Below are positions 1-64,000 of a stretch of DNA of 64,000 nucleotides, piece after piece. Positions within the stretch are counted from its first letter, which is position 1, and every line of letters begins with the position of its first letter. The translations under genes were made by a program, and so were the position numbers. Source of the stretch: Rubellimicrobium roseum (GTDB lineage: Bacteria; Pseudomonadota; Alphaproteobacteria; Rhodobacterales; Rhodobacteraceae); NCBI RefSeq assembly GCF_006152145.1, contig NZ_VDFV01000006.1, positions 1 to 64,000 of the forward strand, written 5' to 3'. The notes under the pieces were generated by a model. That model was not told the origin of the DNA and did not search any database. It worked only from the letters and a program-made list of their open reading frames with translations.

Positions 1-9
1 TGCGCCAAA

Positions 10-69
10 GGGGTCCCGTTTGGACGCCGATCACCCCGGAAGCGGGGTCCTTATTCCATGCTGATCAAC
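10..69. repeat. Two imperfect 26-bp direct repeats resembling IS21-family end repeats
   Basis: Two blocks at 10-35 and 44-69 both begin GGGGTCC and end in a GATCA-C motif; about 18 of 26 positions agree. Spaced direct repeats of this kind are typical of the ends of IS21-family elements, and the GGGGTCC...GCCGATCACC pattern looks like such an end. No istA/istB reading frame is present inside the window, so an element would have to lie to the left of position 1. The IS21 attribution is pattern recognition, not a database match. Positions 70-185 show nothing recognisable. Confidence 0.4.
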
Positions 70-185
70 ACGTTGGCCGGGCCATGGTGCAGGACGGGTC
101 CCGGCAAGTCTGCCTCTACAGGCGACGGCGTCCGCGACGGTATGGCAGTCATCCGACCGGGCCTACCTCGGACCGATGGTACGCC

Positions 186-2063
186 TCAGATCTCAAGAAG
201 CCGCTGGAGGTCCGCTCTGCGGTAGATGGGTGTGGCGCGGAGGGACAGGATGGACACGGGCCAGATCCGATGAGTGGTCAGCGCTGCGGCGAGCTCAGAT
301 TTCGATTGGCCCAACTCCCGCGCGAGCCTCGCAAGGGAGACGTAGGCCTTATGGAACGCCTCGACCGAGGCTCGGTCGATCTGCGTCATGGCCAGCGAGG
401 TATTCGGCACCTGTCCTGCTTGCGACCTTAGAAGTCGGAGATCGATGAGCCGCTTGAGGGCCTTTGCCGGAAGTCCGAGGTAAGTGCAGGCCTCCGAGTA
501 CGAGTAGTAGTGCGTCGGAGGTGGACCGTGAACGATCTGACGCAGGCGCTCTGCATTCACGACTAGATTGAGATACCCTGTTGCGCCCGGCCGACGTGAC
601 ACCGGCAGCTTGCCGTCCAGAATGGCGCTGAGAGCTGCGGCAGCTGAGGCCTTGGCCATCTTCACCGCCAGCGGGATAGACACCCCGGCTTGGCGCTCGC
701 CATAGGGCACAAGCCTGGCCTCGATCGCGGCTTCGAAGCGCGCGATTTCCGCTTCTTTGAACCGCGGTCGCATACCGGCTGAGGCACGAGTGGGCACAAG
801 CAGTCCGGCCTGGATCAACGCGTCCATCTGTGACCGGGACATGTCGAGGCGTGCTCGGGCCTTCTCAAAAGTCAGGCCCCCCACATGGGCCGCCACCAGG
901 GGCAGAGCGTCTTCTACCGAGAAGATCTCGGCCGCGTCACCCCGCTCGTCTGCGCTCTCTGCCACCAAGCCCCCCGCGGCCAGGATGCGACGGAGAGTCC
1001 GGGCGTGGATCCCCCATTCTATGCTGGCTGTGCGGATGGAGTGCCGCTGCCATTCAGTGACCTTGTGGCCCAAGACCCTGGTGCCGGGCCGAAGCGGCCA
1101 ACGGTCGAGAATGTGTTGCCGCAGGATAGCCCGGAGCGGCTCGAACTCCGGACTCTTACCAGCCTGGCTCGTGGCCCAGGTGTGGAGCGGGGCGTAGCGC
1201 GCCTGTGGACCGTCCTGCGGTGTACCGCGGCTGGTGCGCAGCTCTTCTAGGGTCTCGCTCAGAGCGTCTGGCCCTTGCGCAATGATCTCGAACCCACGCG
1301 CACCGGCGGTCGCGAGCTCGGCTTCCGAGAGTGTCTCCAGCGCCCCCATACGTCCCCGGATCAGGGTGACGCCCAAAACCTCGGAGAAGCGTGCAGCCGC
1401 ATGGAGAGACAGGGTGTCAGGCCAAGTCGCTCCCGCTCCCTTGCCGTGGGTGAGCCGGCGGACGACAAAGCGGTCCAGATCGCTGGCGCTGCGGGGCGGG
1501 GGGTCATTGTCAGCGTCCAGAGATGGGTGGAGTCGATCGGGCTGCGGCGCCACGACGTTGCTGAAATCGAGGGCTTCGTGGCCTCGGTCGACTGGAAGCC
1601 TGACCAGTGGCAGATCGTGGACAGGGCAGGTCCGGAGATAGGAGAGCAGCCAGGGTGCCCGTCCGTGTACGGCCAGACTGGCCTTGAGATCACTGGATCG
1701 AACGTCGTCCCGCAAGCAAGCCGGGCAGACACGGACCTCGCTACGGACGCACATGCCGGTGGGAAGACTCTCTCCAGCGAGCGTGATGTGACCAGGTCGA
1801 CGTTGCTCAGGCGTGAAGCGCCGCAGCGCCTCTGCGTCTGCTCCGCCCAGGTCAGCCAGCTTGGCCACTGCAGCGTCATGGCCAGTTCGGACCTGGGCCT
1901 GCAGCACTTTGAAGTCGCCCAAGAACGATGTCAGCCTTCGGCCATTCAGTCGCCCAAGACGCGAGGCAAACGACCACAGAGGCTCGGTTGATCCGAGAGG
2001 AACAGTTAGTCTGAGGGCAGCCACGATGGCGATCTCCAGGTCGTCCTCTACTTCTTGCCGCAT
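186..2063 (-). CDS. tniQ: TniQ-family transposition/target-selection protein
   Basis: The protein has the TniQ layout: an N-terminal segment starting LTVPLGSTEPLWSFASRL, then a zinc-finger-like pair, Cys113-x2-Cys116 (CPAC) and Cys146-x2-His149 (CPVH), counted from the start used here. TniQ proteins take part in target choice for Tn5053- and Tn7-like transposons. At about 625 residues this is longer than minimal TniQ proteins, and the second half carries no motif I recognise. No tniA/tnsB transposase, tniB/tnsC ATPase or resolvase lies in the window, so it is orphaned or its partners are off the left edge. The frame is open up to a TTG at 2141, but ATG 2063 (or GTG 2024, which has GGAG upstream) is more likely, because family similarity begins only around residue 18. 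Confidence 0.7.
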   Translation of the reverse strand: MRQEVEDDLEIAIVAALRLTVPLGSTEPLWSFASRLGRLNGRRLTSFLGDFKVLQAQVRTGHDAAVAKLADLGGADAEALRRFTPEQRRPGHITLAGESLPTGMCVRSEVRVCPACLRDDVRSSDLKASLAVHGRAPWLLSYLRTCPVHDLPLVRLPVDRGHEALDFSNVVAPQPDRLHPSLDADNDPPPRSASDLDRFVVRRLTHGKGAGATWPDTLSLHAAARFSEVLGVTLIRGRMGALETLSEAELATAGARGFEIIAQGPDALSETLEELRTSRGTPQDGPQARYAPLHTWATSQAGKSPEFEPLRAILRQHILDRWPLRPGTRVLGHKVTEWQRHSIRTASIEWGIHARTLRRILAAGGLVAESADERGDAAEIFSVEDALPLVAAHVGGLTFEKARARLDMSRSQMDALIQAGLLVPTRASAGMRPRFKEAEIARFEAAIEARLVPYGERQAGVSIPLAVKMAKASAAAALSAILDGKLPVSRRPGATGYLNLVVNAERLRQIVHGPPPTHYYSYSEACTYLGLPAKALKRLIDLRLLRSQAGQVPNTSLAMTQIDRASVEAFHKAYVSLARLARELGQSKSELAAALTTHRIWPVSILSLRATPIYRRADLQRLLEI

Positions 2064-2197
2064 GCACGGGTTGGGTAGAAGAGACCTTGGATTGACCGTC
2101 TTCGGACCTACCGATCCGGCAGCCGCAAACGAGAACGGCAACGGACCTCATAGACGAAGGGATCGTATCGGCCCGCGTGCTGTCCTCGACGCCATCC

Positions 2198-2563
2198 TCA
2201 GGATTGCTCCTGTTCGTTGAACACGAACACCAACTCCCAGCGGCCCGGCTCCTCTCTCGTCCAGGCGTAGACCATTCCGTCGACCTCGGCCGCGAACTGG
2301 AACTGGTCGTTACGATCGGCCTCCCGCTCTGAGACCGGGCGAAGTCGGCCGAGCACCATGAGCTGCATCGCTGCCTGCATCCAGAGCGGAGTGGGGCGCT
2401 CACCGAGATAGACCGGCAGGTCCGGCCAGCTGGCGTTCGTGATGGACGCCGTGCCTACCTGCCCGATTAGTGGAGTGGCGCCTAACCTATCGCTCGGGTG
2501 ATGCAGGTCCGGATTGCTGCGGCTGTTCTCGACAGCCTTCCTCATGATCCGCCGGCTCGGCAT
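2198..2563 (-). CDS. Hypothetical protein, 121 residues
   Basis: Family not recognised. The product is a small soluble protein with no signal peptide or membrane segment. Its C-terminal half alternates hydrophobic and charged residues as in a beta-rich domain (FQFAAEVDGMVYAW, then RWELVFVFN), which makes it more credible than the other open frames nearby. It lies upstream of the TniQ gene on the same strand with a gap of about 130 nt, so it may be cargo or an accessory gene of the same mobile element. It starts at an ATG, but no strong ribosome-binding site was identified. Confidence 0.4.
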   Translation of the reverse strand: MPSRRIMRKAVENSRSNPDLHHPSDRLGATPLIGQVGTASITNASWPDLPVYLGERPTPLWMQAAMQLMVLGRLRPVSEREADRNDQFQFAAEVDGMVYAWTREEPGRWELVFVFNEQEQS

Positions 2564-3546
2564 CAGTGCATCCTCCGAGATGTGACCGCATCATCGATCC
2601 CATGTCCGACCGCACGCGGCCCCAGTGAAGTGTCACCCATCAGGCGTAGGCCCGGGCCGGAGGGACGAGGCTGCAGGGCTCCGAAGCTCGACCTACGCCG
2701 GGCTGGCTCAGGCGCCACGAGGGTATGCAGCCCCGAAGTCGTGAGTTCATGTCCCGTCGCACGGGACAGCCCCGCCCGGGTCGGCTCACAGCCGGGGCAG
2801 GGGCCTCCGGTAGACGAAGCAGTGCGACCCGTCTTGGGATCGGGCCCGTAGGCCTTCAGAGGTGCTGGACGGCTCTGGCCCTGCTGTCGGGCGTGACAGG
2901 CGGCATCGGCGGTGTGCATCAGGTGGTCGTCGCCTGGGCGCCTCAAGAGATCGGTTTGGCTGACAGGTAAGAGGGGCCACTTCGAGGCGGAGTGGAACGC
3001 CATTGGCATGGGTCGTGATCCTTGCAGGAGCGCAGGAGGGGACCGATGCAGAAGATCGACGCGAAGGGCCGGGATCAGCTAGGGGACGAGGCAGGCCAGC
3101 GCGCACGAACGGTCCCCGGGGAGCGGGGCGTCACAGGGTGACCGTTCGTATGAGCTGCTGAGTCGGCATATATTGATGCTGCCCGGATCGGGATCATCGA
3201 TCAAGAACAAAAGTAGAACGAAAGTCTCGGCTGCTCATCGCTTGCCTCCGGTCGCACGTCCGTCCGTGTTCCAGTCAAGCGTATCTAAAGTCGCCAGCAG
3301 CTCGTCCGTGCGCACCTGCGGCCACTGTCCGCGTCCGGACTGATATCGAGAGCGCCTCTCGTGAGAGCGGCGCCCTCATAGCCGCAGGTCAGCGCCGGCG
3401 TGCCGACGGCAGCCCGATCCCAAGGTAGAGGAGCTGTGGACCATAGTTCCGACCTTTGGGCGCTCGGCAATCGAGCGGAACGGACTAGGTGGATCCAGAG
3501 TAGGCTCAGTTTTGGCTGGGCTCATGGTGACGTCCTCGGGAGAGAC
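2564..3546. other. About 1 kb without a supportable gene
   Basis: Several open frames cross this stretch on both strands, but their translations are rich in Arg, Pro, Ser and Gly with no motif, as expected for non-coding high-G+C DNA. It lies between mobile-element genes and the first metabolic gene and may be decayed sequence. One LexA-like direct repeat, GAAC-N7-GAAC, is at 3205-3219 and is discussed among the rejected items. Confidence 0.5.
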
Positions 3547-4659
3547 ATGAAGGTTGTCCTGTTCGGCCTCGGAGGCCTGCTGGTGCTTCTGAGCGCCTTT
3601 GCGCGTGTCCGAAGCGCCCGGTGGTGGATCCGCTTCGCCGACTTCCCGCGGATGCAGATCGCCTCCGGCCTGGCCGCGGTTCTCGCCCTGCATGCGGTCG
3701 TCTTCGGATGGCAGAGCCGGGCCGACGTCGTCTTCACCCTCGCGGTCACGGCGGCGCTGCTCTACCAGGGATGGCGGATCTTCCCCTACACGGTCCTTGC
3801 GCCCAAGCAGGTCATGGACGCCCCATCGGGCGACCGGGCCCGGTCGATCCGGATCCTGGCGACCAACGTCCTGATGCAGAACCGCGACGCCCAGCGTCTT
3901 CTGGCGCTGATCCGGGAGAAAGACCCCGACCTCATCCTGGCCCTGGAGACCGACAGCTGGTGGACCGGGCAGCTGGCCGTGCTGGACCGGGACTACCCCT
4001 TCCGGCTCAAGCAGCCGCAGGGCAACTGCTACGGGCTGAACTTCTTCTCGAAGCTCGAGCTTCGCTCGCCGCAGGTGCGCTTTCTGCTCGAGAACGACAT
4101 CCCGTCCGTCCGCACAGGCGTGCGCCTGCGGTCGGGCGACTGGATCGAGTTCTATGGCCTACACCCCCGGCCGCCGGAGGTGCAGGCGGACACCGAGACG
4201 CGCGACGCCGAGATCCTGATGGTGGGGCGGGAGATCCGGGCCGATGGCCGGCCCTCGATCGTGGCGGGGGACCTGAACGACGTGGCCTGGTCGCACACCA
4301 CGCGGCTCTTTCAGCGGATCAGCGGCACGCTGGACCCCCGCCGGGGCCGGGGCATGTTCAACACCTTCCACGCCCATTATCCGATGTTCCGCTGGCCCCT
4401 GGACCACGTCTTCCACGAGGCCTCGTTCACGCTGGTGCGGCTGGAGCGGCTGCCTGACATCGGCTCGGATCACTTCCCGGTCCTCGTAGAGCTGCACTTC
4501 GAGCCCAGCGCCGAGACGCGTCAGGACACCCCCCAGCCGAACTACGTCGACCTGGACGAGGCGGAGGAGAAGATCGAGGACGGCCAAGAGGCCGCGGAGG
4601 AGACGCGCAATGGACAGGCTGTGACCCAGGGCCCGACCCGCGCCGCACGAACGTCCTGA
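3547..4659 (+). CDS. Membrane-anchored endonuclease/exonuclease/phosphatase (EEP) family protein
   Basis: The 370-residue protein has three predicted N-terminal membrane helices (about residues 2-18, 36-54 and 58-73) and then an EEP catalytic domain. Visible EEP motifs are Asn107 in ILATNVL, Glu134 in LALETDS, His206 in GLHPRPP, Asp242/Asn244 in AGDLND, Asp286-His287 in PLDHVF and the terminal Ser307-Asp308-His309. The family hydrolyses phosphodiesters in nucleic acids or phospholipid-like substrates with Mg2+; the substrate here is unknown. The acidic tail (EEAEEKIEDGQEAAEE) may be disordered. The start at 3547 is chosen over an in-frame ATG at 3400 because GGGAGA sits just before it and the first helix begins at once. 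Confidence 0.8.
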   Translation: MKVVLFGLGGLLVLLSAFARVRSARWWIRFADFPRMQIASGLAAVLALHAVVFGWQSRADVVFTLAVTAALLYQGWRIFPYTVLAPKQVMDAPSGDRARSIRILATNVLMQNRDAQRLLALIREKDPDLILALETDSWWTGQLAVLDRDYPFRLKQPQGNCYGLNFFSKLELRSPQVRFLLENDIPSVRTGVRLRSGDWIEFYGLHPRPPEVQADTETRDAEILMVGREIRADGRPSIVAGDLNDVAWSHTTRLFQRISGTLDPRRGRGMFNTFHAHYPMFRWPLDHVFHEASFTLVRLERLPDIGSDHFPVLVELHFEPSAETRQDTPQPNYVDLDEAEEKIEDGQEAAEETRNGQAVTQGPTRAARTS

Positions 4660-4738
4660 CGCTCCCTCTGTGGATCGGCGCAGACCCATCCTGGCACACC
4701 GAGGCCGTCGGGGGCGGTCACATCATCAACACCCCTAG

Positions 4739-4981
4739 GACCATCGCCGATGCCGCAAGGAGTGCCGCGCCCGCTCCATACGACCTCGCATTGCCCAACG
4801 TGGGGTGGACAGCAGTGAAAAGCTGGGGCGTCACCTCTGGGTGATCAAGCGCACGCTGGCTTGGCTCAACCGCTTTCGCCGCCTCGCCATCTGCTACGAA
4901 CGATTTGCGGACATCCACCAAGCCTTCGTCGTCCACGGCTGCGCCCTCATCTGCCTCAGCCAGATCAGACGGCTTTGTTAG
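4739..4981 (+). pseudogene. C-terminal remnant of an IS5-type transposase
   Basis: Read in frame, the stretch gives a typical IS5-family (IS427-like) transposase tail: DHRRCRKE, IRPRIAQRGVDSSEKLGRH, then VIKRTLAWLNRFRRLAI and YERFADIHQAF, ending at the TAG at 4979. In-frame TAG at 4736 and the absence of upstream transposase sequence show that only the last 80 or so residues survive. Its stop codon overlaps the stop of the converging FGGY kinase gene, so the element landed exactly at, or replaced, the 3' end of that gene. Confidence 0.8.
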
Positions 4982-6537
4982 ATGTTGTAAGTGGCGTCGG
5001 GCAAGCTGCTGGACATACGGCTAAAAAACGGCGAGAGAGATTGCAGGGCATCAATATAGGCATCGACGTAGGCCTCATAGGCGCGGGTCCGCTCCGGTCT
5101 GGCTTGCGCAACAGGTCGAGTCTCGCCGGCGAAGCGGCGCGCTGTCCCGGGTAGGTCCGGGAACAAGCCCACGGCATGGCCGGCGACAATTGCCGCACCG
5201 AGCGTACCGAACTCCTCCCGGTCCATGCAACGGTACTCGAGCCCGAGCGCATCGGCCTTGATCTGCCGCAGCACCTCCGACCTCGCGCCACCTCCGATGT
5301 TCACCGCGAACTTCGGGTCGTAGCCCGGGGCGATCTCGCGGACAGCGCGGAGATAGAGCGCATATTCGTAGGCAATGCTTTCCATGATCGCGCGAACCAT
5401 GTGGGGTTTCTCGTGCCGCCATGTGAGGCCAAGGAAAGCGCCACGCATGTCGGGATCGTTGGGCGTGTTGCGCCCAGACAGATGGGGAAGGAAAATGAGC
5501 TTCTCCGAGCCTGGCGGAATCTCCCCCGCAGCCTTGGCAAGCTCGTCGTAGGGGTTTGCTCCCTGCTCCTCCCACTCGGCCTTCTCCAGGGGCGAAAGAG
5601 CATCCCGGAACCAGCGGAGATTAAGCCCGCCGCCCGCGACATAGGCCATCGGGAAATAGAGCCCCGGCACGACATGCGGGCAGGTCATCAGGCAGCGGTA
5701 GGTGGTATCGGTTCCGAAGCGGTCAATGACGGTGGCAAAGACCGCAGCCGTGCCGGACGTGTCGAAGACGGAGCCCGGATCGACCAGCCCGCCACCGAGG
5801 ACATTCGCGCTCTGGTCCCCGCAGCCGGCAGCGATGGGCAAGCCTGGGGGAAGATTCATCTTCGCCGCCCAGTCTGGGAGCAGGTGCCCCACGATATCCC
5901 AAGGCTCACAGATGCGGGGAAGCTTCTCCGTGGTGAGCCCGAACTGTGCCAGGAGAGACTCGTTCCAGGTAAAGGTCTCGCCGGAGCCGAAACCCGAGAA
6001 GACGATGTATGTGCGGTCCATGAAGGCGTCACGGCCTTTGAGTCCCGCGAGCTTGCCGGCGACATAGGCGGCGGGCTGGATGAAGCTCGCTACCCGGTTC
6101 CACACGTCGGGCTGATCTCGCCAGTAGAGCAGCTTTGGCGCATGATTGAAGGCCAGCGCCATCCCGCATGTCAGGATGATTTCCTCCTCGTAAGGGCGGA
6201 GTTCCGCAAGCCAGGGAGCGCAACGGGTATCCAGCCAGCTGTCATAATGAGTGACCGGCGACCAGTCCGCGTCAATGCCCATGAGCCCCGCCATCTGTCC
6301 GTCCAGAGCCAACGCGGCAATCCGCTCGGGTGCGAGGCCCGCACGTTCCATGGCTGTTCGGACGGTGTTCACCACCGAGGTGAAGATGTCCTCCGGGTCC
6401 TGCTCCACGAGACCGGGCTGCGGATAATGGAGGATCGATTCCTCGAAGGCCTCTCCCTTAAGCCGGCCGTCGCGGTCGTAGATCCCGGCCTTGGTCCCCG
6501 TGGTGCCGATGTCGACACCGATGACATGGTCCTGCAT
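4978..6537 (-). CDS. FGGY-family carbohydrate kinase (xylulokinase-like)
   Basis: An ATP-dependent sugar kinase of about 519 residues. The N-terminal phosphate-1 motif is GVDIGTTGTKAG, the middle holds AAGCGDQSANVLGGG, and the C-terminal ATP-binding part has NIGGGARSEVLRQIKAD. FGGY enzymes phosphorylate ketoses or polyols (xylulose, ribulose, erythritol and others); the substrate cannot be read from sequence. ATG 6537 is preferred because GGGAGGAG lies directly upstream; the frame is open seven codons further. The gene follows the SorE-like dehydrogenase gene (93-nt gap) and is probably the last gene of the operon led by the RpiR regulator. Its stop overlaps an IS5 remnant, so the last dozen residues may not be native. 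Confidence 0.85.
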   Translation of the reverse strand: MQDHVIGVDIGTTGTKAGIYDRDGRLKGEAFEESILHYPQPGLVEQDPEDIFTSVVNTVRTAMERAGLAPERIAALALDGQMAGLMGIDADWSPVTHYDSWLDTRCAPWLAELRPYEEEIILTCGMALAFNHAPKLLYWRDQPDVWNRVASFIQPAAYVAGKLAGLKGRDAFMDRTYIVFSGFGSGETFTWNESLLAQFGLTTEKLPRICEPWDIVGHLLPDWAAKMNLPPGLPIAAGCGDQSANVLGGGLVDPGSVFDTSGTAAVFATVIDRFGTDTTYRCLMTCPHVVPGLYFPMAYVAGGGLNLRWFRDALSPLEKAEWEEQGANPYDELAKAAGEIPPGSEKLIFLPHLSGRNTPNDPDMRGAFLGLTWRHEKPHMVRAIMESIAYEYALYLRAVREIAPGYDPKFAVNIGGGARSEVLRQIKADALGLEYRCMDREEFGTLGAAIVAGHAVGLFPDLPGTARRFAGETRPVAQARPERTRAYEAYVDAYIDALQSLSPFFSRMSSSLPDATYNI

Positions 6538-6630
6538 TGGCTCCTCCCGAAGAACCATAGGAAACTGCGCGCCACCGCCGCGGCTTCCCTCCTTGGTATA
6601 ACCTGCTGTTTCCCTGGACGGCGGCCCTCG

Positions 6631-8208
6631 TCATGGCAGCATGGTCCGCTCCGCCTGCCGGCTCCAGGCCTGCTTCAGAAGGGTGAGCGGTATCTCCGGC
6701 TGGCCTGGATAGATGACGACCTTGCCCGAAACCTGTCCGCTCGCGACCGCCTCCAGCGCGGACGGCAGCGCTCTGAGGCCCGCTACGGCCTTGATGTTCG
6801 TCGAAGGGTCCAAATCGCCTGACAGGACCCGGTCCATCACGCCGAGCATGTCGGAGACCGAGCAGCCGGTCGAGCCCGTGATTCTCATCCCGGAGATGGC
6901 CACGGCGGCAAGATCGAGCGGGATCCTGCGCCCGAAGGGAAAGCCCGCAAAGACGTTGAGCAGCCCATCGGGCGCGAGCAGGCCTGCGGCGGCCGCGATC
7001 GCCTGCGCCTCGGGGGCGACCACCACGGCGTCGTCGAGCCCGAGTGGGGCATGTTCCGCGACGGCCTGCAGGAGCGCCTCCATCTCGACGACGACCAGCG
7101 TCCGGCCGCGCGCGCGGGCGAGGGGGCCGAAGTCGGATTCGAGGTCGGCGAGGCGCTTGCCCTTTCGCGAGGAGGCCAAGATCGTCGCCGGCCCACGCTC
7201 AAGCTCGAGGAGCCGGTGGACATGGATCCGCCCCATCGCGCCGCCGGCGCCATGGACGAGCGCCACCCCGCCCGGGCGGACGTCGAAGCGTCGTCGGTCA
7301 GGGTACAAGGCCGTGGCGATGTCCGTCTCGGTGGTCCCGAGGAGGCTCAGCGCCTCATAGTGAATGCGCGCGGGGTCGAGTGGGACCGGCCCAGGCGAGG
7401 GGCCCTTTCGCGCCTGGAGCAGGAGGCCGCCGGGACGAAGCGCGTCGAATAGTGCTCCGAGCTCCGAGGCGGCGAGATCCCCCAGGGCGATGATGTCGTC
7501 GAACCGCGCCGCGCCGATCTCCGTGATCCGTTGCGCGTCCGACCCAAAGGCCGGATGCGTCCCGTCGCCCAGGACGGCGACCTCGGTCCAGCCGGGCCGC
7601 TCGGCAAGGGAGAACTTTTCGGCTCCGGGACCGAGCACGACGAGCGCCCGCCCACCGTCGAGAAAGCTCGTCCTTGCATTCGGCCTCCAAGCGCGCTCGA
7701 TGCACCCATAGGGCTCGAGTAGCGCGACCTCCGCGGCGCTGAGGCTGTCGGGGACCTCGAAAACATAGTCGGCAAGCGCTTCGGGACCGAGCACAAGGTA
7801 TTGGGCGAACCCGCCCGGCAGGTCCATCCCGATGATCCGCCGCTCCCCACCGATCCGCATCGCCGGCTGGAGCCCGAGTCGCTGGCCGGGGTGAAAGCGG
7901 TTACGATGGTCCGCGCCCACAGCATGTACCCGAAGCGAAACTTCGTGGCCAAGCACCGTGTCCGCGGTGGCGCCGTCCCGGAAGAGCGGGTGATCGGACC
8001 CCATCCGCGCGACCTTAATGTCCGACGAGCAGATCGAGACCGCCTCGACACGAGCGATCACCTCCCCGGGCCCGGGCACCGGAACCGGTGCCTCCTCCGG
8101 TCGGCTCCCAAGGAACTCCTCGAACGTGCTGCCGCGATACGGCCAGCGCCAATTGGTTGCGGGAATCATTCGCGGCATGCCGGGATCGGTGAGCTCAGTC
8201 CGTGTCAT
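6631..8208 (-). CDS. Medium-chain dehydrogenase, SorE-like (sugar-phosphate or polyol oxidoreductase)
   Basis: A 525-residue medium-chain dehydrogenase/reductase. Visible elements are an N-terminal SICSSDIKVARMG (catalytic-zinc region), LGHEVSLRVHAVG, and two nucleotide-fold segments, VVLGPGAEKF and ALVHGAGGAMGRIHV. The second glycine-rich motif and the long length resemble L-sorbose-1-phosphate reductase (SorE). The four structural-zinc cysteines of ordinary zinc alcohol dehydrogenases are absent, also as in SorE. ATG 8208 overlaps the end of the RpiR gene by 14 nt, so translation is probably coupled. Upstream in-frame sequence belongs to another reading of the RpiR gene and is not part of this protein. 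The likely role is interconversion of a sugar (phosphate) and polyol imported by the adjacent transporter. Confidence 0.75.
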   Translation of the reverse strand: MTRTELTDPGMPRMIPATNWRWPYRGSTFEEFLGSRPEEAPVPVPGPGEVIARVEAVSICSSDIKVARMGSDHPLFRDGATADTVLGHEVSLRVHAVGADHRNRFHPGQRLGLQPAMRIGGERRIIGMDLPGGFAQYLVLGPEALADYVFEVPDSLSAAEVALLEPYGCIERAWRPNARTSFLDGGRALVVLGPGAEKFSLAERPGWTEVAVLGDGTHPAFGSDAQRITEIGAARFDDIIALGDLAASELGALFDALRPGGLLLQARKGPSPGPVPLDPARIHYEALSLLGTTETDIATALYPDRRRFDVRPGGVALVHGAGGAMGRIHVHRLLELERGPATILASSRKGKRLADLESDFGPLARARGRTLVVVEMEALLQAVAEHAPLGLDDAVVVAPEAQAIAAAAGLLAPDGLLNVFAGFPFGRRIPLDLAAVAISGMRITGSTGCSVSDMLGVMDRVLSGDLDPSTNIKAVAGLRALPSALEAVASGQVSGKVVIYPGQPEIPLTLLKQAWSRQAERTMLP

Positions 8209-9112
8209 TCTGGCGCCTCGCGGTTCGGCTGGCTTGGATGAACTGGTTGCCCCGGCGAACCGCAGCGGTCGACGCCTCGTAGTCGTGAACCGCGACCAAC
8301 GAGTAGAGCACGTCAATGGCGAGAAGCTGGCCGAACTTCGAAACCATGCTCTCGTAGTAAAGAGGCTCGTCGCCAGCGGGCTGGTAGCCGGCCGGAGTGA
8401 TGAGCGTGAGATCGGCGTGTTTGGCGAGCGGCGCCTCGGCGAACGCCGTGATGGCGATCGTGGGTACGCCGGCCGCCTTGGCGGCATAGAGAGCGGTGAC
8501 CGTCTGGTTGGTGCGCCCCGAGTCGCTGATGGCAATCGCCAGGGAGCCGGGCTGCAGCGAGCCCGCAAGCAGGATCTGGTTGTTGCGGTCGCGGTGGAAG
8601 ATGGCGGGCTTTCCGATCCGCGCAAAGCGCAGCAGCGCGTTTTCAGCCGCGAGAGCGGAGAGCCCGGCGGCGAAGAAATAGAGAGTCTTGGCTTTCTCCA
8701 CCATCCGCGCCGCCTTTTCGAGCACCACGGGATCGAGCGTCGAAAGGCAGGCGCGCGCAACGTCCGCGTTACGGTGCGCGACCTTGGTCAGGATCGTGGC
8801 GGCCGTATCGTTGCGGCCGATGTTCTCGTAAATCAGGCCGTCGTCGGGCGTCTGCCCGCGGGTCGGGGTCCCGCTCGCGCCTTCCTCCACCATCCGGAGC
8901 TGAAAGGCGCGGTAGTTCGGTAGCCCGATGCCTCTCACGAACCGGCTGATGGAGGCTTCCGAGACGCCACAGGACGAAGCCAGCTCCTTGATGTTCATGC
9001 TCCGCGCCTCTGCAGGCCGGGCAAGGACCGCGTCGGCGACCGTCCGAAGACTCGGCTTCAGGCTGCCCCTGAGGCTTTGAATATGCTGAAGGATGCCGAT
9101 GTCGTCCGTCAT
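8195..9112 (-). CDS. MurR/RpiR-family transcriptional regulator
   Basis: The 305-residue protein has an N-terminal RpiR helix-turn-helix (NIKELASSCGVSEASISRF, about residues 40-60) and a C-terminal SIS sugar-phosphate-binding domain beginning near LYFFAAGLSALAAENALL. RpiR regulators usually repress sugar operons and respond to a phosphosugar. The gene is divergent from the importer starting at 9313 and leads the kinase/dehydrogenase operon, the classical arrangement of a local regulator. GGAAGG precedes the ATG at 9112. Candidate GAAA/TTTC-type operator sequences lie in the shared 200-nt promoter gap. Confidence 0.85.
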   Translation of the reverse strand: MTDDIGILQHIQSLRGSLKPSLRTVADAVLARPAEARSMNIKELASSCGVSEASISRFVRGIGLPNYRAFQLRMVEEGASGTPTRGQTPDDGLIYENIGRNDTAATILTKVAHRNADVARACLSTLDPVVLEKAARMVEKAKTLYFFAAGLSALAAENALLRFARIGKPAIFHRDRNNQILLAGSLQPGSLAIAISDSGRTNQTVTALYAAKAAGVPTIAITAFAEAPLAKHADLTLITPAGYQPAGDEPLYYESMVSKFGQLLAIDVLYSLVAVHDYEASTAAVRRGNQFIQASRTARRQNDTD

Positions 9113-9170
9113 ATTCTGCCTTCCATCGCACCCGGAGAGCGGCGCGCTTCCCTCCGAAATTAGGCATCAT

Positions 9171-9217
9171 AGAAAGGTTCTTTCAAGGCAGAGAATTTTA
9201 TGGACAGAGATTTTCTG
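9171..9217. promoter_or_regulatory. Candidate RpiR operator cluster
   Basis: The divergent promoter gap (9113-9312) holds an AT-rich cluster in otherwise GC-rich DNA: GAAAG-gtt-CTTTC at 9172-9184, AGAGAATTTT at 9190-9199 and CAGA-gattt-TCTG at 9205-9217. Inverted repeats with GAAA/TTTC-like arms are common targets of RpiR-family regulators. The sites lie about 60-100 nt from the RpiR start and 95-140 nt from the importer start, so one could control both directions. The assignment to the adjacent RpiR protein is inference. Confidence 0.4.
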
Positions 9218-9312
9218 CGCCGCTAGCCTCCTATCACTCGGACGCTGCGCCGGGAGGACCATCGCCGTGAGCGCGGTGGCCGATGCCAGCGCCGGGACAA
9301 CGGAGGAGAGAA

Positions 9313-10323
9313 ATGATCGCACAGACTGCCGCCCCCCGTGCGTCCGCCACCGCCGTCGCGCTTGCTGTCGCGGCGGTGTTCGCGGGCCCGGCCGCCGCCC
9401 AAGAAGGGCGCACATACATCTACGCGTCGCAACTCCAGGGGCATCCCTACCTGCTCGACAGCCTTCTCGGCATGGACTACGCCGAGCAGCAGTTTGGCGT
9501 GACAATCGAGCCGCTCGGGCCGCAGGGCTGGGACCCAGTCGCGGGTGCGGAGGCGGTGGAGCAGGCGATCGCGCGCCAGCCCGACGGGATCATCACCACT
9601 CTTTGGGAGCCGGGCGCCGTTCCGGGCATCCGCAGGGCGATGGAGCAAGGGATCCCGGTCGTGGTGATCGAGGCGGTGACCCCGGACAACGGCGGCGCCC
9701 TCACCTTCATCGGGCTGGACAACTACCAGGCCGGCGTCGACACGGCCAAGGAACTAATCGAGCGGGCGGGCACCACGGGCACCTACGTCGCGTCCGGCAA
9801 CTGGGGGGCATCCAATACCGACGCCAAGTTCCAGGGGCTCACCGACTATCTCGAGGCGAACTCCGAGTGGGAACTCGCGGGCCGGATCGACGACAAGGCC
9901 ACGACCTCGACCGCAATCGAGGCGGCCAAGACGATGTTCAATACCTATCCCGACATCACGGCGGTGATCGGACTCGACAGCTCTTCCGGGACGGGCATTT
10001 GCCTGGCCGCCGAGGAACTCGAACTGGATATCGAGGACCTGACAGTCATCGTCCATGACCGTGAGGACCCCGTGCTCGAATGCATCGCGGACGGGGTGAT
10101 CGACGCCTCGATCATCAACAAAACCGCGCTCCAGGCTTTCCTCGCGGTGCAAATGCTGGAGGCCTACAACGACCAGGCCGTCGGCCTCGCCACGGTCCCG
10201 ATCTCGGCGGATAACGCCGTGGCGGGCGTCAACCCCTTCCCGCAAGCGATTTATATGGGGACTGAGGTGATCGATGCGGAGAACGTGGAGCAGTTCGAGC
10301 GCGCAGCCCTGCCGCAGTTCTGA
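9313..10323 (+). CDS. Periplasmic sugar-binding protein of a CUT2-type ABC importer (importer 1)
   Basis: A 336-residue secreted binding protein of the ribose/xylose-binding (periplasmic-binding-protein type 1) fold. A Sec signal peptide covers about residues 1-29 with a probable cut in AAA|QEG. The mature part has family segments such as IITTLWEPGAVPGIRRAMEQGIPVVVIEA and FIGLDNYQAG. The start at 9313 follows GGAGGAGAGAA; an in-frame ATG 30 nt upstream lacks this signal. It is the first gene of a four-gene importer operon and faces the RpiR regulator. The ligand is unknown; linked kinase and dehydrogenase genes suggest a ketose or polyol. Confidence 0.85.
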   Translation: MIAQTAAPRASATAVALAVAAVFAGPAAAQEGRTYIYASQLQGHPYLLDSLLGMDYAEQQFGVTIEPLGPQGWDPVAGAEAVEQAIARQPDGIITTLWEPGAVPGIRRAMEQGIPVVVIEAVTPDNGGALTFIGLDNYQAGVDTAKELIERAGTTGTYVASGNWGASNTDAKFQGLTDYLEANSEWELAGRIDDKATTSTAIEAAKTMFNTYPDITAVIGLDSSSGTGICLAAEELELDIEDLTVIVHDREDPVLECIADGVIDASIINKTALQAFLAVQMLEAYNDQAVGLATVPISADNAVAGVNPFPQAIYMGTEVIDAENVEQFERAALPQF

Positions 10324-10331
10324 CCGTCAGG

Positions 10332-10362
10332 CCTGCCCGGAGGCGCATGGCCGCCGGGCAGG
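10332..10362 (+). other. Intercistronic hairpin after the binding-protein gene
   Basis: CCTGCCCGG (10332-10340) pairs perfectly with CCGGGCAGG (10354-10362) around a 13-nt loop. It begins 9 nt after the binding-protein stop and ends 20 nt before the ATPase start. There is no T-run, so it is not a classical terminator. A position after the first gene of an ABC operon suggests an mRNA-stabilising or partly attenuating structure that keeps binding-protein levels above those of the membrane parts. Equivalent hairpins follow the other two binding-protein genes. Confidence 0.55.
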
Positions 10363-10382
10363 TCTTCGCGAGGGAAGATGCT

Positions 10383-11906
10383 ATGACGATTGCTCAACCC
10401 GCCCGTGCTGAGGGCGCCAAGCCCGCAGGCGCAATCCTCGAGCTTCGGAACGTCTCCAAGTCCTACGGAGCGGTCCGTGCGCTCCGCGGCGTCTCCTTCC
10501 GCGTTGCCCGTGGCGAGATCCACGCAATCCTCGGTGAGAACGGCGCCGGAAAGAGCACGACGCTCAAGATCATCAACGGCGAGATCGAGCCGGACGAAGG
10601 CGAGGTTCTCGTGGGCGGAGCGGTGACCCTAGCCCGGGACCGGAAGGCGGGTGACATTGCGATGGTCCACCAGGAGCTCGCGGTCTTTTCCAACATGTCG
10701 GTCGCGGAGAACATCTTCGTGGGCCGGATGCCGCGTAGGAACGGGCGGATAGACATCGCCCGGCTGCATGCGCGGGCGGCGGAGCTCCTGCGCCTCTTCG
10801 GTCTGAACATCGATACGCGCGAGATTCTGAGAAGCCTCACCCCCGGCCAGCAGCAGATTGTGGAGATCCTGCGAGCCGTCGAAAGCGATGCCAGCCTACT
10901 CATCCTGGACGAGCCGACCTCTGGGCTCAACAACCACGAAGCGGAGACGCTGCTGTCACTCATCCGTCGGCTTCGCGACGGCGGACATACGATCCTCTAT
11001 GTCTCGCACCGGCTGCACGAGGTCCTCGACGTGGCCGACCACATCACCGTGCTTCGCGACGGGCAGTACGTAGAGACGCTCGCCAATGACGGAATCAACG
11101 AGGGCGACCTGATTCGCCGGATGGTGGGCCGGGACCTCGGGCCGGGCGTGGCCGCCAACAGCGCCATGCTGGCCGATGCACCGGTGGCATTCGCCGTGCG
11201 CGGACTTTCGATGGCCGGACAGTTTCACGACATGCAGCTCGAAGTCCGCCAAGGCGAGATCGTGGGCGTCTTCGGACTCGAGGGCTCGGGGGCTGAGCAG
11301 TTCTCCCAGGCCATATTCGGCATCGTGCCGCCCAGCTCGGGCCGGATCGAGCTGAATGGCCGACCTATTCGCGATCTCAGCCCCGCGTCGCTGATGCACA
11401 GCGGCATGTCCTATCTCAACGGCAACCGCAAGGAAGCCGGTCTGTACATGGAGCGCTCCGTCGCTGAAAACATTTCGGCCCCCATCCTCGACCGACTCTC
11501 CCGGTGGGGGCTGGTCGACAGGCGCAAGGTCCTAGAACGCGCGCAGGAAGACATCCGGCGCTTCGCGATCCGGGTGCCGGGGCCCGAAGGACTGCCACAG
11601 CAACTCTCGGGCGGCAACCAGCAGAAGGTGATGGTCTCGGCCTGTCTCGCCACCGACCCGAAGGTGATCGTGCTCAACGAGCCCACGCGCGGAGTGGATG
11701 TCGGCGCCAAGGCCGAGGTGCATGAGGCGGCGCGGGCCGAGGCGGCGAAGGGTAAGGCGCTCCTCGTCTTCTCCTCGGATCTGCCCGAGCTGCTGCGGCT
11801 CGCACATCGCATAGTGATCATGCGCTCCAACCGCCTCGCAGGCGAGATCCGGGGCGTGGAGATGACCGAGGAGGCGGTGATGGCGCTCGCTGCCGGAGAC
11901 CGGTGA
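10383..11906 (+). CDS. Sugar ABC importer ATPase with two nucleotide-binding domains (importer 1, RbsA-like)
   Basis: About 507 residues with two ABC domains. The first carries Walker A GENGAGKST, an atypical signature LTPGQQQIVEI and Walker B LLILDEPTSG. The second has the degenerate P-loop GLEGSGAEQ, the signature LSGGNQQKV and a Walker B variant VIVLNEPTRG, with Asn for the usual Asp before Glu. This is the fused ATPase plan of ribose/xylose-type (CUT2) importers, in which only one ATP site is fully active. The start at 10383 is taken because GAGGGA precedes it; the frame extends 12 codons upstream into the hairpin. Its permease partners follow. Confidence 0.85.
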   Translation: MTIAQPARAEGAKPAGAILELRNVSKSYGAVRALRGVSFRVARGEIHAILGENGAGKSTTLKIINGEIEPDEGEVLVGGAVTLARDRKAGDIAMVHQELAVFSNMSVAENIFVGRMPRRNGRIDIARLHARAAELLRLFGLNIDTREILRSLTPGQQQIVEILRAVESDASLLILDEPTSGLNNHEAETLLSLIRRLRDGGHTILYVSHRLHEVLDVADHITVLRDGQYVETLANDGINEGDLIRRMVGRDLGPGVAANSAMLADAPVAFAVRGLSMAGQFHDMQLEVRQGEIVGVFGLEGSGAEQFSQAIFGIVPPSSGRIELNGRPIRDLSPASLMHSGMSYLNGNRKEAGLYMERSVAENISAPILDRLSRWGLVDRRKVLERAQEDIRRFAIRVPGPEGLPQQLSGGNQQKVMVSACLATDPKVIVLNEPTRGVDVGAKAEVHEAARAEAAKGKALLVFSSDLPELLRLAHRIVIMRSNRLAGEIRGVEMTEEAVMALAAGDR

Positions 11907-11916
11907 GGAGGATGGA

Positions 11917-12912
11917 ATGACGCCAAGCCAGCAGGTGGCGGAGGGCGTGAGCCCCGTACGCAGGTTTCGCGCCGGTGGGACAGGGGGCTTCGGATCTAAC
12001 ATCCTGCCGCTCGCGGCCATCACGGTCGCGGTTGCGGCGTTTCTCGCGGTGACGCAGCCAAATTTTGCGACCTCCTCGAACCTCGGCTCGATCCTGTTCG
12101 GGGTGTCGATAGATTTCCTCGCAATCATCGGCTTCACTTATGTGATGGTGACCCGGGAGATCGACCTCTCAGTGGGTTCGGTTTTCGCCCTGACGGGAAT
12201 GCTGACGGGTTCGCTTCTGGTCGCGGACTGGTCCTTCTGGCCCGCGGCGCTCGTCGCTCTGGCAGTCGCGGCGCTGATCGGCTTCGTCAATGGCTTCCTC
12301 GTCGTTCGCTTCAACATCAACTCGCTGATGCTGACGATCGGAACGATGCTCCTCGTCCGCGGGCTCGCTAACGTGCTCGCCAACAATCTCGGCGGCCAGA
12401 CCTATCCACGGGCGTTCCGGCAGTTCGCGCGAACCGATCTTTTCGACATTCGCATCACCATCATCATCATGCTCGTGGCGATCCTGGGCGCGTGGGTCTT
12501 CCAGCGTCAGTCGGCGCTTTTCCGCAAGATGTGCTTTATCGGCGAGAACGTCCGCTCTGCTCTGGTTCACGGCATACGCGTCGGCCGGATCAAGATCTTG
12601 GCCTTCATGGCGAGCTCCGTCACCGCCGGCGTGGCCGGCATCTTCACCGCCTCGCGGATCACCCATGCGGACACGCAGATGGGAATGGGCCTTGAATTCG
12701 TGATGGTCACCGCCGCGATCATCGGCGGCGCGAGCCTCTACGGCGGCCGGGGCGACCTGCGTGGCTCGGCGCTCGGGCTGTTGCTTCTCGCGCTCGTGCT
12801 GAACGGGATGATCATGTACGACATCGAGCCCGTCTTCCAGCAGTTCGTTATCGGCGCGTTGCTGATCGCGACCGTGACCTTCGACACTGTCCTCAACCGC
12901 CGTGCCAAGTGA
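11917..12912 (+). CDS. Sugar ABC importer permease, first subunit (importer 1)
   Basis: A 331-residue hydrophobic protein of the BPD_transp_2 (RbsC-like) family with eight or more predicted membrane helices. Family landmarks are VTREIDLSVGSVFAL after the third helix, FVNGFLVVRFNINSLMLTIGTM, and the AIIGGASLYGGRGDL segment near the end. It begins 10 nt after the ATPase stop behind AGGAGG. The charged N-terminal 25 residues precede the first helix. Together with the next gene it should form a heterodimeric channel in the inner membrane. Confidence 0.85.
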   Translation: MTPSQQVAEGVSPVRRFRAGGTGGFGSNILPLAAITVAVAAFLAVTQPNFATSSNLGSILFGVSIDFLAIIGFTYVMVTREIDLSVGSVFALTGMLTGSLLVADWSFWPAALVALAVAALIGFVNGFLVVRFNINSLMLTIGTMLLVRGLANVLANNLGGQTYPRAFRQFARTDLFDIRITIIIMLVAILGAWVFQRQSALFRKMCFIGENVRSALVHGIRVGRIKILAFMASSVTAGVAGIFTASRITHADTQMGMGLEFVMVTAAIIGGASLYGGRGDLRGSALGLLLLALVLNGMIMYDIEPVFQQFVIGALLIATVTFDTVLNRRAK

Positions 12913-12919
12913 GGCAGAG

Positions 12920-13945
12920 ATGGCTGACACAATTCGCAAGATCTCCTTCATACGCTCCACCCGGCTCGAGCAGGAGAGCCTGACCTTCGGCGTTGTCGTT
13001 CTGCTGGCGGTCGTGCTGTCCTTTGTTTCGCCGGCGTTCCTCGATCCGAACAACCTTGCCTCGCTCCAGACTGCGCTGGCGCCGAACCTGATCGTCGCGA
13101 TTGGGATGATGACGCTCTTCATGATCGGCCGTTTCGACCTTTCAGTCGGAGCCGTGATGGGAATCTCCGGCATCGCCTCGGCCATGGCGCTGAATGCCGG
13201 GTTGCCGGTTCCTGTGGCCTTCCTCGCGGGCATCGCCACTGGCGTCTTCATTGGAGCGTTCAACGGGTTCATGGTCGCGCGGCTCGGAATCAATCATCTG
13301 ATCGTCACGCTAGGCGTGCTCTACATGACGCGCGGAGTGATCGAGGTCGCGATGTCCGGCGAGAAGCTCGCTGGGTTCACAAGCTTCCCTCCGAGTTTCA
13401 GCCTGATCGGGCAATTGCAGTTCGCCGGCGTCTCGGCTCTCTTCCTCTTTGCACTCCTGCTCTGCGTGGTCTTCGAGAGCTTCCTGCGGCTCACGCTGCC
13501 GGGGAGGAAGCTGCTCTTTCTTGGCGGCAACCCGCAGGCGGCCGAGGCGACCGGCATCCGTCGGCGGTGGACGGAATTCTGGTGCTTCGTGCTCTCGGGG
13601 GGACTCGCGGCGTTGGCGGGCGTCCTGATGACCGCGCGCGTGGGAATGGCGAACCGTTACATGGGCGAGGGACTCGAAATGCAAATCTTCATCGCCTGCC
13701 TGATCGGCGGAGGCTCGATCGCGGGCGGGAAGGGCAGCTATGTCGGTGCATTAGCGGGTGTGCTATTCGTCACGCTGCTCACCAACGCCTTCAATCTTCT
13801 CTCTGTGCCGTCGGAGTGGCAGGCCGTGGTGATCGGGGCGGTCCTCGTCCTTGTGGTGGTCGTGGACGGAGTCATGGTACTGCGAAAGTCCGGCCGCCCC
13901 TGGAACGGGATCTTCGGGCTCTTCCCGAACCGCATCTCGGCCTGA
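12920..13945 (+). CDS. Sugar ABC importer permease, second subunit (importer 1)
   Basis: A 341-residue BPD_transp_2 permease, paralogous to the preceding gene. Motifs include MIGRFDLSVGAVMGISG, FNGFMVARLGINHLIVTLGVLYMTRG and ACLIGGGSIAGGKGSYVGA. ATG 12920 is placed 7 nt after the previous stop with GAGGCAGAG before it; an upstream in-frame start at 12902 would overlap the first permease gene and lacks a ribosome site. Two separate permeases plus one fused ATPase are usual for part of the CUT2 group. It ends the importer 1 operon; no clear terminator follows. Confidence 0.85.
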   Translation: MADTIRKISFIRSTRLEQESLTFGVVVLLAVVLSFVSPAFLDPNNLASLQTALAPNLIVAIGMMTLFMIGRFDLSVGAVMGISGIASAMALNAGLPVPVAFLAGIATGVFIGAFNGFMVARLGINHLIVTLGVLYMTRGVIEVAMSGEKLAGFTSFPPSFSLIGQLQFAGVSALFLFALLLCVVFESFLRLTLPGRKLLFLGGNPQAAEATGIRRRWTEFWCFVLSGGLAALAGVLMTARVGMANRYMGEGLEMQIFIACLIGGGSIAGGKGSYVGALAGVLFVTLLTNAFNLLSVPSEWQAVVIGAVLVLVVVVDGVMVLRKSGRPWNGIFGLFPNRISA

Positions 13946-14283
13946 TTCCGGGCGGTCCGGATTGGGAGGCGGGTGCCTTGCGCGCTGCCCCGGCCGGACG
14001 CCAAGGATTCCACGCTCCAGGCGCCGGGCATGGTGGCGAGATGGGCCTGAGCCGACGCGTAGGCCTCGCGCGCCGCGCCGGGGTCCGCTTCTGACGCTGG
14101 CTGCAGTGGCCTCGCCAGCCCGCTTACGCCGCAGCCCATGACCAATGACCCCGTGTGGTGCCCAGTACTTGGAGGGTGCGGGTCACGCCGGCTGGCCACG
14201 CGACGGGGCCACCCAAACACGTTTTCCTACGCCGTCCCCACACCGACAACGTTCGTAAGACTGGTGGGCCCCCCGGGGAGCCC
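13946..14283. other. Intergenic stretch of about 340 nt, no gene assigned
   Basis: The stretch between importer 1 and the next operon's promoter has no convincing reading frame and no T-tailed hairpin. A short open stretch on the minus strand (about 13960-14110) has a protein-like run, ADPGAAREAYASAQAHLATM, that could be the decayed end of a regulator gene, but nothing around it supports an intact protein. Confidence 0.4.
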
Positions 14284-14344
14284 TTGACAAACGGCTGCAA
14301 CACAATCCATCTACGACACATATGTGATCGACCGTCACATATGT
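14284..14344 (+). promoter_or_regulatory. Promoter with a perfect inverted-repeat operator
   Basis: A perfect -35 box TTGACA is at 14284-14289, with a weak -10 candidate CATCTA at 14308-14313. Just downstream are ACATATGTGA (14318-14327), a 7-bp spacer and TCACATATGT (14335-14344), an exact inverted repeat with 10-bp arms. Each arm itself contains the near-palindrome CACATATGTG, and the two centres are 19 bp apart, about two helical turns. The dehydrogenase ATG is 21 nt further on. Placement between -10 and start codon fits a repressor site; the SorC-type regulator inside the same operon is the natural candidate. Confidence 0.6.
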
Positions 14345-14365
14345 AATCTGCCGACAGGAGAAGTT

Positions 14366-15385
14366 ATGCGCGCGATCGTCCTCCACGCTCCCAAGGATAT
14401 TCGCCTCGAGGAGCGGCAACGCCCCGTAGCCCGCGCCGGCGAGGTAGTCCTGCGCGTGGCGTCGGTCGGAGTCTGCGGGTCCGACCTGCCGCGCATGCTG
14501 GTGAAAGGCGCATGGAAGATGCCCCTGATCACCGGGCATGAATTCTCGGGTCACATCGTGGAGCTTGGGGATGGTGTGGAAGGCTGGAACGAGGGCGAGC
14601 TCGTTGCAGTCGCGCCGCTGCTGCCCTGCAAGGTCTGCGACCAGTGCCTGACGGGCAACTTCTCGCGCTGCCGCGACTACGATTACTTTGGCTCGCGTCG
14701 TGACGGCGCCTATGCCGAATACGTGGCCGTGCCGACTGAGAACCTCCTCAGAGCCCCGCAGCATGTAGACCCCCGCGCCATTGCGATGACGGATCCGGCC
14801 TCGATCGCCCTGCATGCAATCTGGAAGGCGGGCGGAATGACCGTGGGACAGACCGGCGCCGTGGTCGGCTGCGGCCCCATTGGTCTGTTCGCGATTCAGT
14901 GGATGCGGATGATGGGGGCTTCTGAGGTCATCGCTGTCGATGTGAGCGAGCAGAAGCTGGAACTGGCTCGCGAGGCTGGAGCCTCGGTCTGCATCCTGTC
15001 CAGGGACCTGGCGCAGAACCGCGCCCGGGCGAACGTCGTCGTTGAAGCCGTCGGGCTAGACGCCACGATCAACTCGGCCATCAGCCTCGCGGCGCCCGGC
15101 GGGCATGTCAGCTTTATCGGAATCCCGGTACCGGATGTGACGCTCTCGAACGCGACGTTCCAGACCTTCCTGCGGCAGGAACTCTCGCTGCACGGATCCT
15201 GGAACAGCTTCGGGGCCCCGTTCCCCGGACCGCAATGGACCACTGCAATTGAGAAGTTCGGGACCGGGGAACTCAAGTGGGAGTTCATGATCTCACACGA
15301 TCTCGACCTTGCGGAACTGCCTGGGATCTTCGCGCGGTTCGACGCGCGCGACATTCACTTCTCCAAAGTTCTCTTCCGTCCCTGA
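14366..15385 (+). CDS. Zinc-dependent medium-chain dehydrogenase, GatD-like
   Basis: A 339-residue zinc-dependent polyol or polyol-phosphate dehydrogenase. It has catalytic-zinc motifs CGSD and GHEFSGHIVE, a structural zinc cluster C-x2-C-x2-C-x7-C (CKVCDQCLTGNFSRC) and the NAD-fold motif VVGCGPIGLFAIQ. The late segment SLHGSWNSFGAPFPG resembles galactitol-1-phosphate 5-dehydrogenase (GatD). ATG 14366 follows ACAGGAGAAGTT; an upstream in-frame ATG at 14324 lies inside the operator and is rejected. It is first in an operon with an FGGY kinase, SorC regulator, DeoC aldolase and ALDH16, so it probably oxidises a (deoxy)polyol to the ketose or aldose used by the kinase. Confidence 0.8.
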   Translation: MRAIVLHAPKDIRLEERQRPVARAGEVVLRVASVGVCGSDLPRMLVKGAWKMPLITGHEFSGHIVELGDGVEGWNEGELVAVAPLLPCKVCDQCLTGNFSRCRDYDYFGSRRDGAYAEYVAVPTENLLRAPQHVDPRAIAMTDPASIALHAIWKAGGMTVGQTGAVVGCGPIGLFAIQWMRMMGASEVIAVDVSEQKLELAREAGASVCILSRDLAQNRARANVVVEAVGLDATINSAISLAAPGGHVSFIGIPVPDVTLSNATFQTFLRQELSLHGSWNSFGAPFPGPQWTTAIEKFGTGELKWEFMISHDLDLAELPGIFARFDARDIHFSKVLFRP

Positions 15386-15409
15386 TTGCGTGATCGGCAG
15401 GTTCGGTCC

Positions 15410-16927
15410 ATGACCATCGTTCTCGGCCTCGATTTCGGAACGAACGGCGCGCGCGCGGGGGTCTTTGACCTCGAGGCGAGGCGGATGCTCGCAACTGGTG
15501 AGGAAGGGTACCCCACAGCACACATCCCGCCGGACCGGACGGAGCAGCACCCGGACGACTGGTGGAGCGCGGCGCGGCGGCTGCTCCCTCGGGTGCTCGC
15601 CGCTGCGGGGAACCCCCTGATCGAGGCGGTGACGGTTGCAGCCTTCTCCTCGACAGTGGTGGTCTGCGACCGCGAGGGGACACCGCTTCGTCCGGCGATC
15701 CTGTGGATGGACGCCCGGGCCTGGGCCGAGGCGGCGCGGACGGCCCAGGTCTCCCATCCGGTTCTGGACTATTCCGGCGGGTCGAATGCCGTCGAATGGC
15801 TGGTGCCGAAGGCCATGTGGCTGAAGGCTCACGAGCCGGAAGTCTGGTCGCGGACCAGCGTGATCTGCGAGGCTCTGGACTGGATGAACCACCGGCTGAC
15901 GGGTCGCTGGGTGGGGTCGCTGATGAACGCGACCTGCAAGTGGAACTATGATAGCCGGGCCCGCTGCTTCTGCCCTGAGCTTTACGAGGAATTCGGCGTT
16001 CCCGAGCTGATGGACAGGCTCCCGCCGGTCATTCTCGACATCGGTGCCCCAATCGGGCGGATGACGGATCGGGCCGCCTCGGCCTTGGGTCTTTCGGGGA
16101 GGCCTCTGGTCGTGCAGGGTGGGATCGATGCGCATATGGGAACCTTCGGCGCGGACACGGTCGCGCCGGGGTCGATGCTGCTGATCGGGGGGACATCGAA
16201 TGTCCACCTGACGCAGGTGCCGGACGACGGGACGCCAATCACCGGCGTCTGGGGCCCCTATCCTCACGCGCTGACCCCGGGGCTGCGGATGATCGAGGGC
16301 GGGCAGGTCTCGGCCGGATCGATCCTCAACTGGCTCGTCCGGGACATCTACGGTCTTGACAGCACGGGCTTTGCCGCCCTCAACGAGGCGGCCGGGCCGA
16401 TCCCCCCGCGGGCGACGGGGCTGCTCGCGCTCGACTACTGGATGGGCAACCGCACGCCCTACCGCGATCCGAACCTGCGGGGCGCGATCTTGGGATTGTC
16501 GCTGTCGCACGACCGGGCAGGCATCTATCGAGCCTGCGTCAATGCCGTCGCTCTGGGGTCGGCGAACGTGGTCTTTGACCTTGCGCGGCAGGGGGTGGCC
16601 ATCGACCGCATCGTCCTAGCCGGCGGAATCATGCGGAACCCGCTCTGGCTCAAGGCGACGGTAGATGCGCTCGGAATGCCGGTGGGTATCGCACGCGAGG
16701 ACAACCTGTCGCTCTACGGAGGAGCGGTGGCGGCGGCGGTTGGGCTGGGGCTGCATGGCTCTCTGACGGAGGCCGCTAGGATCTACCGCGCCCCGGTGAC
16801 GGTCCGGGAGCCCGACATGGACCTCCACCAAGACTATCGGGCTCTACTCGAAGACTACCGCTATGCCACGGAGCGGCTGGCGCCGATCCTGCGGGCGCTG
16901 TCGGGCGAAGCGGGGGCGCGTCCCTAA
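15410..16927 (+). CDS. FGGY-family carbohydrate kinase (deoxy-sugar module)
   Basis: About 505 residues. The N-terminal FGGY phosphate motif is LGLDFGTNGARAG, the central GGIDAHMGTFGAD and LLIGGTSN match the family, and the C-terminal ATP site is LAGGIMRNPLWLKATVD. The start MTIVLGLDFG at 15410 places the phosphate loop where the family has it; a TTG at 15386 is in frame but unlikely. The stop overlaps the next gene's ATG (TAATG), so the two are probably translationally coupled. In this operon the product probably feeds DeoC, so a deoxypentose or its keto form is a reasonable substrate guess, but sequence alone does not show it. Confidence 0.8.
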   Translation: MTIVLGLDFGTNGARAGVFDLEARRMLATGEEGYPTAHIPPDRTEQHPDDWWSAARRLLPRVLAAAGNPLIEAVTVAAFSSTVVVCDREGTPLRPAILWMDARAWAEAARTAQVSHPVLDYSGGSNAVEWLVPKAMWLKAHEPEVWSRTSVICEALDWMNHRLTGRWVGSLMNATCKWNYDSRARCFCPELYEEFGVPELMDRLPPVILDIGAPIGRMTDRAASALGLSGRPLVVQGGIDAHMGTFGADTVAPGSMLLIGGTSNVHLTQVPDDGTPITGVWGPYPHALTPGLRMIEGGQVSAGSILNWLVRDIYGLDSTGFAALNEAAGPIPPRATGLLALDYWMGNRTPYRDPNLRGAILGLSLSHDRAGIYRACVNAVALGSANVVFDLARQGVAIDRIVLAGGIMRNPLWLKATVDALGMPVGIAREDNLSLYGGAVAAAVGLGLHGSLTEAARIYRAPVTVREPDMDLHQDYRALLEDYRYATERLAPILRALSGEAGARP

Positions 16928-17898
16928 TGGTGGAGGATCGCCAGCCGCCGCGCCTGCCGGTCGACGAAGGGCGTGAGCACCTGATGGTGCAGGTCGCGCG
17001 CATGGCGTGGCAGCAAGACCGGAGCCAGACCGAGATCGCTGCCGAAACGGGCCTCAACCGCTGGCAGGTGAGCCGCCTGCTGCAGGAAGCACGCGAGCTC
17101 GGCATCGTGAGGATCGAAATCGTTCCGCGCCTGCGTCGCCGTCCCGACGTCGAAGCCACCCTCGTCAAGGCCTTCGGCCTTCGCGATGCGATGGTCGTCC
17201 CGGCCACGGCCGGGCCCGACGCCGTGGCGCAAGCGGCGGGCCAGTATCTTGCCGCCATCAAGCCCCAACCCCGGCTGGTCGGCGTGAGCTGGGGTCGCAC
17301 GATGGCCGCGATCGCGCATTGGCTGCCGCCCGACTGGGCCGACGGCGTGCAGGTCGTGCAGATCAACGGGACCGTGGCTCCGATCCCGCAGGCGACCGGG
17401 CACAACGAGGTCGCTGAGACCTTCGCCCGCAGAGGGCGCGGCACCTTCGTTCCCCTTCCGGTGCCCGCCGTCGTGGGCGAGCGGGTCACGCGCGAAGTGC
17501 TCGAGCGCGATCGCATCGTGGCTGACGTGTTGAGCCTTGCCAGATCCGCGCCTGTCCTGTGCTTCTCGATGGGGGCCCTCACCGAGGATGCAGCTCTCGT
17601 GCAGTCGGGCAACGTGACGGCTGCTGAGATCGCCGCGCTTGCGCGCGCCGGAGCGGTGGGCGACGTCCTTGGACGCTACGTGGATGCACGCGGCAACATC
17701 GTGGACGAGAACTTGGACGCCCGCACGATTGGTCTCTCGCTTTCGGACCTGAAGGCGAGCGCACGCGCCATCGGCGTGGTCTCGGGCCAGGACAAACACC
17801 GAATTACCCTGGCCGCGCTCCGCGCAGGCCTGGTCAACGTCGTCGTCACCGACGAGGAGACGGCCGCCTATGCCTTGGAGCATGTTCATGACCGCTGA
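16927..17898 (+). CDS. SorC/DeoR-type sugar-binding transcriptional regulator
   Basis: A 323-residue SorC-family regulator. The N-terminal helix-turn-helix (SQTEIAAETGLNRWQVSRLL, about residues 34-53) is followed by a phosphosugar-binding domain with PRLVGVSWGRTMAAIA and VLCFSMGALTEDAAL. SorC regulators respond to phosphorylated sugars. It lies inside the operon it probably controls, between kinase and aldolase, and overlaps both neighbours. The bacterial deoR/deoC partnership in deoxyribose use gives a precedent. The inverted repeat at 14318-14344 is the best candidate operator. Confidence 0.85.
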   Translation: MVEDRQPPRLPVDEGREHLMVQVARMAWQQDRSQTEIAAETGLNRWQVSRLLQEARELGIVRIEIVPRLRRRPDVEATLVKAFGLRDAMVVPATAGPDAVAQAAGQYLAAIKPQPRLVGVSWGRTMAAIAHWLPPDWADGVQVVQINGTVAPIPQATGHNEVAETFARRGRGTFVPLPVPAVVGERVTREVLERDRIVADVLSLARSAPVLCFSMGALTEDAALVQSGNVTAAEIAALARAGAVGDVLGRYVDARGNIVDENLDARTIGLSLSDLKASARAIGVVSGQDKHRITLAALRAGLVNVVVTDEETAAYALEHVHDR

Positions 17899-18883
17899 AC
17901 GAAAGCCTGACTTCGCCGCGGCGACTGCCGCCGGGTCGAACCACGCCCGCAACCCGGGTATCCCCCTCGATCCCGCGATGTTTGAGGGGCACGGCGTGAA
18001 TCGGTCCGCCGCCGAGCGGCGCGCGGCGTCGCTGACGACCCGGCGCAGCGTTAAGAAGGCGCACCAGGCGGCTTGGCTCGTGAACGCGATCCGCTGCATC
18101 GACCTCACGACGCTCTCGGGCGACGACACCGAGGGGCGGGTCAGGCGACTTTGCGCCAAGGCGCGTCAGCCGCTCGCGCAGCACATCGTCGAGGCGCTGG
18201 GGCTGGGCGTGGTGACCGTCGGGGCGGTCTGCGTCTATCCGACCATGGTGCCCCATGCCGCGCGGGCGCTGCGCGGAACCGGCATTCCGGTGGCCTCGGT
18301 CGCGACGGGCTTCCCGGCCGGGCTTATGCCGCTTCATCTGCGGCTGGAAGAAATCCGCTGGGCCGTGGACCAGGGCGCGGACGAGATCGACATCGTCATC
18401 ACCCGCGAGCACGTGATGACCCAGAACTGGTCGGCCCTCTACGATGAGGTCGCCGCTATGCGAGAGGCCTGCGGGCCTGCGCATCTCAAGGCAATCCTCG
18501 CGACGGGCGACCTGAGCACGCTCCGCAATGTCCACGCGGCCTCAGTGGTGGCGATGCAGGCAGGAGCGGACTTCATCAAGACCTCAACCGGCAAGGAGGG
18601 AGTCAACGCCACCCTTCCGGTGAGCCTAGTGATGATCCGGGCGCTGCGCGACTACGGCGAGGCCACGGGCCACAGAGTCGGCTTCAAGCCCGCCGGAGGC
18701 ATGAAGAGCGCCAAGGAGGCGATTGCCTGGCAGATCCTCATGAAGGAGGAACTGGGACGGGACTGGCTTGAACCCGATCTCTTCCGCTTCGGCGCTTCGT
18801 CCATGCTGGGCGACATCGAGCGCCAGCTCGAACACCACATCACCGGGCGCTACGCCGCCTCGCATCGCCATTCCCCGGCCTGA
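17888..18883 (+). CDS. deoC: Deoxyribose-phosphate aldolase
   Basis: A 331-residue class I aldolase that cleaves 2-deoxyribose 5-phosphate into acetaldehyde and glyceraldehyde 3-phosphate. Schiff-base Lys231 lies in FIKTSTGKEG, the proton-relay Lys267 in GFKPAGGMKS, and an Asp in CIDLTTL (Asp72); Lys201 in LKAIL is also conserved. It is longer than E. coli DeoC because of an N-terminal extension of about 60 residues, as in many alphaproteobacterial and animal-like forms. ATG 17888 has GGAG eight bases upstream and overlaps the SorC gene by 11 nt. The next gene can oxidise the acetaldehyde. Confidence 0.92.
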   Translation: MTAERKPDFAAATAAGSNHARNPGIPLDPAMFEGHGVNRSAAERRAASLTTRRSVKKAHQAAWLVNAIRCIDLTTLSGDDTEGRVRRLCAKARQPLAQHIVEALGLGVVTVGAVCVYPTMVPHAARALRGTGIPVASVATGFPAGLMPLHLRLEEIRWAVDQGADEIDIVITREHVMTQNWSALYDEVAAMREACGPAHLKAILATGDLSTLRNVHAASVVAMQAGADFIKTSTGKEGVNATLPVSLVMIRALRDYGEATGHRVGFKPAGGMKSAKEAIAWQILMKEELGRDWLEPDLFRFGASSMLGDIERQLEHHITGRYAASHRHSPA

Positions 18884-18894
18884 GGGACAGATCC

Positions 18895-21240
18895 ATGACC
18901 ACCGTTACCGACATCCTGGCCTCCATGGACTACGGCCCCGCTCCGGAGGATTCCCGCATCGTGACCGACTGGCTCGAGCGGTTCCCTCAAGGGTTCGGCC
19001 ATTTCATCGGGGGCGCCTTCACCGCGCCTAACGAAACCTTCGAAGTGCGGAATCCGGCGACCGGGTCGGTGATCGCCCATGTGGCGCAGGGGACTCCCGA
19101 AGATGTGGTTGCTGCCGTCGCGGCCGCCCGCAAGGCTCAGCCTGGCTGGGCCGGGCTCTCGGGGCATGAGCGCGCCCGGCACCTTTATGCCTTGGCGCGG
19201 CACGTCCAGCAGCATTCCCGCTTCTTGGCGGTGCTGGAGACGCTCGATAATGGCAAGCCCATCCGGGAAAGCCGCGACATCGACGTGCCGCTTGTCGCCC
19301 GGCATTTCTATCATCACGCAGGCTGGGCCGAGGTGCTGGACACCGAGTTCCCAGGGGCCCGGCCCCACGGCGTTTGCGGGCAGATCATCCCCTGGAACTT
19401 CCCGTTACTAATGCTGGCCTGGAAGGTGGCGCCCGCGCTGGCCGCCGGCAACACGGTGGTGCTGAAGCCGGCCGAGTACACCCCTCTGACGGCGCTGGCC
19501 TTCGCCCAGATCGCCACCGAATGCGGCCTCCCCGAAGGCGTGCTGAACGTCGTGACCGGCGATGGCTCTGCCGGTGCGGCCTTGGTTTCGGCCGAGGGGG
19601 TCGACAAGATCGCGTTTACCGGCTCGACCGAGGTGGGCCGTATCATCCGTCGCCAGACTGCCGGGACGGGCCGGCCGCTGACGCTCGAGCTGGGCGGCAA
19701 GTCGCCCTTCGTAGTCTTCTCGGACGCGGATATCGATGCCGCTGTCGAGGGGGTCGTGGACGCGATCTGGTTCAATCAGGGCCAGGTCTGCTGCGCGGGC
19801 GCCCGCATCCTGGTGGCCGAGGCTGTCGCTTCAAAGTTCGAGAAGAAGCTGGCGCAGCGCATGAGAACGCTGCGGGTGGGGGATCCCCTCGATAAGAACA
19901 CCGACATGGGCGCGATCGTGCATCCCGTCCAGCTCGAACGAATTCGTGAGCTGGTGAGCAGGGGGGAAGCCGAGGGAGCGACCCTGACGCAAGGCGAGGC
20001 GCCCGAGGGCTGCTTCTACCCGCCGACCATCGCGAGCAATGTCGAACCGGCTTCGACGCTTGCGACTGAGGAGATCTTCGGGCCGGTGGCGACCATCACC
20101 ACCTTCCGCACGCCCGAGGACGCGGTGATGCTGGCCAATGCCACGCGCTACGGCCTCGCGGCCTCGATCTGGTCCGAGAACGTAAACCTATGCCTAGATG
20201 TGGCCGCCAAGGTGAAGGCCGGCGTTGTCTGGATCAACAGCACCAACATTTTCGATGCGGGGGCAGGGTTCGGCGGCTACCGCGAGAGCGGCTATGGCCG
20301 CGAGGGCGGCCGGGAGGGGATGACGGCCTATCTCGCCCACCCCGGTCCTGTTGCGTCCCGCCCCGAGGTCGAGCCGGAGGCGCCGGTCGCGACGCCAGGC
20401 GCGGCCTCGACCGCTCCAGGGATCGACCGGACGGCAAAGCTATACATCGGCGGCAAGCAGGCCCGACCGGACTCAGGTTATGTCTACGCCGTACCTGGCG
20501 GCCTCGCGGGACTCGGTAACCGCAAAGACATCCGCAATGCGGTGGAGGCGGCGCACAAGGTGTCCGGCTGGGGCAAGACCACCGGCCATAACCGGGCGCA
20601 GGTGCTCTATTTCCTCGCTGAGAACCTCTCTGCTCGTGCCGCCGAGTTCGAGGGGCGGCTGGCCTCCTTTGGCATCGCCCGGGCGGCGGCGAAAGCGGAA
20701 GTCGACGCTTCGGTCCGGCGCTGCTTCTGGTACGCCGCGCAGGCGGACAAGTTCGATGGTGCTGTCCATCAGACCAAGACGGAGCATGTCACGCTTGCCG
20801 TGCCCGAGCCCCTGGGAGTTATCGGCGTCGCCTGTCCCGTCGCTCAGCCACTGCTGGGCTTCGTAAGCCTCGTGCTGCCGGCCATTGCAATGGGTAACGC
20901 GGTGGTCGCGATCCCCTCGCAGACCAACCCGCTGGCCGCGACGGATCTTTATCAGGTCCTCGACACCTCCGACCTGCCAAGCGGCGTGGTCAACATTGTG
21001 ACCGGGGAACGGGAGGTCTTGGCCAGGACCCTGGCCGAGCACGACGACGTGGCCGGGATGTGGTATTTCGGAACGGTCGCTGGCGCGAAGATGGTTGAGG
21101 CCGCATCGGCGGGAAATCTCAAGCAAACCTGGACGGAGGACGGGGCGGCACGCGACTGGTTCGGGCCCGTGGGGCAGGGCAGGGAGTTCCTGCACCGCGC
21201 CACGCAGGTCAAGAATGTCTGGGTGCCTTACGGCGAATGA
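18895..21240 (+). CDS. Two-domain aldehyde dehydrogenase, ALDH16 type
   Basis: The 781-residue protein has two ALDH modules. The first (about residues 1-480) is complete: PWNFPLLML, catalytic Glu in LELGGKSPF and catalytic Cys in GQVCCAGAR. The second (about 510-781) keeps the fold landmarks ([29 protein letters not shown]) but has lost the catalytic cysteine region. This is the ALDH16 plan, known from a bacterial (Loktanella) enzyme and animal forms. Its place 11 nt after deoC suggests it oxidises the acetaldehyde released by the aldolase. The stop overlaps the following HAD gene (ATGA). Confidence 0.88.
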
Positions 21241-21911
21241 TCATCTTTGATTGCGACGGCGTCCTAGTCGACAGCGAGATCCTGTCCAACGCCATCGATG
21301 CCGAGCTCATGACAGGGGCGGGCCACCCGATCACCGCGCAGGACTTGATCCGAACTTGGATCGGCAGGCCCAAGCGCGAGATCTGGGCGGCCATCGCCGC
21401 CGAGCGCGGTGTTGCCTGGCCCGAGGGACTGTTGGAGGAGGCCGATGCTCGGCTGCTTTGTGCCATAGAGACCGAGCTTCGAGCGGTCGAGGGGGTGGCC
21501 GAGGCGCTCCGGCAGATCGATCCACCGCTGGCGGTTGCGTCCTCCTCGGCGCTTCCCAAGCTCCGGCGGTCGCTGGAGCGGTGCGGTCTCCTCCATGTCT
21601 TCGATCCCCATGTGTATTCGGCGAGCCAGGTCGCCCGCGGCAAGCCCGCGCCGGACGTGTTCCTGTTCGCCGCCGCGCAGGCGGGTGTGGCGCCCGAGGC
21701 CTGCCTCGTGATCGAGGACAGCGTGGCGGGCGTGACCGCGGCGCTGGCCGCAGGAATGCGGGCGATCGGCTTCACCGGCGGACGCCATACCTATCCGGGC
21801 CACGGAGAGCTCCTGCAAGAGGCAGGTGCGCTGGAGATCGTCGACCACATGCGCGACCTGCCCTCGCAGGTGGCTGCGCTCAGAACGCCTCGTTCCGACG
21901 CATCTGGCTGA
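21237..21911 (+). CDS. HAD-superfamily phosphatase/phosphomutase (subfamily IA)
   Basis: A 224-residue HAD hydrolase. Motif I is [11 protein letters not shown] (Asp nucleophile at residue 5), motif [10 protein letters not shown], then [11 protein letters not shown] and motif [14 protein letters not shown]. Members include phosphoglycolate phosphatases, 2-deoxyglucose-6-phosphate phosphatases and beta-phosphoglucomutases. It overlaps the ALDH16 stop by 4 nt and ends the deoxy-sugar operon, so dephosphorylation of a dead-end sugar phosphate is a likely job. Its 3' end overlaps the converging HexR-like gene by 32 nt. Confidence 0.85.
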
Positions 21912-22764
21912 GGAAGCGCTTCATCCGCACGAGGCGCTGGTTGTGCGCCGCGCCAAGGCGGCGGGCGACCAGGGTGGACAAGATGTCCGCCACGACGAGG
22001 GCGGCGATGCGGCTGGTCGTCGGCGTGAAGACGTCGGTGTTGTCCAGTGTCTCCACGTTGACGACCACGTCCGCGTAGTTGATGAGAGCCGAGTCCATCG
22101 ACCCCGTTATGACGATGACCTTGGCCCCCTGCTCGCGAGCGAGACGGGCCAGCTCGATGAGGCTACGGGTGCCGCCGGTGTTGGAGATTGCCACGGCGAC
22201 CGCCCCGGGTGTCATCATCGAGGCGGCCATCAGCTGTTGGTGGCTGTCCATGGTGGCGTTGCAGGGAATGCCGAAGAGTGGGAATTTCTGCTGGAGGTCC
22301 TGCGCCACGATCGCAGACGCGCCGAAGCCGAAGAACTCGATATGGCTCGCCTCGAGGATGAGGTCGACAGCGGCGTTCATCTGCGCCATGTCAAGCCGGT
22401 GCCGCGCCCAGTCCAGCGACGTCATCGTGTAGTCGAAGATCTTGCGGGCGACCTCCTCGGGAGGATCATCTTCAATAATGGCCGAATGCGTGGCCGAAGT
22501 GCCGAGCGCGAGGCTCTGGGCGAGGCGGATCTTGAAGTCCTGGAAGCCTTCGCAGCCAATGGCCACGCAGAAGCGGATCACGGTCGGCTGGCTGACGCCG
22601 GCCAGCTCGGCCGTTTCGGCCACCGTCGCGCCCAGGATGCGCTGCGGGTCGGCGAGGACCGTCTCCGCCACTCGGCGGTCCGACTTGCGCAATTCGCCCA
22701 GCAGGGTGCGGACGAGCTCGAGCACGTTGCGGATGCCAGACAAGTCGCTGTCGTTGACAGTCAT
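21880..22764 (-). CDS. hexR: HexR-like RpiR-family regulator
   Basis: A 294-residue RpiR protein with the HexR sequence pattern. The DNA-binding part contains [19 protein letters not shown] and [17 protein letters not shown]; the SIS domain contains [20 protein letters not shown] and [20 protein letters not shown]. HexR represses central sugar genes and is released by KDPG, the substrate of KDPG aldolase, and an eda gene is in the same operon. GGAGG precedes the ATG. A near-perfect match to the HexR operator lies in front of the operon (26783-26797), so autoregulation is likely. The family assignment is strong; the exact effector is inferred. Confidence 0.8.
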
Positions 22765-23624
22765 GTTGCCTCCTGTTCGAGGCGATAGATGGCCCCCGTG
22801 CGGGCTGCCGCAAGATGCGGGTCCGTCACCGCGGAACCCGCGGCCTCGACTGTGGCGCGGGGGACCGTGTTGAAGTCGAAGAGGCCAAAGTGATGGGCGA
22901 TGACCGACGGGACACCCGCCGCACGGGCGAGCGTGACCGCCTCCTCGACAGTCAGGTTGCCGGGGATGCCGTTCGCCCGCCGCATTTCGTCCCGTCCATT
23001 AACGGGAAGGAGCGCGAGGTCGGCGCCGAGCGCCCGTACCTCCTCGACTTGCCCCTCGAAAGGGATGGTGTCACCCGAGTGGAAAATAGTCGCGCGGGCC
23101 ACACGGATGGCAAGGCCTAGGAACCGGTGCCGGCCCTGGGCGTCCTGCTCTAGAAGCTCGTGGGCGGCCCGCGTGGCGACCACCTCAAGGCCGGGGCAGA
23201 TCGCCAGGCGCTCGCCCGCCTCAATGGGCCGCAAACGGTCCTGGCTGATCCCGGCCCGGGCCCGGGCCACATCCGTGGCCGAAGCAGGGGCGACGAGGAG
23301 TGCGCCGGGGTTTGCACCCAGTAGCGCCGGAAGGGTGCCAGGGTCGAGGTGGTCGGTATGGGCGTGCGTTGCGAGCACCGCCGTGACATGCGTGATCCCC
23401 TCCGGCGCCACCGGGGCGGGCATAAGTCTTGCATGTGGAAAGCGCGTGCCCTGGTATTTTTTGCTCAGGCTGTCAGAGAGATAGGGGTCAATCACCACGC
23501 GATGCCCCCCTCCGTCGACGACGAAGCCGGCCTGGCCCAGCCAAACTAGACTTATGGCTTCTGCGGGCGGCTGGGCCAGGTGAGCCGATAGCGGCCCCGG
23601 AAGGGGATGCTCAACCAGTCGCAT
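22761..23624 (-). CDS. Metallo-beta-lactamase-fold hydrolase (UlaG-like)
   Basis: A 287-residue MBL-fold protein. The metal site THAHTDH is at residues 86-92 (His87, His89, Asp91, His92), with a further His in FHSGDT and one in IAHHFGLFDFN. The general plan resembles UlaG, the L-ascorbate-6-phosphate lactonase, so lactone hydrolysis of an oxidised sugar (phosphate) is a plausible role beside a KDPG aldolase. It overlaps the HexR-like gene by 4 nt and the upstream dehydrogenase gene by 14 nt. No signal peptide is seen, so it is cytoplasmic. Confidence 0.75.
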   Translation of the reverse strand: MRLVEHPLPGPLSAHLAQPPAEAISLVWLGQAGFVVDGGGHRVVIDPYLSDSLSKKYQGTRFPHARLMPAPVAPEGITHVTAVLATHAHTDHLDPGTLPALLGANPGALLVAPASATDVARARAGISQDRLRPIEAGERLAICPGLEVVATRAAHELLEQDAQGRHRFLGLAIRVARATIFHSGDTIPFEGQVEEVRALGADLALLPVNGRDEMRRANGIPGNLTVEEAVTLARAAGVPSVIAHHFGLFDFNTVPRATVEAAGSAVTDPHLAAARTGAIYRLEQEAT

Positions 23625-24549
23625 CGGCCGGGGCGTGCAGGGCTAGCAGAAGGTTCTCGACTGCGGCCTCGGTCGCGCGGGCCACGCTTCCGTCCGTGAG
23701 GGCGCCGATATGGCTGGTAGCAAGGACCCGGTGATGCGTGGCCAGGCGATCCCCTGCCGGGGGCTCGACGGCGAAGACGTCGGTCGCGTAGGTCCCGATC
23801 CGGCCTTCATCGAGCGCGGCAAGAAGCGCCTCCGCCCCTACAAGGTTCGCACGTGCGGTGTTCACCAAGATCGCGCCGCGTGGCAGCCGGGCAAGCGCCT
23901 CGGCGTCCAGAAGAGGACACCCGTTTTCAGGCGCCGGGCAGTGCAGGCTGACAATCTCGGCCCGTTCTAGGAGCCCGACCAGGTCTGTGAACTCGATGTT
24001 CAGCCCTTTGGGATCGGGACGGAACGGATCATGGACAAGAAGGCGCGCGCCCAGGGCATCCATGGCCCGCGCCACCCGGTGGCCGATGGCGCCCAAACCC
24101 ACGATCCCGACCGTCGTCCCCTCGATCTCCCGGCCTTTCAGCCGGGGCCAGCCGCCGGAGTGGATGCCGGCCGCCGTCTCCGGGATATGGCGGCATGCGG
24201 ACAAAATCAGCCCGACGGCGAGCTCGGCGACGCCGGTGGCATTCGCGCCCATCGCCCGGGCGACCTTGATACCCCGGGCCGTCAGGGCGGCATGAGGAAG
24301 GTTGTCCGCGCCGGTACCGTTGCGGCTGATGATCCGGAGGCGGTCGGCGGCGACGATCACGGCCTCGCTCACCGGCTCTACGCCGGCGAGCCAGCCGACG
24401 CAGCCGGGAACCAGGCGCAAGAGCTCCGCCTCTGACGGCGTCGCGCCGGGCGTGCTGAAGACGAGTTCGAATCCGGCTTTCACTAGGCGATCCAGCGCGG
24501 GAGGAGGTGCGGAGGTCAGCGAGCGGGGGGTGACAAGGATGCGGTCCAT
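23611..24549 (-). CDS. D-isomer-specific 2-hydroxyacid dehydrogenase
   Basis: A 312-residue NAD-dependent dehydrogenase of the phosphoglycerate/glycerate dehydrogenase family. The Rossmann motif is GIVGLGAIGHRVARAMDALG with Asp in VHDP; the catalytic Arg lies in NTARANLVGAEAL and the His in TSHIGALT. There is no C-terminal ACT domain, unlike many SerA enzymes. It starts 4 nt after the shikimate-dehydrogenase-like gene. Probable roles are oxidation or reduction of a 2-hydroxy acid such as glycerate or hydroxypyruvate, or a sugar acid, in the same pathway. Confidence 0.85.
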   Translation of the reverse strand: MDRILVTPRSLTSAPPPALDRLVKAGFELVFSTPGATPSEAELLRLVPGCVGWLAGVEPVSEAVIVAADRLRIISRNGTGADNLPHAALTARGIKVARAMGANATGVAELAVGLILSACRHIPETAAGIHSGGWPRLKGREIEGTTVGIVGLGAIGHRVARAMDALGARLLVHDPFRPDPKGLNIEFTDLVGLLERAEIVSLHCPAPENGCPLLDAEALARLPRGAILVNTARANLVGAEALLAALDEGRIGTYATDVFAVEPPAGDRLATHHRVLATSHIGALTDGSVARATEAAVENLLLALHAPADATG

Positions 24550-24553
24550 CGCT

Positions 24554-25498
24554 TCATCCCTTGGCAGCTGCGTTGGCGATGCGGGTCAGTTCGTCGATGT
24601 TCTCCGCGCTTGTGTCGATCGTGATATCGAAGACCTCGGCAATGACTTGCGTCCATCCGTGGATGAAGTAGGTCCAGCCGTCCTCGATTTGGAGCCGCCG
24701 CTCGGCCGCCTGGGCCCGCGCCTGGTCCAGAAAGACAAGGTCGCCCCGGTAGTTCAGGTCCCAAGCGACGGCCTGCTCGGGGAACCGCGCATCCCAGGAG
24801 AGGGGCGAGCCGGGGGCGTCCTTGCCCAGGCCGGTCGCGTTGATCACCAGCGATCCCGGCGGGAGTTCTTGCAGCACACGGTCGTTCGCAGTGGGATCGG
24901 GCGCGAGAACGTAGTCGACTGGAATGTCGCTGCCCATCTGCTCGTGGACATGCCGGATTTCGTCCAGACGCGGCTGCGACCGGTTCGTCACGACAATCCC
25001 CGAGGGCCGGTCTTGGCGGGCCTGCATGAGATGCCAGGTCAGTGCGATGGTGGACCCGCCGGCCCCCATTGACACCACCTGTCCCCCCGTCCGCGCGAAG
25101 TGGTCGGGAGGCAGAAAGCCGTCGATAGCGAGGCCCGAACTGATCGGGTCCTTGGCATGGCAGACCAGACGTCGGTCTCGCTTGGAGATGCAAGAGGTTT
25201 CGCCCATCAGCCCGGCGAAATGATCCACCTCGTCGAACATGTCGCGGCAGGCGTGGAACAGGTCGATCTTGTGGGTCGTGACCAGCGCGCCCATCGAAAG
25301 CGAGTCGTCCTGGATGAACGCCACTGCCTCGCGATAAGAGGCCGGGTCCGAGTGCGGCGCGAAATCGATGCCGCGGATCGCCACGTCGCCCAGGCCGAGG
25401 TGTCTGGCCCAGGCCGGAAAGACCTTCATGATGCTGCTTTTGCCGGTCGTCACTCCGATGAAGTGCAACGTGGGTTTTTCGCAGGGGACGTAGGTCAC
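24554..25498 (-). CDS. Shikimate-dehydrogenase-like oxidoreductase
   Basis: A 314-residue protein with the shikimate dehydrogenase plan. The substrate lysine is in LVTTHKIDLF, an Asp in LAIDGFL, the NAD(P) loop in VVSMGAGGSTIALTWHL, then VINATGLGKD. It differs from AroE in length, in its start (FIGVTTGKSSIMKVFPAW) and in its setting: a catabolic operon with KDPG aldolase and a phosphosugar isomerase. It therefore probably oxidises a cyclitol, quinate-like or keto-sugar compound rather than making aromatics. It starts at a GTG with AAGGAG upstream, overlapping the eda stop (GTGA). Confidence 0.75.
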   Translation of the reverse strand: MTYVPCEKPTLHFIGVTTGKSSIMKVFPAWARHLGLGDVAIRGIDFAPHSDPASYREAVAFIQDDSLSMGALVTTHKIDLFHACRDMFDEVDHFAGLMGETSCISKRDRRLVCHAKDPISSGLAIDGFLPPDHFARTGGQVVSMGAGGSTIALTWHLMQARQDRPSGIVVTNRSQPRLDEIRHVHEQMGSDIPVDYVLAPDPTANDRVLQELPPGSLVINATGLGKDAPGSPLSWDARFPEQAVAWDLNYRGDLVFLDQARAQAAERRLQIEDGWTYFIHGWTQVIAEVFDITIDTSAENIDELTRIANAAAKG

Positions 25499-26139
25499 GG
25501 GCGAAGCTCCTTGGCACGGGCGACGGCGGCTCGGGCACGGGTGGTGATTCCGGCCCAGTCGCCTTCACGCATGTCGCGGGCGGTGGCGATCCAGGTGCCA
25601 CCCACGGCCGCGATCACCGGCAGCGACAGCCATTCGCCCATAGTTTCAAGCTTCACCCCCCCGGTGGGGATAAATCGCAGCCCAAGATGCGCGAAGGGCG
25701 CGGAGATGTTCGTCAGCATCGAAGGGCCGCCCGCCGGCGCGGCCGGAAAGAACTTCATCAGTCGGCATCCCTTTGCCGCCGCAAGCGAGATGTCGGAGGG
25801 GGTCATGATCCCCGGCGCGAAGGGCAGCCCCGCCGACTGCGCGGCGTCCACGACCGCCGGGTCAAAACCCGGAGCTAGGCCATAGGCCGCACCGCACTGG
25901 ACGGCGAGCCGCGCGGCCTCGGGCGACAGGATAGTTCCCGCCCCAAGAAGGAGTTCGGGCCGCTGCTCGTGGAGGCGCGCCAGGACCTCGGCCGCGGCCT
26001 CGGTGCGGAAGGTGATCTCCGCCGTGGGAAGGCCCCCTTCGAGGAGGGCGTCAGCCAGGGGGATGGCGTGGTCCACGCTTTCGATGGCGATCACGGGAAC
26101 GACGCCGATACGTGCGGTCAGATCGAAGGGATTGCTCAT
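25495..26139 (-). CDS. eda: 2-keto-3-deoxy-6-phosphogluconate (KDPG) / KHG aldolase
   Basis: A 214-residue class I aldolase that splits KDPG (or a related 2-keto-3-deoxy acid) into pyruvate and an aldehyde. The Schiff-base Lys129 is in RLMKFFPA, Glu41 in AEITFRT and the phosphate-binding segment in IPTGGV. ATG 26139 overlaps the upstream isomerase stop (ATGA); an in-frame start 51 nt earlier lies inside that gene and is rejected. A HexR-like regulator in the same operon fits KDPG as signal and substrate, although a KDPGal- or KHG-type substrate is possible. Confidence 0.9.
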   Translation of the reverse strand: MSNPFDLTARIGVVPVIAIESVDHAIPLADALLEGGLPTAEITFRTEAAAEVLARLHEQRPELLLGAGTILSPEAARLAVQCGAAYGLAPGFDPAVVDAAQSAGLPFAPGIMTPSDISLAAAKGCRLMKFFPAAPAGGPSMLTNISAPFAHLGLRFIPTGGVKLETMGEWLSLPVIAAVGGTWIATARDMREGDWAGITTRARAAVARAKELRP

Positions 26140-26762
26140 CCGGCCGCTCCCAGGATGCTGACGATCTCGTCCTTGGATCGGGGTCGCCAATCGGGGTTCT
26201 CTACCTGCTTCCAGCCGCCTTGCCCGTCATCGAGGATGCGGACCCGCATCCCGCCCGAGCGCTCGATAATCCCGTAGTCCTGTCCCGAGTCGGCCGGATA
26301 GGCGAACATCATCACGAGGTCGGCCGACCCGATGTTGATGCTGCGGTGAATCCAGTAGGGGGGCACGTAGCAGATGCTCTGCGGCCCGACCTCCACGATG
26401 CGGACCTCGCCGTCGGGGCTTTCCATCTGCATGAGGCCGCGGCCCGCCTGCCCGTAGTAGATTTCGGGCCGGTCGCCCCGCGCGTGGATATGGCCGCGCG
26501 TCAGGAAGTACTCGCCCCCGACATTGCCGGGCTCCATGCGGGTCACGCCCACGATCAGGTCGCTCACGCGCTGTCCTGGCGTGTAGGATGTCACCTCGTA
26601 GGCGACCTCCTGTCCGCGCTCGGCCATGAGACGGTCGAAGGCTGCGGAATCGGCATAAAGCCCGGCCAGATCGGCAAAGCGCTTCTGATAGTGACCGTCC
26701 GCGTTGCCCAAAAGGCCGGTCTCGACCGACACTTGGCACAGACGGGGTTCCTGAAAGGCCAC
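26136..26762 (-). CDS. Cupin-type glucose-6-phosphate isomerase
   Basis: About 208 residues matching the metal-dependent, cupin-fold phosphoglucose isomerase family best known from archaea, unrelated to ordinary Pgi. Metal ligands are visible as His91 and His93 in RGHIHARGD, Glu100 in PEIYYG and His139 in PYWIHRS, with Gly-rich QAGRGLMQME between. A GTG at 26777 is in frame, but GGGAGG lies six codons in, directly before the GTG at 26762, so the shorter form is preferred. It heads the leftward operon behind the HexR-like site. It probably interconverts the aldose and ketose forms of an imported sugar phosphate. Confidence 0.8.
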   Translation of the reverse strand: MAFQEPRLCQVSVETGLLGNADGHYQKRFADLAGLYADSAAFDRLMAERGQEVAYEVTSYTPGQRVSDLIVGVTRMEPGNVGGEYFLTRGHIHARGDRPEIYYGQAGRGLMQMESPDGEVRIVEVGPQSICYVPPYWIHRSINIGSADLVMMFAYPADSGQDYGIIERSGGMRVRILDDGQGGWKQVENPDWRPRSKDEIVSILGAAG

Positions 26763-26782
26763 GTCGTCCTCCCTCACATTTT

Positions 26783-26797
26783 TGTAGTATTGCTACA
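26783..26797. promoter_or_regulatory. HexR-like operator
   Basis: TGTAGTATTGCTACA agrees with the published HexR consensus TGTARTWWWAYTACA at 14 of 15 positions and is a near-perfect palindrome. It lies 21 nt upstream of the chosen isomerase start and about 180 nt from the divergent binding-protein gene. It controls, at the least, the leftward operon that ends in the HexR-like regulator gene. The site and the regulator support each other. Confidence 0.75.
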
Positions 26798-26879
26798 TGA
26801 GCAGGTGTATCTATCCGCAGAATGCATAGACTCTCAACCGTAAAGTCCCGCTGCGGCGCAGAAAACGGGCTTTTTGTTG

Positions 26880-26908
26880 TTGACGCAAGAAAATGCTGTA
26901 GCTACGCT
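26880..26908 (+). promoter_or_regulatory. Probable sigma-70 type promoter of importer 2, with a palindrome at -10
   Basis: TTGACG (26880-26885) and TACGCT (26903-26908) are separated by 17 bp. The 8-bp palindrome GTAGCTAC (26899-26906) overlaps the -10 box and shares TGTAG/CTAC elements with the HexR-like site 100 nt upstream, but not its spacing. Control by HexR at this second place is therefore uncertain. The binding-protein start is about 70 nt downstream. Confidence 0.45.
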
Positions 26909-26976
26909 CCAAAGTGTTCGGCGGTTTCGAGCCGCGCGCCCCGGAGGAAGGGCGGGAACACAGCGGAGGATGTAGA

Positions 26977-27945
26977 ATGACTTTCAAGGCCCTCACGGGT
27001 GCCGCGGCCGCGGCACTCCTTTCCACCACTGCCGCCTATGCCCAGGAGAGCTGCGTTGTAGGCATCTCCATGTACACGTTGGGGGCGCCCTACTTCGCCG
27101 CGCAGGAAGCGACGGCGCGCGAGACCGCCGAGGCGGCCGGCTGCGAGGTCCGCTCGGCCGACGGCCAGAACGACATGGTCAAGCAGATCGCCGACATCGA
27201 GGACATGGTCGCCTCGGGCGTGAACGTACTGATCGTCAACCCGCGCGATGCGCAGGGTCTGATTCCGGCCGTCAACGCGGCTTCGGCAGCCGGCGTGCAT
27301 GTCGTTGCCATCGACTCCACGCTGGACCCCTCGGCAGAGTTCATCACGCAGATCCAGTCCTCCAACAGCGCCAATGGGCAACTCGTGGGCGAATGGCTGG
27401 CGCAGGAACTGGGTGGCGAGCCTGCCCGGATTGCGCTGCTCTCGGGCTCGCAGGGCAACCTCGTCGGACGTGAGCGTCGCCTGGGCGTGCTGTCGGGCCT
27501 TATGGACGCGATGCTCACCAATCAGGGCCACGCGGAAATCCATGTTCTGGGCCAAGGTTGGGGCAACTGGTCGACCGAGGGCGGGCTGGCCGCGATGGAG
27601 GATCTTCTCACCGCGCATCCCGACATCAACGTCGTACTGGGCGAGAACGACTCCATGGTGCTGGGCGCCCGGCAGGCGCTGGAAGCCGCAGGTCGTCTCG
27701 ACGAGGTCATCCTTGTCGCCGCCGCTGACGGCCAGAAGGAAGCCTACGAGTTGATCCAGGCCGGCGAATACGGCGCCACCGGGCTAAACAACCCGAATGA
27801 GATCGCCCGCCGCGCGGTCGAGACCGGCCTTCAGGCGCTCAACGGCGAACTGCCCGAGGATACGCCCAAGCTGATCTACACCGATCCCGCCGTGATCACC
27901 CAAGAGAACGTCGCCGACTACTTCGATCCCGAATCGCTGTTCTGA
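26977..27945 (+). CDS. Periplasmic sugar-binding protein (importer 2)
   Basis: A 322-residue secreted protein of the ribose-binding fold. The Sec signal peptide ends near AYA|QES (residue 22); the mature N-terminus CVVGISMYTLGAPYFAAQEATARE is the usual first strand and helix. The hinge and binding regions include NVLIVNPRDAQGLIPAV and VVLGENDSMVLGARQAL. ATG 26977 follows GGAGGATGTAGA; an in-frame ATG 63 nt upstream lacks a ribosome site. It is the first gene of the rightward operon whose later genes encode a kinase, several dehydrogenases and possibly a diol dehydratase. Confidence 0.88.
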   Translation: MTFKALTGAAAAALLSTTAAYAQESCVVGISMYTLGAPYFAAQEATARETAEAAGCEVRSADGQNDMVKQIADIEDMVASGVNVLIVNPRDAQGLIPAVNAASAAGVHVVAIDSTLDPSAEFITQIQSSNSANGQLVGEWLAQELGGEPARIALLSGSQGNLVGRERRLGVLSGLMDAMLTNQGHAEIHVLGQGWGNWSTEGGLAAMEDLLTAHPDINVVLGENDSMVLGARQALEAAGRLDEVILVAAADGQKEAYELIQAGEYGATGLNNPNEIARRAVETGLQALNGELPEDTPKLIYTDPAVITQENVADYFDPESLF

Positions 27946-27955
27946 TCCGGTTCGG

Positions 27956-27977
27956 TGGCCGTCCTTCGGGGCGGCCA
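27956..27977 (+). other. Intercistronic hairpin with a UUCG loop after the binding-protein gene
   Basis: TGGCCGTCC (27956-27964) pairs with GGGCGGCCA (27969-27977) through nine pairs, one of them a T-G wobble, around the very stable tetraloop TTCG. It starts 10 nt after the binding-protein stop and 27 nt before the ATPase start. A short AATTTTC follows, too weak for a normal terminator. The probable effect is 3'-end protection of the binding-protein message, or partial termination. Confidence 0.6.
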
Positions 27978-28004
27978 ATTTTCAAGTCTCAAGGAGGAGC
28001 GCCG

Positions 28005-29504
28005 ATGACCCCCCTGGTCGCCCTGCGCGGCATCGGCAAGTCGTTTGCAGGCATTCACGCGCTGTCGGGGGTCGATTTCGACGTCCATGCCGGCGAGGTC
28101 CATGCGATGGTCGGCGAAAACGGCGCCGGCAAGTCCACCCTGATGCGCGTCATGGGGGGGGAGCTCCGCCCCGATGCCGGCCATGTCGAGATCAACGGCG
28201 AGACGGCGCGACTCAGCGGCCCGACCGACGCGATCCGGCGCGGCATCAGCATCATCCACCAGGAAATGGCTCTCGCCCCGCATCTGTCGGTGGCCGAGAA
28301 CATCTTCCTGGGCGAGCTACCGGCCCGCATCGGCTGGACCCAGCTTAATGCCCGTGCGCGCGAGCTGATCCAACGGCTTGGCTTCGACATTTCTCCCCGG
28401 GCCACGGTGTCCGACCTTTCGGTCGCTCACCAGCAGGTGGTCGAGATCGCCAAGGCCCTGTCCCGCAAGGCGCGGGTCATCGTCTTCGACGAGCCTACTG
28501 CCGTTCTGTCCATGGGCGACGCCAAGCGCCTGCTCAACATCATCCGCGGCCTTCGCAACGAGGGGGTGGGCATTGTTTACATCTCGCACCGCCTCGACGA
28601 GATCTATGCCATCGCCGACCGAATTTCGGTGCTGAAGGACGGCCGCAACGTGGATACGGTAACGCCGGACGCCGTGCCCGTCGATCAGCTCATCCGCATG
28701 ATGGTTGGCCGCCCGCTTAGCCAACTCTTCGGAACCAAGCCGGAGACCGTTATTGGCGAAGAGCTGCTGCGGGTCGAGCACCTAACGCTCCCGAACTTCG
28801 TCCGGGACGTGTCCTTCTCCCTCCGTCGGGGCGAGGTCGTGGGCCTCGGGGGGCTGGTCGGCTCCGGCCGGACCGAGGTTGCCCGTGCAATCTTCGGCGC
28901 AGATCCTATTGCCGCGGGACGGATCACCTATAAGGGCGAGGCCTTCCGGCCAAGGTCGCCCAAGCAGGCGGTCCGCCAAGGGGTGGCGCTGGTTCCTGAG
29001 GACCGCAAGGGACAGGGCGTCGTCCTCGACATGGCGATCCGCAAGAATGCCACCATGGCGAACACCGCCCCGGTCACCCGCCTGGGTTTCTTTTCGGGCG
29101 CCAAGGAGCGAGGTGTGGTGCGGGGCCTGATCGAGGACCTTCGCATCAAACTGGGCGACATGGGTGACCCAGTTTCCTCCCTTTCAGGAGGGAACCAGCA
29201 GAAGGTCGTGCTAGCCAAGTGGTTCCACACGGGCAGCGACGTGGTCATCTTGGACGAGCCCACGCGCGGCGTCGACGTGGGCGCCAAAACGGAAATCTAC
29301 TCGCTAATTCACCGCATGGCGGCCGAGGGGAAGGCGGTTCTCGTCATCTCCTCCGAGCATGCCGAGTTGTTCGGCCTTTGCGACCGGGTTCTGGTCATGG
29401 GCGAGGGACGGCTGCGCGGCGAGCTCGCGCCCGAAGATTACACTGAAGAAAAGCTGCTGACGCTCTCGATAAAGGGCGGAGCCGAGGAGAGGGTATTGGC
29501 ATGA
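28005..29504 (+). CDS. Sugar ABC importer ATPase with two nucleotide-binding domains (importer 2)
   Basis: 499 residues in two ABC domains. Domain 1 has Walker A GENGAGKST, a relaxed signature LSVAHQQVVEI and Walker B IVFDEPTAVL. Domain 2 has the degenerate P-loop GLVGSGRTEVAR, signature LSGGNQQKVVL and a normal Walker B VVILDEPTRGVD. Of the three importers, this one has the most standard second domain. AAGGAGGAG precedes the ATG. The stop overlaps the permease start (ATGA), indicating coupled translation. Confidence 0.9.
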   Translation: MTPLVALRGIGKSFAGIHALSGVDFDVHAGEVHAMVGENGAGKSTLMRVMGGELRPDAGHVEINGETARLSGPTDAIRRGISIIHQEMALAPHLSVAENIFLGELPARIGWTQLNARARELIQRLGFDISPRATVSDLSVAHQQVVEIAKALSRKARVIVFDEPTAVLSMGDAKRLLNIIRGLRNEGVGIVYISHRLDEIYAIADRISVLKDGRNVDTVTPDAVPVDQLIRMMVGRPLSQLFGTKPETVIGEELLRVEHLTLPNFVRDVSFSLRRGEVVGLGGLVGSGRTEVARAIFGADPIAAGRITYKGEAFRPRSPKQAVRQGVALVPEDRKGQGVVLDMAIRKNATMANTAPVTRLGFFSGAKERGVVRGLIEDLRIKLGDMGDPVSSLSGGNQQKVVLAKWFHTGSDVVILDEPTRGVDVGAKTEIYSLIHRMAAEGKAVLVISSEHAELFGLCDRVLVMGEGRLRGELAPEDYTEEKLLTLSIKGGAEERVLA

Positions 29505-30511
29505 CATCGAACACGGCAGGTTTCGGTGAGCCGGCAGCAAGCGAGGCAGAGGCTCCGCGGCGCCGGCGAACGTCTTTCGGGAAGCTGTTCCGGCAGTTCG
29601 GGACCTTTGTCATCTTCCTGATCCTTCTCGGTCTAGCCTCGCTGCAGTCGGATGCCTTCCTGACCGAGCGGAACGTGATGAACATCCTCCGCCAGCACGC
29701 CGGCACGGGGATCATGGCCGTGGGGATGCTGTATGTGATCCTCACGCGCGGCATCGATCTTTCAGTGGGCTCGATCGCGGCGCTAGGGGCGGTCACAACA
29801 GCGATCCTGGTGCAGGATTGGCCCCTCTGGGCCGCTCTGGCCATGGTCATCGGCATCGGCGGCGCGTGCGGGGCGGTGTCGGGCTTCCTGGTCGCCTTCC
29901 TGCGCCTGCCGGCCTTCGTCGTGACGTTAGCCATGATGACCGCGGCCCGGGGAATGGCGCTTATCCTGTCGAACGGCCAGCCCATCATGCTGGGCGAGCC
30001 GGGTGCATCTCTGTCGACCTTTGGCACGTCCTTCGCCCTAGGCGTTCCGGCGCCGGCGCTCCTGATGTTCGCGGTCTTCGTGATTGCCTTGATCGTGCTG
30101 AATTTTTCGCGTTTCGGTCGGCTGGTGAAGGCCATCGGATCGAACGAAGAGGCCGTGCGCCTGTCGGGCATTTCGGTTGGCTGGTACGTCATGTCCGTGT
30201 ATGTCATCTCCGGTGCTCTGGCCGCCATTGCCGGCGTCGTGGTGACCTCCCGCTCGGGCGTCGGTTCGGCAAGCGTGGGCGAAGGGGCCGAGCTCGATGT
30301 GATTGCAGCCGTGGTGATCGGCGGGGCCAGCCTGATGGGCGGGCAGGGGGGCGTGATCAACACGTTCCTAGGTGTCCTGATCCTCGGCATCATCGGCAAC
30401 ATCATGAATCTCGCGGGCGTCCCTGGCTACCACCAGCAGGTCTATCTGGGCGCCATCATTGTGGTGGCCGTGGTTCTCCAGCACGCCAGCCAAATTCTTC
30501 GCCGGCGCTGA
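29501..30511 (+). CDS. Sugar ABC importer permease (importer 2)
   Basis: A 336-residue RbsC-type permease with a basic, disordered-looking N-terminal tail (about residues 1-35) and then eight or more membrane helices. Motifs are ILTRGIDLSVGSIAALGAV, GFLVAFLRLPAFVVTLAMMTAARG and AAVVIGGASLMGGQGG. There is only one permease gene in this operon, so the channel is probably a homodimer, unlike importers 1 and 3. It overlaps both neighbours (ATGA before, TGATG after). Confidence 0.9.
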   Translation: MTSNTAGFGEPAASEAEAPRRRRTSFGKLFRQFGTFVIFLILLGLASLQSDAFLTERNVMNILRQHAGTGIMAVGMLYVILTRGIDLSVGSIAALGAVTTAILVQDWPLWAALAMVIGIGGACGAVSGFLVAFLRLPAFVVTLAMMTAARGMALILSNGQPIMLGEPGASLSTFGTSFALGVPAPALLMFAVFVIALIVLNFSRFGRLVKAIGSNEEAVRLSGISVGWYVMSVYVISGALAAIAGVVVTSRSGVGSASVGEGAELDVIAAVVIGGASLMGGQGGVINTFLGVLILGIIGNIMNLAGVPGYHQQVYLGAIIVVAVVLQHASQILRRR

Positions 30512-32016
30512 TGGACTGCACGATCGCGCTCGACATCGGCACGGGATCCACCCGCGCCGCCGCAATGTCGCCGGACGGGCGGGTCCTGACGGTTGCCGCC
30601 CAGGCCTACGATCAGATCGTGCCGACCTACGGATGGTCTGAGCAACGACCGGCGGATTGGTGGGCATCCGCTTGTGCCGCCCTCCGGCAGGTCACTGCGC
30701 AGGCCAGGGCCGAAGGCTGGTGCATCCAAGCCGTCGCGGCCTGCGGGCAGATGCACGGCACCGTCCTAGTCGACGCAGAGGGCTGCCCGACCCGGGATAC
30801 GGCGCCTCTGTGGAACGACAAGCGCACGCTCGACCACGTGCGCCGGTTCGAGGCCGAGGAGCGGCTTTCGGACTGGCTGCCCATCACCGCGAACCCACCC
30901 ACCCCGGCTTGGCCGGCCTTCAAGCTGCAGTGGCTGCGCGACTACGACCCCGAGGCCTGGGCCCGCACGACCCATGTGCTCATGCCTAAGGACTATGTGA
31001 ACCTGTGCCTGACGGGCGAACGGGCGATGGACTGGACTGACGCTGCCTGTTCCTTCCTGATGGACGCCGCGACAGGCGAATGGTCGCAGAAGGTGCTCGA
31101 CCGGCTGGGTCTCGACCGCGAGAAGCTCGCGCCGATCCGGCTGCCCATCGAGATACTTGGAGCGGTGACGGCCGAGGCCGCAGAAGCAACGGGCCTTGCG
31201 CGGGGCACACCTGTCCTCGTCGGCGGAGCGGACTATCCCGTCGCCCTGCTGGGCTCGGGCGTCTGCCGGCCCGGCATGGCATCCGAGGTGGCAGGGACGT
31301 CCTGCATCGTGACCCTGATTGCGAACGCCCCGGTCCTCGACCCCGAGATCAGCAACGTGGGCACGCCCGAAGGGAACTGGGGCGCCTTCGTGCTCCTAGA
31401 GTCAGGTGGGGATGCCGCCCGCTGGGCGCGGCGCGCCTTTCACGGCAACGAACTCGGCTATGCAGAAATCGTTGCGATGGCCGAGACGGCGCCGCCTGGC
31501 GCCGATGCGCTCTTCTTCCTGCCCTATCTATCGGGCGAGCGGCTTGGCGCGCATCGCAACAGCCGGGCGCAATTCTTCGGCTTGGCGGCAGGACATACGC
31601 TGTCGCACATGCATCGCGCGGTCCTTGAGGGTGTCGGGTTCGCCGTTAACCGCCACCTGCGAGTCATGGAGAACGCCACTGGAACCCGCCCGGACGTCTT
31701 GATCGCCAGCGGGGGTGGAGCCAAGGCAGACCTCTGGCTGCGCATCAAGGCAGCGATCTACAACCGTCCGATTCTGATCCCAGAGGAGCCCGAATGCGGA
31801 CTCGTGGGCTGCGCCGCGCTGTGCGCGGTCGCGCTGGGTGAGGCAGCCGACCTGCCGCAAGCGGTTTCGCGCACCGTCCGGCACGGCCGGGAGGTCGTGC
31901 CTGATCCCGCCTGGGCCGACCGCTACGCTGTGATGCAGCCCGTGTTCGACAAGCTCTACCTGCAGTCGCAGGCCCTTTACGACGATCTCGATCATCTGAC
32001 CGGAAACACCTTATGA
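30511..32016 (+). CDS. FGGY-family carbohydrate kinase (xylulokinase-like, importer 2 operon)
   Basis: A 501-residue FGGY kinase. The first phosphate loop is ALDIGTGSTRAAAM, then CGQMHGTVLVD, PLWNDKRT (substrate region), TPVLVGGADYPVALLGSG and the C-terminal ATP site LIASGGGAKADLWLRIKA. The CGQMHG and WND segments resemble xylulokinase, so a pentulose or related ketose is likely. ATG 30511 shares its A with the permease stop. Phosphorylation straight after import fits a HexR- or isomerase-linked phosphosugar pathway. Confidence 0.85.
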   Translation: MDCTIALDIGTGSTRAAAMSPDGRVLTVAAQAYDQIVPTYGWSEQRPADWWASACAALRQVTAQARAEGWCIQAVAACGQMHGTVLVDAEGCPTRDTAPLWNDKRTLDHVRRFEAEERLSDWLPITANPPTPAWPAFKLQWLRDYDPEAWARTTHVLMPKDYVNLCLTGERAMDWTDAACSFLMDAATGEWSQKVLDRLGLDREKLAPIRLPIEILGAVTAEAAEATGLARGTPVLVGGADYPVALLGSGVCRPGMASEVAGTSCIVTLIANAPVLDPEISNVGTPEGNWGAFVLLESGGDAARWARRAFHGNELGYAEIVAMAETAPPGADALFFLPYLSGERLGAHRNSRAQFFGLAAGHTLSHMHRAVLEGVGFAVNRHLRVMENATGTRPDVLIASGGGAKADLWLRIKAAIYNRPILIPEEPECGLVGCAALCAVALGEAADLPQAVSRTVRHGREVVPDPAWADRYAVMQPVFDKLYLQSQALYDDLDHLTGNTL

Positions 32017-32780
32017 CGCCTTATCTCGACCGCTTTCGCCTGACTGGACGGACCGCGCTGGTGACCGGGGGCGCCCGTGGCATCGGCTTCGCGACCTGCG
32101 AAGCCCTTGCGCAGGCCGGCGCACGCGTAATCCTAACCGACCGGGACGAGGCGGCGGCCCAGGATGCCGCCGAGAGCATCAAGGGCCAGGGCCACGACGT
32201 GGTGGCAGACCGGCTCGAAGTGACTAGCTCCGCCGAGGTCCATGCGCTGGCCGACAGGCATCCCGAGGTCGACATCCTCGTCAACAACGCGGGCATTGCG
32301 CGCTCCAACATCCCGGCGGAGCGTATGACGGACGACGAATGGCTATCCGTCGTCGACATCAATCTGAACGGTCTCTACTGGTGCTGTCGCTCCTTCGGCG
32401 GACGGATGCTCGATCGCCAAGCAGGCACCATCGTCAACGTGGGCAGCATGTCAGGCTTCATCGTCAACCGCCCGCAGGAGCAAGCGCAGTACAACGCTTC
32501 CAAGGCAGCGGTCCACCAGCTGACGCGCAGTTTGGCTGCCGAATGGGCCCCGCGCGGGGTGCGCGTCAATGCCGTCGCGCCCACGTACATTGAGACCGCG
32601 ATGAATTCCTACGTCTACGAGGACGAGAACCTCATGCGGCACTGGATCGGCGGCACGCCCCAGGGCCGGATGGGACGGCCCGACGAAGTGGCGGCGGTCA
32701 TTCTTTTTCTTGCGTCAGACGCAGCGAGCCTGATGACCGGCTCGATTGTTCTGGCCGATGGAGGCTACACATGCTGGTGA
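32013..32780 (+). CDS. Short-chain dehydrogenase/reductase
   Basis: A 255-residue classical SDR. Cofactor motif TGGARGIG is near residue 18, NNAG near residue 90, and the catalytic Ser-Tyr-Lys set is in NVGSMSG and QYNASKAAV. The C-terminal SDAASLMTGSIVLADGGYTCW is typical. It probably oxidises a hydroxyl of the sugar or polyol, with NAD or NADP not distinguishable with certainty (Asp after the second strand, LTDRDE, favours NAD). It overlaps the kinase stop by 4 nt and the next gene by 10 nt. Confidence 0.85.
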   Translation: MTPYLDRFRLTGRTALVTGGARGIGFATCEALAQAGARVILTDRDEAAAQDAAESIKGQGHDVVADRLEVTSSAEVHALADRHPEVDILVNNAGIARSNIPAERMTDDEWLSVVDINLNGLYWCCRSFGGRMLDRQAGTIVNVGSMSGFIVNRPQEQAQYNASKAAVHQLTRSLAAEWAPRGVRVNAVAPTYIETAMNSYVYEDENLMRHWIGGTPQGRMGRPDEVAAVILFLASDAASLMTGSIVLADGGYTCW

Positions 32781-33850
32781 CACCGATCCGTCCCCGCGGG
32801 GCCCGCTTTCCCGGGCGCTATATCCAAGCCCCGGGCCTCATTGCCCGTCTGGGGCAGGAGGCCGCTCCGCTCGGAACCCGGGCTCTGGCCATCCTCGATG
32901 GCCGCCTGGCCGACCAGCTGGAAACGATGGTCCAGGATGGTGCGGGTCCGATCGGGATCACGACCTTGAGTCATGGAGGCGAGTGCTCGGAAACCGAGAT
33001 CGAGCGTGGCGTCGCGGCCGGCCAGACAGCTGGCGCCGATCTCGTGATCGGGGTGGGCGGTGGCAAGACGCTGGACACGGCCAAGGCGGTGGCCCACCAG
33101 CTCGGCGCGGCCACCGTTATCGTTCCGACCATCGCTGCCTCAGACGCGCCTTGCTCTGCGCTCGCGGTGGTCTACCGCGAGGACGGCACGGTCGCCTACG
33201 ACCTGTTCCTGCCCCGCAACCCCGACCTCGTTCTGGTCGACACGGCCATTATCGCCCAGGCGCCGGCGCGCTTCCTGGCGGCGGGGATCGGCGACGCTCT
33301 GGCAACCTATTACGAGGCGGAAAGCTCCCGCCGGGCGAGTGCGCCCAACTGCTGGGGGACGCTCGGCGCCTCGGTCGCGTTCCGCATTGCGGAGGCCTGT
33401 CGCGATACAATCTTCGAATACGGCCCTCACGCCTTGGAAGAGTGCGATGCCGGAACTCCGGGCGAGGCTCTCGAGAAGGTAGTCGAGGCCAACATCCTGC
33501 TTTCAGGCGCGGGCTTCGAGTCGGGCGGCGTCGCAGCCGCTCATGCGATCCATCACGGCCTTTGCGAACTTCACGACGTTCACGATCACCTTCATGGCGA
33601 GAAGGTCGCGATCGGGGTGCTGGCCAGCCTGTTGATCCATGGGGACCGGGCGGAGTTCGAGAGGGTTCGCGCATTCTGCAAAGCCGTGCGACTGCCCATC
33701 CAGCTTGCCGACATAGGCATTCAGGACCCCACGGACGAAAAGCTCCGCATCGTCGCCGAGCGTGCCTGTCGCCCCGGCGAAATCATGCACAACGAGCCGA
33801 TCACCGTAACCCCGGACATGGTCGTGGCCGCACTGAAGGAATTGCGCTGA
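32771..33850 (+). CDS. gldA: Glycerol-dehydrogenase-like iron/zinc polyol dehydrogenase
   Basis: 359 residues of the GldA family (metal-dependent NAD polyol dehydrogenases). The NAD-binding GVGGGKTLDTAKAVA is at residues 94-108; metal ligands are Asp175 in GIGDALATYYEAE, His258 in AAHAIHHG and His275 in HLHGEKVA. GldA enzymes oxidise glycerol, 1,2-propanediol or similar vicinal diols. In the same region as a diol dehydratase, it could act on a diol product or substrate. It overlaps the preceding SDR gene and the following one by a few bases. Confidence 0.88.
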   Translation: MLVTPIRPRGARFPGRYIQAPGLIARLGQEAAPLGTRALAILDGRLADQLETMVQDGAGPIGITTLSHGGECSETEIERGVAAGQTAGADLVIGVGGGKTLDTAKAVAHQLGAATVIVPTIAASDAPCSALAVVYREDGTVAYDLFLPRNPDLVLVDTAIIAQAPARFLAAGIGDALATYYEAESSRRASAPNCWGTLGASVAFRIAEACRDTIFEYGPHALEECDAGTPGEALEKVVEANILLSGAGFESGGVAAAHAIHHGLCELHDVHDHLHGEKVAIGVLASLLIHGDRAEFERVRAFCKAVRLPIQLADIGIQDPTDEKLRIVAERACRPGEIMHNEPITVTPDMVVAALKELR

Positions 33851-34587
33851 TGGACACGTTTCGGCCTGATCTGTTTACCGGAAAGCATGTTGTGGTCGCT
33901 GGAGCAACGAGCGGCATTGGACTAGCGATTGCGCAGGGCTTTGCGGCGCATGGCGCAAGCGTGACGGGGCTCGGGAGCTCGGCAGCCAAGCTCGCCACGC
34001 TGGCGGCGGAGGGGATTGTCTTCCGCCAGTTGGAACTGCGGGACAGTGACGCCGTCAAGGCCTTCTGTTCCGGCGTATCCCGCGCAGATATCGTGATCAA
34101 CGCTGCTGGCATCGCGAGGCCCGAGGCGGAGTGGGACGAGGCCGGATTCCTCGACGTGATGGAAGTCAACCTCAATGCGGCGATGCGGCTGTCCTATGGC
34201 CTTTATCCTCGTCTGGCTGAAGTGAAAGGCTCCATTGTCAATGTAGCCTCGATGCTGAGTTTTCTTGCTGATGCCTCCGTGCCGGCCTACGGGACCTCCA
34301 AGACAGGAATCCTTGGGCTTACCCGGGCTTGCGCCCACCGCTGGGGACGGGAAGGGATCCGCGTCAACGCTATCGCCCCGGGCTACCACCGGACCGACAT
34401 GACGCGGCCGATCTGGTCCAACCCTGCGGGGGCGGCGGCCGTCGAGGCGCGGACCGCGCTTGGCCGCTGGGGGGCGGCTGAGGATCTGGTCGGCGCAACG
34501 CTGTTCCTGTGCTCGCCGGCTGCCGCCTATGTCACCGGCGTCTGCTTGGAGGTGGATGGAGGTTTCGTCAGCGGCAATCCTCTCTGA
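33850..34587 (+). CDS. Short-chain dehydrogenase/reductase (second of the operon)
   Basis: A 245-residue SDR with cofactor loop GATSGIG near residue 18, INAAGIARPE, catalytic Ser in NVASMLSF, and Tyr/Lys in AYGTSKTGI. The early strand is followed by LGSS rather than an acidic residue, which leaves room for NADP. It shares its start with the GldA stop (TGATG), so it is the last gene of a continuous overlapping run from the importer. It is not a close copy of the preceding SDR, so the pathway appears to use several separate oxidation or reduction steps. Confidence 0.85.
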   Translation: MDTFRPDLFTGKHVVVAGATSGIGLAIAQGFAAHGASVTGLGSSAAKLATLAAEGIVFRQLELRDSDAVKAFCSGVSRADIVINAAGIARPEAEWDEAGFLDVMEVNLNAAMRLSYGLYPRLAEVKGSIVNVASMLSFLADASVPAYGTSKTGILGLTRACAHRWGREGIRVNAIAPGYHRTDMTRPIWSNPAGAAAVEARTALGRWGAAEDLVGATLFLCSPAAAYVTGVCLEVDGGFVSGNPL

Positions 34588-34610
34588 GGATGGAACGGCT
34601 CTGATGATGT

Positions 34611-34671
34611 GACGCCCCCCTGCGGCCTCTGTGTGCCAGGGTGGGTTCCTGAACCACCGCTGGGAGGCGTC
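34611..34671. repeat. Imperfect inverted repeat in front of the IS110-like remnant
   Basis: GACGCCCCCCTGCGG (34611-34625) and CCGCTGGGAGGCGTC (34657-34671) are inverted copies matching at 13 of 15 positions. The 31 nt between contain a smaller foldback, GGTGG...CCACC. In RNA this would give a long bulged stem. IS110-family elements encode a structured bridge RNA next to the transposase gene, so this may be the remains of such a region; that is a speculative reading. Confidence 0.4.
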
Positions 34672-34678
34672 GATCCGC

Positions 34679-34789
34679 GAAGTCAGCGTGATCGGGTTGG
34701 ATCTGGCGAAGCATGTGTTTCAGCGTCACGTGGCCAGTCAGATCGGCGGCTTGGCCCTGACCGTCATGAAACTTAGGAGGAGCGGGGTT
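34679..34789 (+). pseudogene. N-terminal remnant of an IS110-family transposase
   Basis: In frame the stretch reads EVSVIGLDLAKHVFQRH and later MKLRRSGV, the start of an IS110-family (DEDD) transposase with its first catalytic Asp in GLDLAK. Nothing else of the roughly 340-residue protein remains. The frame happens to run without a stop into the downstream SDR gene, which would create a false 322-residue fusion if read from 34631. Confidence 0.75.
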
Positions 34790-34831
34790 CCGTGCGCGTC
34801 ACGGAGCCGTCCAAGCCTTTGGGAGAGCTAT

Positions 34832-35599
34832 GTGACCAAGAATTCGATCCATCCCAGCTTGGCCGGCAAGGTCGTCCTGGTGACGGGGGGTGGCAGTGGC
34901 ATCGGCGCAGCTCATGTCGCCGAGTTCTGTGCCCAAGGCGCAACGGTCGGCTTTCTCGACGTGGCGGAGGACGCATCGCGCCAGTTGGTTGAGCAGGTGA
35001 CCGCCGCAGGGCACAAGCCGCCGCGCTTCCTACGCACGGACCTGACCGATGTTGCGGCGCTGCAGGCGGCCATCGCAGCCTTTGCCGCCGAGGCCGGCGC
35101 GGTCGACGTGCTGGTCAACAACGCCGCCCACGACGAGCGCCACGAGCTCGACGCGATCACCCCCGAGTACTTCGAAGAGCGCATCGCGGTGAACCTGCGG
35201 CATCTGGTCTTCGCGATCCAGGCGGTTGCGCCCGGCATGCGGGCCAAGGGCGCGGGCGTGATCGTCAACACCGGCTCGATCAGTTGGCGCGCGGGCTTCG
35301 GGGGCATGCCGCTTTACATGGCGGCCAAGGCCGGCATCGAAGGGCTGACCCGGGCGCTGGCACGCGATCTGGGGCCAGACGGCATCCGGGTGAACTGCAT
35401 CCTGCCCGGCTGGGTGATGACCGAGCGGCAGCTCACGCTCTGGGTGGACGACGCGGCCCGCAAGCTCATCGCGGAGCGGCAGTGCCTTGGCGGCTATGTG
35501 GAGCCCGCGGACATCGCCCGCATGGCGACGTGGCTGGCCTCGGACGACAGCCAAATGATCACCAACCAGACCTTCGTTGTCGACGGCGGATGGATCTGA
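34832..35599 (+). CDS. Short-chain dehydrogenase/reductase (third of the region)
   Basis: A 255-residue SDR with TGGGSGIGAAH near residue 20, Asp in FLDVAED (NAD preference), NNAAHDERHEL, catalytic Ser in NTGSISW and Tyr/Lys in LYMAAKAGI. GTG 34832 is chosen because GGGAGA lies 5 nt upstream and the family N-terminus (LAGKVVLVTGG) follows within a dozen residues; the only upstream ATG-type starts are in the IS110 remnant. The insertion scar separates this gene from the preceding operon, so it may have lost its original promoter. NNAAHDERH and GWVMTERQL resemble sugar (aldose) 1-dehydrogenase SDRs. Confidence 0.8.
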   Translation: MTKNSIHPSLAGKVVLVTGGGSGIGAAHVAEFCAQGATVGFLDVAEDASRQLVEQVTAAGHKPPRFLRTDLTDVAALQAAIAAFAAEAGAVDVLVNNAAHDERHELDAITPEYFEERIAVNLRHLVFAIQAVAPGMRAKGAGVIVNTGSISWRAGFGGMPLYMAAKAGIEGLTRALARDLGPDGIRVNCILPGWVMTERQLTLWVDDAARKLIAERQCLGGYVEPADIARMATWLASDDSQMITNQTFVVDGGWI

Positions 35600-35786
35600 T
35601 CCTTGGCGGGAGGCGTCCGTTCCGTGGCCGCTCTGGCTCTCTTGGGGAGGACCGCGTAGCTCGCCAAACCTTGCTACGTCCTGAGCCCATTCCCGATCAC
35701 GGCAGTGTCGATCAGCTTGCCTTGCCTTCGACGCTTCCCGATGATGGTGGCAGGCTGAGCATCTCGACTGGCTGCAGGAGACTCCG

Positions 35787-38024
35787 ATGACCGAGCCCGC
35801 ATCGGGACGCTTCCGCTCCCGTGCCGCCCGTCCCATCGCCCGGGACCGCTTTGTCCACCCCGATGCTTCGCTTGGCCTTTGCGTCATGGGTAGCCCGAAT
35901 GACCCCACTCCCAGCCTCACCCTCGTGGGAGGACGCGTGGTCGAGATGGACGGACGCGAGGCCGAAGACTTCGACGTGGTCGACCGTTTCATCGCAACCG
36001 AGGCGTTGGATCTCGAGGTCGCTGCCGAAGCAATGGCGATACCATCGCTCGACCTCGCGCGGATGCTCGTGGACATCCATGTGGGGCGCGAGGAGATCGT
36101 GCGTCTGTTTGGCGGCCTCACTCCCGCGAAGCTCGCAGACGTCGCGGGCCATCTCGACGTACTCGAGATGATGATGGCGCTGCGCAAGATGCGTGGCCGG
36201 CGCACGCCCGGTAACCAAGCCCACGTCACAAACTGGAAGGAGAACCCGGTCCTCTTGGCCGCCGATGCGGCCGAGGCGGCGCTTCGGGGCTTCGATGAAG
36301 CGGAGACCACCGTCCGGGTCGCCCCCATGGCCGCGATGAACGCCATGGCGCTTCTTGTGGGGTCCCAGGCGGGGCGCCCGGGGGTCCTCACCCAATGCGC
36401 GGTCGAGGAAGGGGTAAACCTGCGGCTCGGCCTCAAGGGCCTGACCTCCTACGCCGAGACGCTGTCGGTCTACGGCACCGCCGGGGCGTTCCGCGATGGC
36501 GACGACACGCCCTGGTCCAAGGGGTTTCTCGCCTCGGCCTATGCCTCGCGCGGCATCAAGATCCGCTTCACGTCTGGCGGGGGCTCCGAAGCCCTGATGG
36601 GCCACGACGAGGGCAAATCGATGCTCTACCTCGAAGCGCGCTGCCTTCTGATGGTCAAGGGCGCGGGCTCGCAGGGCGTGCAGAACGGGTCCATCTCCTG
36701 CATCGCGTTGCCCATGGCGCTCCCCGGCGGTGTGCGCGGCGTGCTGGCCGAGAACCTGCTGGCCTGCGCCCTCGGCCTCGAATGCGCGTCCGGCAACGAC
36801 GCTATGGCCTCGCACTCGGAGATGCGGAAGGCCGCCAAGCTCATGCTCCAGTTCCTGCCCGGCACCGACTTCGTGACCTCCGGCCAGAGCGTGATGCCTC
36901 GCCGCGACAACATGTTCGGCGGCGGTAACTTCGATGCCGACGACCTCGACGACTGGCTCGTGCTCCAGCGCGATATGCAGGTGGACGCGGGCCTTGTCCC
37001 CGTCCGCGAGGTCGAGGTGATCGAGGTCCGCAACCGCGCCGCCCGCGCCCTGCAGGCGGTCTTTGCCCACCTCGGCCTCCCCCTGATCACCGATGCCGAG
37101 ATCGAGGCCGCCGCCCTCGCTCACTCCTCAGATGACATGCCCGACCGCGACCTCGTGGCCGACCTAGCCGCCTCCACTGCGCTCCTGAACGGTCCACACG
37201 GCGTGGCTGACGTGATCCTTGCGCTCGACGCCGGTGGCTTCTCCGGCCTCGCGGAGCATCTCCTGCGGCTCCAGCGGGCGCGGGTGGAAGGCGATACGCT
37301 TCAGCCCTCCGCTGTGCTCGACGAGGAGTTCCGGGTCCTCTCGGCCTTCACCGACCCGAACGACTACCGTGGCCCCGGCACCGGCTACCGCCCCGAGGGC
37401 GCAACTTGGGACCGGATCGCCGACCTTCCCCAGGCGAAGCAGCCCTCCGAGATGCTGTCGCGGTCCACAGACGACACCGGCTTTCGACTTCTTGATGGTC
37501 GACCCGCGCTCTCCTCCTCGGACCCTTCGGACGTCGTCGTCGCCCTCGGCCCCGCCTTCGGAGCTCGGCTGGGCCGCACCATCGGCGAGCTTTCTCACCA
37601 AGACGTCCTTGCCGCCCTGACTCGCGGCATACGCGAGGAGGGCCTCACTCCCCGCCTCGTCCGCGTGCGCGCCACCGCCGACTGCGGCGCACTCGGGCAC
37701 GAGGCCTCGCGGCTCGCAGGCTCCGCTATCGGAATCGGCCTCCAGTCGAAGGGCACGGCTGTTATCCATCGCCATGGCCTTGCGCCTCTCGACAACCTTG
37801 AGCTTTTCTCGCAAGCCCCCGCCCTCACGGTCGACAGCTATGCCGCCATCGGCCGCAACGCCGCCCGGCACGCCAAGGGCGAGCCGCCTTCGCCAGTCCC
37901 GGTGCGCGTGGACAACATGGCGCGGCTCCGGCTCATTGTGCCGACCCTGCTCATGCACAAGGCCGAGCTTGCTGCAGTGCTCCCCGACGCCCCGCCTATG
38001 GAAGTCGCGCCCGATCATGGCTGA
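35787..38024 (+). CDS. Coenzyme-B12-type diol/glycerol dehydratase, large and medium subunits fused
   Basis: A 745-residue fusion. Residues 1 to about 555 align with PduC/DhaB1 and about 560-745 with PduD/DhaB2. Active-site residues of the Klebsiella large subunit are all present with a constant +3 offset: Gln144 and His146 (GNQAHVTN), Glu173 (EAETTV), Glu224 (YAETLS), Gln299 (VQNGS), Asp338 (SGND) and Ser365 (TSGQS). The medium part keeps LGPAFG, SAIGIGLQSKGT and NLELFSQAP. The enzyme dehydrates vicinal diols to aldehydes using adenosylcobalamin. No cobalamin riboswitch box is seen in the 187-nt gap upstream, and no reactivase or microcompartment gene is in the window. Confidence 0.92.
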   Translation: MTEPASGRFRSRAARPIARDRFVHPDASLGLCVMGSPNDPTPSLTLVGGRVVEMDGREAEDFDVVDRFIATEALDLEVAAEAMAIPSLDLARMLVDIHVGREEIVRLFGGLTPAKLADVAGHLDVLEMMMALRKMRGRRTPGNQAHVTNWKENPVLLAADAAEAALRGFDEAETTVRVAPMAAMNAMALLVGSQAGRPGVLTQCAVEEGVNLRLGLKGLTSYAETLSVYGTAGAFRDGDDTPWSKGFLASAYASRGIKIRFTSGGGSEALMGHDEGKSMLYLEARCLLMVKGAGSQGVQNGSISCIALPMALPGGVRGVLAENLLACALGLECASGNDAMASHSEMRKAAKLMLQFLPGTDFVTSGQSVMPRRDNMFGGGNFDADDLDDWLVLQRDMQVDAGLVPVREVEVIEVRNRAARALQAVFAHLGLPLITDAEIEAAALAHSSDDMPDRDLVADLAASTALLNGPHGVADVILALDAGGFSGLAEHLLRLQRARVEGDTLQPSAVLDEEFRVLSAFTDPNDYRGPGTGYRPEGATWDRIADLPQAKQPSEMLSRSTDDTGFRLLDGRPALSSSDPSDVVVALGPAFGARLGRTIGELSHQDVLAALTRGIREEGLTPRLVRVRATADCGALGHEASRLAGSAIGIGLQSKGTAVIHRHGLAPLDNLELFSQAPALTVDSYAAIGRNAARHAKGEPPSPVPVRVDNMARLRLIVPTLLMHKAELAAVLPDAPPMEVAPDHG

Positions 38025-38406
38025 AGACCCACCCCGGACCCGCTCGGGCCGCCCCCTTGAGGACGTGACCGTCGAAGCATTGCGCGCCGGCACCGTCGCT
38101 CCCTCGGACCTCGCAATCCACGCCGAGACGCTGCTCCGCCAAGCCCGGATTGCGGAGGAACGGGGCTACCGGCAGCTCGCCCGGAACTACCGCCGCGCAG
38201 CCGAGCTCACCCGCATTCCCGACGCGATGCTCGCCGGGATTTATGACCGCCTCCGTCCGCGCCGGTCGAGCTATGTGGAACTCCTCACCCTCGCGCAGGA
38301 GATGGCCGCGCTCCACGACGCGCCCGAGACCGGCGCCTACATCCGCGCCGCGGCCGAGGCCTACCGGGATGAGGGACTGCTCAGGTCGGACGGGGCAGGA
38401 TCCTGA
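38017..38406 (+). CDS. Diol/glycerol dehydratase small subunit
   Basis: A 129-residue homologue of PduE/DhaB3. It has SGRPLEDVTVEALRAG, then the conserved helical core NYRRAAELTRIPD and IYDRLRPRRSSYVELL. It overlaps the fused large-medium gene by 8 nt and should assemble with it into the active complex. It lacks the long N-terminal extension that carries microcompartment-targeting signals in Pdu-type enzymes, in keeping with the absence of shell genes. Confidence 0.9.
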   Translation: MAEDPPRTRSGRPLEDVTVEALRAGTVAPSDLAIHAETLLRQARIAEERGYRQLARNYRRAAELTRIPDAMLAGIYDRLRPRRSSYVELLTLAQEMAALHDAPETGAYIRAAAEAYRDEGLLRSDGAGS

Positions 38407-38587
38407 GCCGTTCCGCCTGCCTCTGCTGGCGCCCCTCAAGGACCCGAAGTTGCAGGAACTCAGGCTGCCCTAAGAGCGTCCAGCAATACTGGCCCGAGAT
38501 GATAGAGCCCAGGATAGCTGCCTGATCAGCTTGCGTGTCCTTAAGGTCGTTGTCGGCATGCTGATCTGGACTCCCCCGCCGGCCACA
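38381..38587 (-). pseudogene. Unassigned open frame, possible gene remnant
   Basis: A 69-codon stretch on the minus strand, bounded by stops, reads protein-like: DLKDTQADQAAILGSIISG, then GQPEFLQLRVLEGRQQRQ and AERLRIL. It has no ATG or GTG near its beginning and overlaps the end of the small-subunit gene by 26 nt. The composition (amphipathic, few Arg/Pro runs) differs from chance antisense frames nearby. Family not recognised; it may be the end of a decayed gene. Confidence 0.25.
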
Positions 38588-38622
38588 TCAGCGAAAACGA
38601 CATTTGCAGCCGAGACTTTGTC

Positions 38623-39780
38623 TCATCCTCGTGTCACGGCCCGCGCCGTGATCGGCACCAGCAGCACCAGCGCCGCCAGGAGCCAGAAGGCGGCCGACAG
38701 GCTGGTCGCGTCCGAGACAAAGCCCATGAGGGCCGGGCCGGCGAGGATGCCCGCGTAACCGGTCGTCGTGACCGCCGCGACCGCCAAACCCGCAGGCATG
38801 ACGGTCTGCCGCCCAGCCCGGCTGAAGAACACGGGCACCAGGTTCGCCGCTCCTAGGCCGATCAGGAGGAAGCCCAGGAGCGCCACGGGCGTCCAGTCCA
38901 CAGCCAGCAGCAGCACGAAGCCCGCGATGGTCAGGATCCCACCCCAGACGAGCACGCGCAGGTCTCCCAAGGCGCTGACCACCCGGTCGCCCGTGAGCCG
39001 GCCCACGGTCATGGCGACCGAGAAGAGCATGTAGCCCAAGCCGCCCTGGGCTGCGGAGTCGACCAGATCGCGGCCCAGCAGAAGCAGCGCGCTCCAGTCG
39101 AGAATGGCGCCCTCGACAAGGAAGATGAGCCCAGACAAGGCCGCGAGCAGCAGCACGATCCCGCGCGGGGCGACAAAGGCCGGGGCCTCGCCTCCTTGGA
39201 CCTGCAACAGGCGCGGCCACGCCAGCAGGATAGCCACGAGGGCCAATGCACTGCCGCAGAGCGAGCTGGCCAGAGGCGACACGCCCTGAGACAGGAGAAG
39301 CGTGATGCCGCCTGCGCCCACGAAGCCGCCCACGCTGAACATGCCATGGAACCCCGACATGAGCGGCACGCCGGCGGCCTTCTCGACCTCCGTGGCATGG
39401 ACGTTCATCGCCACGTCGATGGTCCCGAGCGAGGCCCCAAAGAGAAGAAGCGCGGCGGCGAGCAGGAGCGGACTGCTGACCACGGACAGGAAAGGCAGGA
39501 TCAGGACCAGCCCAAGGCCCCCAGTCAGGATCATGGGCTTGCTGCCCACCTGAGCACTGATCCAGCCGGTGAGCGGCATGGCCAGGATCGAGCCCAGGCC
39601 AAGGCAGAGGAGAAGGAGCCCAAGCTGGCCCTCATCGGCGCCAACGTTCGCCTTGGCAAAGGGCACCATGGGCGCCCAGCAGGCCATCACGAAGCCAGCG
39701 GCAAAGAACGACAGGCGTGTGGCGAGGCGGGTGGCCCCTGTGTCCGCCGATACGGGCTCGGTCTCAGCGTAGGAGGTCAT
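38623..39780 (-). CDS. Major facilitator superfamily transporter (YbjJ-like)
   Basis: A 385-residue membrane protein with about 12 predicted helices. The start of the core, RLSFFAAGFVMACWAPMVPFAKA, and GASLGTIDVAMNVHATEVEK followed by SGFHGMFSVGGFVGAG are typical of the YbjJ/fucose-permease-like MFS group. It lies 29 nt behind a DeoR regulator gene on the same strand and is probably co-transcribed. Substrate unknown; a sugar or a small metabolite is likely. The convergent gap to the dehydratase genes holds no clear terminator. Confidence 0.82.
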   Translation of the reverse strand: MTSYAETEPVSADTGATRLATRLSFFAAGFVMACWAPMVPFAKANVGADEGQLGLLLLCLGLGSILAMPLTGWISAQVGSKPMILTGGLGLVLILPFLSVVSSPLLLAAALLLFGASLGTIDVAMNVHATEVEKAAGVPLMSGFHGMFSVGGFVGAGGITLLLSQGVSPLASSLCGSALALVAILLAWPRLLQVQGGEAPAFVAPRGIVLLLAALSGLIFLVEGAILDWSALLLLGRDLVDSAAQGGLGYMLFSVAMTVGRLTGDRVVSALGDLRVLVWGGILTIAGFVLLLAVDWTPVALLGFLLIGLGAANLVPVFFSRAGRQTVMPAGLAVAAVTTTGYAGILAGPALMGFVSDATSLSAAFWLLAALVLLVPITARAVTRG

Positions 39781-39809
39781 GACAGGGCTCGAGGAAAGGG
39801 ACGGAAGGG

Positions 39810-40595
39810 TCAGGAGTTCGGGGCCTCGGCGATCCGCAGGTCAGCGCCTTCCGTGCGAAGGGTGGAGACAACCTCGAGGGGCGCGTCATGTTCAAGGACG
39901 ACGTGCGTAATGTCCGAGACAGGGCCGATGGCAAACGGAGCGGAGGTCTCCAGCTTGGCGTTGGTCATCATCAACGCCGTGGCCGCGCTCACCTCGAGGA
40001 GGCGGCGCTTCATGTCCACGTCGTCCATGTCGAAGCCGGCGAGACCAGTCTGTGCCGACAGGGCGCAGGCGCCTAGGAAGCAAAGGTCGAACCGGAAGCG
40101 CCCCAACTCGGTCAGAGCCCGAGCATCGACGCAGCCGCCAACCACCGGGTTCACGCGGCCGCCGATAAGGATCAGCGAGAGGTCGCTGCGGGTCATCAGC
40201 GCCGCCGCCGCCGGCAGCGAGTTCGTGACCACCCGCAAGCCCCAGTCGCGCGGCAGCAGCCCGGCCAGCTGGAGCACCGTGCTCCCTGTATCGAGGAAGA
40301 TTGTCTGCCCCTTGGCGATCAGGCCCACAGCGGCTCGAGCCAGGGCGCGCTTGCGCGCAGCGTCCTCGCCCGAGCGGACCTCGATCGGCGTTGAGGCCGG
40401 CGAGAGCGGCAGCGCACCACCGTAGACGCGCTGGCAGAGCCCCTCCTGCGCCAGCGCCCGCAGGTCGCGGCGGACAGCGTCCTCGGACACGCCAAACTCC
40501 TGCGCAAGGGCGGTGGCCACCACGGCCTGACCGCGAGCTAAGCGCTGGGCGATCTGCTGGCGTCGGCCAAGGGAGAGAATAGACGAATCGTGCAT
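39810..40595 (-). CDS. DeoR-family transcriptional regulator
   Basis: A 261-residue regulator with an N-terminal DeoR helix-turn-helix (VVATALAQEFGVSEDAVRRDLRAL is the region; recognition helix in SEDAVRRDL), the linker RVYGGALPLSP, and a C-terminal sensor domain with LDTGSTVLQLA, VVTNSLPAA and LIGGRVNP. The family responds to sugar phosphates. ATG 40595 is used; a TTG two codons earlier is possible. It leads a two-gene operon with the MFS transporter gene. Confidence 0.88.
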   Translation of the reverse strand: MHDSSILSLGRRQQIAQRLARGQAVVATALAQEFGVSEDAVRRDLRALAQEGLCQRVYGGALPLSPASTPIEVRSGEDAARKRALARAAVGLIAKGQTIFLDTGSTVLQLAGLLPRDWGLRVVTNSLPAAAALMTRSDLSLILIGGRVNPVVGGCVDARALTELGRFRFDLCFLGACALSAQTGLAGFDMDDVDMKRRLLEVSAATALMMTNAKLETSAPFAIGPVSDITHVVLEHDAPLEVVSTLRTEGADLRIAEAPNS

Positions 40596-40899
40596 GAACA
40601 AGAACTACAGAGCGAAACCAAGAAGGTCGAGAGCCTATGTGATCTGCACTCGCTTCGTGAACAAATCCATCGCGAGCAGCTTGCGACGTCCTCGACCTCG
40701 GTCGCATAGGGCGGGGCAATCGGGAGAAAACCTCGCTGGACATAGTTCCAGCGGATGAGGAAACGCACCGGTAAGAGGACCACCGGTGGACGTCAGTCCG
40801 GTGTTCTTAACGGACGGTGATGCGACGGCCAGCCTTGGCAGGTTGTGGCCGTAGGTAGCCTCTACAGCATCCGAACCGTTCCTGTGGCGCAAAGATTTC
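40596..40899. other. Intergenic stretch of about 300 nt upstream of the DeoR gene, no gene assigned
   Basis: Short open frames on the minus strand give no recognisable protein. A 10-bp palindrome ACCACCGGTGG-like element is at about 40780-40790. The DeoR promoter must lie in this stretch, but no clear -35/-10 pair on the minus strand was identified. Confidence 0.35.
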
Positions 40900-40954
40900 C
40901 TTGACAACCCGAAGCACATATCCCATCCGTCATATGTAACGGACTAGTTACATA
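40900..40954 (+). promoter_or_regulatory. Promoter and TetR-type operator of the VOC gene
   Basis: TTGACA (40900-40905) is a perfect -35 box. Downstream is TATGTAAC-ggacta-GTTACATA (40933-40954), an exact inverted repeat with 8-bp arms. Its core at 40936-40951, GTAACGGACTAGTTAC, matches the recurrent palindrome GTAACTAnnTAGTTAC at 12 of 14 fixed positions. The VOC start is 85 nt further on. It is the first of six such sites linked here to the TetR regulator at 43430-44092. Confidence 0.65.
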
Positions 40955-41038
40955 CTCGTTGTGACTTGGGTCCGACTTGGGAGGCTCCGGATCAACCGGA
41001 CAATCACGATCAGTGAGCCCTCGCATCAGGGAGGATGC

Positions 41039-41557
41039 ATGAAGACCTACGGAATGCAGCATGTCGGCTTCACCGTGCCTGACCTCGAGGAGGCGGTTCG
41101 GTTCTTCGAAACGGTCTTCGGCGGCGTCACCGTCTTGTCCACCGGACTGATCGACGTGGATGACGAGTTCATGCAGCGGCGGCTCGGGGTTCCGGGCAAC
41201 CGGCGCATCCAGGATATCAAGGTCCTGCGCGTAGGAAACGGCAGCAACCTCGAGCTTTTCCAGTATTCCGGGGAACCCGCCTCCTATGAGCCGCTAAAGC
41301 GAAACAGCCAGCCTGGTGGGTTCCACCTCGCGTTCCAGGTGGACGACGCATACGCCGCGGCGCAAAGGCTTCGGATGTCCGGTGTCGATGTCCTGGATGG
41401 ACCGACGGACGTGCAGTCGGGTCCGATGGCAGGGCTGACTTGGCTCTATCTGCGCGCCCCCTGGGGACAGTTCCTCGAAATCGTAAGCATGTCTGGCCCG
41501 CTTGGGCATGAGCATGATGGAGGCCCAAAGCAATGGTCGCCAGTGACCAACAGCTAG
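41039..41557 (+). CDS. VOC-superfamily (glyoxalase/dioxygenase-fold) protein
   Basis: A 172-residue vicinal-oxygen-chelate protein with two beta-alpha-beta-beta-beta modules. The first starts MQHVGFTVPDLEEAVRFF and the second GGFHLAFQVDDAYAAA; metal ligands are probably His in QHVGF, Glu in NLELFQY, His in FHLAF and Glu in QFLEIV. Members include glyoxalase I, epimerases and ring-cleaving dioxygenases. GGGAGG precedes ATG 41039. It follows one of the shared operators, so its reaction probably belongs to the same pathway as the third importer. Confidence 0.8.
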   Translation: MKTYGMQHVGFTVPDLEEAVRFFETVFGGVTVLSTGLIDVDDEFMQRRLGVPGNRRIQDIKVLRVGNGSNLELFQYSGEPASYEPLKRNSQPGGFHLAFQVDDAYAAAQRLRMSGVDVLDGPTDVQSGPMAGLTWLYLRAPWGQFLEIVSMSGPLGHEHDGGPKQWSPVTNS

Positions 41558-41721
41558 GACGAGCATTTTTTGGATATGCAGCATCCGGGCCATGGCTTCG
41601 CTGCAGGGCATGTCTCTAGAAGCGATTGCATCGTTGAAGGTACTGCGATTCCTCGAGGCAAGCCGTTCTATGGTTCGGCAGACATCTTGTGCCTCATGAA
41701 CCGACTCGGGAGGACTGACCG

Positions 41722-42795
41722 ATGCCTCGAGAGATCATGATCTCAGGACGACGGGTATTTGAACTGGTCGATTGTCAAGACAGCCCGCTCGCGCCGGGCG
41801 AGATCCGGGGACCCACGGTCGTAACATTGGTAAGTCAAGGAACCGAGATCGGCTGGGCCGATGGCGGAATTTATCCAGTTCGCCCAGGCTACGCAGCGAT
41901 CTTCTGCGTGGAGGAGATTGGGTCAGCCGTGACCGGGGTCAGAAAGGGAGAGCTCCGATTTGCCATGGGACCGCATCGCTCGAGCCAGACCCATGCCGTT
42001 CTGGACACGTTGCCCGTTCCCAACGGCCTACCGCCGGATATCGCGGTGATCGCCCGCCTGATGGGCGTGTCGATGACCACCCTGATGACCACGGCCGCGC
42101 GCCCCGGCGACCGGGTGATCGTGACGGGCGCAGGACCGGTCGGCCTCTTGGCGGCACAACTATTCAGGATTGGCGGCTACCGAGTGACGGTCGTGGACCC
42201 CGACCTGCTTCGTCGGAGTCAAGCGGCGAAGGCAGGCCTTCACGATGCGCTGGCTGCGATGCCGCTCGATGATCCAGATCTCGCGGGGCGCGTGGCGCTT
42301 GTTGTCGAATGCTCAGGGCACGAGACGGCAGTCGTCGAGGGCTGCCGAATTCTACGACGCTTGGGCGAGGTCGTCCTCATTGGTGTGCCATGGCGGAAAT
42401 ACACTGACAAAACTGCTCATGAGCTTCTCAATGCCGTCTTTTTTGGTCTGATCACAGTGCGGTCGGGGTGGGAATGGCAACTTCCGTTGCATTCTCGTGG
42501 GTTCATCTGGGAAGAGCTGCATCAAGGCTACAACAACGCGCCCCATAGCAGCTTCAGCGGATACGAACTCGCGTTGTCTTGGCTGGCAGAGGGGCGCATT
42601 CAACTCGACGGTCTCGTCCGGGTTGAGGCGCCGGATGATCCCCAAGCTCTTTATACACGCATCATCGACCGGACCATTGAGGAGCCCTTAATTGTCCTGG
42701 ACTGGGCAAACAAGACGCCAGCGACAAGGTCGGGGACATCGTCCAATGGGCCCGCGGCAGGGCTCGACGGCGATCTGGTGCGCGAAGCTCGGTAA
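41722..42795 (+). CDS. Medium-chain dehydrogenase/reductase lacking ordinary zinc motifs
   Basis: A 357-residue MDR-family oxidoreductase. The N-terminal half has VTLVSQGTEIGWADGG and PVRPGYAAIFCVEEIG, as in the SxGTE group (BchC-like) that lacks the classical GHE zinc site; the Rossmann motif is VIVTGAGPVGLLAAQLFR. GGGAGGA precedes the ATG. It lies 164 nt after the VOC gene on the same strand. A tail of about 20 polar residues (TPATRSGTSSNGPAAG) extends past the family end. The role is probably NAD(P)-dependent oxidation of a hydroxyl in the imported substrate. Confidence 0.7.
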   Translation: MPREIMISGRRVFELVDCQDSPLAPGEIRGPTVVTLVSQGTEIGWADGGIYPVRPGYAAIFCVEEIGSAVTGVRKGELRFAMGPHRSSQTHAVLDTLPVPNGLPPDIAVIARLMGVSMTTLMTTAARPGDRVIVTGAGPVGLLAAQLFRIGGYRVTVVDPDLLRRSQAAKAGLHDALAAMPLDDPDLAGRVALVVECSGHETAVVEGCRILRRLGEVVLIGVPWRKYTDKTAHELLNAVFFGLITVRSGWEWQLPLHSRGFIWEELHQGYNNAPHSSFSGYELALSWLAEGRIQLDGLVRVEAPDDPQALYTRIIDRTIEEPLIVLDWANKTPATRSGTSSNGPAAGLDGDLVREAR

Positions 42796-42953
42796 ACAGT
42801 CCCCGTTCGGGGAGGCTGATATGTGCAGCCAAACGGTCACGGACCAAAGCGAGCTTGCCGATCGGTATGTGCCCATCAGTGGCGAGTTGCATATAACCAG
42901 ATCCGAGGCCGGCGCGACAAGTAGTTAGACACATATCTCAAAGGAAACGGCCA

Positions 42954-43418
42954 GTGAACGATCCGACTAAGCTGCCCTCAACCATGCCGTCTGTCATTGT
43001 CATCTCGAGCCTGGGCAGCCAAACGGCTCTAACGTTGGTCCGCCGTGCCCTTGATGAGGCTGCCTATCATCAGTGGCGAATCGCTGTCGCGGTGGCAGAC
43101 GCTAATGGTGCCATCCTTGCCTCCGCCCGGATGGATGGGGTCGCGCCGCCGATCCTGGAATTCGCTTTCGACAAGGCATTCACGGCCGCGACTATGCGCC
43201 GGACAACGGCGGCGTTTGCCGAGCGGATGGACAGTTCGCCGGGGCTGCGGCTGGGCCTAGCCACGCGCGAACGCTTACTGACCTGGGCCGGGGGCCTCCC
43301 GATCATCCACGACGGGCAGGTGATCGGGGCGATCGGGATCTCCGGTGCAAGGGATCATGAGGACGTCGCTTGCGCAGAGGCCACGCTGGCGGCCGAGGGC
43401 CTGGCCTGGGAAGCTTGA
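42954..43418 (+). CDS. GlcG/HbpS-family protein
   Basis: A 154-residue protein of the GlcG/HbpS (heme-binding-like) family. It shows ALTLVRRALDEAAYHQWRIAVAV, then DANGAILASARMDGV, KAFTAATMRRTTAAF and IGAIGISGARDHEDVACAEA. Members often sit in operons for glycolate, diol or aromatic-acid breakdown; their exact function is poorly known. It begins at a GTG with AAGGAAA upstream. It converges on the TetR gene with a gap of only 11 nt. Confidence 0.8.
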   Translation: MNDPTKLPSTMPSVIVISSLGSQTALTLVRRALDEAAYHQWRIAVAVADANGAILASARMDGVAPPILEFAFDKAFTAATMRRTTAAFAERMDSSPGLRLGLATRERLLTWAGGLPIIHDGQVIGAIGISGARDHEDVACAEATLAAEGLAWEA

Positions 43419-43429
43419 GGAACGGCCAT

Positions 43430-44092
43430 TCAAACGCTGACCACGCGTAAGATCGTGTCGATGTTGAACTGAAGCCGCTGCTCAAGCGCCTCTGGAGCCA
43501 TGAGGTCGCGCTCGAATACGATCGAGCCGGTGAAGCGGTTGGTCAGGTAGTAGTAGCCGACAGCGGCGATGGTGATGTTCAGCTGGACGGGGTCGATCCC
43601 GTCGCGGAATACGCCTTCGCGCACACCACGTTCCAAGATCTGAGCAACCATCCCGACGAAGCGCCGGTTCGCGACCTTCACCACCTCCGACTTCTTCAGA
43701 TGCCGCGCCCGGTGCAGGTTCTCGCTATTCACGAGCGTGAGAAACTCGGGGTTCTTGCGATAGTAATCCCAGGTGAAACGGACGAGCCTCTCAAGCGCGG
43801 ACTTGGGGTCGAGGTGATCCAGGTTGAGCTTCTGTTCGGCTGTCCGGATGTCGAGATAAGCCTGTTCAAGAACGGCTTGGAACAGGCCCTCCTTACTCTC
43901 GAAGTAATGGTAGATCATGCGTTTATTGGCTTTGGCCCGCTCCGCGATGTCGTCCACTCGGGCACCGCCAAGCCCGCTCTTGGCGAACTCCTTCTTGGCC
44001 GCTTCGAGGATCCGCAGTCGCGTCGCATCGGAGTCGCGGGTCCGCGGCCGCTCCGCCGTTTTCTCGATCTTTTCTAGTGATGACATCGACAT
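43430..44092 (-). CDS. TetR-family transcriptional regulator
   Basis: A 220-residue TetR regulator. The helix-turn-helix region is RILEAAKKEFAKSGLGGARV, then DIAERAKANKRMIYHYFESK (about residues 24-65); the C-terminal part (LDPKSALERLVRFTWDYYRKNPEF) is an AcrR/RutR-like ligand domain. ATG 44092 follows GGGAGGGGAG; the frame is open far upstream but family similarity begins here. TetR proteins of this type often repress acyl-CoA or catabolic operons. A palindrome in its own upstream gap (44193-44208) recurs in front of five neighbouring transcription units. Confidence 0.88.
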   Translation of the reverse strand: MSMSSLEKIEKTAERPRTRDSDATRLRILEAAKKEFAKSGLGGARVDDIAERAKANKRMIYHYFESKEGLFQAVLEQAYLDIRTAEQKLNLDHLDPKSALERLVRFTWDYYRKNPEFLTLVNSENLHRARHLKKSEVVKVANRRFVGMVAQILERGVREGVFRDGIDPVQLNITIAAVGYYYLTNRFTGSIVFERDLMAPEALEQRLQFNIDTILRVVSV

Positions 44093-44169
44093 CTCCCCTC
44101 CCAGCCACTGGCGGGCGTCTCCTGCAAAGAGAGGCGTCACACTGCGACAGTCAATCCCTAACAACAGGC

Positions 44170-44208
44170 TTGACGTCGCGTGGTGCAAGGAAGTAACTAG
44201 ATAGTGCG
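44170..44208. promoter_or_regulatory. Promoter region and operator copy between TetR and importer 3
   Basis: TTGACG (44170-44175) lies just upstream of GTAACTAGATAGTGCG (44193-44208), which matches GTAACTAnnTAGTTAC at 11 of 14 fixed positions; the left arm is perfect. The site lies about 100 nt from both the TetR start and the importer 3 binding-protein start, so it could control both. It shares AAGTAACTAnnTAGTGC with the copy at 59485-59500. Confidence 0.55.
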
Positions 44209-44309
44209 TTAACGGAGGAAAGCCGGGGTCGTCTCCCAAGTTTGGGAGTGGCTGCAGCAAGAAGTGCCACCTGCCGGACGTGATCTTGACAAGGACGGGG
44301 AGGACCAGA

Positions 44310-45431
44310 ATGTCGACTTTCATCCGAGACTTCATCGAGCGGGAGAAGATGAACCGCCGCAACTTCTTGCTCGCCTCAGCCGCGGGCATGGGGTCGTTGG
44401 TGATTCCATCCGCCTTTGGCTTTGACCGGGCGCGGGCCCAGCTCGTCGACCCACAGATTGCCTGGAGTTACCGTGACCGCGCGAGCCCCTACTGGCTGGC
44501 CATCGTTTCGGGTGGCGAGACCTTCGTCGAGAGCATCGGTCGGCCGAGGGACTCACTTGTTAACCTCATCAACGAGGGCTCGTCGGAGAAGTCGCTGGCC
44601 GACATCGTGAGTTTTCTCCAAGCTACCGGGGGCAACTGCGCGATTGCCTGCGACGCCAACGACAGTCCCAACGCGCGGCCCATAGTGGAAGCGGTCGCGG
44701 CCGCGGGTGCCTACATCTCGACCATCTGGAACAAGACGGACGACCTGCACCCCTGGGACTTCGGCGACAACTACGTCAGCCACATGACTTGGTCGGACCT
44801 GAAGCCCTCCGAGGACCTCGCGCGCGCGCTGTTCGATGCGATGGGCGGCGAGGGCGGCGTCGTCCATATCGGCGGCATCCCCGCCAACAACCCGGCGATC
44901 GAGCGGCTCCAAGGCCTCAGGAACGCGCTTGTCGACTACCCCAATATCGAGCTTCTGGACGCCCAGCCCGGCGACTGGGACACCCAGAAAGCCGCCGATG
45001 TGATGTCGCAGTTCCTCACGCGCTATGGCGACCAGATCAAAGGCGTCCACTGCGCCAACGACGTTATGGCCTATGGCGCGCTCGAGGCCATGCGGGCCGA
45101 AGGCATCAGCGGCATCCCTGTAACCGCGTACGACGGCAACCCTGAAGCGGTGGACCTCGTGATGAAGGGCGACCTCCTGGGCACCTGCTTCACCAACCCG
45201 CATTGGGGTGGCGGAATCACTGCTGCGCTCGCCTACCATGCCGCAATCGGAACCTTCAAACCTTCCGAGGAGCCGCCGGAGCACCGGGAGTTCTACGGTC
45301 CGACGATCCTCATCACCCAGGCGGACGCCGAGAACTTCAAGAAAGAGTTCATCGACGCCACGCCGACCTACGATTGGACCGATTTCTGGGGGCCGACGAA
45401 CGGCCAGATCCAGTACCCGGCTTCCAACTGA
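44310..45431 (+). CDS. Sugar-binding protein with a Tat-type signal (importer 3)
   Basis: A 373-residue periplasmic-binding-protein type 1 protein. Its leader has a twin-arginine motif MNRRNFLLASAAGMGSL and a probable cut near ARAQ, so it is probably exported folded through Tat, unlike the binding proteins of importers 1 and 2. Mature segments include ISTIWNKTDDLHPWDFG, GGVVHIGGIPANNPAIERLQGL and GVHCANDVMAYGALEAM. ATG 44310 follows GGGAGGACCAGA; a later ATG at 44349 begins the RR motif directly. It is the first gene of the importer 3 operon, next to the TetR regulator. Confidence 0.87.
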   Translation: MSTFIRDFIEREKMNRRNFLLASAAGMGSLVIPSAFGFDRARAQLVDPQIAWSYRDRASPYWLAIVSGGETFVESIGRPRDSLVNLINEGSSEKSLADIVSFLQATGGNCAIACDANDSPNARPIVEAVAAAGAYISTIWNKTDDLHPWDFGDNYVSHMTWSDLKPSEDLARALFDAMGGEGGVVHIGGIPANNPAIERLQGLRNALVDYPNIELLDAQPGDWDTQKAADVMSQFLTRYGDQIKGVHCANDVMAYGALEAMRAEGISGIPVTAYDGNPEAVDLVMKGDLLGTCFTNPHWGGGITAALAYHAAIGTFKPSEEPPEHREFYGPTILITQADAENFKKEFIDATPTYDWTDFWGPTNGQIQYPASN

Positions 45432-45438
45432 CCGACCC

Positions 45439-45462
45439 GGCGGGCGGGGCCACGCGCCCGCC
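45439..45462 (+). other. Intercistronic hairpin after the binding-protein gene
   Basis: GGCGGGCG (45439-45446) pairs with CGCCCGCC (45455-45462) around an 8-nt loop. It lies 7 nt after the binding-protein stop and 34 nt before the permease start; the following bases (GTCCATCTTTCCC) do not form a terminator T-run. It is in the same place as the hairpins of importers 1 and 2 but has an unrelated sequence. Confidence 0.5.
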
Positions 45463-45496
45463 CGTCCATCTTTCCCTCGCCGAGGAGAACGGCGCA

Positions 45497-46522
45497 ATGT
45501 CGACATCCGCCTCCGACACGGCCGCCCAGGGACGGGTTGCGATGCAGCAAACTCGAGCGTTCCGCCGGCCCAGCCGCGAAACCCTGATCCGCTGGGCACC
45601 CTTGCTGGTCCTGATCGCTCTTGTTGTCGTCTTCACGGCGATCAATCCTGCCTTTCTTTCGCTCCGAAACTTTGGGCGCATCGCCATCGCCTCCACTCCG
45701 GCGCTCATGGTGGCGATCGGAGTAACCTTCATCATCGTGATGGGATCGATCGACCTGTCGATGGAGGGCACGATTGCGGTCTGTGCCTGCGTCTTCGCCT
45801 ACTTCTTCCTATCATGGGGTGGCACACTGCTTTCGACCGCCTGGGTCGCGATCCCGCTCACTCTCCTTCTCGGCGCGGTGCTGGGGCTGCTCAACGGCCT
45901 TGTCCATGTGCTCCTGCGGATCCCGTCCTTCATGGCCTCGCTCGCCATGGGCTTTGTGGGTATCGGCCTCGCCATCCTGATCACGCGGGGCGAAAAGTTC
46001 CTGATCGAGGACGAGGTCTTCCGGGGGCTCGTCACCTACCGGGTGTTGGGCTTCCCCATCATGGTCTACCTCGCGCTGGCCGCGCTCGTCGTGGCTTGGT
46101 TCATCCAGTCCTACACGCGGCTTGGGCGCAACTTCTACGCTGTGGGCGGGGGCGAGGAGCTGGCCCATGCCTCGGGTCTCGACGTCCGTCGCGTTCGCGT
46201 CATGGGCTTTATGCTGGCCGGCGTGTTCTATGCCTTGGCCGCTCTTTTTGCCGTCGGCCGCCTCGGCGTCGCCGAGTCGGTCTCGGGGGCCAATTTCATG
46301 TTCGTCTCGATCACCTCCGTGGTCGTAGGCGGCGTGGCGCTCTGGGGCGGGATTGGCGGCGTCTGGAACGCTCTCGTCGGTGTCCTGATCGTCAACGTCA
46401 TCAACAACGGCATGGTGGTGATCGGGTTGCCCGACTTCCTGCAGGATGGCGTGCTCGGATTCCTTGTGATCGTCGCCGTCGTCCTTTCGACGGACCGCCG
46501 GTCCGTGTCCTTTGTCAAATAG
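45497..46522 (+). CDS. Sugar ABC importer permease, first subunit (importer 3)
   Basis: A 341-residue RbsC-type permease with a polar N-terminal 30 residues and eight or more helices. Landmarks are IVMGSIDLSMEGTIAV (variant of the usual DLSVG motif), GLLNGLVHVLLRIPSFMASLAMG and SITSVVVGGVALWGGIGG. GAGGAG lies 8 nt before ATG 45497. The gene order here is binding protein, permease, ATPase, permease, unlike importer 1. That points to independent acquisition rather than local duplication. Confidence 0.87.
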   Translation: MSTSASDTAAQGRVAMQQTRAFRRPSRETLIRWAPLLVLIALVVVFTAINPAFLSLRNFGRIAIASTPALMVAIGVTFIIVMGSIDLSMEGTIAVCACVFAYFFLSWGGTLLSTAWVAIPLTLLLGAVLGLLNGLVHVLLRIPSFMASLAMGFVGIGLAILITRGEKFLIEDEVFRGLVTYRVLGFPIMVYLALAALVVAWFIQSYTRLGRNFYAVGGGEELAHASGLDVRRVRVMGFMLAGVFYALAALFAVGRLGVAESVSGANFMFVSITSVVVGGVALWGGIGGVWNALVGVLIVNVINNGMVVIGLPDFLQDGVLGFLVIVAVVLSTDRRSVSFVK

Positions 46523-46532
46523 GAGCCCCGCG

Positions 46533-48038
<1,506 letters not shown>

Positions 48039-48047
48039 GGGGCGGAC

Positions 48048-48989
48048 ATGACCTTTGAGACAATCAAGCCGCATCTACCCTGGATCACGCTCCTCGCGCT
48101 GGTCGCCGTCGTAGGCGTGATGAATGACAACTTCCTGAGGCCCGCGAACCTACTCGGCATGGCGGCCGAGATCGTGCCGCTCTTTATCATGGCCCTCGGG
48201 CTCACGTTCGTCATCTACATCGGAAGTATCGATCTTTCCGCACAATCCATGGCGAACATGATCACCGTGATCGCCTCGGTTTACCTTGTCACGCTCGGCC
48301 CCTGGGTGGCGCTGCTCTGCGCCGTGGCGGGATTCGGGCTCGGGATGCTGTCGGGGTACGTCACGACACGGCTGCTCGTGCCTTCCTTTATCTCGACCCT
48401 TGCGGTGGGAGGGGTGGCCTTTTCGCTGGCGCAGTGGCTTTCGGGCCAGCGGGCCCTCTACATGGACGCAGCCCAACGTAACGAGACCTTTGGCTGGATG
48501 ATCGGGACGACCGCGAGCATCCCCAACGAGCTCCTCATTGCGTTGGCGCTCCTGCTAATCGCACTGTTTGTGGAGCGCCGGACAACGCTTGGGAGGGCGC
48601 TCAAGGCAGTCGGCGCAGGAGAGCTGGCGGCGACGGCCTCGGGCCTCAACGTGGCGCGCGTGAAGATGCTGGCTTTCGCGATCTCGGGGATGCTCGCGGC
48701 ACTGGCGGGGCTCCTCTTTGCGGTCAAACTTTCGGGCGGGGCCCCGACGATCGCCAACGGTTTCCTGCTACCGGCGATTGTGGCCGTGCTGGTCGGGGGC
48801 ACCCCCCTGACGGGCGGGGTCGGGGGTGTCGTCAACACGGCCATCGGCGTGCTGATTGTGGCCGTCATCCGGTCCTCGATGGTCTATTTCGGGATCGACG
48901 CCACCCAGCAGCAGATGGTCTTCGGGCTGGTCCTGATCGCGGCCATCGCGCTCACCATCGACCGCGCCAAACTGCGCACGGTCAAGTAG
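48048..48989 (+). CDS. Sugar ABC importer permease, second subunit (importer 3)
   Basis: A 313-residue RbsC-type permease with a short N-terminus and about eight helices. Motifs are VIYIGSIDLSAQSMANM (another variant of the DLS motif), YVTTRLLVPSFISTLAVGG and PAIVAVLVGGTPLTGGVGG. It follows the ATPase gene by 9 nt and precedes a dehydrogenase gene by 9 nt, so importer and first enzyme are probably one transcript. It pairs with the permease at 45497. Confidence 0.87.
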   Translation: MTFETIKPHLPWITLLALVAVVGVMNDNFLRPANLLGMAAEIVPLFIMALGLTFVIYIGSIDLSAQSMANMITVIASVYLVTLGPWVALLCAVAGFGLGMLSGYVTTRLLVPSFISTLAVGGVAFSLAQWLSGQRALYMDAAQRNETFGWMIGTTASIPNELLIALALLLIALFVERRTTLGRALKAVGAGELAATASGLNVARVKMLAFAISGMLAALAGLLFAVKLSGGAPTIANGFLLPAIVAVLVGGTPLTGGVGGVVNTAIGVLIVAVIRSSMVYFGIDATQQQMVFGLVLIAAIALTIDRAKLRTVK

Positions 48990-48998
48990 GAGGCGCAA

Positions 48999-50030
48999 AT
49001 GCAAACCATGCGAGCGGCCGTCCTGACAGACCCGGGGCGCTTCGATCTGCGCGAGGTTGCCAGGCCGGAGATTGGCCCAGATCAAGTCCTGATCCGGGTT
49101 AGCCGAACCGGCATCTGTGGCACCGACATCCACATCTTCAACGGCCATTACGCAGCGGACCGGCTTCCTCTGATTCCAGGGCACGAATTCACGGGCGTAG
49201 TGGCTGGCACGGGGCGGGACGTCAGACATCTGAAGGAAGGTGACCGGGTTGTCGCCGACATCAACATCGGCTGCGGCACTTGCTATTGGTGCCGTCGAAA
49301 CGAAGTCCTGAACTGCCCTGATGTAACGCAGGTGGGCATCGGCCGGGATGGCGCCTTCGCCGACTACGTAGCAGTGCCTGCACGCTTGGTGTTCCCGGCG
49401 CCGGAAGGTGTGCCAGATGCAGTTCTGGCGTTGACCGAGCCAGTGGCCTGCGTGGTCCGTGCGGCGCGCAAGGCGGAAGTGAGCTTCGCGCAGTCGATCG
49501 TAGTCTTGGGAGCTGGCCCCGTCGGCAACCTGCACGTTCAGATGATGCGCCTCATTGGAGCCGCTCCCATCATCGTGGCGGACCTGTCCGAGGCGCGCTG
49601 CCAGAAGGCGCTTGAAGTCGGGGCCGATGTCGCCATCTCTGACCCCGCCGAACTCAAGGCGGCTGTCCTGGCCCGGACCGGCGGTCGAGGCGCAGACCTG
49701 GTGATCGAGAGCGTGGGCAGCCCGCGGCTTTATGCAACTGCCTTCGACCTGATCCGCAAGGGCGGGCACGTGGCCTTCTTCGGTCTCACCGGGCCCGGCG
49801 AGACGGTGAGTGTCGATATCCTACGCACCATCCTCGAGGAGAATAGTCTCAAGGGCTCAGTAGCCGGCATGGGCGAGGATATGCACGACGCCATGACGCT
49901 GCTCGCGCACGGCCGCTTCCAGATCTCCGCTTTCATTGGGTCAGAGTATCCGCTCGACCACATCCAGCAGGCTTTCGACACGCTTGCAGACAGGCCGGGC
50001 GACCTCAAGACGCAGATCGTGCTGGCCTGA
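48999..50030 (+). CDS. Zinc-dependent alcohol dehydrogenase (polyol/threonine dehydrogenase type)
   Basis: 343 residues. The catalytic zinc motifs are CGTDIHIFNGHY and GHEFTGVV; the structural zinc cluster C-x2-C-x2-C-x7-C is in CGTCYWCRRNEVLNC; the Rossmann motif is VVLGAGPVGNLHVQMM. It resembles L-iditol/sorbitol and threonine dehydrogenases that oxidise secondary hydroxyls with NAD. AGGAGG precedes the ATG. As the last gene of the importer 3 transcript it probably performs the first oxidation of the imported compound. Confidence 0.87.
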   Translation: MQTMRAAVLTDPGRFDLREVARPEIGPDQVLIRVSRTGICGTDIHIFNGHYAADRLPLIPGHEFTGVVAGTGRDVRHLKEGDRVVADINIGCGTCYWCRRNEVLNCPDVTQVGIGRDGAFADYVAVPARLVFPAPEGVPDAVLALTEPVACVVRAARKAEVSFAQSIVVLGAGPVGNLHVQMMRLIGAAPIIVADLSEARCQKALEVGADVAISDPAELKAAVLARTGGRGADLVIESVGSPRLYATAFDLIRKGGHVAFFGLTGPGETVSVDILRTILEENSLKGSVAGMGEDMHDAMTLLAHGRFQISAFIGSEYPLDHIQQAFDTLADRPGDLKTQIVLA

Positions 50031-50051
50031 GTCGGCACCGAGATCTGCAAA

Positions 50052-50067
50052 AAAACTACAAAGTTAC
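50052..50067. promoter_or_regulatory. Operator copy upstream of the aldehyde dehydrogenase gene
   Basis: AAAACTACAAAGTTAC matches the recurrent palindrome GTAACTAnnTAGTTAC at 11 of 14 fixed positions, the right arm being nearly complete. It lies in the 93-nt gap between the zinc dehydrogenase and aldehyde dehydrogenase genes, 57 nt before the latter's start. It is one of the weaker copies. Confidence 0.4.
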
Positions 50068-50123
50068 AGTGCTGCAACGTCGCAATCAGGCTTTCAGCCT
50101 CGATCCCGGAAAGGGGCCTACCT

Positions 50124-51620
50124 ATGGACCAATCCAGCAACCGCCTTTCGCTGCCATCCTCCCCGCGCGAGTTCGGCTTCTTCGTCGACGGCGAATGGAG
50201 GGGAGGGCGCGAGTTCTTCGACCGCGCTTCGCCGGGCCACGGAGCCGTGGTCACGCGCATTCCGCGCTGCACGAACAAGGATCTCGAAGACGCCGTCGCG
50301 GCTGCCAGGACCGCCTTCGAGGATCGCCGCTGGTCTGGCCTTTCCGGGGGCGAACGCGCTGGTGTTCTTCTGCGCGCGGCCGAGGGCCTGCGTCGCCGCC
50401 GCGACGAGATTGCCTATTGGGAAACGCTCGAGAACGGCAAGCCTATTTCCCAGGCCCGGGGCGAGATTGACCACTCAATTGCCTGCTTCGAAATGGGGGC
50501 TGGCGCGGCGCGGCTCCTGCACGGGGACAGTTTCAACTCGCTAGGGGACAACCTTTTCGGCATGGTCCTACGCGAGCCCATCGGGGTTGTGGGCCTTATC
50601 ACGCCCTGGAACTTTCCTTTCCTGATCCTCTGCGAGCGGGTCCCTTTCATCCTGGCTTCGGGCTGCACCATCGTGGCCAAGCCTTCGGAGGTGACCTCTG
50701 CTACAACGTTGATCCTGGCAGAGGTTCTCGCCGAGGCCGGGCTTCCCGCTGGGGTCTACAACGTCGTGACGGGCTCGGGCCGGACCATCGGTCAGGCGAT
50801 GACCGAGCATCCCGACATTGACATGCTGTCCTTCACGGGCTCGACCGCCGTGGGACGTTCCTGCGTGCGGGCGTCGGCCGACAGCAATTTCAAGAAGCTG
50901 GGGCTGGAACTTGGCGGCAAGAACCCGATGATCGTTTTCGCGGATGCCGACCTGGACGAGGCGGCGGACGGGGTGGCGTTCGGAATCGGCTTCAACACCG
51001 GACAGTGCTGCGTGTCGGGCAGCCGGCTGATGGTCGAGCGCTCCATCGCTGAGGAGTTCGAGGCGCGTCTCGCAGACAAGATGGCGCGGATCCGCGTAGG
51101 TGATCCCTTGGACGAGCGCACACAGGTCGGTGCCATCACGACCGAGGCCCAGAACACCACGATCCTTGACTACATCGCCCGCGGCCAGGCCGAGGGTGCG
51201 CGTGTGGTCACGGGCGGCACCCCGCTCGACTTCGGTGGCGGGCAGTATATCGCGCCCACGCTCTTTGCGGGCGTGACGCGGGGCATGGCCATCGCCCAAG
51301 ACGAAATCTTTGGCCCCGTCCTCTCCTCCATGCCGTTTGACACGATGGAGGAAGCGATCCGGCTCGCGAACGACACCGTCTACGGGCTTTCTGCCAGCGT
51401 CTGGACCAAGAATCTTGATAAAGCACTTGCTGTTACGCGGCGGGTCCGAGCCGGGCGCTTCTGGGTCAACACGATGATGGCCGGCGGGCCCGAGATGCCT
51501 TTGGGCGGCTTCAAACAGTCAGGCTGGGGGCGCGAGGCCGGGATGTACGGGGTCGAGGAGTACACGCAGATCAAGTCGGTGCATATCGAGCTTGGCAAGC
51601 GCACGCCCTGGATCGAATGA
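50124..51620 (+). CDS. NAD(P)-dependent aldehyde dehydrogenase
   Basis: A 498-residue single-domain ALDH. It has TPWNFPFLILCERVPFIL, FTGSTAVGRSC, catalytic Glu in LELGGKNPM and catalytic Cys in NTGQCCVSGSR, with EIFGPVLS and PLGGFKQSGWGRE near the end. It oxidises an aldehyde to the acid. Upstream of a CoA transferase gene, this would supply the acid for thioester formation. It shows no second domain, unlike the ALDH16 at 18895. The stop overlaps the GMC gene start (ATGA). Confidence 0.9.
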   Translation: MDQSSNRLSLPSSPREFGFFVDGEWRGGREFFDRASPGHGAVVTRIPRCTNKDLEDAVAAARTAFEDRRWSGLSGGERAGVLLRAAEGLRRRRDEIAYWETLENGKPISQARGEIDHSIACFEMGAGAARLLHGDSFNSLGDNLFGMVLREPIGVVGLITPWNFPFLILCERVPFILASGCTIVAKPSEVTSATTLILAEVLAEAGLPAGVYNVVTGSGRTIGQAMTEHPDIDMLSFTGSTAVGRSCVRASADSNFKKLGLELGGKNPMIVFADADLDEAADGVAFGIGFNTGQCCVSGSRLMVERSIAEEFEARLADKMARIRVGDPLDERTQVGAITTEAQNTTILDYIARGQAEGARVVTGGTPLDFGGGQYIAPTLFAGVTRGMAIAQDEIFGPVLSSMPFDTMEEAIRLANDTVYGLSASVWTKNLDKALAVTRRVRAGRFWVNTMMAGGPEMPLGGFKQSGWGREAGMYGVEEYTQIKSVHIELGKRTPWIE

Positions 51621-53221
51621 TGGCCGACGCTTTTGACTACGTGATCGTCGGGGGTGGCGCGGCGGGCTGCGTGCTTGCTGCGCGGCTGAGCGAAAATCCG
51701 GCCACCCGGGTCTGCCTGGTCGAGGCCGGCGGGCGCGACACCCATCCCTACATCCACATGCCGGTGGGCTTCGCCAAGATGACGTCCGGCCCGATGACCT
51801 GGGGTCTGGTCACGGCACCCCAGCGGCACGCTAATAATCGAGAGATCCCCTACGCCCAGGCGCGCGTCCTCGGCGGGGGCTCCTCGATCAACGCCGAGAT
51901 CTTCACCCGAGGTCATCCCAGCGACTACGACCGCTGGGTCGAGGAGGGAGCCGACGGCTGGAGCTTCAAGGAGATCCAAAAGTACTTTCTACGCTCCGAA
52001 GGCAATACGGTTTTGTCCGGCTCGTGGCACGGCACCGATGGTCCGCTCGGCGTGTCGAACATTCCCGATCCCCAACTGACGACCCGCGCCTTCGTTCAGA
52101 GCTGCCAAGAACTCGGCATCCCGTACAATCCCGACTTCAATGGCCCAGTGCAGGAGGGTGCAGGAGTCTACCAGACTACCACCCGAAATGGCCGACGCTG
52201 TTCGGCGGCGGTCGGCTATCTGCGCCCTGCGCTGAAACGACCGAACCTCACGCTCGTTACCGGCGCGCTCGTCCTGCGACTCGTTTTCGAGAGGCGCCGG
52301 GCCGTTGGAGTCGAATACGCCGTCAAGGGGGAGCGGCATACGGCCCGGGCGGAGAGCGAGGTCCTCGTTACCTCCGGCGCCATTGGCTCGCCCAAGCTCC
52401 TCATGCTGTCGGGCGTCGGGCCGGCCGACCACCTGCGCTCGCTCGGCATCTCCGTGGTCCAAGACCTTCCGGGGGTTGGTCAAAACCTCACGGACCATTT
52501 CGGCATAGACATTGTGGCCGAGCTTAAGGAGCATGTCAGCCTCGACAAGTACAACCGGCCCCACTGGATGCTCTGGGCCGGCCTTCAGTATGCCCTTTTC
52601 CGCTCGGGGCCGGTCACCTCGAACGTCGTCGAGGGGGGCGCCTTCTGGTATGCCGACGGGCCGGGTTCGCAGTCCTGCCCGGACCTCCAGTTCCACTTCC
52701 TAGCCGGCGCAGGCGCGGAGGCCGGGGTCCCGTCGGTGCCCAAGGGCGCCTCAGGCATCACGCTCAACTCCTATACGTTGCGCCCGCGGAGCCGAGGCTC
52801 GGTGACGCTCCATTCAGCAGACCCGAACGCCGCACCCATCATCGACCCGAACTTTCTCGCCGAGCCCGACGACCTGCGTGTTTCGGTGGAGGGGGTCAAG
52901 ATCAGCCGTGAGATCTTTCAACAGCCTTCTCTGCAGAGGCACATCAAGGAAATTCGATTCCCCGACTTCAACGTGCGCACCCAAGCCGACTACGAGGCCT
53001 ATGCGCGTCAGTATGGCCGGACGTCCTACCATCCGGTCAGCACCTGCCGGATGGGCCGCGATCCGTTGGCGGTGGTGGATTCCTCCTTGCGCGTCCACGG
53101 AATCGATGGCCTGCGGATTTGTGACAGCTCGGTCATGCCGAGCCTCGTGGGATCCAATACGAACGCGCCCAGCATCATGATCGGCGAGAAAGCCTCGGAC
53201 CTCGTCCGCGGCAACGCCTGA
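51617..53221 (+). CDS. GMC-family FAD oxidoreductase (choline-dehydrogenase-like)
   Basis: A 534-residue flavoprotein. The FAD loop is YVIVGGGAAGCVLAARLSE at the N-terminus, GMC signature 1 is in ARVLGGGSSINAEIFTRG and signature 2 in VTSGAIGSPKLLMLSGVGP. The catalytic His is in SYHPVSTCRMG and the Asn in VGSNTNAPSIMIGEKASD. Members oxidise alcohols, including sugars, polyols and glycosides, to aldehydes or ketones. No signal peptide, so probably cytoplasmic. It is coupled to the ALDH gene (alcohol to aldehyde to acid) and followed by a strong terminator. Confidence 0.9.
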   Translation: MMADAFDYVIVGGGAAGCVLAARLSENPATRVCLVEAGGRDTHPYIHMPVGFAKMTSGPMTWGLVTAPQRHANNREIPYAQARVLGGGSSINAEIFTRGHPSDYDRWVEEGADGWSFKEIQKYFLRSEGNTVLSGSWHGTDGPLGVSNIPDPQLTTRAFVQSCQELGIPYNPDFNGPVQEGAGVYQTTTRNGRRCSAAVGYLRPALKRPNLTLVTGALVLRLVFERRRAVGVEYAVKGERHTARAESEVLVTSGAIGSPKLLMLSGVGPADHLRSLGISVVQDLPGVGQNLTDHFGIDIVAELKEHVSLDKYNRPHWMLWAGLQYALFRSGPVTSNVVEGGAFWYADGPGSQSCPDLQFHFLAGAGAEAGVPSVPKGASGITLNSYTLRPRSRGSVTLHSADPNAAPIIDPNFLAEPDDLRVSVEGVKISREIFQQPSLQRHIKEIRFPDFNVRTQADYEAYARQYGRTSYHPVSTCRMGRDPLAVVDSSLRVHGIDGLRICDSSVMPSLVGSNTNAPSIMIGEKASDLVRGNA

Positions 53222-53241
53222 AGGGCTCCTCCCGAGCGACT

Positions 53242-53269
53242 GGGGCGGCCCTCGGGCCGCCCCCTTTTT
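53242..53269 (+). terminator. Rho-independent terminator after the GMC oxidoreductase gene
   Basis: GGGGCGGCC (53242-53250) pairs perfectly with GGCCGCCCC (53255-53263) around the loop CTCG and is followed by C and five T. It starts 21 nt after the GMC stop and ends 5 nt before the stop of the converging aldo/keto reductase gene. It is the only classical terminator clearly visible in the window. Confidence 0.85.
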
Positions 53270-53273
53270 GTGC

Positions 53274-54092
53274 TCAGTCCCATTCCGGGGCGATTGGCAC
53301 CGACTCCTTGGTTACGACCCGAAAGTTGGTGCGCGTCATCGCGTCGATCCGCGCCATGTCGACCGAGGACAGGGTGAAGTCCATGATGTCGAAGTTTGCA
53401 CGGATGTTCTCGGGCTTCGTGGACATGGTGTTCAGCGGAACGCCCTTTTGAATGATCCAGCGGAGGACGACCTGAGCTGCAGACTTCCCGTAGCCGCGGC
53501 CGATCTGCTCCAGGAGCGGGTATTTGAACACCTCGCCTCGCGCGACCGAGGCATAGGACGAAAGTGGAATCCCGGTTTCGTTCGCTGCGGTCAGGAGCTT
53601 GTCCTGGTTCAGAAGCGGGTGGAACTCGACCTGGTTGGTCACGAGCGGGGCATCCACGATGCGGCGCGCTTCGCGCATCATGGCGACGGTATAGTTCGAA
53701 ACGCCAATGTTACGCGTAAGGCCACGATCCAGGGCCGTCTGCAGTAGCAGTAGCGAAGGTGCGATGTCACCGTTCGCCGGAGGCCAGTGCAGCAAGAGGC
53801 TATCTACCTGGTCCACCCGCAGATCCTTGAGGCTCTGCTCGACCGAAGCGAGGAATCTGTCCTCGCCGAAATTGTCCGGCGCCACCTTGGTGGTAATGCA
53901 AAGGTCCTCGCGAGGGACTCCGCCTGCAGCGAGCGCCGCACCAGTTTCGGCCTCGTTGCCGTACCACTGGGCTGTGTCAAAGGCACGATAACCTGCATCA
54001 AGAGCGTTCGCGATGGCTTGGGCGAGAACCTCCCCCTTCAAGGGCCAGGTCCCGAAGCCGCGTTGATGCGTCTTCTGAAAGTAGATGTTCAT
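53274..54092 (-). CDS. Aldo/keto reductase (first copy)
   Basis: A 272-residue AKR barrel protein. The catalytic Asp39 and Tyr44 are in FDTAQWYGNEAETG, Lys in ITTKVAP and His in LLLHWPPANGD; NADP-binding features are near the C-terminus. It resembles the 2,5-diketo-D-gluconate reductase/YeaE group that reduces sugar-derived carbonyls. GGGAG precedes the ATG. It is divergent from the CoA transferase gene across a gap holding one operator copy, so both are probably co-regulated. Confidence 0.85.
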   Translation of the reverse strand: MNIYFQKTHQRGFGTWPLKGEVLAQAIANALDAGYRAFDTAQWYGNEAETGAALAAGGVPREDLCITTKVAPDNFGEDRFLASVEQSLKDLRVDQVDSLLLHWPPANGDIAPSLLLLQTALDRGLTRNIGVSNYTVAMMREARRIVDAPLVTNQVEFHPLLNQDKLLTAANETGIPLSSYASVARGEVFKYPLLEQIGRGYGKSAAQVVLRWIIQKGVPLNTMSTKPENIRANFDIMDFTLSSVDMARIDAMTRTNFRVVTKESVPIAPEWD

Positions 54093-54183
54093 GGAAGCTC
54101 CCTGTTGTCCTGCCAGGTGGGGTCATGATGCAGGGCGGCCCTTCATCCCCTCTTGATAGCTCAGCCCAACCATGCTTATTGTC

Positions 54184-54199
54184 ATAACTGGTTAGTTAC
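54184..54199. promoter_or_regulatory. Operator copy between aldo/keto reductase and CoA transferase genes
   Basis: ATAACTGGTTAGTTAC matches the recurrent palindrome GTAACTAnnTAGTTAC at 12 of 14 fixed positions; the right arm is perfect. It lies in a 135-nt divergent promoter gap, 29 nt before the CoA transferase start and about 92 nt before the aldo/keto reductase start. Confidence 0.6.
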
Positions 54200-54227
54200 T
54201 TGCAGGCAAGCTTGGAGGGCCCGTCCC

Positions 54228-55799
54228 ATGAAAAAGGTCAGATCCGCCCGCGAGGCAGTCGCGCTGATCGGCGATGGAGCTGTGGTTGCCGTCAACTCGT
54301 CTTCTGGGCTGCTCTGTCCGGATGCGGTTCTTCAAGCCTTGGGTGAGCGCTTCGAGTCAGAGGGGGCGCCCCGCGGGCTCACCTCCATTCATCCCATCGC
54401 TGCGGGTGACATGTTCGGCACCAAGGGAGTGGACCACATCGCCCGACCCGGCCTCCTGACAAGGATCATCGGAGGGTCCTACCCTTCAGGGCCGAGCAAC
54501 GCCGAACCGCCGCGCATCTGGCAGATGATCCAGAACGAGGAGGTCGCGGCTTGGAACATCCCCTCGGGCATCGTCTTCGATATGCTTCGCGAGGGCGCGG
54601 CCAAGCGGCCAGGCGTTCTGACCAAGGTTGGCATGGACACCTTCGTCGACCCCGAGCAAGAAGGTGGCGCCATGAACGCGAGCGCCCGGCAGTCGCCGAT
54701 GGTCCGGCGTGTGGATTTCGACGGCGATGAGTGGCTCCACTTTCCTGCCTTGGCGCCGGACGTCGCGATTATCCGAGCCACGACTGCAGACGAGAATGGC
54801 AATCTGACCTTTGAGCAGGAGGGGGCCACACTGGGCGCGATGGAGATGGCTCTGGCCGCACGGAACTGCGGCGGAATCGTCATAGCCCAGGTCAAGCGTG
54901 TGGCCGCCAATGGCACGATGCGCCCTCATGACGTCAAGGTGCCCGGCATCCTTGTAGACATCGTTGTGGAGGCTCCCGACCAACTTCAGACGACGGCAAC
55001 GGCCTACGATCCCGCGATTTCGGGCGAGCTGTTCCGGCCCTTGTCCAGCTTCCGCCACGCGGAGTTCAACATAGGCAAGGTCATCGCCCGCCGCGTGGCG
55101 CGGGAACTCCGCCCTGGATGGGCGGTAAACATCGGTTTCGGTATTTCGGCAAACGTGCCGCGGATCCTCATAGAGGAAGGGCACCACGGCAAAGTGACTT
55201 GGGTCATCGAGCAGGGTCCCGTGGGAGGCGTTCCGCTCCTCGACTTCAAGTTCGGCTGCGCCGCAAACGCGGAAGCCTTCGTGGCCTCTCCGCACCAGTT
55301 CAGTTACTTCCAGGCGGGCGGTTTCGATTGTTCGCTCTTGTCCTTCCTTGAGATCGATGCAGAGGGTTCGGTCAACGTCTCGCGCCTGGCCGCGACCCCG
55401 CACCGAACGGCCGGAGCCGGTGGCTTCGTGGACATCACCGCGCGGGCGAAGCGCATCGTCTTCTCTGGAAACTTCAACGCTGGGGCCAAGATGCGACTCG
55501 AGAACGGTCGCCTCATTATCGATAAGGAAGGCAAGATTGCGAAGATCGTGCCCAAGGTAGACCAGGTAAGTTTCTCGGGACGCCGCGCCCGCGCGCAAGG
55601 GCAGGACGTCACCTATGTGACCGAGCGATGCGTGATGCGTCTCGCTGATGACGGTCTCATCGTCACCGAGATCGCGCCGGGCCTCGACCTCGAGCGCGAT
55701 GTGCTGGCTCAGGCAGCGACGCCCCTGCATGTCGCTCCGAACCTGAAGGTGATGGACGAGGCGCTGTTCCGGCCTGAGCCCGTCGGGCTGCCGCTGTGA
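54228..55799 (+). CDS. Acetate/propionate-type CoA transferase
   Basis: A 523-residue fused CoA transferase of the propionate CoA-transferase/YdiF family. The alpha part starts MKKVRSAREAVALIGDGAVV; the beta part contains NIGFGISANVPRIL and the catalytic Glu in TWVIEQGPVGGVPLLDF. The enzyme moves CoA between short-chain acyl-CoA and a free acid through a glutamyl-CoA intermediate. ATG 54228 follows GGAGGG; the upstream in-frame ATG at 54153 lies before the operator and is rejected. It is the first gene of a CoA-dependent operon and probably activates the acid made by the upstream oxidoreductases. Confidence 0.9.
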   Translation: MKKVRSAREAVALIGDGAVVAVNSSSGLLCPDAVLQALGERFESEGAPRGLTSIHPIAAGDMFGTKGVDHIARPGLLTRIIGGSYPSGPSNAEPPRIWQMIQNEEVAAWNIPSGIVFDMLREGAAKRPGVLTKVGMDTFVDPEQEGGAMNASARQSPMVRRVDFDGDEWLHFPALAPDVAIIRATTADENGNLTFEQEGATLGAMEMALAARNCGGIVIAQVKRVAANGTMRPHDVKVPGILVDIVVEAPDQLQTTATAYDPAISGELFRPLSSFRHAEFNIGKVIARRVARELRPGWAVNIGFGISANVPRILIEEGHHGKVTWVIEQGPVGGVPLLDFKFGCAANAEAFVASPHQFSYFQAGGFDCSLLSFLEIDAEGSVNVSRLAATPHRTAGAGGFVDITARAKRIVFSGNFNAGAKMRLENGRLIIDKEGKIAKIVPKVDQVSFSGRRARAQGQDVTYVTERCVMRLADDGLIVTEIAPGLDLERDVLAQAATPLHVAPNLKVMDEALFRPEPVGLPL

Positions 55800-56581
55800 C
55801 CGATCCCCGCCTCGATTTCTCCCTTGAGGGGCCGGTTGCCCGGCTCGTGATCCGGCGAAGTGACAAGCTCAACGCGCTCGACGCAGCGATGGTGGAGTCG
55901 CTCCTACCGATCTGCCGCCAAGTCGAGCGCTCCTCGGCCCGGGTGCTGATCCTCTCGGGCGAGGGGGAAAAAGCGTTCAGCGCTGGGGGCGATATCGCGG
56001 CATGGGGCGCCAAAGTACCCGAGGACTTCGGTCGTCACTGGCTCCGCAACGGCCATGACGCCTTCGATGCGCTGGCGCGACTCGCAATCCCGGTGATCGC
56101 GGTGCTGAATGGGCCAGCCCTTGGTGGAGGGCTTGAACTCGCAGCTTGCGCTGACTTTCGCCTCGCCGAGGCGCATGTCCGGATTGGGCTGCCCGAGACG
56201 TCGCTGGGCATCATTCCGGGTTGGAGCGGCACGCAGCGGGCCATCCGCCGCTTCGGCGCACAGGTGGTCCGCCGGATGGCGCTCTTCGGCGAGGTCTTCG
56301 ACGTGGAGCAAGCCCTGGCACTAGGCCTTGTAGACGCCGTCGTGCCAACAGGTCAGGGAGCGGAAGAGGCGCAACGCGTGGCGGAGCGTCTACTGGCTCG
56401 ATCGGGTCGCGCCACGGAACTGTGCAAGATGCTCATCAATGCTGCTGAGGGCGAAGAACGGGAGCGTGTGCTTGAGTCGCTCGCAGGTGCTCTCGCCGCC
56501 GGCTCTACGGAGTTGCAGGAGGGTCTCGCCGCCTTCCGCGAGAAACGTGCTCCTCGCTTTGCATCAGGTGAAGCGCCATGA
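55796..56581 (+). CDS. Enoyl-CoA hydratase/isomerase family protein
   Basis: A 261-residue crotonase-fold protein. The oxyanion-hole segments are FSAGGDIAAWG and GPALGGGLELAACADFRLA; an acid residue is in LPETSLGIIPGWSGTQR. Members hydrate, isomerise or hydrolyse CoA thioesters. It starts at a GTG overlapping the CoA transferase stop. Together they imply that a CoA thioester is the working intermediate in this operon. Confidence 0.88.
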   Translation: MTDPRLDFSLEGPVARLVIRRSDKLNALDAAMVESLLPICRQVERSSARVLILSGEGEKAFSAGGDIAAWGAKVPEDFGRHWLRNGHDAFDALARLAIPVIAVLNGPALGGGLELAACADFRLAEAHVRIGLPETSLGIIPGWSGTQRAIRRFGAQVVRRMALFGEVFDVEQALALGLVDAVVPTGQGAEEAQRVAERLLARSGRATELCKMLINAAEGEERERVLESLAGALAAGSTELQEGLAAFREKRAPRFASGEAP

Positions 56582-56699
56582 CTTGCGCGATCGATAAATC
56601 GTGGTTCCATCGGTCGCCGGTGAAGACCCAGGAAGTGACCGCTCCAAGCAACCGTTCGGCGCACACTCCAAGCGAAACGGCAATGGGTTTCGATCCTTG

Positions 56700-57959
56700 A
56701 TGTCCTCTGAAGATCGCACGTTTCTTACCCGTCTTTTCGAGGCTGCCGTGCGCGCGGCGGATCCGGAAGCTGCGTTGCGAGCCAACTTGCCCAAGCGGCC
56801 GCGGGGACGCTGTGTCGTGGTTGGGGCCGGCAAGGGTGCCGCACAGCTCGCGCAGGCCCTCGAACGACTCTGGGACGGGCCCCTGGAAGGCGTTGTTGTC
56901 ACCCGCTACGGCTACGCCGCTCCATGCGAGCGCATTCGAGTTCTAGAGGCCTCGCATCCGGTGCCCGACGTGGCGGGGCTCGTGGCCTCGCGGTCGCTCC
57001 TCGAGGCAGTGTGTGATCTTACACCCGATGACCTTGTTATAGCGTTGGTTTGCGGAGGCGGTTCGGCATTGCTGCCCTGCCCGCCGGGGGACCTCACGCT
57101 GGAAGATGAGGCGGAGCTCAACCGGGCGCTCCTCGCATCCGGGGCCCCCATCTCGGTGATGAACGCGATCCGCAAGCAGGTCTCGGGGATCAAGGGTGGG
57201 CGGCTCGCGCTGGCGGCGTATCCCGCCAGGGTAGTGTCCCTCGTCGTGTCTGACGTGCCGGGGGATGATCCTGCGCAGGTGGCCTCGGGGCCCACAGTGC
57301 CCGACCACGTCACGCGCGAGGAGGCGCGAGCCATGGCAGCTACCTGGCGGATCAACCTGCCCGAACGGGCTGCGGCTTGGCTTGCCGGGGATGAGGGACG
57401 GGCGCCATCTCCTGATGACCTCCGCTTCGCCGAGCACGAGGTTCGGGTGATCGCCTCAGCTCGGCTATCGCTCGAAGCGACGGCCCGGGTGGCGGAGGCG
57501 GCCGGGGTGCCTGCTGTGATCCTGTCGGATGCCATCGAGGGCGAGGCGCGCGACGTGGGGCGGGTCCATGCAGCCCTCGCGCGGGAAGTGGTGCTGCGGA
57601 ATCGGCCCTTTGCCCGACCAGTAGTGATGCTGTCTGGAGGGGAGACCACGGTGACGCTGCGTGGCCGAGGCCGGGGTGGGCGTAATGCAGAGTTCGCGCT
57701 GGCGCTGGCGCTCGCGGCCGAAGGAATGCATTTCGCGGCGCTTGCGGCCGATACCGACGGGATCGATGGGAGCGAGGACAACGCCGGCGCTTTCGTCGAC
57801 GGTGGCTCGACGGCGCGGCTGCGGTCCTTGGGACGCAATCCCGCAGCTCTTCTAGCCGCGAATGACGCATGGAGCGCCTTCGACGCGCTCGAGGACCTCT
57901 TCGTCACCGGTCCAACCGGGACCAACGTCAACGATTTTCGGGCCATCCTGGTCCGCTAA
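56700..57959 (+). CDS. Glycerate 2-kinase (GckA/TtuD type)
   Basis: A 419-residue glycerate kinase of the MOFRL/DUF4147 family. Visible segments are VVVGAGKGAAQLAQAL near residue 40, VCGGGSALLPCPPG, LRKQ-like AIRKQVSGIKGGRLA, SDVPGDDPAQVASGPTVPD and, in the C-terminal MOFRL part, LSGGETTVTLRGRGRGGRNAEFAL plus DTDGIDGSEDNAGAFVD. It phosphorylates glycerate to 2-phosphoglycerate, feeding lower glycolysis. ATG 56700 is chosen from family similarity; no strong ribosome site is seen. A 118-nt gap separates it from the hydratase gene. Its 3' end overlaps the converging MaoC gene by 32 nt. Confidence 0.88.
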   Translation: MSSEDRTFLTRLFEAAVRAADPEAALRANLPKRPRGRCVVVGAGKGAAQLAQALERLWDGPLEGVVVTRYGYAAPCERIRVLEASHPVPDVAGLVASRSLLEAVCDLTPDDLVIALVCGGGSALLPCPPGDLTLEDEAELNRALLASGAPISVMNAIRKQVSGIKGGRLALAAYPARVVSLVVSDVPGDDPAQVASGPTVPDHVTREEARAMAATWRINLPERAAAWLAGDEGRAPSPDDLRFAEHEVRVIASARLSLEATARVAEAAGVPAVILSDAIEGEARDVGRVHAALAREVVLRNRPFARPVVMLSGGETTVTLRGRGRGGRNAEFALALALAAEGMHFAALAADTDGIDGSEDNAGAFVDGGSTARLRSLGRNPAALLAANDAWSAFDALEDLFVTGPTGTNVNDFRAILVR

Positions 57960-58425
57960 GGCGGCGAACCATCAGGAGGTTCGTACCTTCTTGGACTACC
58001 TCATTTGTCTGGTTCGTCACTGTGACGCCGAGCCGGAGGATTCCACGCCCCGCTGCGCGGGTTTGGCGTTTATCAAGGACGGTAATCATGGCGCGCACGC
58101 GGTCGCCTGCCAGCACCGGCCGTCGGAAGGACCAGTCCCAGCCTAGCGAGGCCACAGCGTCGAACTGTGCGTCAGCTTGGTTCTTGAGCCCGTCCACGAC
58201 CGAGAGGACGAGGAGCCCGTGGGCAACGCGCCCATGGAAACCGTAGTCCCGGGCGGCCGTCTCGCTCATGTGGATAGAGAACTGGTCACCGGTGAGCGTC
58301 GCGAAGGCGTCGACCATGGCAGCCGAGATCTCTGTCTCGCCCGTCTCGATCTGGTCGCCCGGCACCACGTCGTCGAAGGCGTGGTGCCCGGGCGGAAGCC
58401 GTCGTCCAATTGAAGGCACGGTCAC
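57928..58425 (-). CDS. MaoC-family (hot-dog fold) dehydratase
   Basis: A 165-residue MaoC-like protein. The typical hydratase-2 motif is near the start, FATLTGDQFSIHMSETAARDYGFHGRVAHGLLVLS, broken here as the Asp in TGDQF and His in IHM. WDWSFRRPVLAGDRVRA follows. These enzymes hydrate 2-enoyl-CoA or dehydrate 3-hydroxyacyl-CoA. It starts at a GTG overlapping the preceding aldo/keto reductase stop (GTGA), so the two form a leftward operon controlled from the 59.5-kb promoter region. Confidence 0.85.
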   Translation of the reverse strand: MTVPSIGRRLPPGHHAFDDVVPGDQIETGETEISAAMVDAFATLTGDQFSIHMSETAARDYGFHGRVAHGLLVLSVVDGLKNQADAQFDAVASLGWDWSFRRPVLAGDRVRAMITVLDKRQTRAAGRGILRLGVTVTNQTNEVVQEGTNLLMVRRLSGPGWPENR

Positions 58426-59465
58426 ACTGGCGCCTGGTCGAGCTTCTCGGGGTTTGGAACCGGCGCATCCTCGCGCAGGAGGCCCTTGGCTTTCAGGTCA
58501 GCCCAGAACTCGGGTGGGATCGGGTGGCTGAACCAGGCAAGATTCTGGTCGAGCTGCGCCACAGTCCGGGTACCAGCCATGAAACTGGGCACTGCCGGAT
58601 GGGCGACCACGAACTGGAGCGCGGCGGCGGGCAGGGGAACGTTGTGGTCGCGGCATACGGCCTCGATCCTTGCAACCTTCTCCATCACGTGCGCCGGGGC
58701 AGGGGAGTAGTTGTACTTGGCGCCCGGCACTGCGCCGGTCGCGAGGATCCCGGAGTTGAAGCCCCCGCCTACCACCACAGCGGCCCCGCGCTCCTCGCAG
58801 AGCGGCAGAAAGCGATCAAGCGCCTCCTGCTCGAGGAGCGTGTAGCGACCGGCGAGGAGGAAGCAGTCGAAATCACGCCGCTCGAGCGCGGCGAGGCATA
58901 CCTCCCACTCGTTGACGCCTACACCGATCGCCTTCACCAGGCCTTCGTCGCGCAGGCGGGAGAGTGCGCGCCAACAGCCGTCCATCGCTTCCTCGAAGAC
59001 CTCAGGCTGGGCGTCGCCACGGGTGAAGCGATCAACGTCGTGGATGAAAAGCATGTCGATCCGCTCGAGCGCCAGCCGCTGAAGGCTGTCCTCGAAAGAG
59101 CGCATCGTTCCATCATAGCTGTAGTCGAAGCGCATCGCGAAAGGCGCGGCATCGACCCAGGGCTGAAAGTTGATCGTCCCGCGCTTGGCCGGGCTCAGAA
59201 GGCGACCCACCTTGCTTGCAAGCACAAAGTCGTCACGTCGCTTCCAGCGCAGCTCTTGACCCGTGCGCAGTTCCGAAAGACCGTGGCCGTACATCGGTGC
59301 GGTGTCGAAGAAGCGCACACCTGCATTCCAGGCGTGGTCGAACATTGCCGCCGAGGTCGCCTCGTCAATGGGGCGGAGGAAGTTGCCGACAGGCGCCGTG
59401 CCAAACCCGAAGGCCGTGACCTCAAGATCGACCCGGCCAAACTTGCGCCGTGTGGAAGGATGCAT
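58422..59465 (-). CDS. Aldo/keto reductase, aldose-1-dehydrogenase type (second copy)
   Basis: A 347-residue AKR. The catalytic Asp/Tyr are in FFDTAPMYGHGLSE, Lys in LASKVGRLL and His in LFIHDVDRF. The pattern matches the D-threo-aldose/L-fucose 1-dehydrogenase and pyridoxal 4-dehydrogenase group, which oxidise sugars or aldehydes to lactones. It is much longer than the first AKR at 53274 and not a close copy. GGAGG precedes the ATG, and an operator copy lies 20 nt upstream. Lactone formation from an aldose is a plausible step before acid and CoA-thioester formation. Confidence 0.85.
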   Translation of the reverse strand: MHPSTRRKFGRVDLEVTAFGFGTAPVGNFLRPIDEATSAAMFDHAWNAGVRFFDTAPMYGHGLSELRTGQELRWKRRDDFVLASKVGRLLSPAKRGTINFQPWVDAAPFAMRFDYSYDGTMRSFEDSLQRLALERIDMLFIHDVDRFTRGDAQPEVFEEAMDGCWRALSRLRDEGLVKAIGVGVNEWEVCLAALERRDFDCFLLAGRYTLLEQEALDRFLPLCEERGAAVVVGGGFNSGILATGAVPGAKYNYSPAPAHVMEKVARIEAVCRDHNVPLPAAALQFVVAHPAVPSFMAGTRTVAQLDQNLAWFSHPIPPEFWADLKAKGLLREDAPVPNPEKLDQAPV

Positions 59466-59484
59466 CGCGACCTCCAGGTGATAA

Positions 59485-59500
59485 GTAACTATTTAGTGCA
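59485..59500. promoter_or_regulatory. Operator copy in front of the leftward AKR-MaoC operon
   Basis: GTAACTATTTAGTGCA matches the recurrent palindrome at 11 of 14 fixed positions, with a perfect left arm. It lies 20 nt upstream of the aldo/keto reductase start. With AAGTAACTAnnTAGTGC it forms a sub-type with the copy at 44193-44208. Confidence 0.5.
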
Positions 59501-59563
59501 TCGTAGCGCCGCCTTTGCCTTCCCCGCAAGTACTTTCGGGACCTGTGAGAGCCTGATTCGGGC

Positions 59564-59607
59564 TTGACTAGGGGCGAAACGGGTGTCAGATGTAACTATC
59601 TAGTTAC
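59564..59607 (+). promoter_or_regulatory. Promoter with the perfect operator copy in front of the acyl-CoA dehydrogenase operon
   Basis: A -35 candidate TTGACT is at 59564-59569 and a -10 candidate CAGATG at 59587-59592. GTAACTATCTAGTTAC (59592-59607) is an exact inverted repeat (arms GTAACTA/TAGTTAC, centre TC) that overlaps the end of the -10 box, as expected for repression. The acyl-CoA dehydrogenase ATG is 39 nt downstream. This is the reference copy of the motif. Confidence 0.7.
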
Positions 59608-59645
59608 TACACCGGACAGGGCGAACCAGCCCTTGGGGACCTGCC

Positions 59646-60788
59646 ATGTATCTCAACGAAACACATCTCCAGGTTCGCGAGATGGCGCGCGACTTCGCAG
59701 ACGGCGTCGTGCGCCCGATCGCCGAGGCCCTCGATCGCGACGAGCGCTTTCCGGGCGAGATTTTCGAGCAGATGGCTGAGCTCGGCCTCTTCGGGGTCGG
59801 CGTGCCCGAAGAGATGGGTGGTCCTGGCTTCGACTCGCTGACCTATGCCTTGGTCATGGAAGAGCTGTCGCGTGGCTACGCCAGCATCGCTGACCAGTGC
59901 GGATTGGTGGAACTCATCTCGACCCTGCTTGTCCGACATGGGACCGACGAGCAACGGGCGCTGCTTCCCAGCATCCTTGGGATGCGAACCAAGGTGGCCT
60001 ACTGCATTACTGAGCCCGAGGCCGGCACCGATGTTTCAGGCATTCGCACCACAGCCGTCCGCGACGGGAGCGGCTGGATCCTCAACGGCGGTAAGGTCTG
60101 GATCCACAATGCGCCGGTGGCCGACCTCGCCTTCGTTCTTGCCCGGACAGACAAGGACAAGGGCCACCGTGGCATGTCCATCTTCATTGTGGACCTACAC
60201 GCAAAGGGCGTCGAGCGTGGCCCCAAGGAACACAAGATGGGCCAGCGGGCGAGCCAAGTCGGCGCGCTCAACTTCAGTGACGTCCACGTGCCCGCCGACA
60301 TGCTCCTCGGCGAAGAGGGGCGCGGCTTCCACATGATGATGTCGGTACTCGACAAGGGTCGTGTGGGAATCGCCGCGCTGGCTGTAGGCATAGGGCAGGC
60401 GGGCCTCGAGGCGGCAGTAGATTACGCCGCAACTCGCAAGCAGTTCAGCAAGCCCATTGCGGACTTCCAAGGTGTACAGTGGCTCCTCGCCGACATGGCC
60501 AAGGACATCGAGGCGGCCCGGCTCCTTGTCCATTCTGCCGCCATGAAAATCGATGCTGGGCAGGATGCGACCAAGGCCTGCTCCATGGCTAAGTGCTTTG
60601 CGGGCGACATGGCCGTGGCGCGCACAGCCGACGCGGTGCAGGTCTTCGGTGGATCGGGCTACATCCGCGGGTTCGAAGTCGAACGGCTCTACCGCGACGC
60701 CAAGATCTGCCAGATCTACGAAGGTACCAATCAGATCCAACGGATGATCATCGCCCGCGAGCTCTTGGCTAAGGGCGCCCGGGTATGA
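59646..60788 (+). CDS. Acyl-CoA dehydrogenase
   Basis: A 380-residue FAD acyl-CoA dehydrogenase. Family segments are YCITEPEAGTDVSGIRTTA, GGKVWIHNAPVADL, TRKQFSKPIADFQGVQW, and the C-terminal IYEGTNQIQRMIIARELL containing the catalytic Glu. It introduces a 2,3-double bond in an acyl-CoA and passes electrons to ETF, whose beta subunit gene begins at 63583. It is the first gene of a compact operon running off the right edge. The chain length is unknown; a substituted or sugar-derived acyl group is possible. Confidence 0.92.
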   Translation: MYLNETHLQVREMARDFADGVVRPIAEALDRDERFPGEIFEQMAELGLFGVGVPEEMGGPGFDSLTYALVMEELSRGYASIADQCGLVELISTLLVRHGTDEQRALLPSILGMRTKVAYCITEPEAGTDVSGIRTTAVRDGSGWILNGGKVWIHNAPVADLAFVLARTDKDKGHRGMSIFIVDLHAKGVERGPKEHKMGQRASQVGALNFSDVHVPADMLLGEEGRGFHMMMSVLDKGRVGIAALAVGIGQAGLEAAVDYAATRKQFSKPIADFQGVQWLLADMAKDIEAARLLVHSAAMKIDAGQDATKACSMAKCFAGDMAVARTADAVQVFGGSGYIRGFEVERLYRDAKICQIYEGTNQIQRMIIARELLAKGARV

Positions 60789-61552
60789 GACAGGCCGCAC
60801 TTGTCACCGGCTCCAGCCGCGGCATCGGCCTAGCCGTCGCCGAGGCTCTCGCGCACGAAGGATTTGCCGTTGCTGTCAATGGCCCTGCCGACGACGCGGA
60901 ACTTGCCGCGGCAGCGGAGCGGATACGCGCCCTTGGCGTACCAGTCGTCGCCACGCCCTTCGACGTGACCAACTTGGCTGGATACGAGTCGATGCTCGCC
61001 CGGATCGAAGAGGCGATCGGGCCCCTCACGACTCTCGTCAACAACGCCGGCGTCGGAGTGATGAGCCGGGGCGACCTCCTTGACGTGACGGAAGCGAGTT
61101 ACGACCGCTGCCTCGCGGTCAACGCCAAGGCCATGTTCTTCCTGAGCCAAGCCTTCGCGCGGCGGCTTCTCGCCCGCGAACGCGATCCGTCGCTCTTCCA
61201 TTCCATCGTCAACGTCACGTCTTCAAATGCCGTCGCTGTGGCGGTGCAGCGGGGCGAGTACTGCGCCTCCAAAGCCGCCGCGGCGATGATCTCCAAGACC
61301 TTTGCGGTGCGGCTCGGGTCCGAGAACATTGCCGTCTACGACGTGCAGCCGGGCCTGATCGCCACCGAGCTGACGGCGCCAGTGATCGAGAGCTACGCCC
61401 GGCGGGCGGCTGAGGGACTCACGCTCTTTCCCCGCGTGGGCCAGCCTGCTGAGATGGGTGCGATCATTGCCGCCTTAGCCGGGGGCAAACTCCCCTACAC
61501 CACCGGACAGGCGATCTCGGCGGATGCCGGGATGCTGGTTCCTCGCTTCTGA
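60785..61552 (+). CDS. Short-chain dehydrogenase/reductase (3-ketoacyl reductase-like)
   Basis: A 255-residue SDR. Cofactor loop TGSSRGIGLAVAEA is at residue 8, NNAGVGVMS near 83, and catalytic Ser/Tyr/Lys in NVTSSNAVAVAVQRGEYC and ASKAAAAMIS. Asn in AVNGPADD after the second strand leaves the cofactor open. It overlaps the acyl-CoA dehydrogenase stop by 4 nt. In a beta-oxidation-like series it would oxidise the 3-hydroxy group; an oxidation of the sugar ring is the alternative. Confidence 0.87.
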   Translation: MRQAALVTGSSRGIGLAVAEALAHEGFAVAVNGPADDAELAAAAERIRALGVPVVATPFDVTNLAGYESMLARIEEAIGPLTTLVNNAGVGVMSRGDLLDVTEASYDRCLAVNAKAMFFLSQAFARRLLARERDPSLFHSIVNVTSSNAVAVAVQRGEYCASKAAAAMISKTFAVRLGSENIAVYDVQPGLIATELTAPVIESYARRAAEGLTLFPRVGQPAEMGAIIAALAGGKLPYTTGQAISADAGMLVPRF

Positions 61553-61561
61553 GGTCGTTCC

Positions 61562-62710
61562 ATGAAGATCGCGCTCCCCGACGCATTCGGTCAGATGACG
61601 GATTATACGCTGACCGGCAGTCCTATCGCGCCGGTCCCTCTCGGTCCGAGCCCGACCCGAGTCATCTACTCGGCTGCCCACGTCGTCGCAGATCCCTTCA
61701 GTGACAGGGATCCTTCCGGCCCGGCGGCCATCGACTGGGAGCGGACCATGGCTTTCCGCCACTATCTGGCGGGGCTGGGCCTTGGGATCGCTGAGGCCAT
61801 GGACACCGCCCAGCGCGGCATGGGCCTTGACTGGCCGGGCGCTCTTGAACTGATCCGTCGGACTAAGGCTGATCTGCCCCAGGCGCTCGTGGCCAACGGT
61901 TGTGGCACTGACCACCTCGACCCAAAAGAAGCGCGGTCGCTCGACGACGTGCGACGGGCCTATTTCGATCAAGTGGAAGCGATCCAGGGAGTAGGCGGGC
62001 GGCTGATCCTAATGGCCTCACGGGCGCTCGTCCGCGTCGCCCGAGGGCCAGAGGACTATATCCGGGTCTATGGCGACGTGCTCGCGAGCTGTGACCAGCC
62101 GGTGATCCTCCACTGGTTGGGCGAAATGTTCGATCCAACGCTGGCTGGATACTGGGGGGCCCAGGACTTCGAGGGGGCGCTCGAAACCGCTCTCGCCGTC
62201 ATCAAGCAGAATGCCTCCAAGGTGGACGGCATAAAGATCTCGCTCCTAGACAAGGACAAGGAGATCGCAATGCGCCGCCGCCTGCCGGCGGAGGTGAAGA
62301 TGTACACGGGGGACGACTTCAATTACCCCGAGTTGATCGAAGGCGACGAACAGGGTTTCTCCCACGCCCTTCTTGGCATCTTCGACCCACTTGCCGCTGC
62401 CGCGGCCCAGGCCGTCAATCAGCTGGGGCAGGGGGATGCGAGACGCTTCCGCGAGACGCTCGACCCGACCGTGCCTCTCGCGCGGCTGATCTTTCGGGCG
62501 CCGACGCAGCACTACAAGACAGGCGTGGTGTTCTTGGCCTGGCTCAACGGGTTCCAGGACCACTTCATCATGCTGAACGGCGCGCAGGCGATGCGGCCGC
62601 TCCCCTACTTCACCGAGGTCTTCCGCCTTGCCGACGGCTGCGGGCTCCTTCGCGATCCTGAGATGGCCGTCGCGCGGATGAAACGCCTCCTCGCACTTTA
62701 CGGTGTGTGA
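61562..62710 (+). CDS. DUF993-family protein (TIM-barrel, DapA/aldolase-like)
   Basis: A 382-residue protein of the DUF993 family, which is grouped with DapA-like aldolases but has no well-established reaction. Landmarks are AHVVADPFSDRDP, IDWERTMAFRHYLAGLGLGIAEAMDTAQRG broken by normal helices, QPVILHWLGEMFDPTLAGYWG, KVDGIKISLLDKDKE with a Lys in the place of a Schiff-base lysine, and YTGDDFNYPELI. It lies 9 nt after the SDR gene and overlaps the isomerase gene. An aldol or retro-aldol cleavage of the pathway intermediate is a reasonable but untested guess. Confidence 0.8.
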   Translation: MKIALPDAFGQMTDYTLTGSPIAPVPLGPSPTRVIYSAAHVVADPFSDRDPSGPAAIDWERTMAFRHYLAGLGLGIAEAMDTAQRGMGLDWPGALELIRRTKADLPQALVANGCGTDHLDPKEARSLDDVRRAYFDQVEAIQGVGGRLILMASRALVRVARGPEDYIRVYGDVLASCDQPVILHWLGEMFDPTLAGYWGAQDFEGALETALAVIKQNASKVDGIKISLLDKDKEIAMRRRLPAEVKMYTGDDFNYPELIEGDEQGFSHALLGIFDPLAAAAAQAVNQLGQGDARRFRETLDPTVPLARLIFRAPTQHYKTGVVFLAWLNGFQDHFIMLNGAQAMRPLPYFTEVFRLADGCGLLRDPEMAVARMKRLLALYGV

Positions 62711-63570
62711 TGCGGGATTTCTCGAACGACACATCGCAGCTTGCCCTTAACACGGCGACGCTTGGGCACAACCTCGACGGCCACGGAGCCGGCTGGCCGG
62801 TCGAGAGGGTAATCAACGCCTGCGCGGAACGGGGCATCGGCGGAATCGTGTTCTGGCGCCGGGAAGTTGGTTCCCGGGCCGTTGAGATCGGGGCGCGTGC
62901 CCGGGCAGCGGGTTTGCGGGTAGACGGCCTCTGCCGCACGCCGTTCCTGACGGGTCCCCTGGCACTGCCGAGCCGACAGCAGATAATGGACGACTTCCGG
63001 TCCTCGATCGACATGGCTGCAGACCTAGGGGCACCGATCCTCACAATTGTCACAGGCGGCGTCGAGCCTGGCACGAAGGGAGCTGGCCCGAGCCTTGACC
63101 TGGTGACAGATCGAGTTGCCGAGGTCGCGCCCTATGCGGCCGAGCGCGGCGTGAGCTTGGCGCTTGAACCACTCAACCCGGTTTACGGCGGCAATCGTTC
63201 CTGTCTGACCACCGTGCGCGATGCGCTTGACATCTGCGATCGGATCGGAGCCCCAAATCTGGGTGTCGCCGTCGATGTCTATCATGTCTGGTGGGACACC
63301 GAGCTCTCGATGCAACTACGGCGCGCGGGACCGGAGCGCCTCCTCGGCTATCACCTTTGTGACTGGCTGGCCGACACACGGGACGTGCTCCTTGACCGCG
63401 GCATGATGGGGGACGGAGTAGCCGACCTGCGCGGTCTCCGCGCAGCGATGGAGGGGGCGGGTTACGGTGGCCCCTGCGAGGTCGAAATCTTCTCGGCCGA
63501 CAACTGGTGGAAACGCGATCCGGACGAGGTGCTCGACGTCATGGTTGAGCGGTTCCGGACTGCTTGCTGA
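62710..63570 (+). CDS. Sugar-phosphate isomerase/epimerase family protein (TIM barrel)
   Basis: A 286-residue xylose-isomerase-like TIM-barrel protein. The Glu of the metal site is in LALEPLNPVYGG, the Asp/His in VAVDVYHVWWD, further His in LLGYHLCDW and a C-terminal Glu in GPCEVEIFSADNWW. Relatives include hydroxypyruvate isomerase, IolE-type dehydratases and keto-sugar epimerases. It starts at ATG 62710 (TGATG overlap); a GTG one codon earlier is possible. Tight linkage to DUF993 suggests that the two act in sequence. Confidence 0.83.
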   Translation: MRDFSNDTSQLALNTATLGHNLDGHGAGWPVERVINACAERGIGGIVFWRREVGSRAVEIGARARAAGLRVDGLCRTPFLTGPLALPSRQQIMDDFRSSIDMAADLGAPILTIVTGGVEPGTKGAGPSLDLVTDRVAEVAPYAAERGVSLALEPLNPVYGGNRSCLTTVRDALDICDRIGAPNLGVAVDVYHVWWDTELSMQLRRAGPERLLGYHLCDWLADTRDVLLDRGMMGDGVADLRGLRAAMEGAGYGGPCEVEIFSADNWWKRDPDEVLDVMVERFRTAC

Positions 63571-63582
63571 GGGAAAGCGCCC

Positions 63583-64000
63583 ATGAAGGTTCTTGTGCCT
63601 GTGAAGCGCGTGATCGACTACAACGTGAAGGTTCGCGTGCGCGCGGACGGCTCGGGCGTCGATCTCGCCAACGTCAAGATGTCGATGAACCCCTTTGACG
63701 AGATCGCGGTCGAGGAGGCGATCCGGCTCAAGGAGAAGGGCACCGCGACCGAGGTCGTGGCCGTCTCCATCGGCGTCCGCCAGGCGCAGGAGACGCTTCG
63801 GACCGCGCTCGCCATGGGTGCCGACCGCGCGATCCTGGTGCTGGCCTCCGAGGACGTCCACCAGGACATCGAGCCACTCGCGGTGGCCAAGATCCTGGCG
63901 GGCATCGTCAAGGAGGAGAGCCCCGGGCTGGTGCTCTGCGGCAAGCAGGCCATCGACAACGACATGAACGCGACGGGCCAGATGCTCGCGGCCCTTCTCG
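63583..64000 (+). CDS. etfB: Electron transfer flavoprotein beta subunit (cut by the window edge)
   Basis: The first 139 codons of Etf[20 protein letters not shown] at the start, [20 protein letters not shown], the [12 protein letters not shown] segment and [18 protein letters not shown], which holds the AMP-binding pattern of the family. ETF takes electrons from acyl-CoA dehydrogenases and passes them to ETF-ubiquinone oxidoreductase. GAGGGAAAG precedes the ATG, 12 nt after the isomerase stop. An EtfB gene in the same operon as the acyl-CoA dehydrogenase indicates a dedicated electron path; etfA presumably follows outside the window. Confidence 0.95.

Follow-up and report, generated by a model that had tools for sequence, protein, structure and literature searches.

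A naturally fused adenosylcobalamin-dependent diol dehydratase of Rubellimicrobium roseum that may operate without a reactivase

The window, a stretch of 64,000 nucleotides from Rubellimicrobium roseum analysed here in full, encodes a dehydratase of the diol/glycerol type in which the large (α) and medium (β) subunits are joined in one polypeptide. The evidence slightly favours a cytosolic, adenosylcobalamin (AdoCbl)-dependent 1,2-diol dehydratase of a naturally fused α-β type that works without a reactivase of the DdrAB/DhaFG kind. Such an enzyme would convert a diol to the aldehyde via hydrogen abstraction by the 5'-deoxyadenosyl radical, migration of the hydroxyl group and loss of water.

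The fused gene (35787–38024, forward strand) was identified by Pfam, NCBIfam and phmmer searches and codes for 745 amino acids in a single frame, confirming the sequence-only reading, which had described both subunits as one protein of this length followed by the small subunit. Dehydratase_LU (PF02286) matches residues 6–554 (E = 1.3e-249, 830 bits) and Dehydratase_MU (PF02288) residues 589–701 (E = 8.5e-26, 90 bits), and the match to NCBIfam model NF011616 delimits the medium-subunit region to about residues 571–740. The PDB alpha chain 1dio_A covers residues 6–556, and the aligned beta chains start at 570–574; together with the end of the Pfam match at 554, these alignments place the approximate large/medium junction at residues ~555–570 (37449–37496, forward strand). 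The best PDB match of all was 9vi2_A, aligned over residues 6–740 (E = 1e-247, phmmer). Comparison with the copy of a congener yielded a dN of 0.080 and a dS of 0.88 (dN/dS ~0.09, NG86), and this low dN relative to dS indicates purifying selection on the fused gene. The near full-length match to solved glycerol dehydratase α-β chains and the purifying selection together argue against a chance assignment. A model of the fused structure predicted from five aligned rows had a mean pLDDT of 42 and was set aside.

The small (γ) subunit of 129 amino acids (38017–38406, forward strand; Dehydratase_SU, PF02287, E = 2.8e-32) starts with an ATG inside the fused frame, resulting in an overlap of 8 bases. 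Its residues 8–124 align with 23–139 of chain 1iwp_G and its residues 7–125 with 54–172 of chain 1dio_G, i.e. the protein begins at PduE position 54 and lacks the PduE N-terminal extension. Likewise, the medium domain directly follows the large domain without an extension of the PduD kind. These extensions of medium and small subunits presumably represent microcompartment targeting peptides. All three subunit domains (PF02286, PF02288 and PF02287) scored above their Pfam cut-offs. Among the NCBIfam models, the large-subunit model NF011979 was above its cut-off (830.7 versus 788 bits), the medium-subunit model NF011616 below (192.9 versus 248 bits), and every listed small-subunit model was below its cut-off.

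The absence of reactivase and shell proteins, noted earlier for the window, extends to the whole genome (4.85 Mb assembly, 99 % complete). No match was obtained in this genome for the large reactivase subunit (DDR, PF08841) or the BMC shell protein (PF00936), and the sole PF02288 domain is that of the fused protein, i.e. a second domain of the medium/DdrB type is absent, even though the model detects DdrB (3 of 3 DdrB proteins tested, 82–111 bits). The search for DdrA and DdrB homologues thus came back empty, and, within the limits of the assembly, the idea of a reactivase located elsewhere in the genome is refuted. The genome does contain a gene for a PduO-type adenosyltransferase, away from the dehydratase locus. 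No cobalamin riboswitch was matched by Rfam within the window at the gathering score; in 18 dehydratase loci, Rfam returned two tRNAs only and no riboswitch.

The combination of a fused gene with a missing reactivase is general within the sample. DDR is absent from all 18 genomes whose fused gene is intact (the present one and 17 more), and in each of the 17 further genomes the small subunit adjoins the fused gene. Split-gene enzymes, in contrast, are accompanied by DDR in the same genome or locus in 9 of 9 cases (3 of 3 at genome level). Three genomes with partial LU matches only (G328, G563 and G705) were left out of these counts; they also lack DDR. The alignment comprised 29 rows, 20 fused and 9 split, with L003, the reverse complement of contig G006:C214, counted once (as L001). 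A match from an Escherichia coli plasmid collection (H90), considered as a further one-piece fusion, has a separate large-subunit frame of 557 amino acids and is therefore a split enzyme. The fused lineages form one or two clades (single clade not rejected, p-AU 0.526; also not rejected in a medium-subunit tree rooted on DdrB, p-AU 0.387, the DdrB branches of which are too long), so that the 20/9 division does not amount to 29 independent observations; residues specific to the fused rows could be lineage markers. Distribution is patchy, with any LU match found in 8 of 394 genomes of the family. DDR itself is rare in the class: among 385 genomes, only 9 contain weak matches (17.7–22.6 bits, at most ~100 of 328 positions), one of which sits at the cut-off with its neighbours.

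Alternatively, the enzyme might inactivate and have its cofactor exchanged by an unrelated chaperone, e.g. a MeaB-like G-protein acting with an adenosyltransferase, or by a reactivase too divergent for PF08841. The PduO-type adenosyltransferase would suit such a route, and a "different route" of reactivation is raised in PMC4777399, but neither DDR nor a stand-alone DdrB-like domain was found in the genome, and the loci of the window's clade (clade A) share no recurring gene beside the dehydratase except that of the small subunit, rendering this alternative improbable.

Residues of the fused protein follow Klebsiella numbering with a constant offset of +3. Q141, H143, E170, E221, T222, S224, Q296, S301, D335, S362 and F374 (Klebsiella numbers) are conserved, among them the residues of the substrate, metal and radical sites (Q141, H143, E170, E221, Q296, D335 and S362), and the catalytic residues are intact in all 29 aligned rows. 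The earlier statement that all known active-site residues occur at +3 therefore holds for the offset and the listed catalytic residues, but not for K. oxytoca position 336, which is Ala339 in the window protein (codon 36801–36803, forward strand), nor for positions 337, 338, 369 and 375, which likewise differ from each of the nine split-gene enzymes. According to the alignment columns, Ser301 is retained as Ser304 (codon 36696–36698, forward strand), but with Gln336 replaced the Gln336/Ser301 pocket of the characterised enzymes is not preserved. Gln occupies position 336 in 9 of 9 split rows and in 0 of 20 fused rows (16 Ala, 3 Thr, 1 Cys). Ser301 is kept in the window's clade and replaced by Asp in fused clade B (14 of 14). 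Out of 222 columns invariant among the split rows, 10 differ in every fused row, including 336–338, 369 and 375; clustering of these near the pocket is modest (4/10 versus 31/222, hypergeometric 0.036), the pocket list having been picked after the Gln336 change was already noticed.

These data also bear on the notion of an ordinary glycerol/propanediol dehydratase of recent acquisition and little use, whose low flux would make a reactivase dispensable and whose fusion and Gln336 change would be neutral markers. The patchy distribution and transposon traces beside the dehydratase in two congeners would be in line with such a history; the strong purifying selection, the intact catalytic residues and the absence of Gln336 common to 20 of 20 fused rows, however, render it unlikely.

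Laboratory variants illustrate what a change at position 336 may entail. As tabulated in PMC7674605, Q336A lowers the inactivation constant with glycerol from 1.15 to 0.081 per min (S301A: 0.22), the gain in kcat/kinact being merely 2.4-fold (0.009 to 0.022), and with 1,2-propanediol accelerates inactivation from 0.025 to 0.058 per min (kcat/kinact 0.73 to 0.11); for the S301A/Q336A double mutant, kcat/kinact is 0.016 with 1,2-propanediol and 0.006 with glycerol, below wild type on both substrates. Being worse with propanediol and bringing a small gain with glycerol, the Q336A substitution is no general cure. In a model of the Lactobacillus reuteri enzyme (numbering +1), the residue equivalent to Q336 forms hydrogen bonds with main-chain atoms of D335 and F374, and the L. 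reuteri double mutant displayed a negligible change in glycerol resistance, given as unpublished data (PMC5619818).

Our best guess for the substrate is a 1,2-diol or polyol of greater length or bulk; the pocket changes at Q336A and nearby positions would fit a substrate other than propanediol or glycerol. According to PMC9850924, engineered Q336/S301 variants accept larger diols and 1,2,4-butanetriol, but Q336A alone makes the enzyme more selective for 1,2-propanediol relative to longer diols, and a preference for the longer ones is seen with the double mutant only. This selectivity of Q336A weakens the guess of a longer diol for an enzyme with Ser301 retained. The abstract of Yamanishi 2012 reportedly disagrees with this account of Q336A selectivity.

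The gene neighbourhood consists upstream, in this order, of genes for an FGGY kinase, an SDR, a GldA-type dehydrogenase and two further SDRs, and downstream of MFS and DeoR genes; the neighbouring GldA-type dehydrogenase and three SDRs belong to the families previously assigned. The tightly packed genes for the FGGY (XylB-like) kinase, SDR1, GldA-type dehydrogenase and SDR2 (30517–34587, forward strand) probably constitute a separate sugar/polyol operon. Between SDR2 and SDR3, blastn revealed a remnant of an IS110-family transposase gene (~34593–34735, forward strand), which the sequence-only reading had missed. The eight plasmid records listed, out of 56 matching, share 72–76 % identity over 55–61 % of the query, and in six of these eight the match falls within genes annotated as IS110-type transposases (Rhodovulum, Paracoccus and Pukyongiella); the short translation of the remnant had no Pfam match. 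SDR3 (34808–35599, forward strand; Pfam adh_short_C2), the exact start of which and the link of which to the dehydratase are uncertain, resembles xylose/glucose 1-dehydrogenases, its score against NCBIfam NF053674 (335 bits) being below the cut-off of 400. SDR3 was rejected as a conserved dehydratase partner (~35 % identity at best, no supported grouping) and is no orthologue of the SDRs encoded close to other dehydratases, including the R-7 SDR and those of clade B. For the 187-base gap in front of the dehydratase (35600–35786), no similarity was found in plasmids.

Gene content varies among the other loci. In the congener G006 (85 % complete), the dehydratase is flanked by a RibD_C gene on one side and a transposase domain on the other, and the window GldA has just a partial match of 35 % identity. 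Elsewhere in clade A, the small subunit is the only gene recurring beside the dehydratase (5 of 5 loci); the broad families that the fetched stretches share with the window include an SDR (R-7) and an aldehyde dehydrogenase (G549). G159, also of clade A, has two clusters in common with the window, one of them an ABC-permease cluster including the gene at 29501–30511, and its member of this cluster is ~7–8 kb from its dehydratase. In clade B, an SDR from the broad SDR cluster shared with the window occurs within the fetched stretch in 8 of 12 genome loci, in two orthologous groups; fused clade B dehydratases are found in the vicinity of genes for SDRs, class III aminotransferases and APH-type kinases.

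On the basis of the neighbours, the sequence-only reading had suggested that the substrate may be a sugar-derived diol. The dehydratase would then belong to the adjoining sugar/polyol operon and might, e.g., turn an alditol end into a 2-deoxy aldose prior to oxidation by an SDR. Sugar/polyol-type genes are indeed present, with ABC transporter, FGGY kinase, GldA and SDR genes on the dehydratase strand, and the recurrence of SDRs in clade B, the permease-cluster gene of G159 and the acceptance of larger diols and 1,2,4-butanetriol by Q336/S301 variants (PMC9850924) point the same way. However, the argument is weak, since the IS110 remnant separates SDR3 and the dehydratase from the kinase-SDR-GldA-SDR genes and the congener context differs; moreover, the window and R-7 SDRs are orthologous neither to one another nor to those of clade B. 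A role in this operon is thus rather doubtful, if somewhat less so than the chaperone and low-flux alternatives.

By its architecture and missing reactivase, the Rubellimicrobium enzyme joins a previously published kind of natural fused, reactivase-less dehydratases known from Mesorhizobium, Mycobacterium and Hyphomicrobium (PMC4777399). These comprise the glycerol dehydratases of Mesorhizobium loti, Mycobacterium smegmatis and Hyphomicrobium in which dhaB1 and dhaB2 are fused (Liu et al. 2010, cited via PMC7674605; PMC4777399), which, like the window enzyme, combine α and β in one chain with a separate small subunit and reportedly lack reactivation-factor genes; reactivation is described there as perhaps absent or different (PMC4777399). 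The literature passages on these enzymes name no Rubellimicrobium member, and PMC11414229 attributes pdu dehydratase genes to one Rhodobacteraceae metagenome bin, with no statement on fusion. With PduCDE and DhaB1-3 of Klebsiella, Citrobacter and Salmonella, the window enzyme shares the three subunit domains, the tested catalytic residues and ~54 % identity (fused protein versus split Pdu/Dha proteins, tblastn), but it differs in the α-β fusion, the Gln336 to Ala change, the lack of reactivase and microcompartment, and the missing N-terminal extensions of medium and small subunits. A single α-β chain is also found in glycerol dehydratases taken from their names to be engineered fusions (PDB 9vi2, 9vig and others), and such constructs by Wang 2009, Maddock 2017 and Gibson 2013 are reviewed in PMC7674605; engineered fusions differ in their laboratory linkers, the Klebsiella pocket and a reactivase in the parent organism.

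In the favoured reading of a reactivase-independent enzyme, the remodelled pocket (Gln336 to Ala; 337, 338, 369 and 375) together with a non-glycerol substrate would keep suicide inactivation tolerably low. The tether between α and β would hold on to β, the subunit that otherwise dissociates, and thereby make the β-swap by a reactivase, as modelled in PMC7674605, unnecessary or impossible, so that fusion and reactivase loss may have been fixed together. Any damaged cofactor might be renewed through slow exchange or through synthesis of fresh protein. In PMC7674605, an enzyme with an accidental α-β fusion is described as inactivating more slowly in lysate.

For the use of B12 glycerol dehydratases, suicide inactivation and dependence on an ATP-driven reactivase are regarded as a critical drawback; Ser301 and Gln336 have both been targets of laboratory mutagenesis aimed at slower inactivation by glycerol, and the effect of fusion on reactivation is stated as not known (PMC7674605). 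A natural lineage that lacks the reactivase, carries the α-β fusion and has the engineers' residues changed provides a ready test of fusion versus pocket versus substrate choice. Tentatively, and with less confidence than for the window enzyme itself, the fused enzymes of alphaproteobacteria might form a distinct, naturally reactivase-independent family, in which the β tether and the loss of the Gln336 bridge (between loops 335–338 and 369–375) evolved together towards an enzyme for larger 1,2-diols without suicide on its own substrate, the Asp301 clade possibly acting on amino- or otherwise charged diols. For the Rubellimicrobium enzyme, the changed substrate pocket may explain how it functions without the repair machinery.

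The fused gene for the large and medium dehydratase subunits (35787–38024, + strand) codes for a protein of 745 aa, with residues 6–554 matching Dehydratase_LU and residues 589–701 Dehydratase_MU, and is followed by the small subunit gene (38017–38406, + strand; Dehydratase_SU match). The one-chain fusion and trailing small subunit proposed from the sequence alone are therefore borne out by Pfam domains. The best alignment to a solved structure was obtained with glycerol dehydrase alpha-beta chains (9vi2_A; residues 6–740, E 1e-247). Comparison with the 88 % identical copy of the congener G006 (NG86 dN 0.080, dS 0.88) indicates purifying selection on the fused gene. The predicted reaction is most likely the standard AdoCbl-dependent radical dehydration of a 1,2-diol. 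All known active-site residues had been proposed to be kept at an offset of +3 from Klebsiella numbering; this constant offset holds for the catalytic residues, whereas Klebsiella Gln336 is replaced by Ala339.

The R. roseum assembly (4.85 Mb, 155 contigs, 99.4 % complete) harbours a single match to the large subunit domain. Neither the DDR domain of the reactivase large subunit (PF08841) nor BMC shell proteins were matched in this genome, and its sole PF02288 domain is the fused one, leaving no second medium subunit or DdrB domain. One PduO-type adenosyltransferase is encoded on a contig other than that of the dehydratase. Since both the DDR and the BMC search gave matches in two of 14 control genomes (for DDR, one of these above cut-off) and PF02288 picks up DdrB proteins (3/3 tested), the searches work, and the reactivase is absent from the genome rather than merely encoded elsewhere, apart from the minor portion that the assembly lacks. 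The sequence-only reading that reactivase and microcompartment are lacking thus extends from the window to the whole genome, and its suggestion of a reactivase at another site was not upheld.

Large subunit matches were detected in 2 of 8 genus, 8 of 394 family, 9 of 385 class and 6 of 398 phylum genomes (samples overlap). Together with Rhodospirillaceae bacterium R-7, which was added to these samples, 18 genomes contain an intact fused gene (G000, G006, G017, G116, G121, G159, G262, G392, G400, G438, G549, G565, G662, G702, G738, G858, G1022 and G1070). DDR was found in none of the 18, and the small subunit adjoins the fused gene in all 17 genomes other than that of R. roseum. In contrast, DDR is present in all three genomes with split genes (G401, G402, G1101) and at the locus of six out of six further split enzymes from plasmid-collection records (L020, L021, L055–L058). 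Two further fused genes reside on plasmids of Shinella and Agrobacterium, known from plasmid records only and not part of the 18-genome DDR count. The 385 class genomes yielded only weak DDR matches, in nine genomes (17.7–22.6 bits), one of which attains the cut-off of 24.6 together with its neighbours; these look like cross-hits. The class hence hardly possesses this reactivase, and the informative contrast is that between fused and split enzymes. A large subunit copy in G563 (C2:144904–145653; L028, L051), matching only the first ~250 model positions within a 493-aa open frame, is truncated or decayed. As reported in PMC4777399, fused dhaB1-dhaB2 of Mesorhizobium, Mycobacterium and Hyphomicrobium resemble the present enzyme in both the fusion and the absence of reactivation-factor genes, and its authors suggest that reactivation may be nonexistent or proceed by another route.

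An alignment of 29 large subunit sequences (20 fused, 9 split) shows Gln at position 336 in 9/9 split and 0/20 fused enzymes (Ala 16, Thr 3, Cys 1). Out of 222 columns invariant in split rows, ten are changed in every fused row (18, 23, 231, 287, 336, 337, 338, 348, 369, 375), four of which are no more than two residues away from one of 12 pocket positions, as compared to 31 of the 222 overall (hypergeometric 0.036, a value limited by the post hoc choice of these positions). PMC4777399 cites Liu et al. for slight active-site differences of fused enzymes. The lack of Gln336 as a rule for fused enzymes was not found in the passages and search results consulted from the PMC library, which lacks most subscription papers, and may stand in Liu 2010.

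Fused enzymes form clades A, which includes the R. roseum enzyme, and B, each with 100/100 support in the large subunit tree. A single fused clade was not rejected there (p-AU 0.526), and the medium subunit tree (p-AU 0.387) did not decide between one and two. The association of the fusion with the lost Gln336 and the lacking reactivase thus reflects one or two evolutionary events, not 20. Position 301 is Ser in all nine split and all six clade A enzymes, including that of R. roseum, and Asp in 14/14 of clade B (loci L009–L012, L023–L027, L031–L033, L053, L054), which also carries Arg or Lys at 337. Unlike clade A, clade B has recurrent neighbours: genes for isochorismatase, a class III aminotransferase, an APH-type kinase and an SDR lie close to the dehydratase at several loci. 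By protein clustering, an SDR cluster occurs at eight of the 12 genome loci, isochorismatase at seven and the aminotransferase at four, the families being identified by Pfam on sampled cluster members. The Shinella and Agrobacterium loci contain carbohydrate ABC transporter, SDR, APH-type kinase and aminotransferase genes. The clade B substrate is perhaps different, possibly amine-containing or charged.

The neighbouring genes had been taken to point to a sugar-derived diol. Genes for an FGGY kinase, an SDR, a GldA-type dehydrogenase and another SDR are indeed packed operon-like upstream of the dehydratase (30517–34587), but a remnant similar to IS110-family transposase genes (34593–34735) separates them from the SDR gene immediately upstream of the dehydratase (34808–35599). 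In G006, the dehydratase is flanked by a RibD_C gene on one side and a DUF772 transposase domain on the other, and the GldA-type protein has no counterpart in that genome beyond a partial match of 35 % identity. At the remaining clade A loci, the small subunit is the sole gene that is repeatedly found next to the dehydratase. At a greater distance from the dehydratase, broad families shared with the window do recur: the R-7 locus has an SDR, G549 an aldehyde dehydrogenase ~4.4 kb past the small subunit (clustering with 18895–21240 and 50124–51620), and G159 members of the cluster of 55796–56581 and of an ABC-permease cluster (including 29501–30511). The remnant, the differing G006 context and the lack of a recurrent clade A neighbour imply that the neighbours say little about the substrate. 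The remnant sits within an apparently single same-strand gene series, and 45 bases of the same gap (34602–34646) have an inverted copy at 4684–4728 (87 % identity). An HbpS-like protein (42954–43418) shares 37 % and 29 % identity with heme-binding proteins adjoining dehydratase genes of Halomarina and Citrobacter, respectively, a tie that may be chance in this wide family. The 781-aa protein at 18895–21240 comprises two aldehyde dehydrogenase stretches within one frame, and a DUF993 protein (61562–62710; Pfam, E 4e-180), a family to which Pfam assigns no function, adjoins another SDR.

We infer that tether and pocket could together permit function without a reactivase. According to PMC7674605, the reactivase is proposed to exchange its own beta-like subunit for the beta subunit of the enzyme. 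A tethered beta should hinder this exchange, in keeping with the finding that none of the sampled genomes with a fused gene has DDR. The same review, covering S301A/Q336A kinetics and engineered fusions, reports slower inactivation in lysate for one fusion and states the effect of fusion on reactivation as unknown. Gln336 bridges D335 and F374 via hydrogen bonds (PMC5619818); its loss, along with the changes at 337, 338, 369 and 375, would be expected to alter the shape of the region orienting the third carbon of the substrate. The Q336A variant of the Klebsiella enzyme has a 14-fold lower inactivation constant with glycerol, yet is inactivated faster with 1,2-propanediol (PMC7674605). Since the substitution helps with one substrate and harms with the other, doing without a reactivase would call for both the right substrate and the right pocket.
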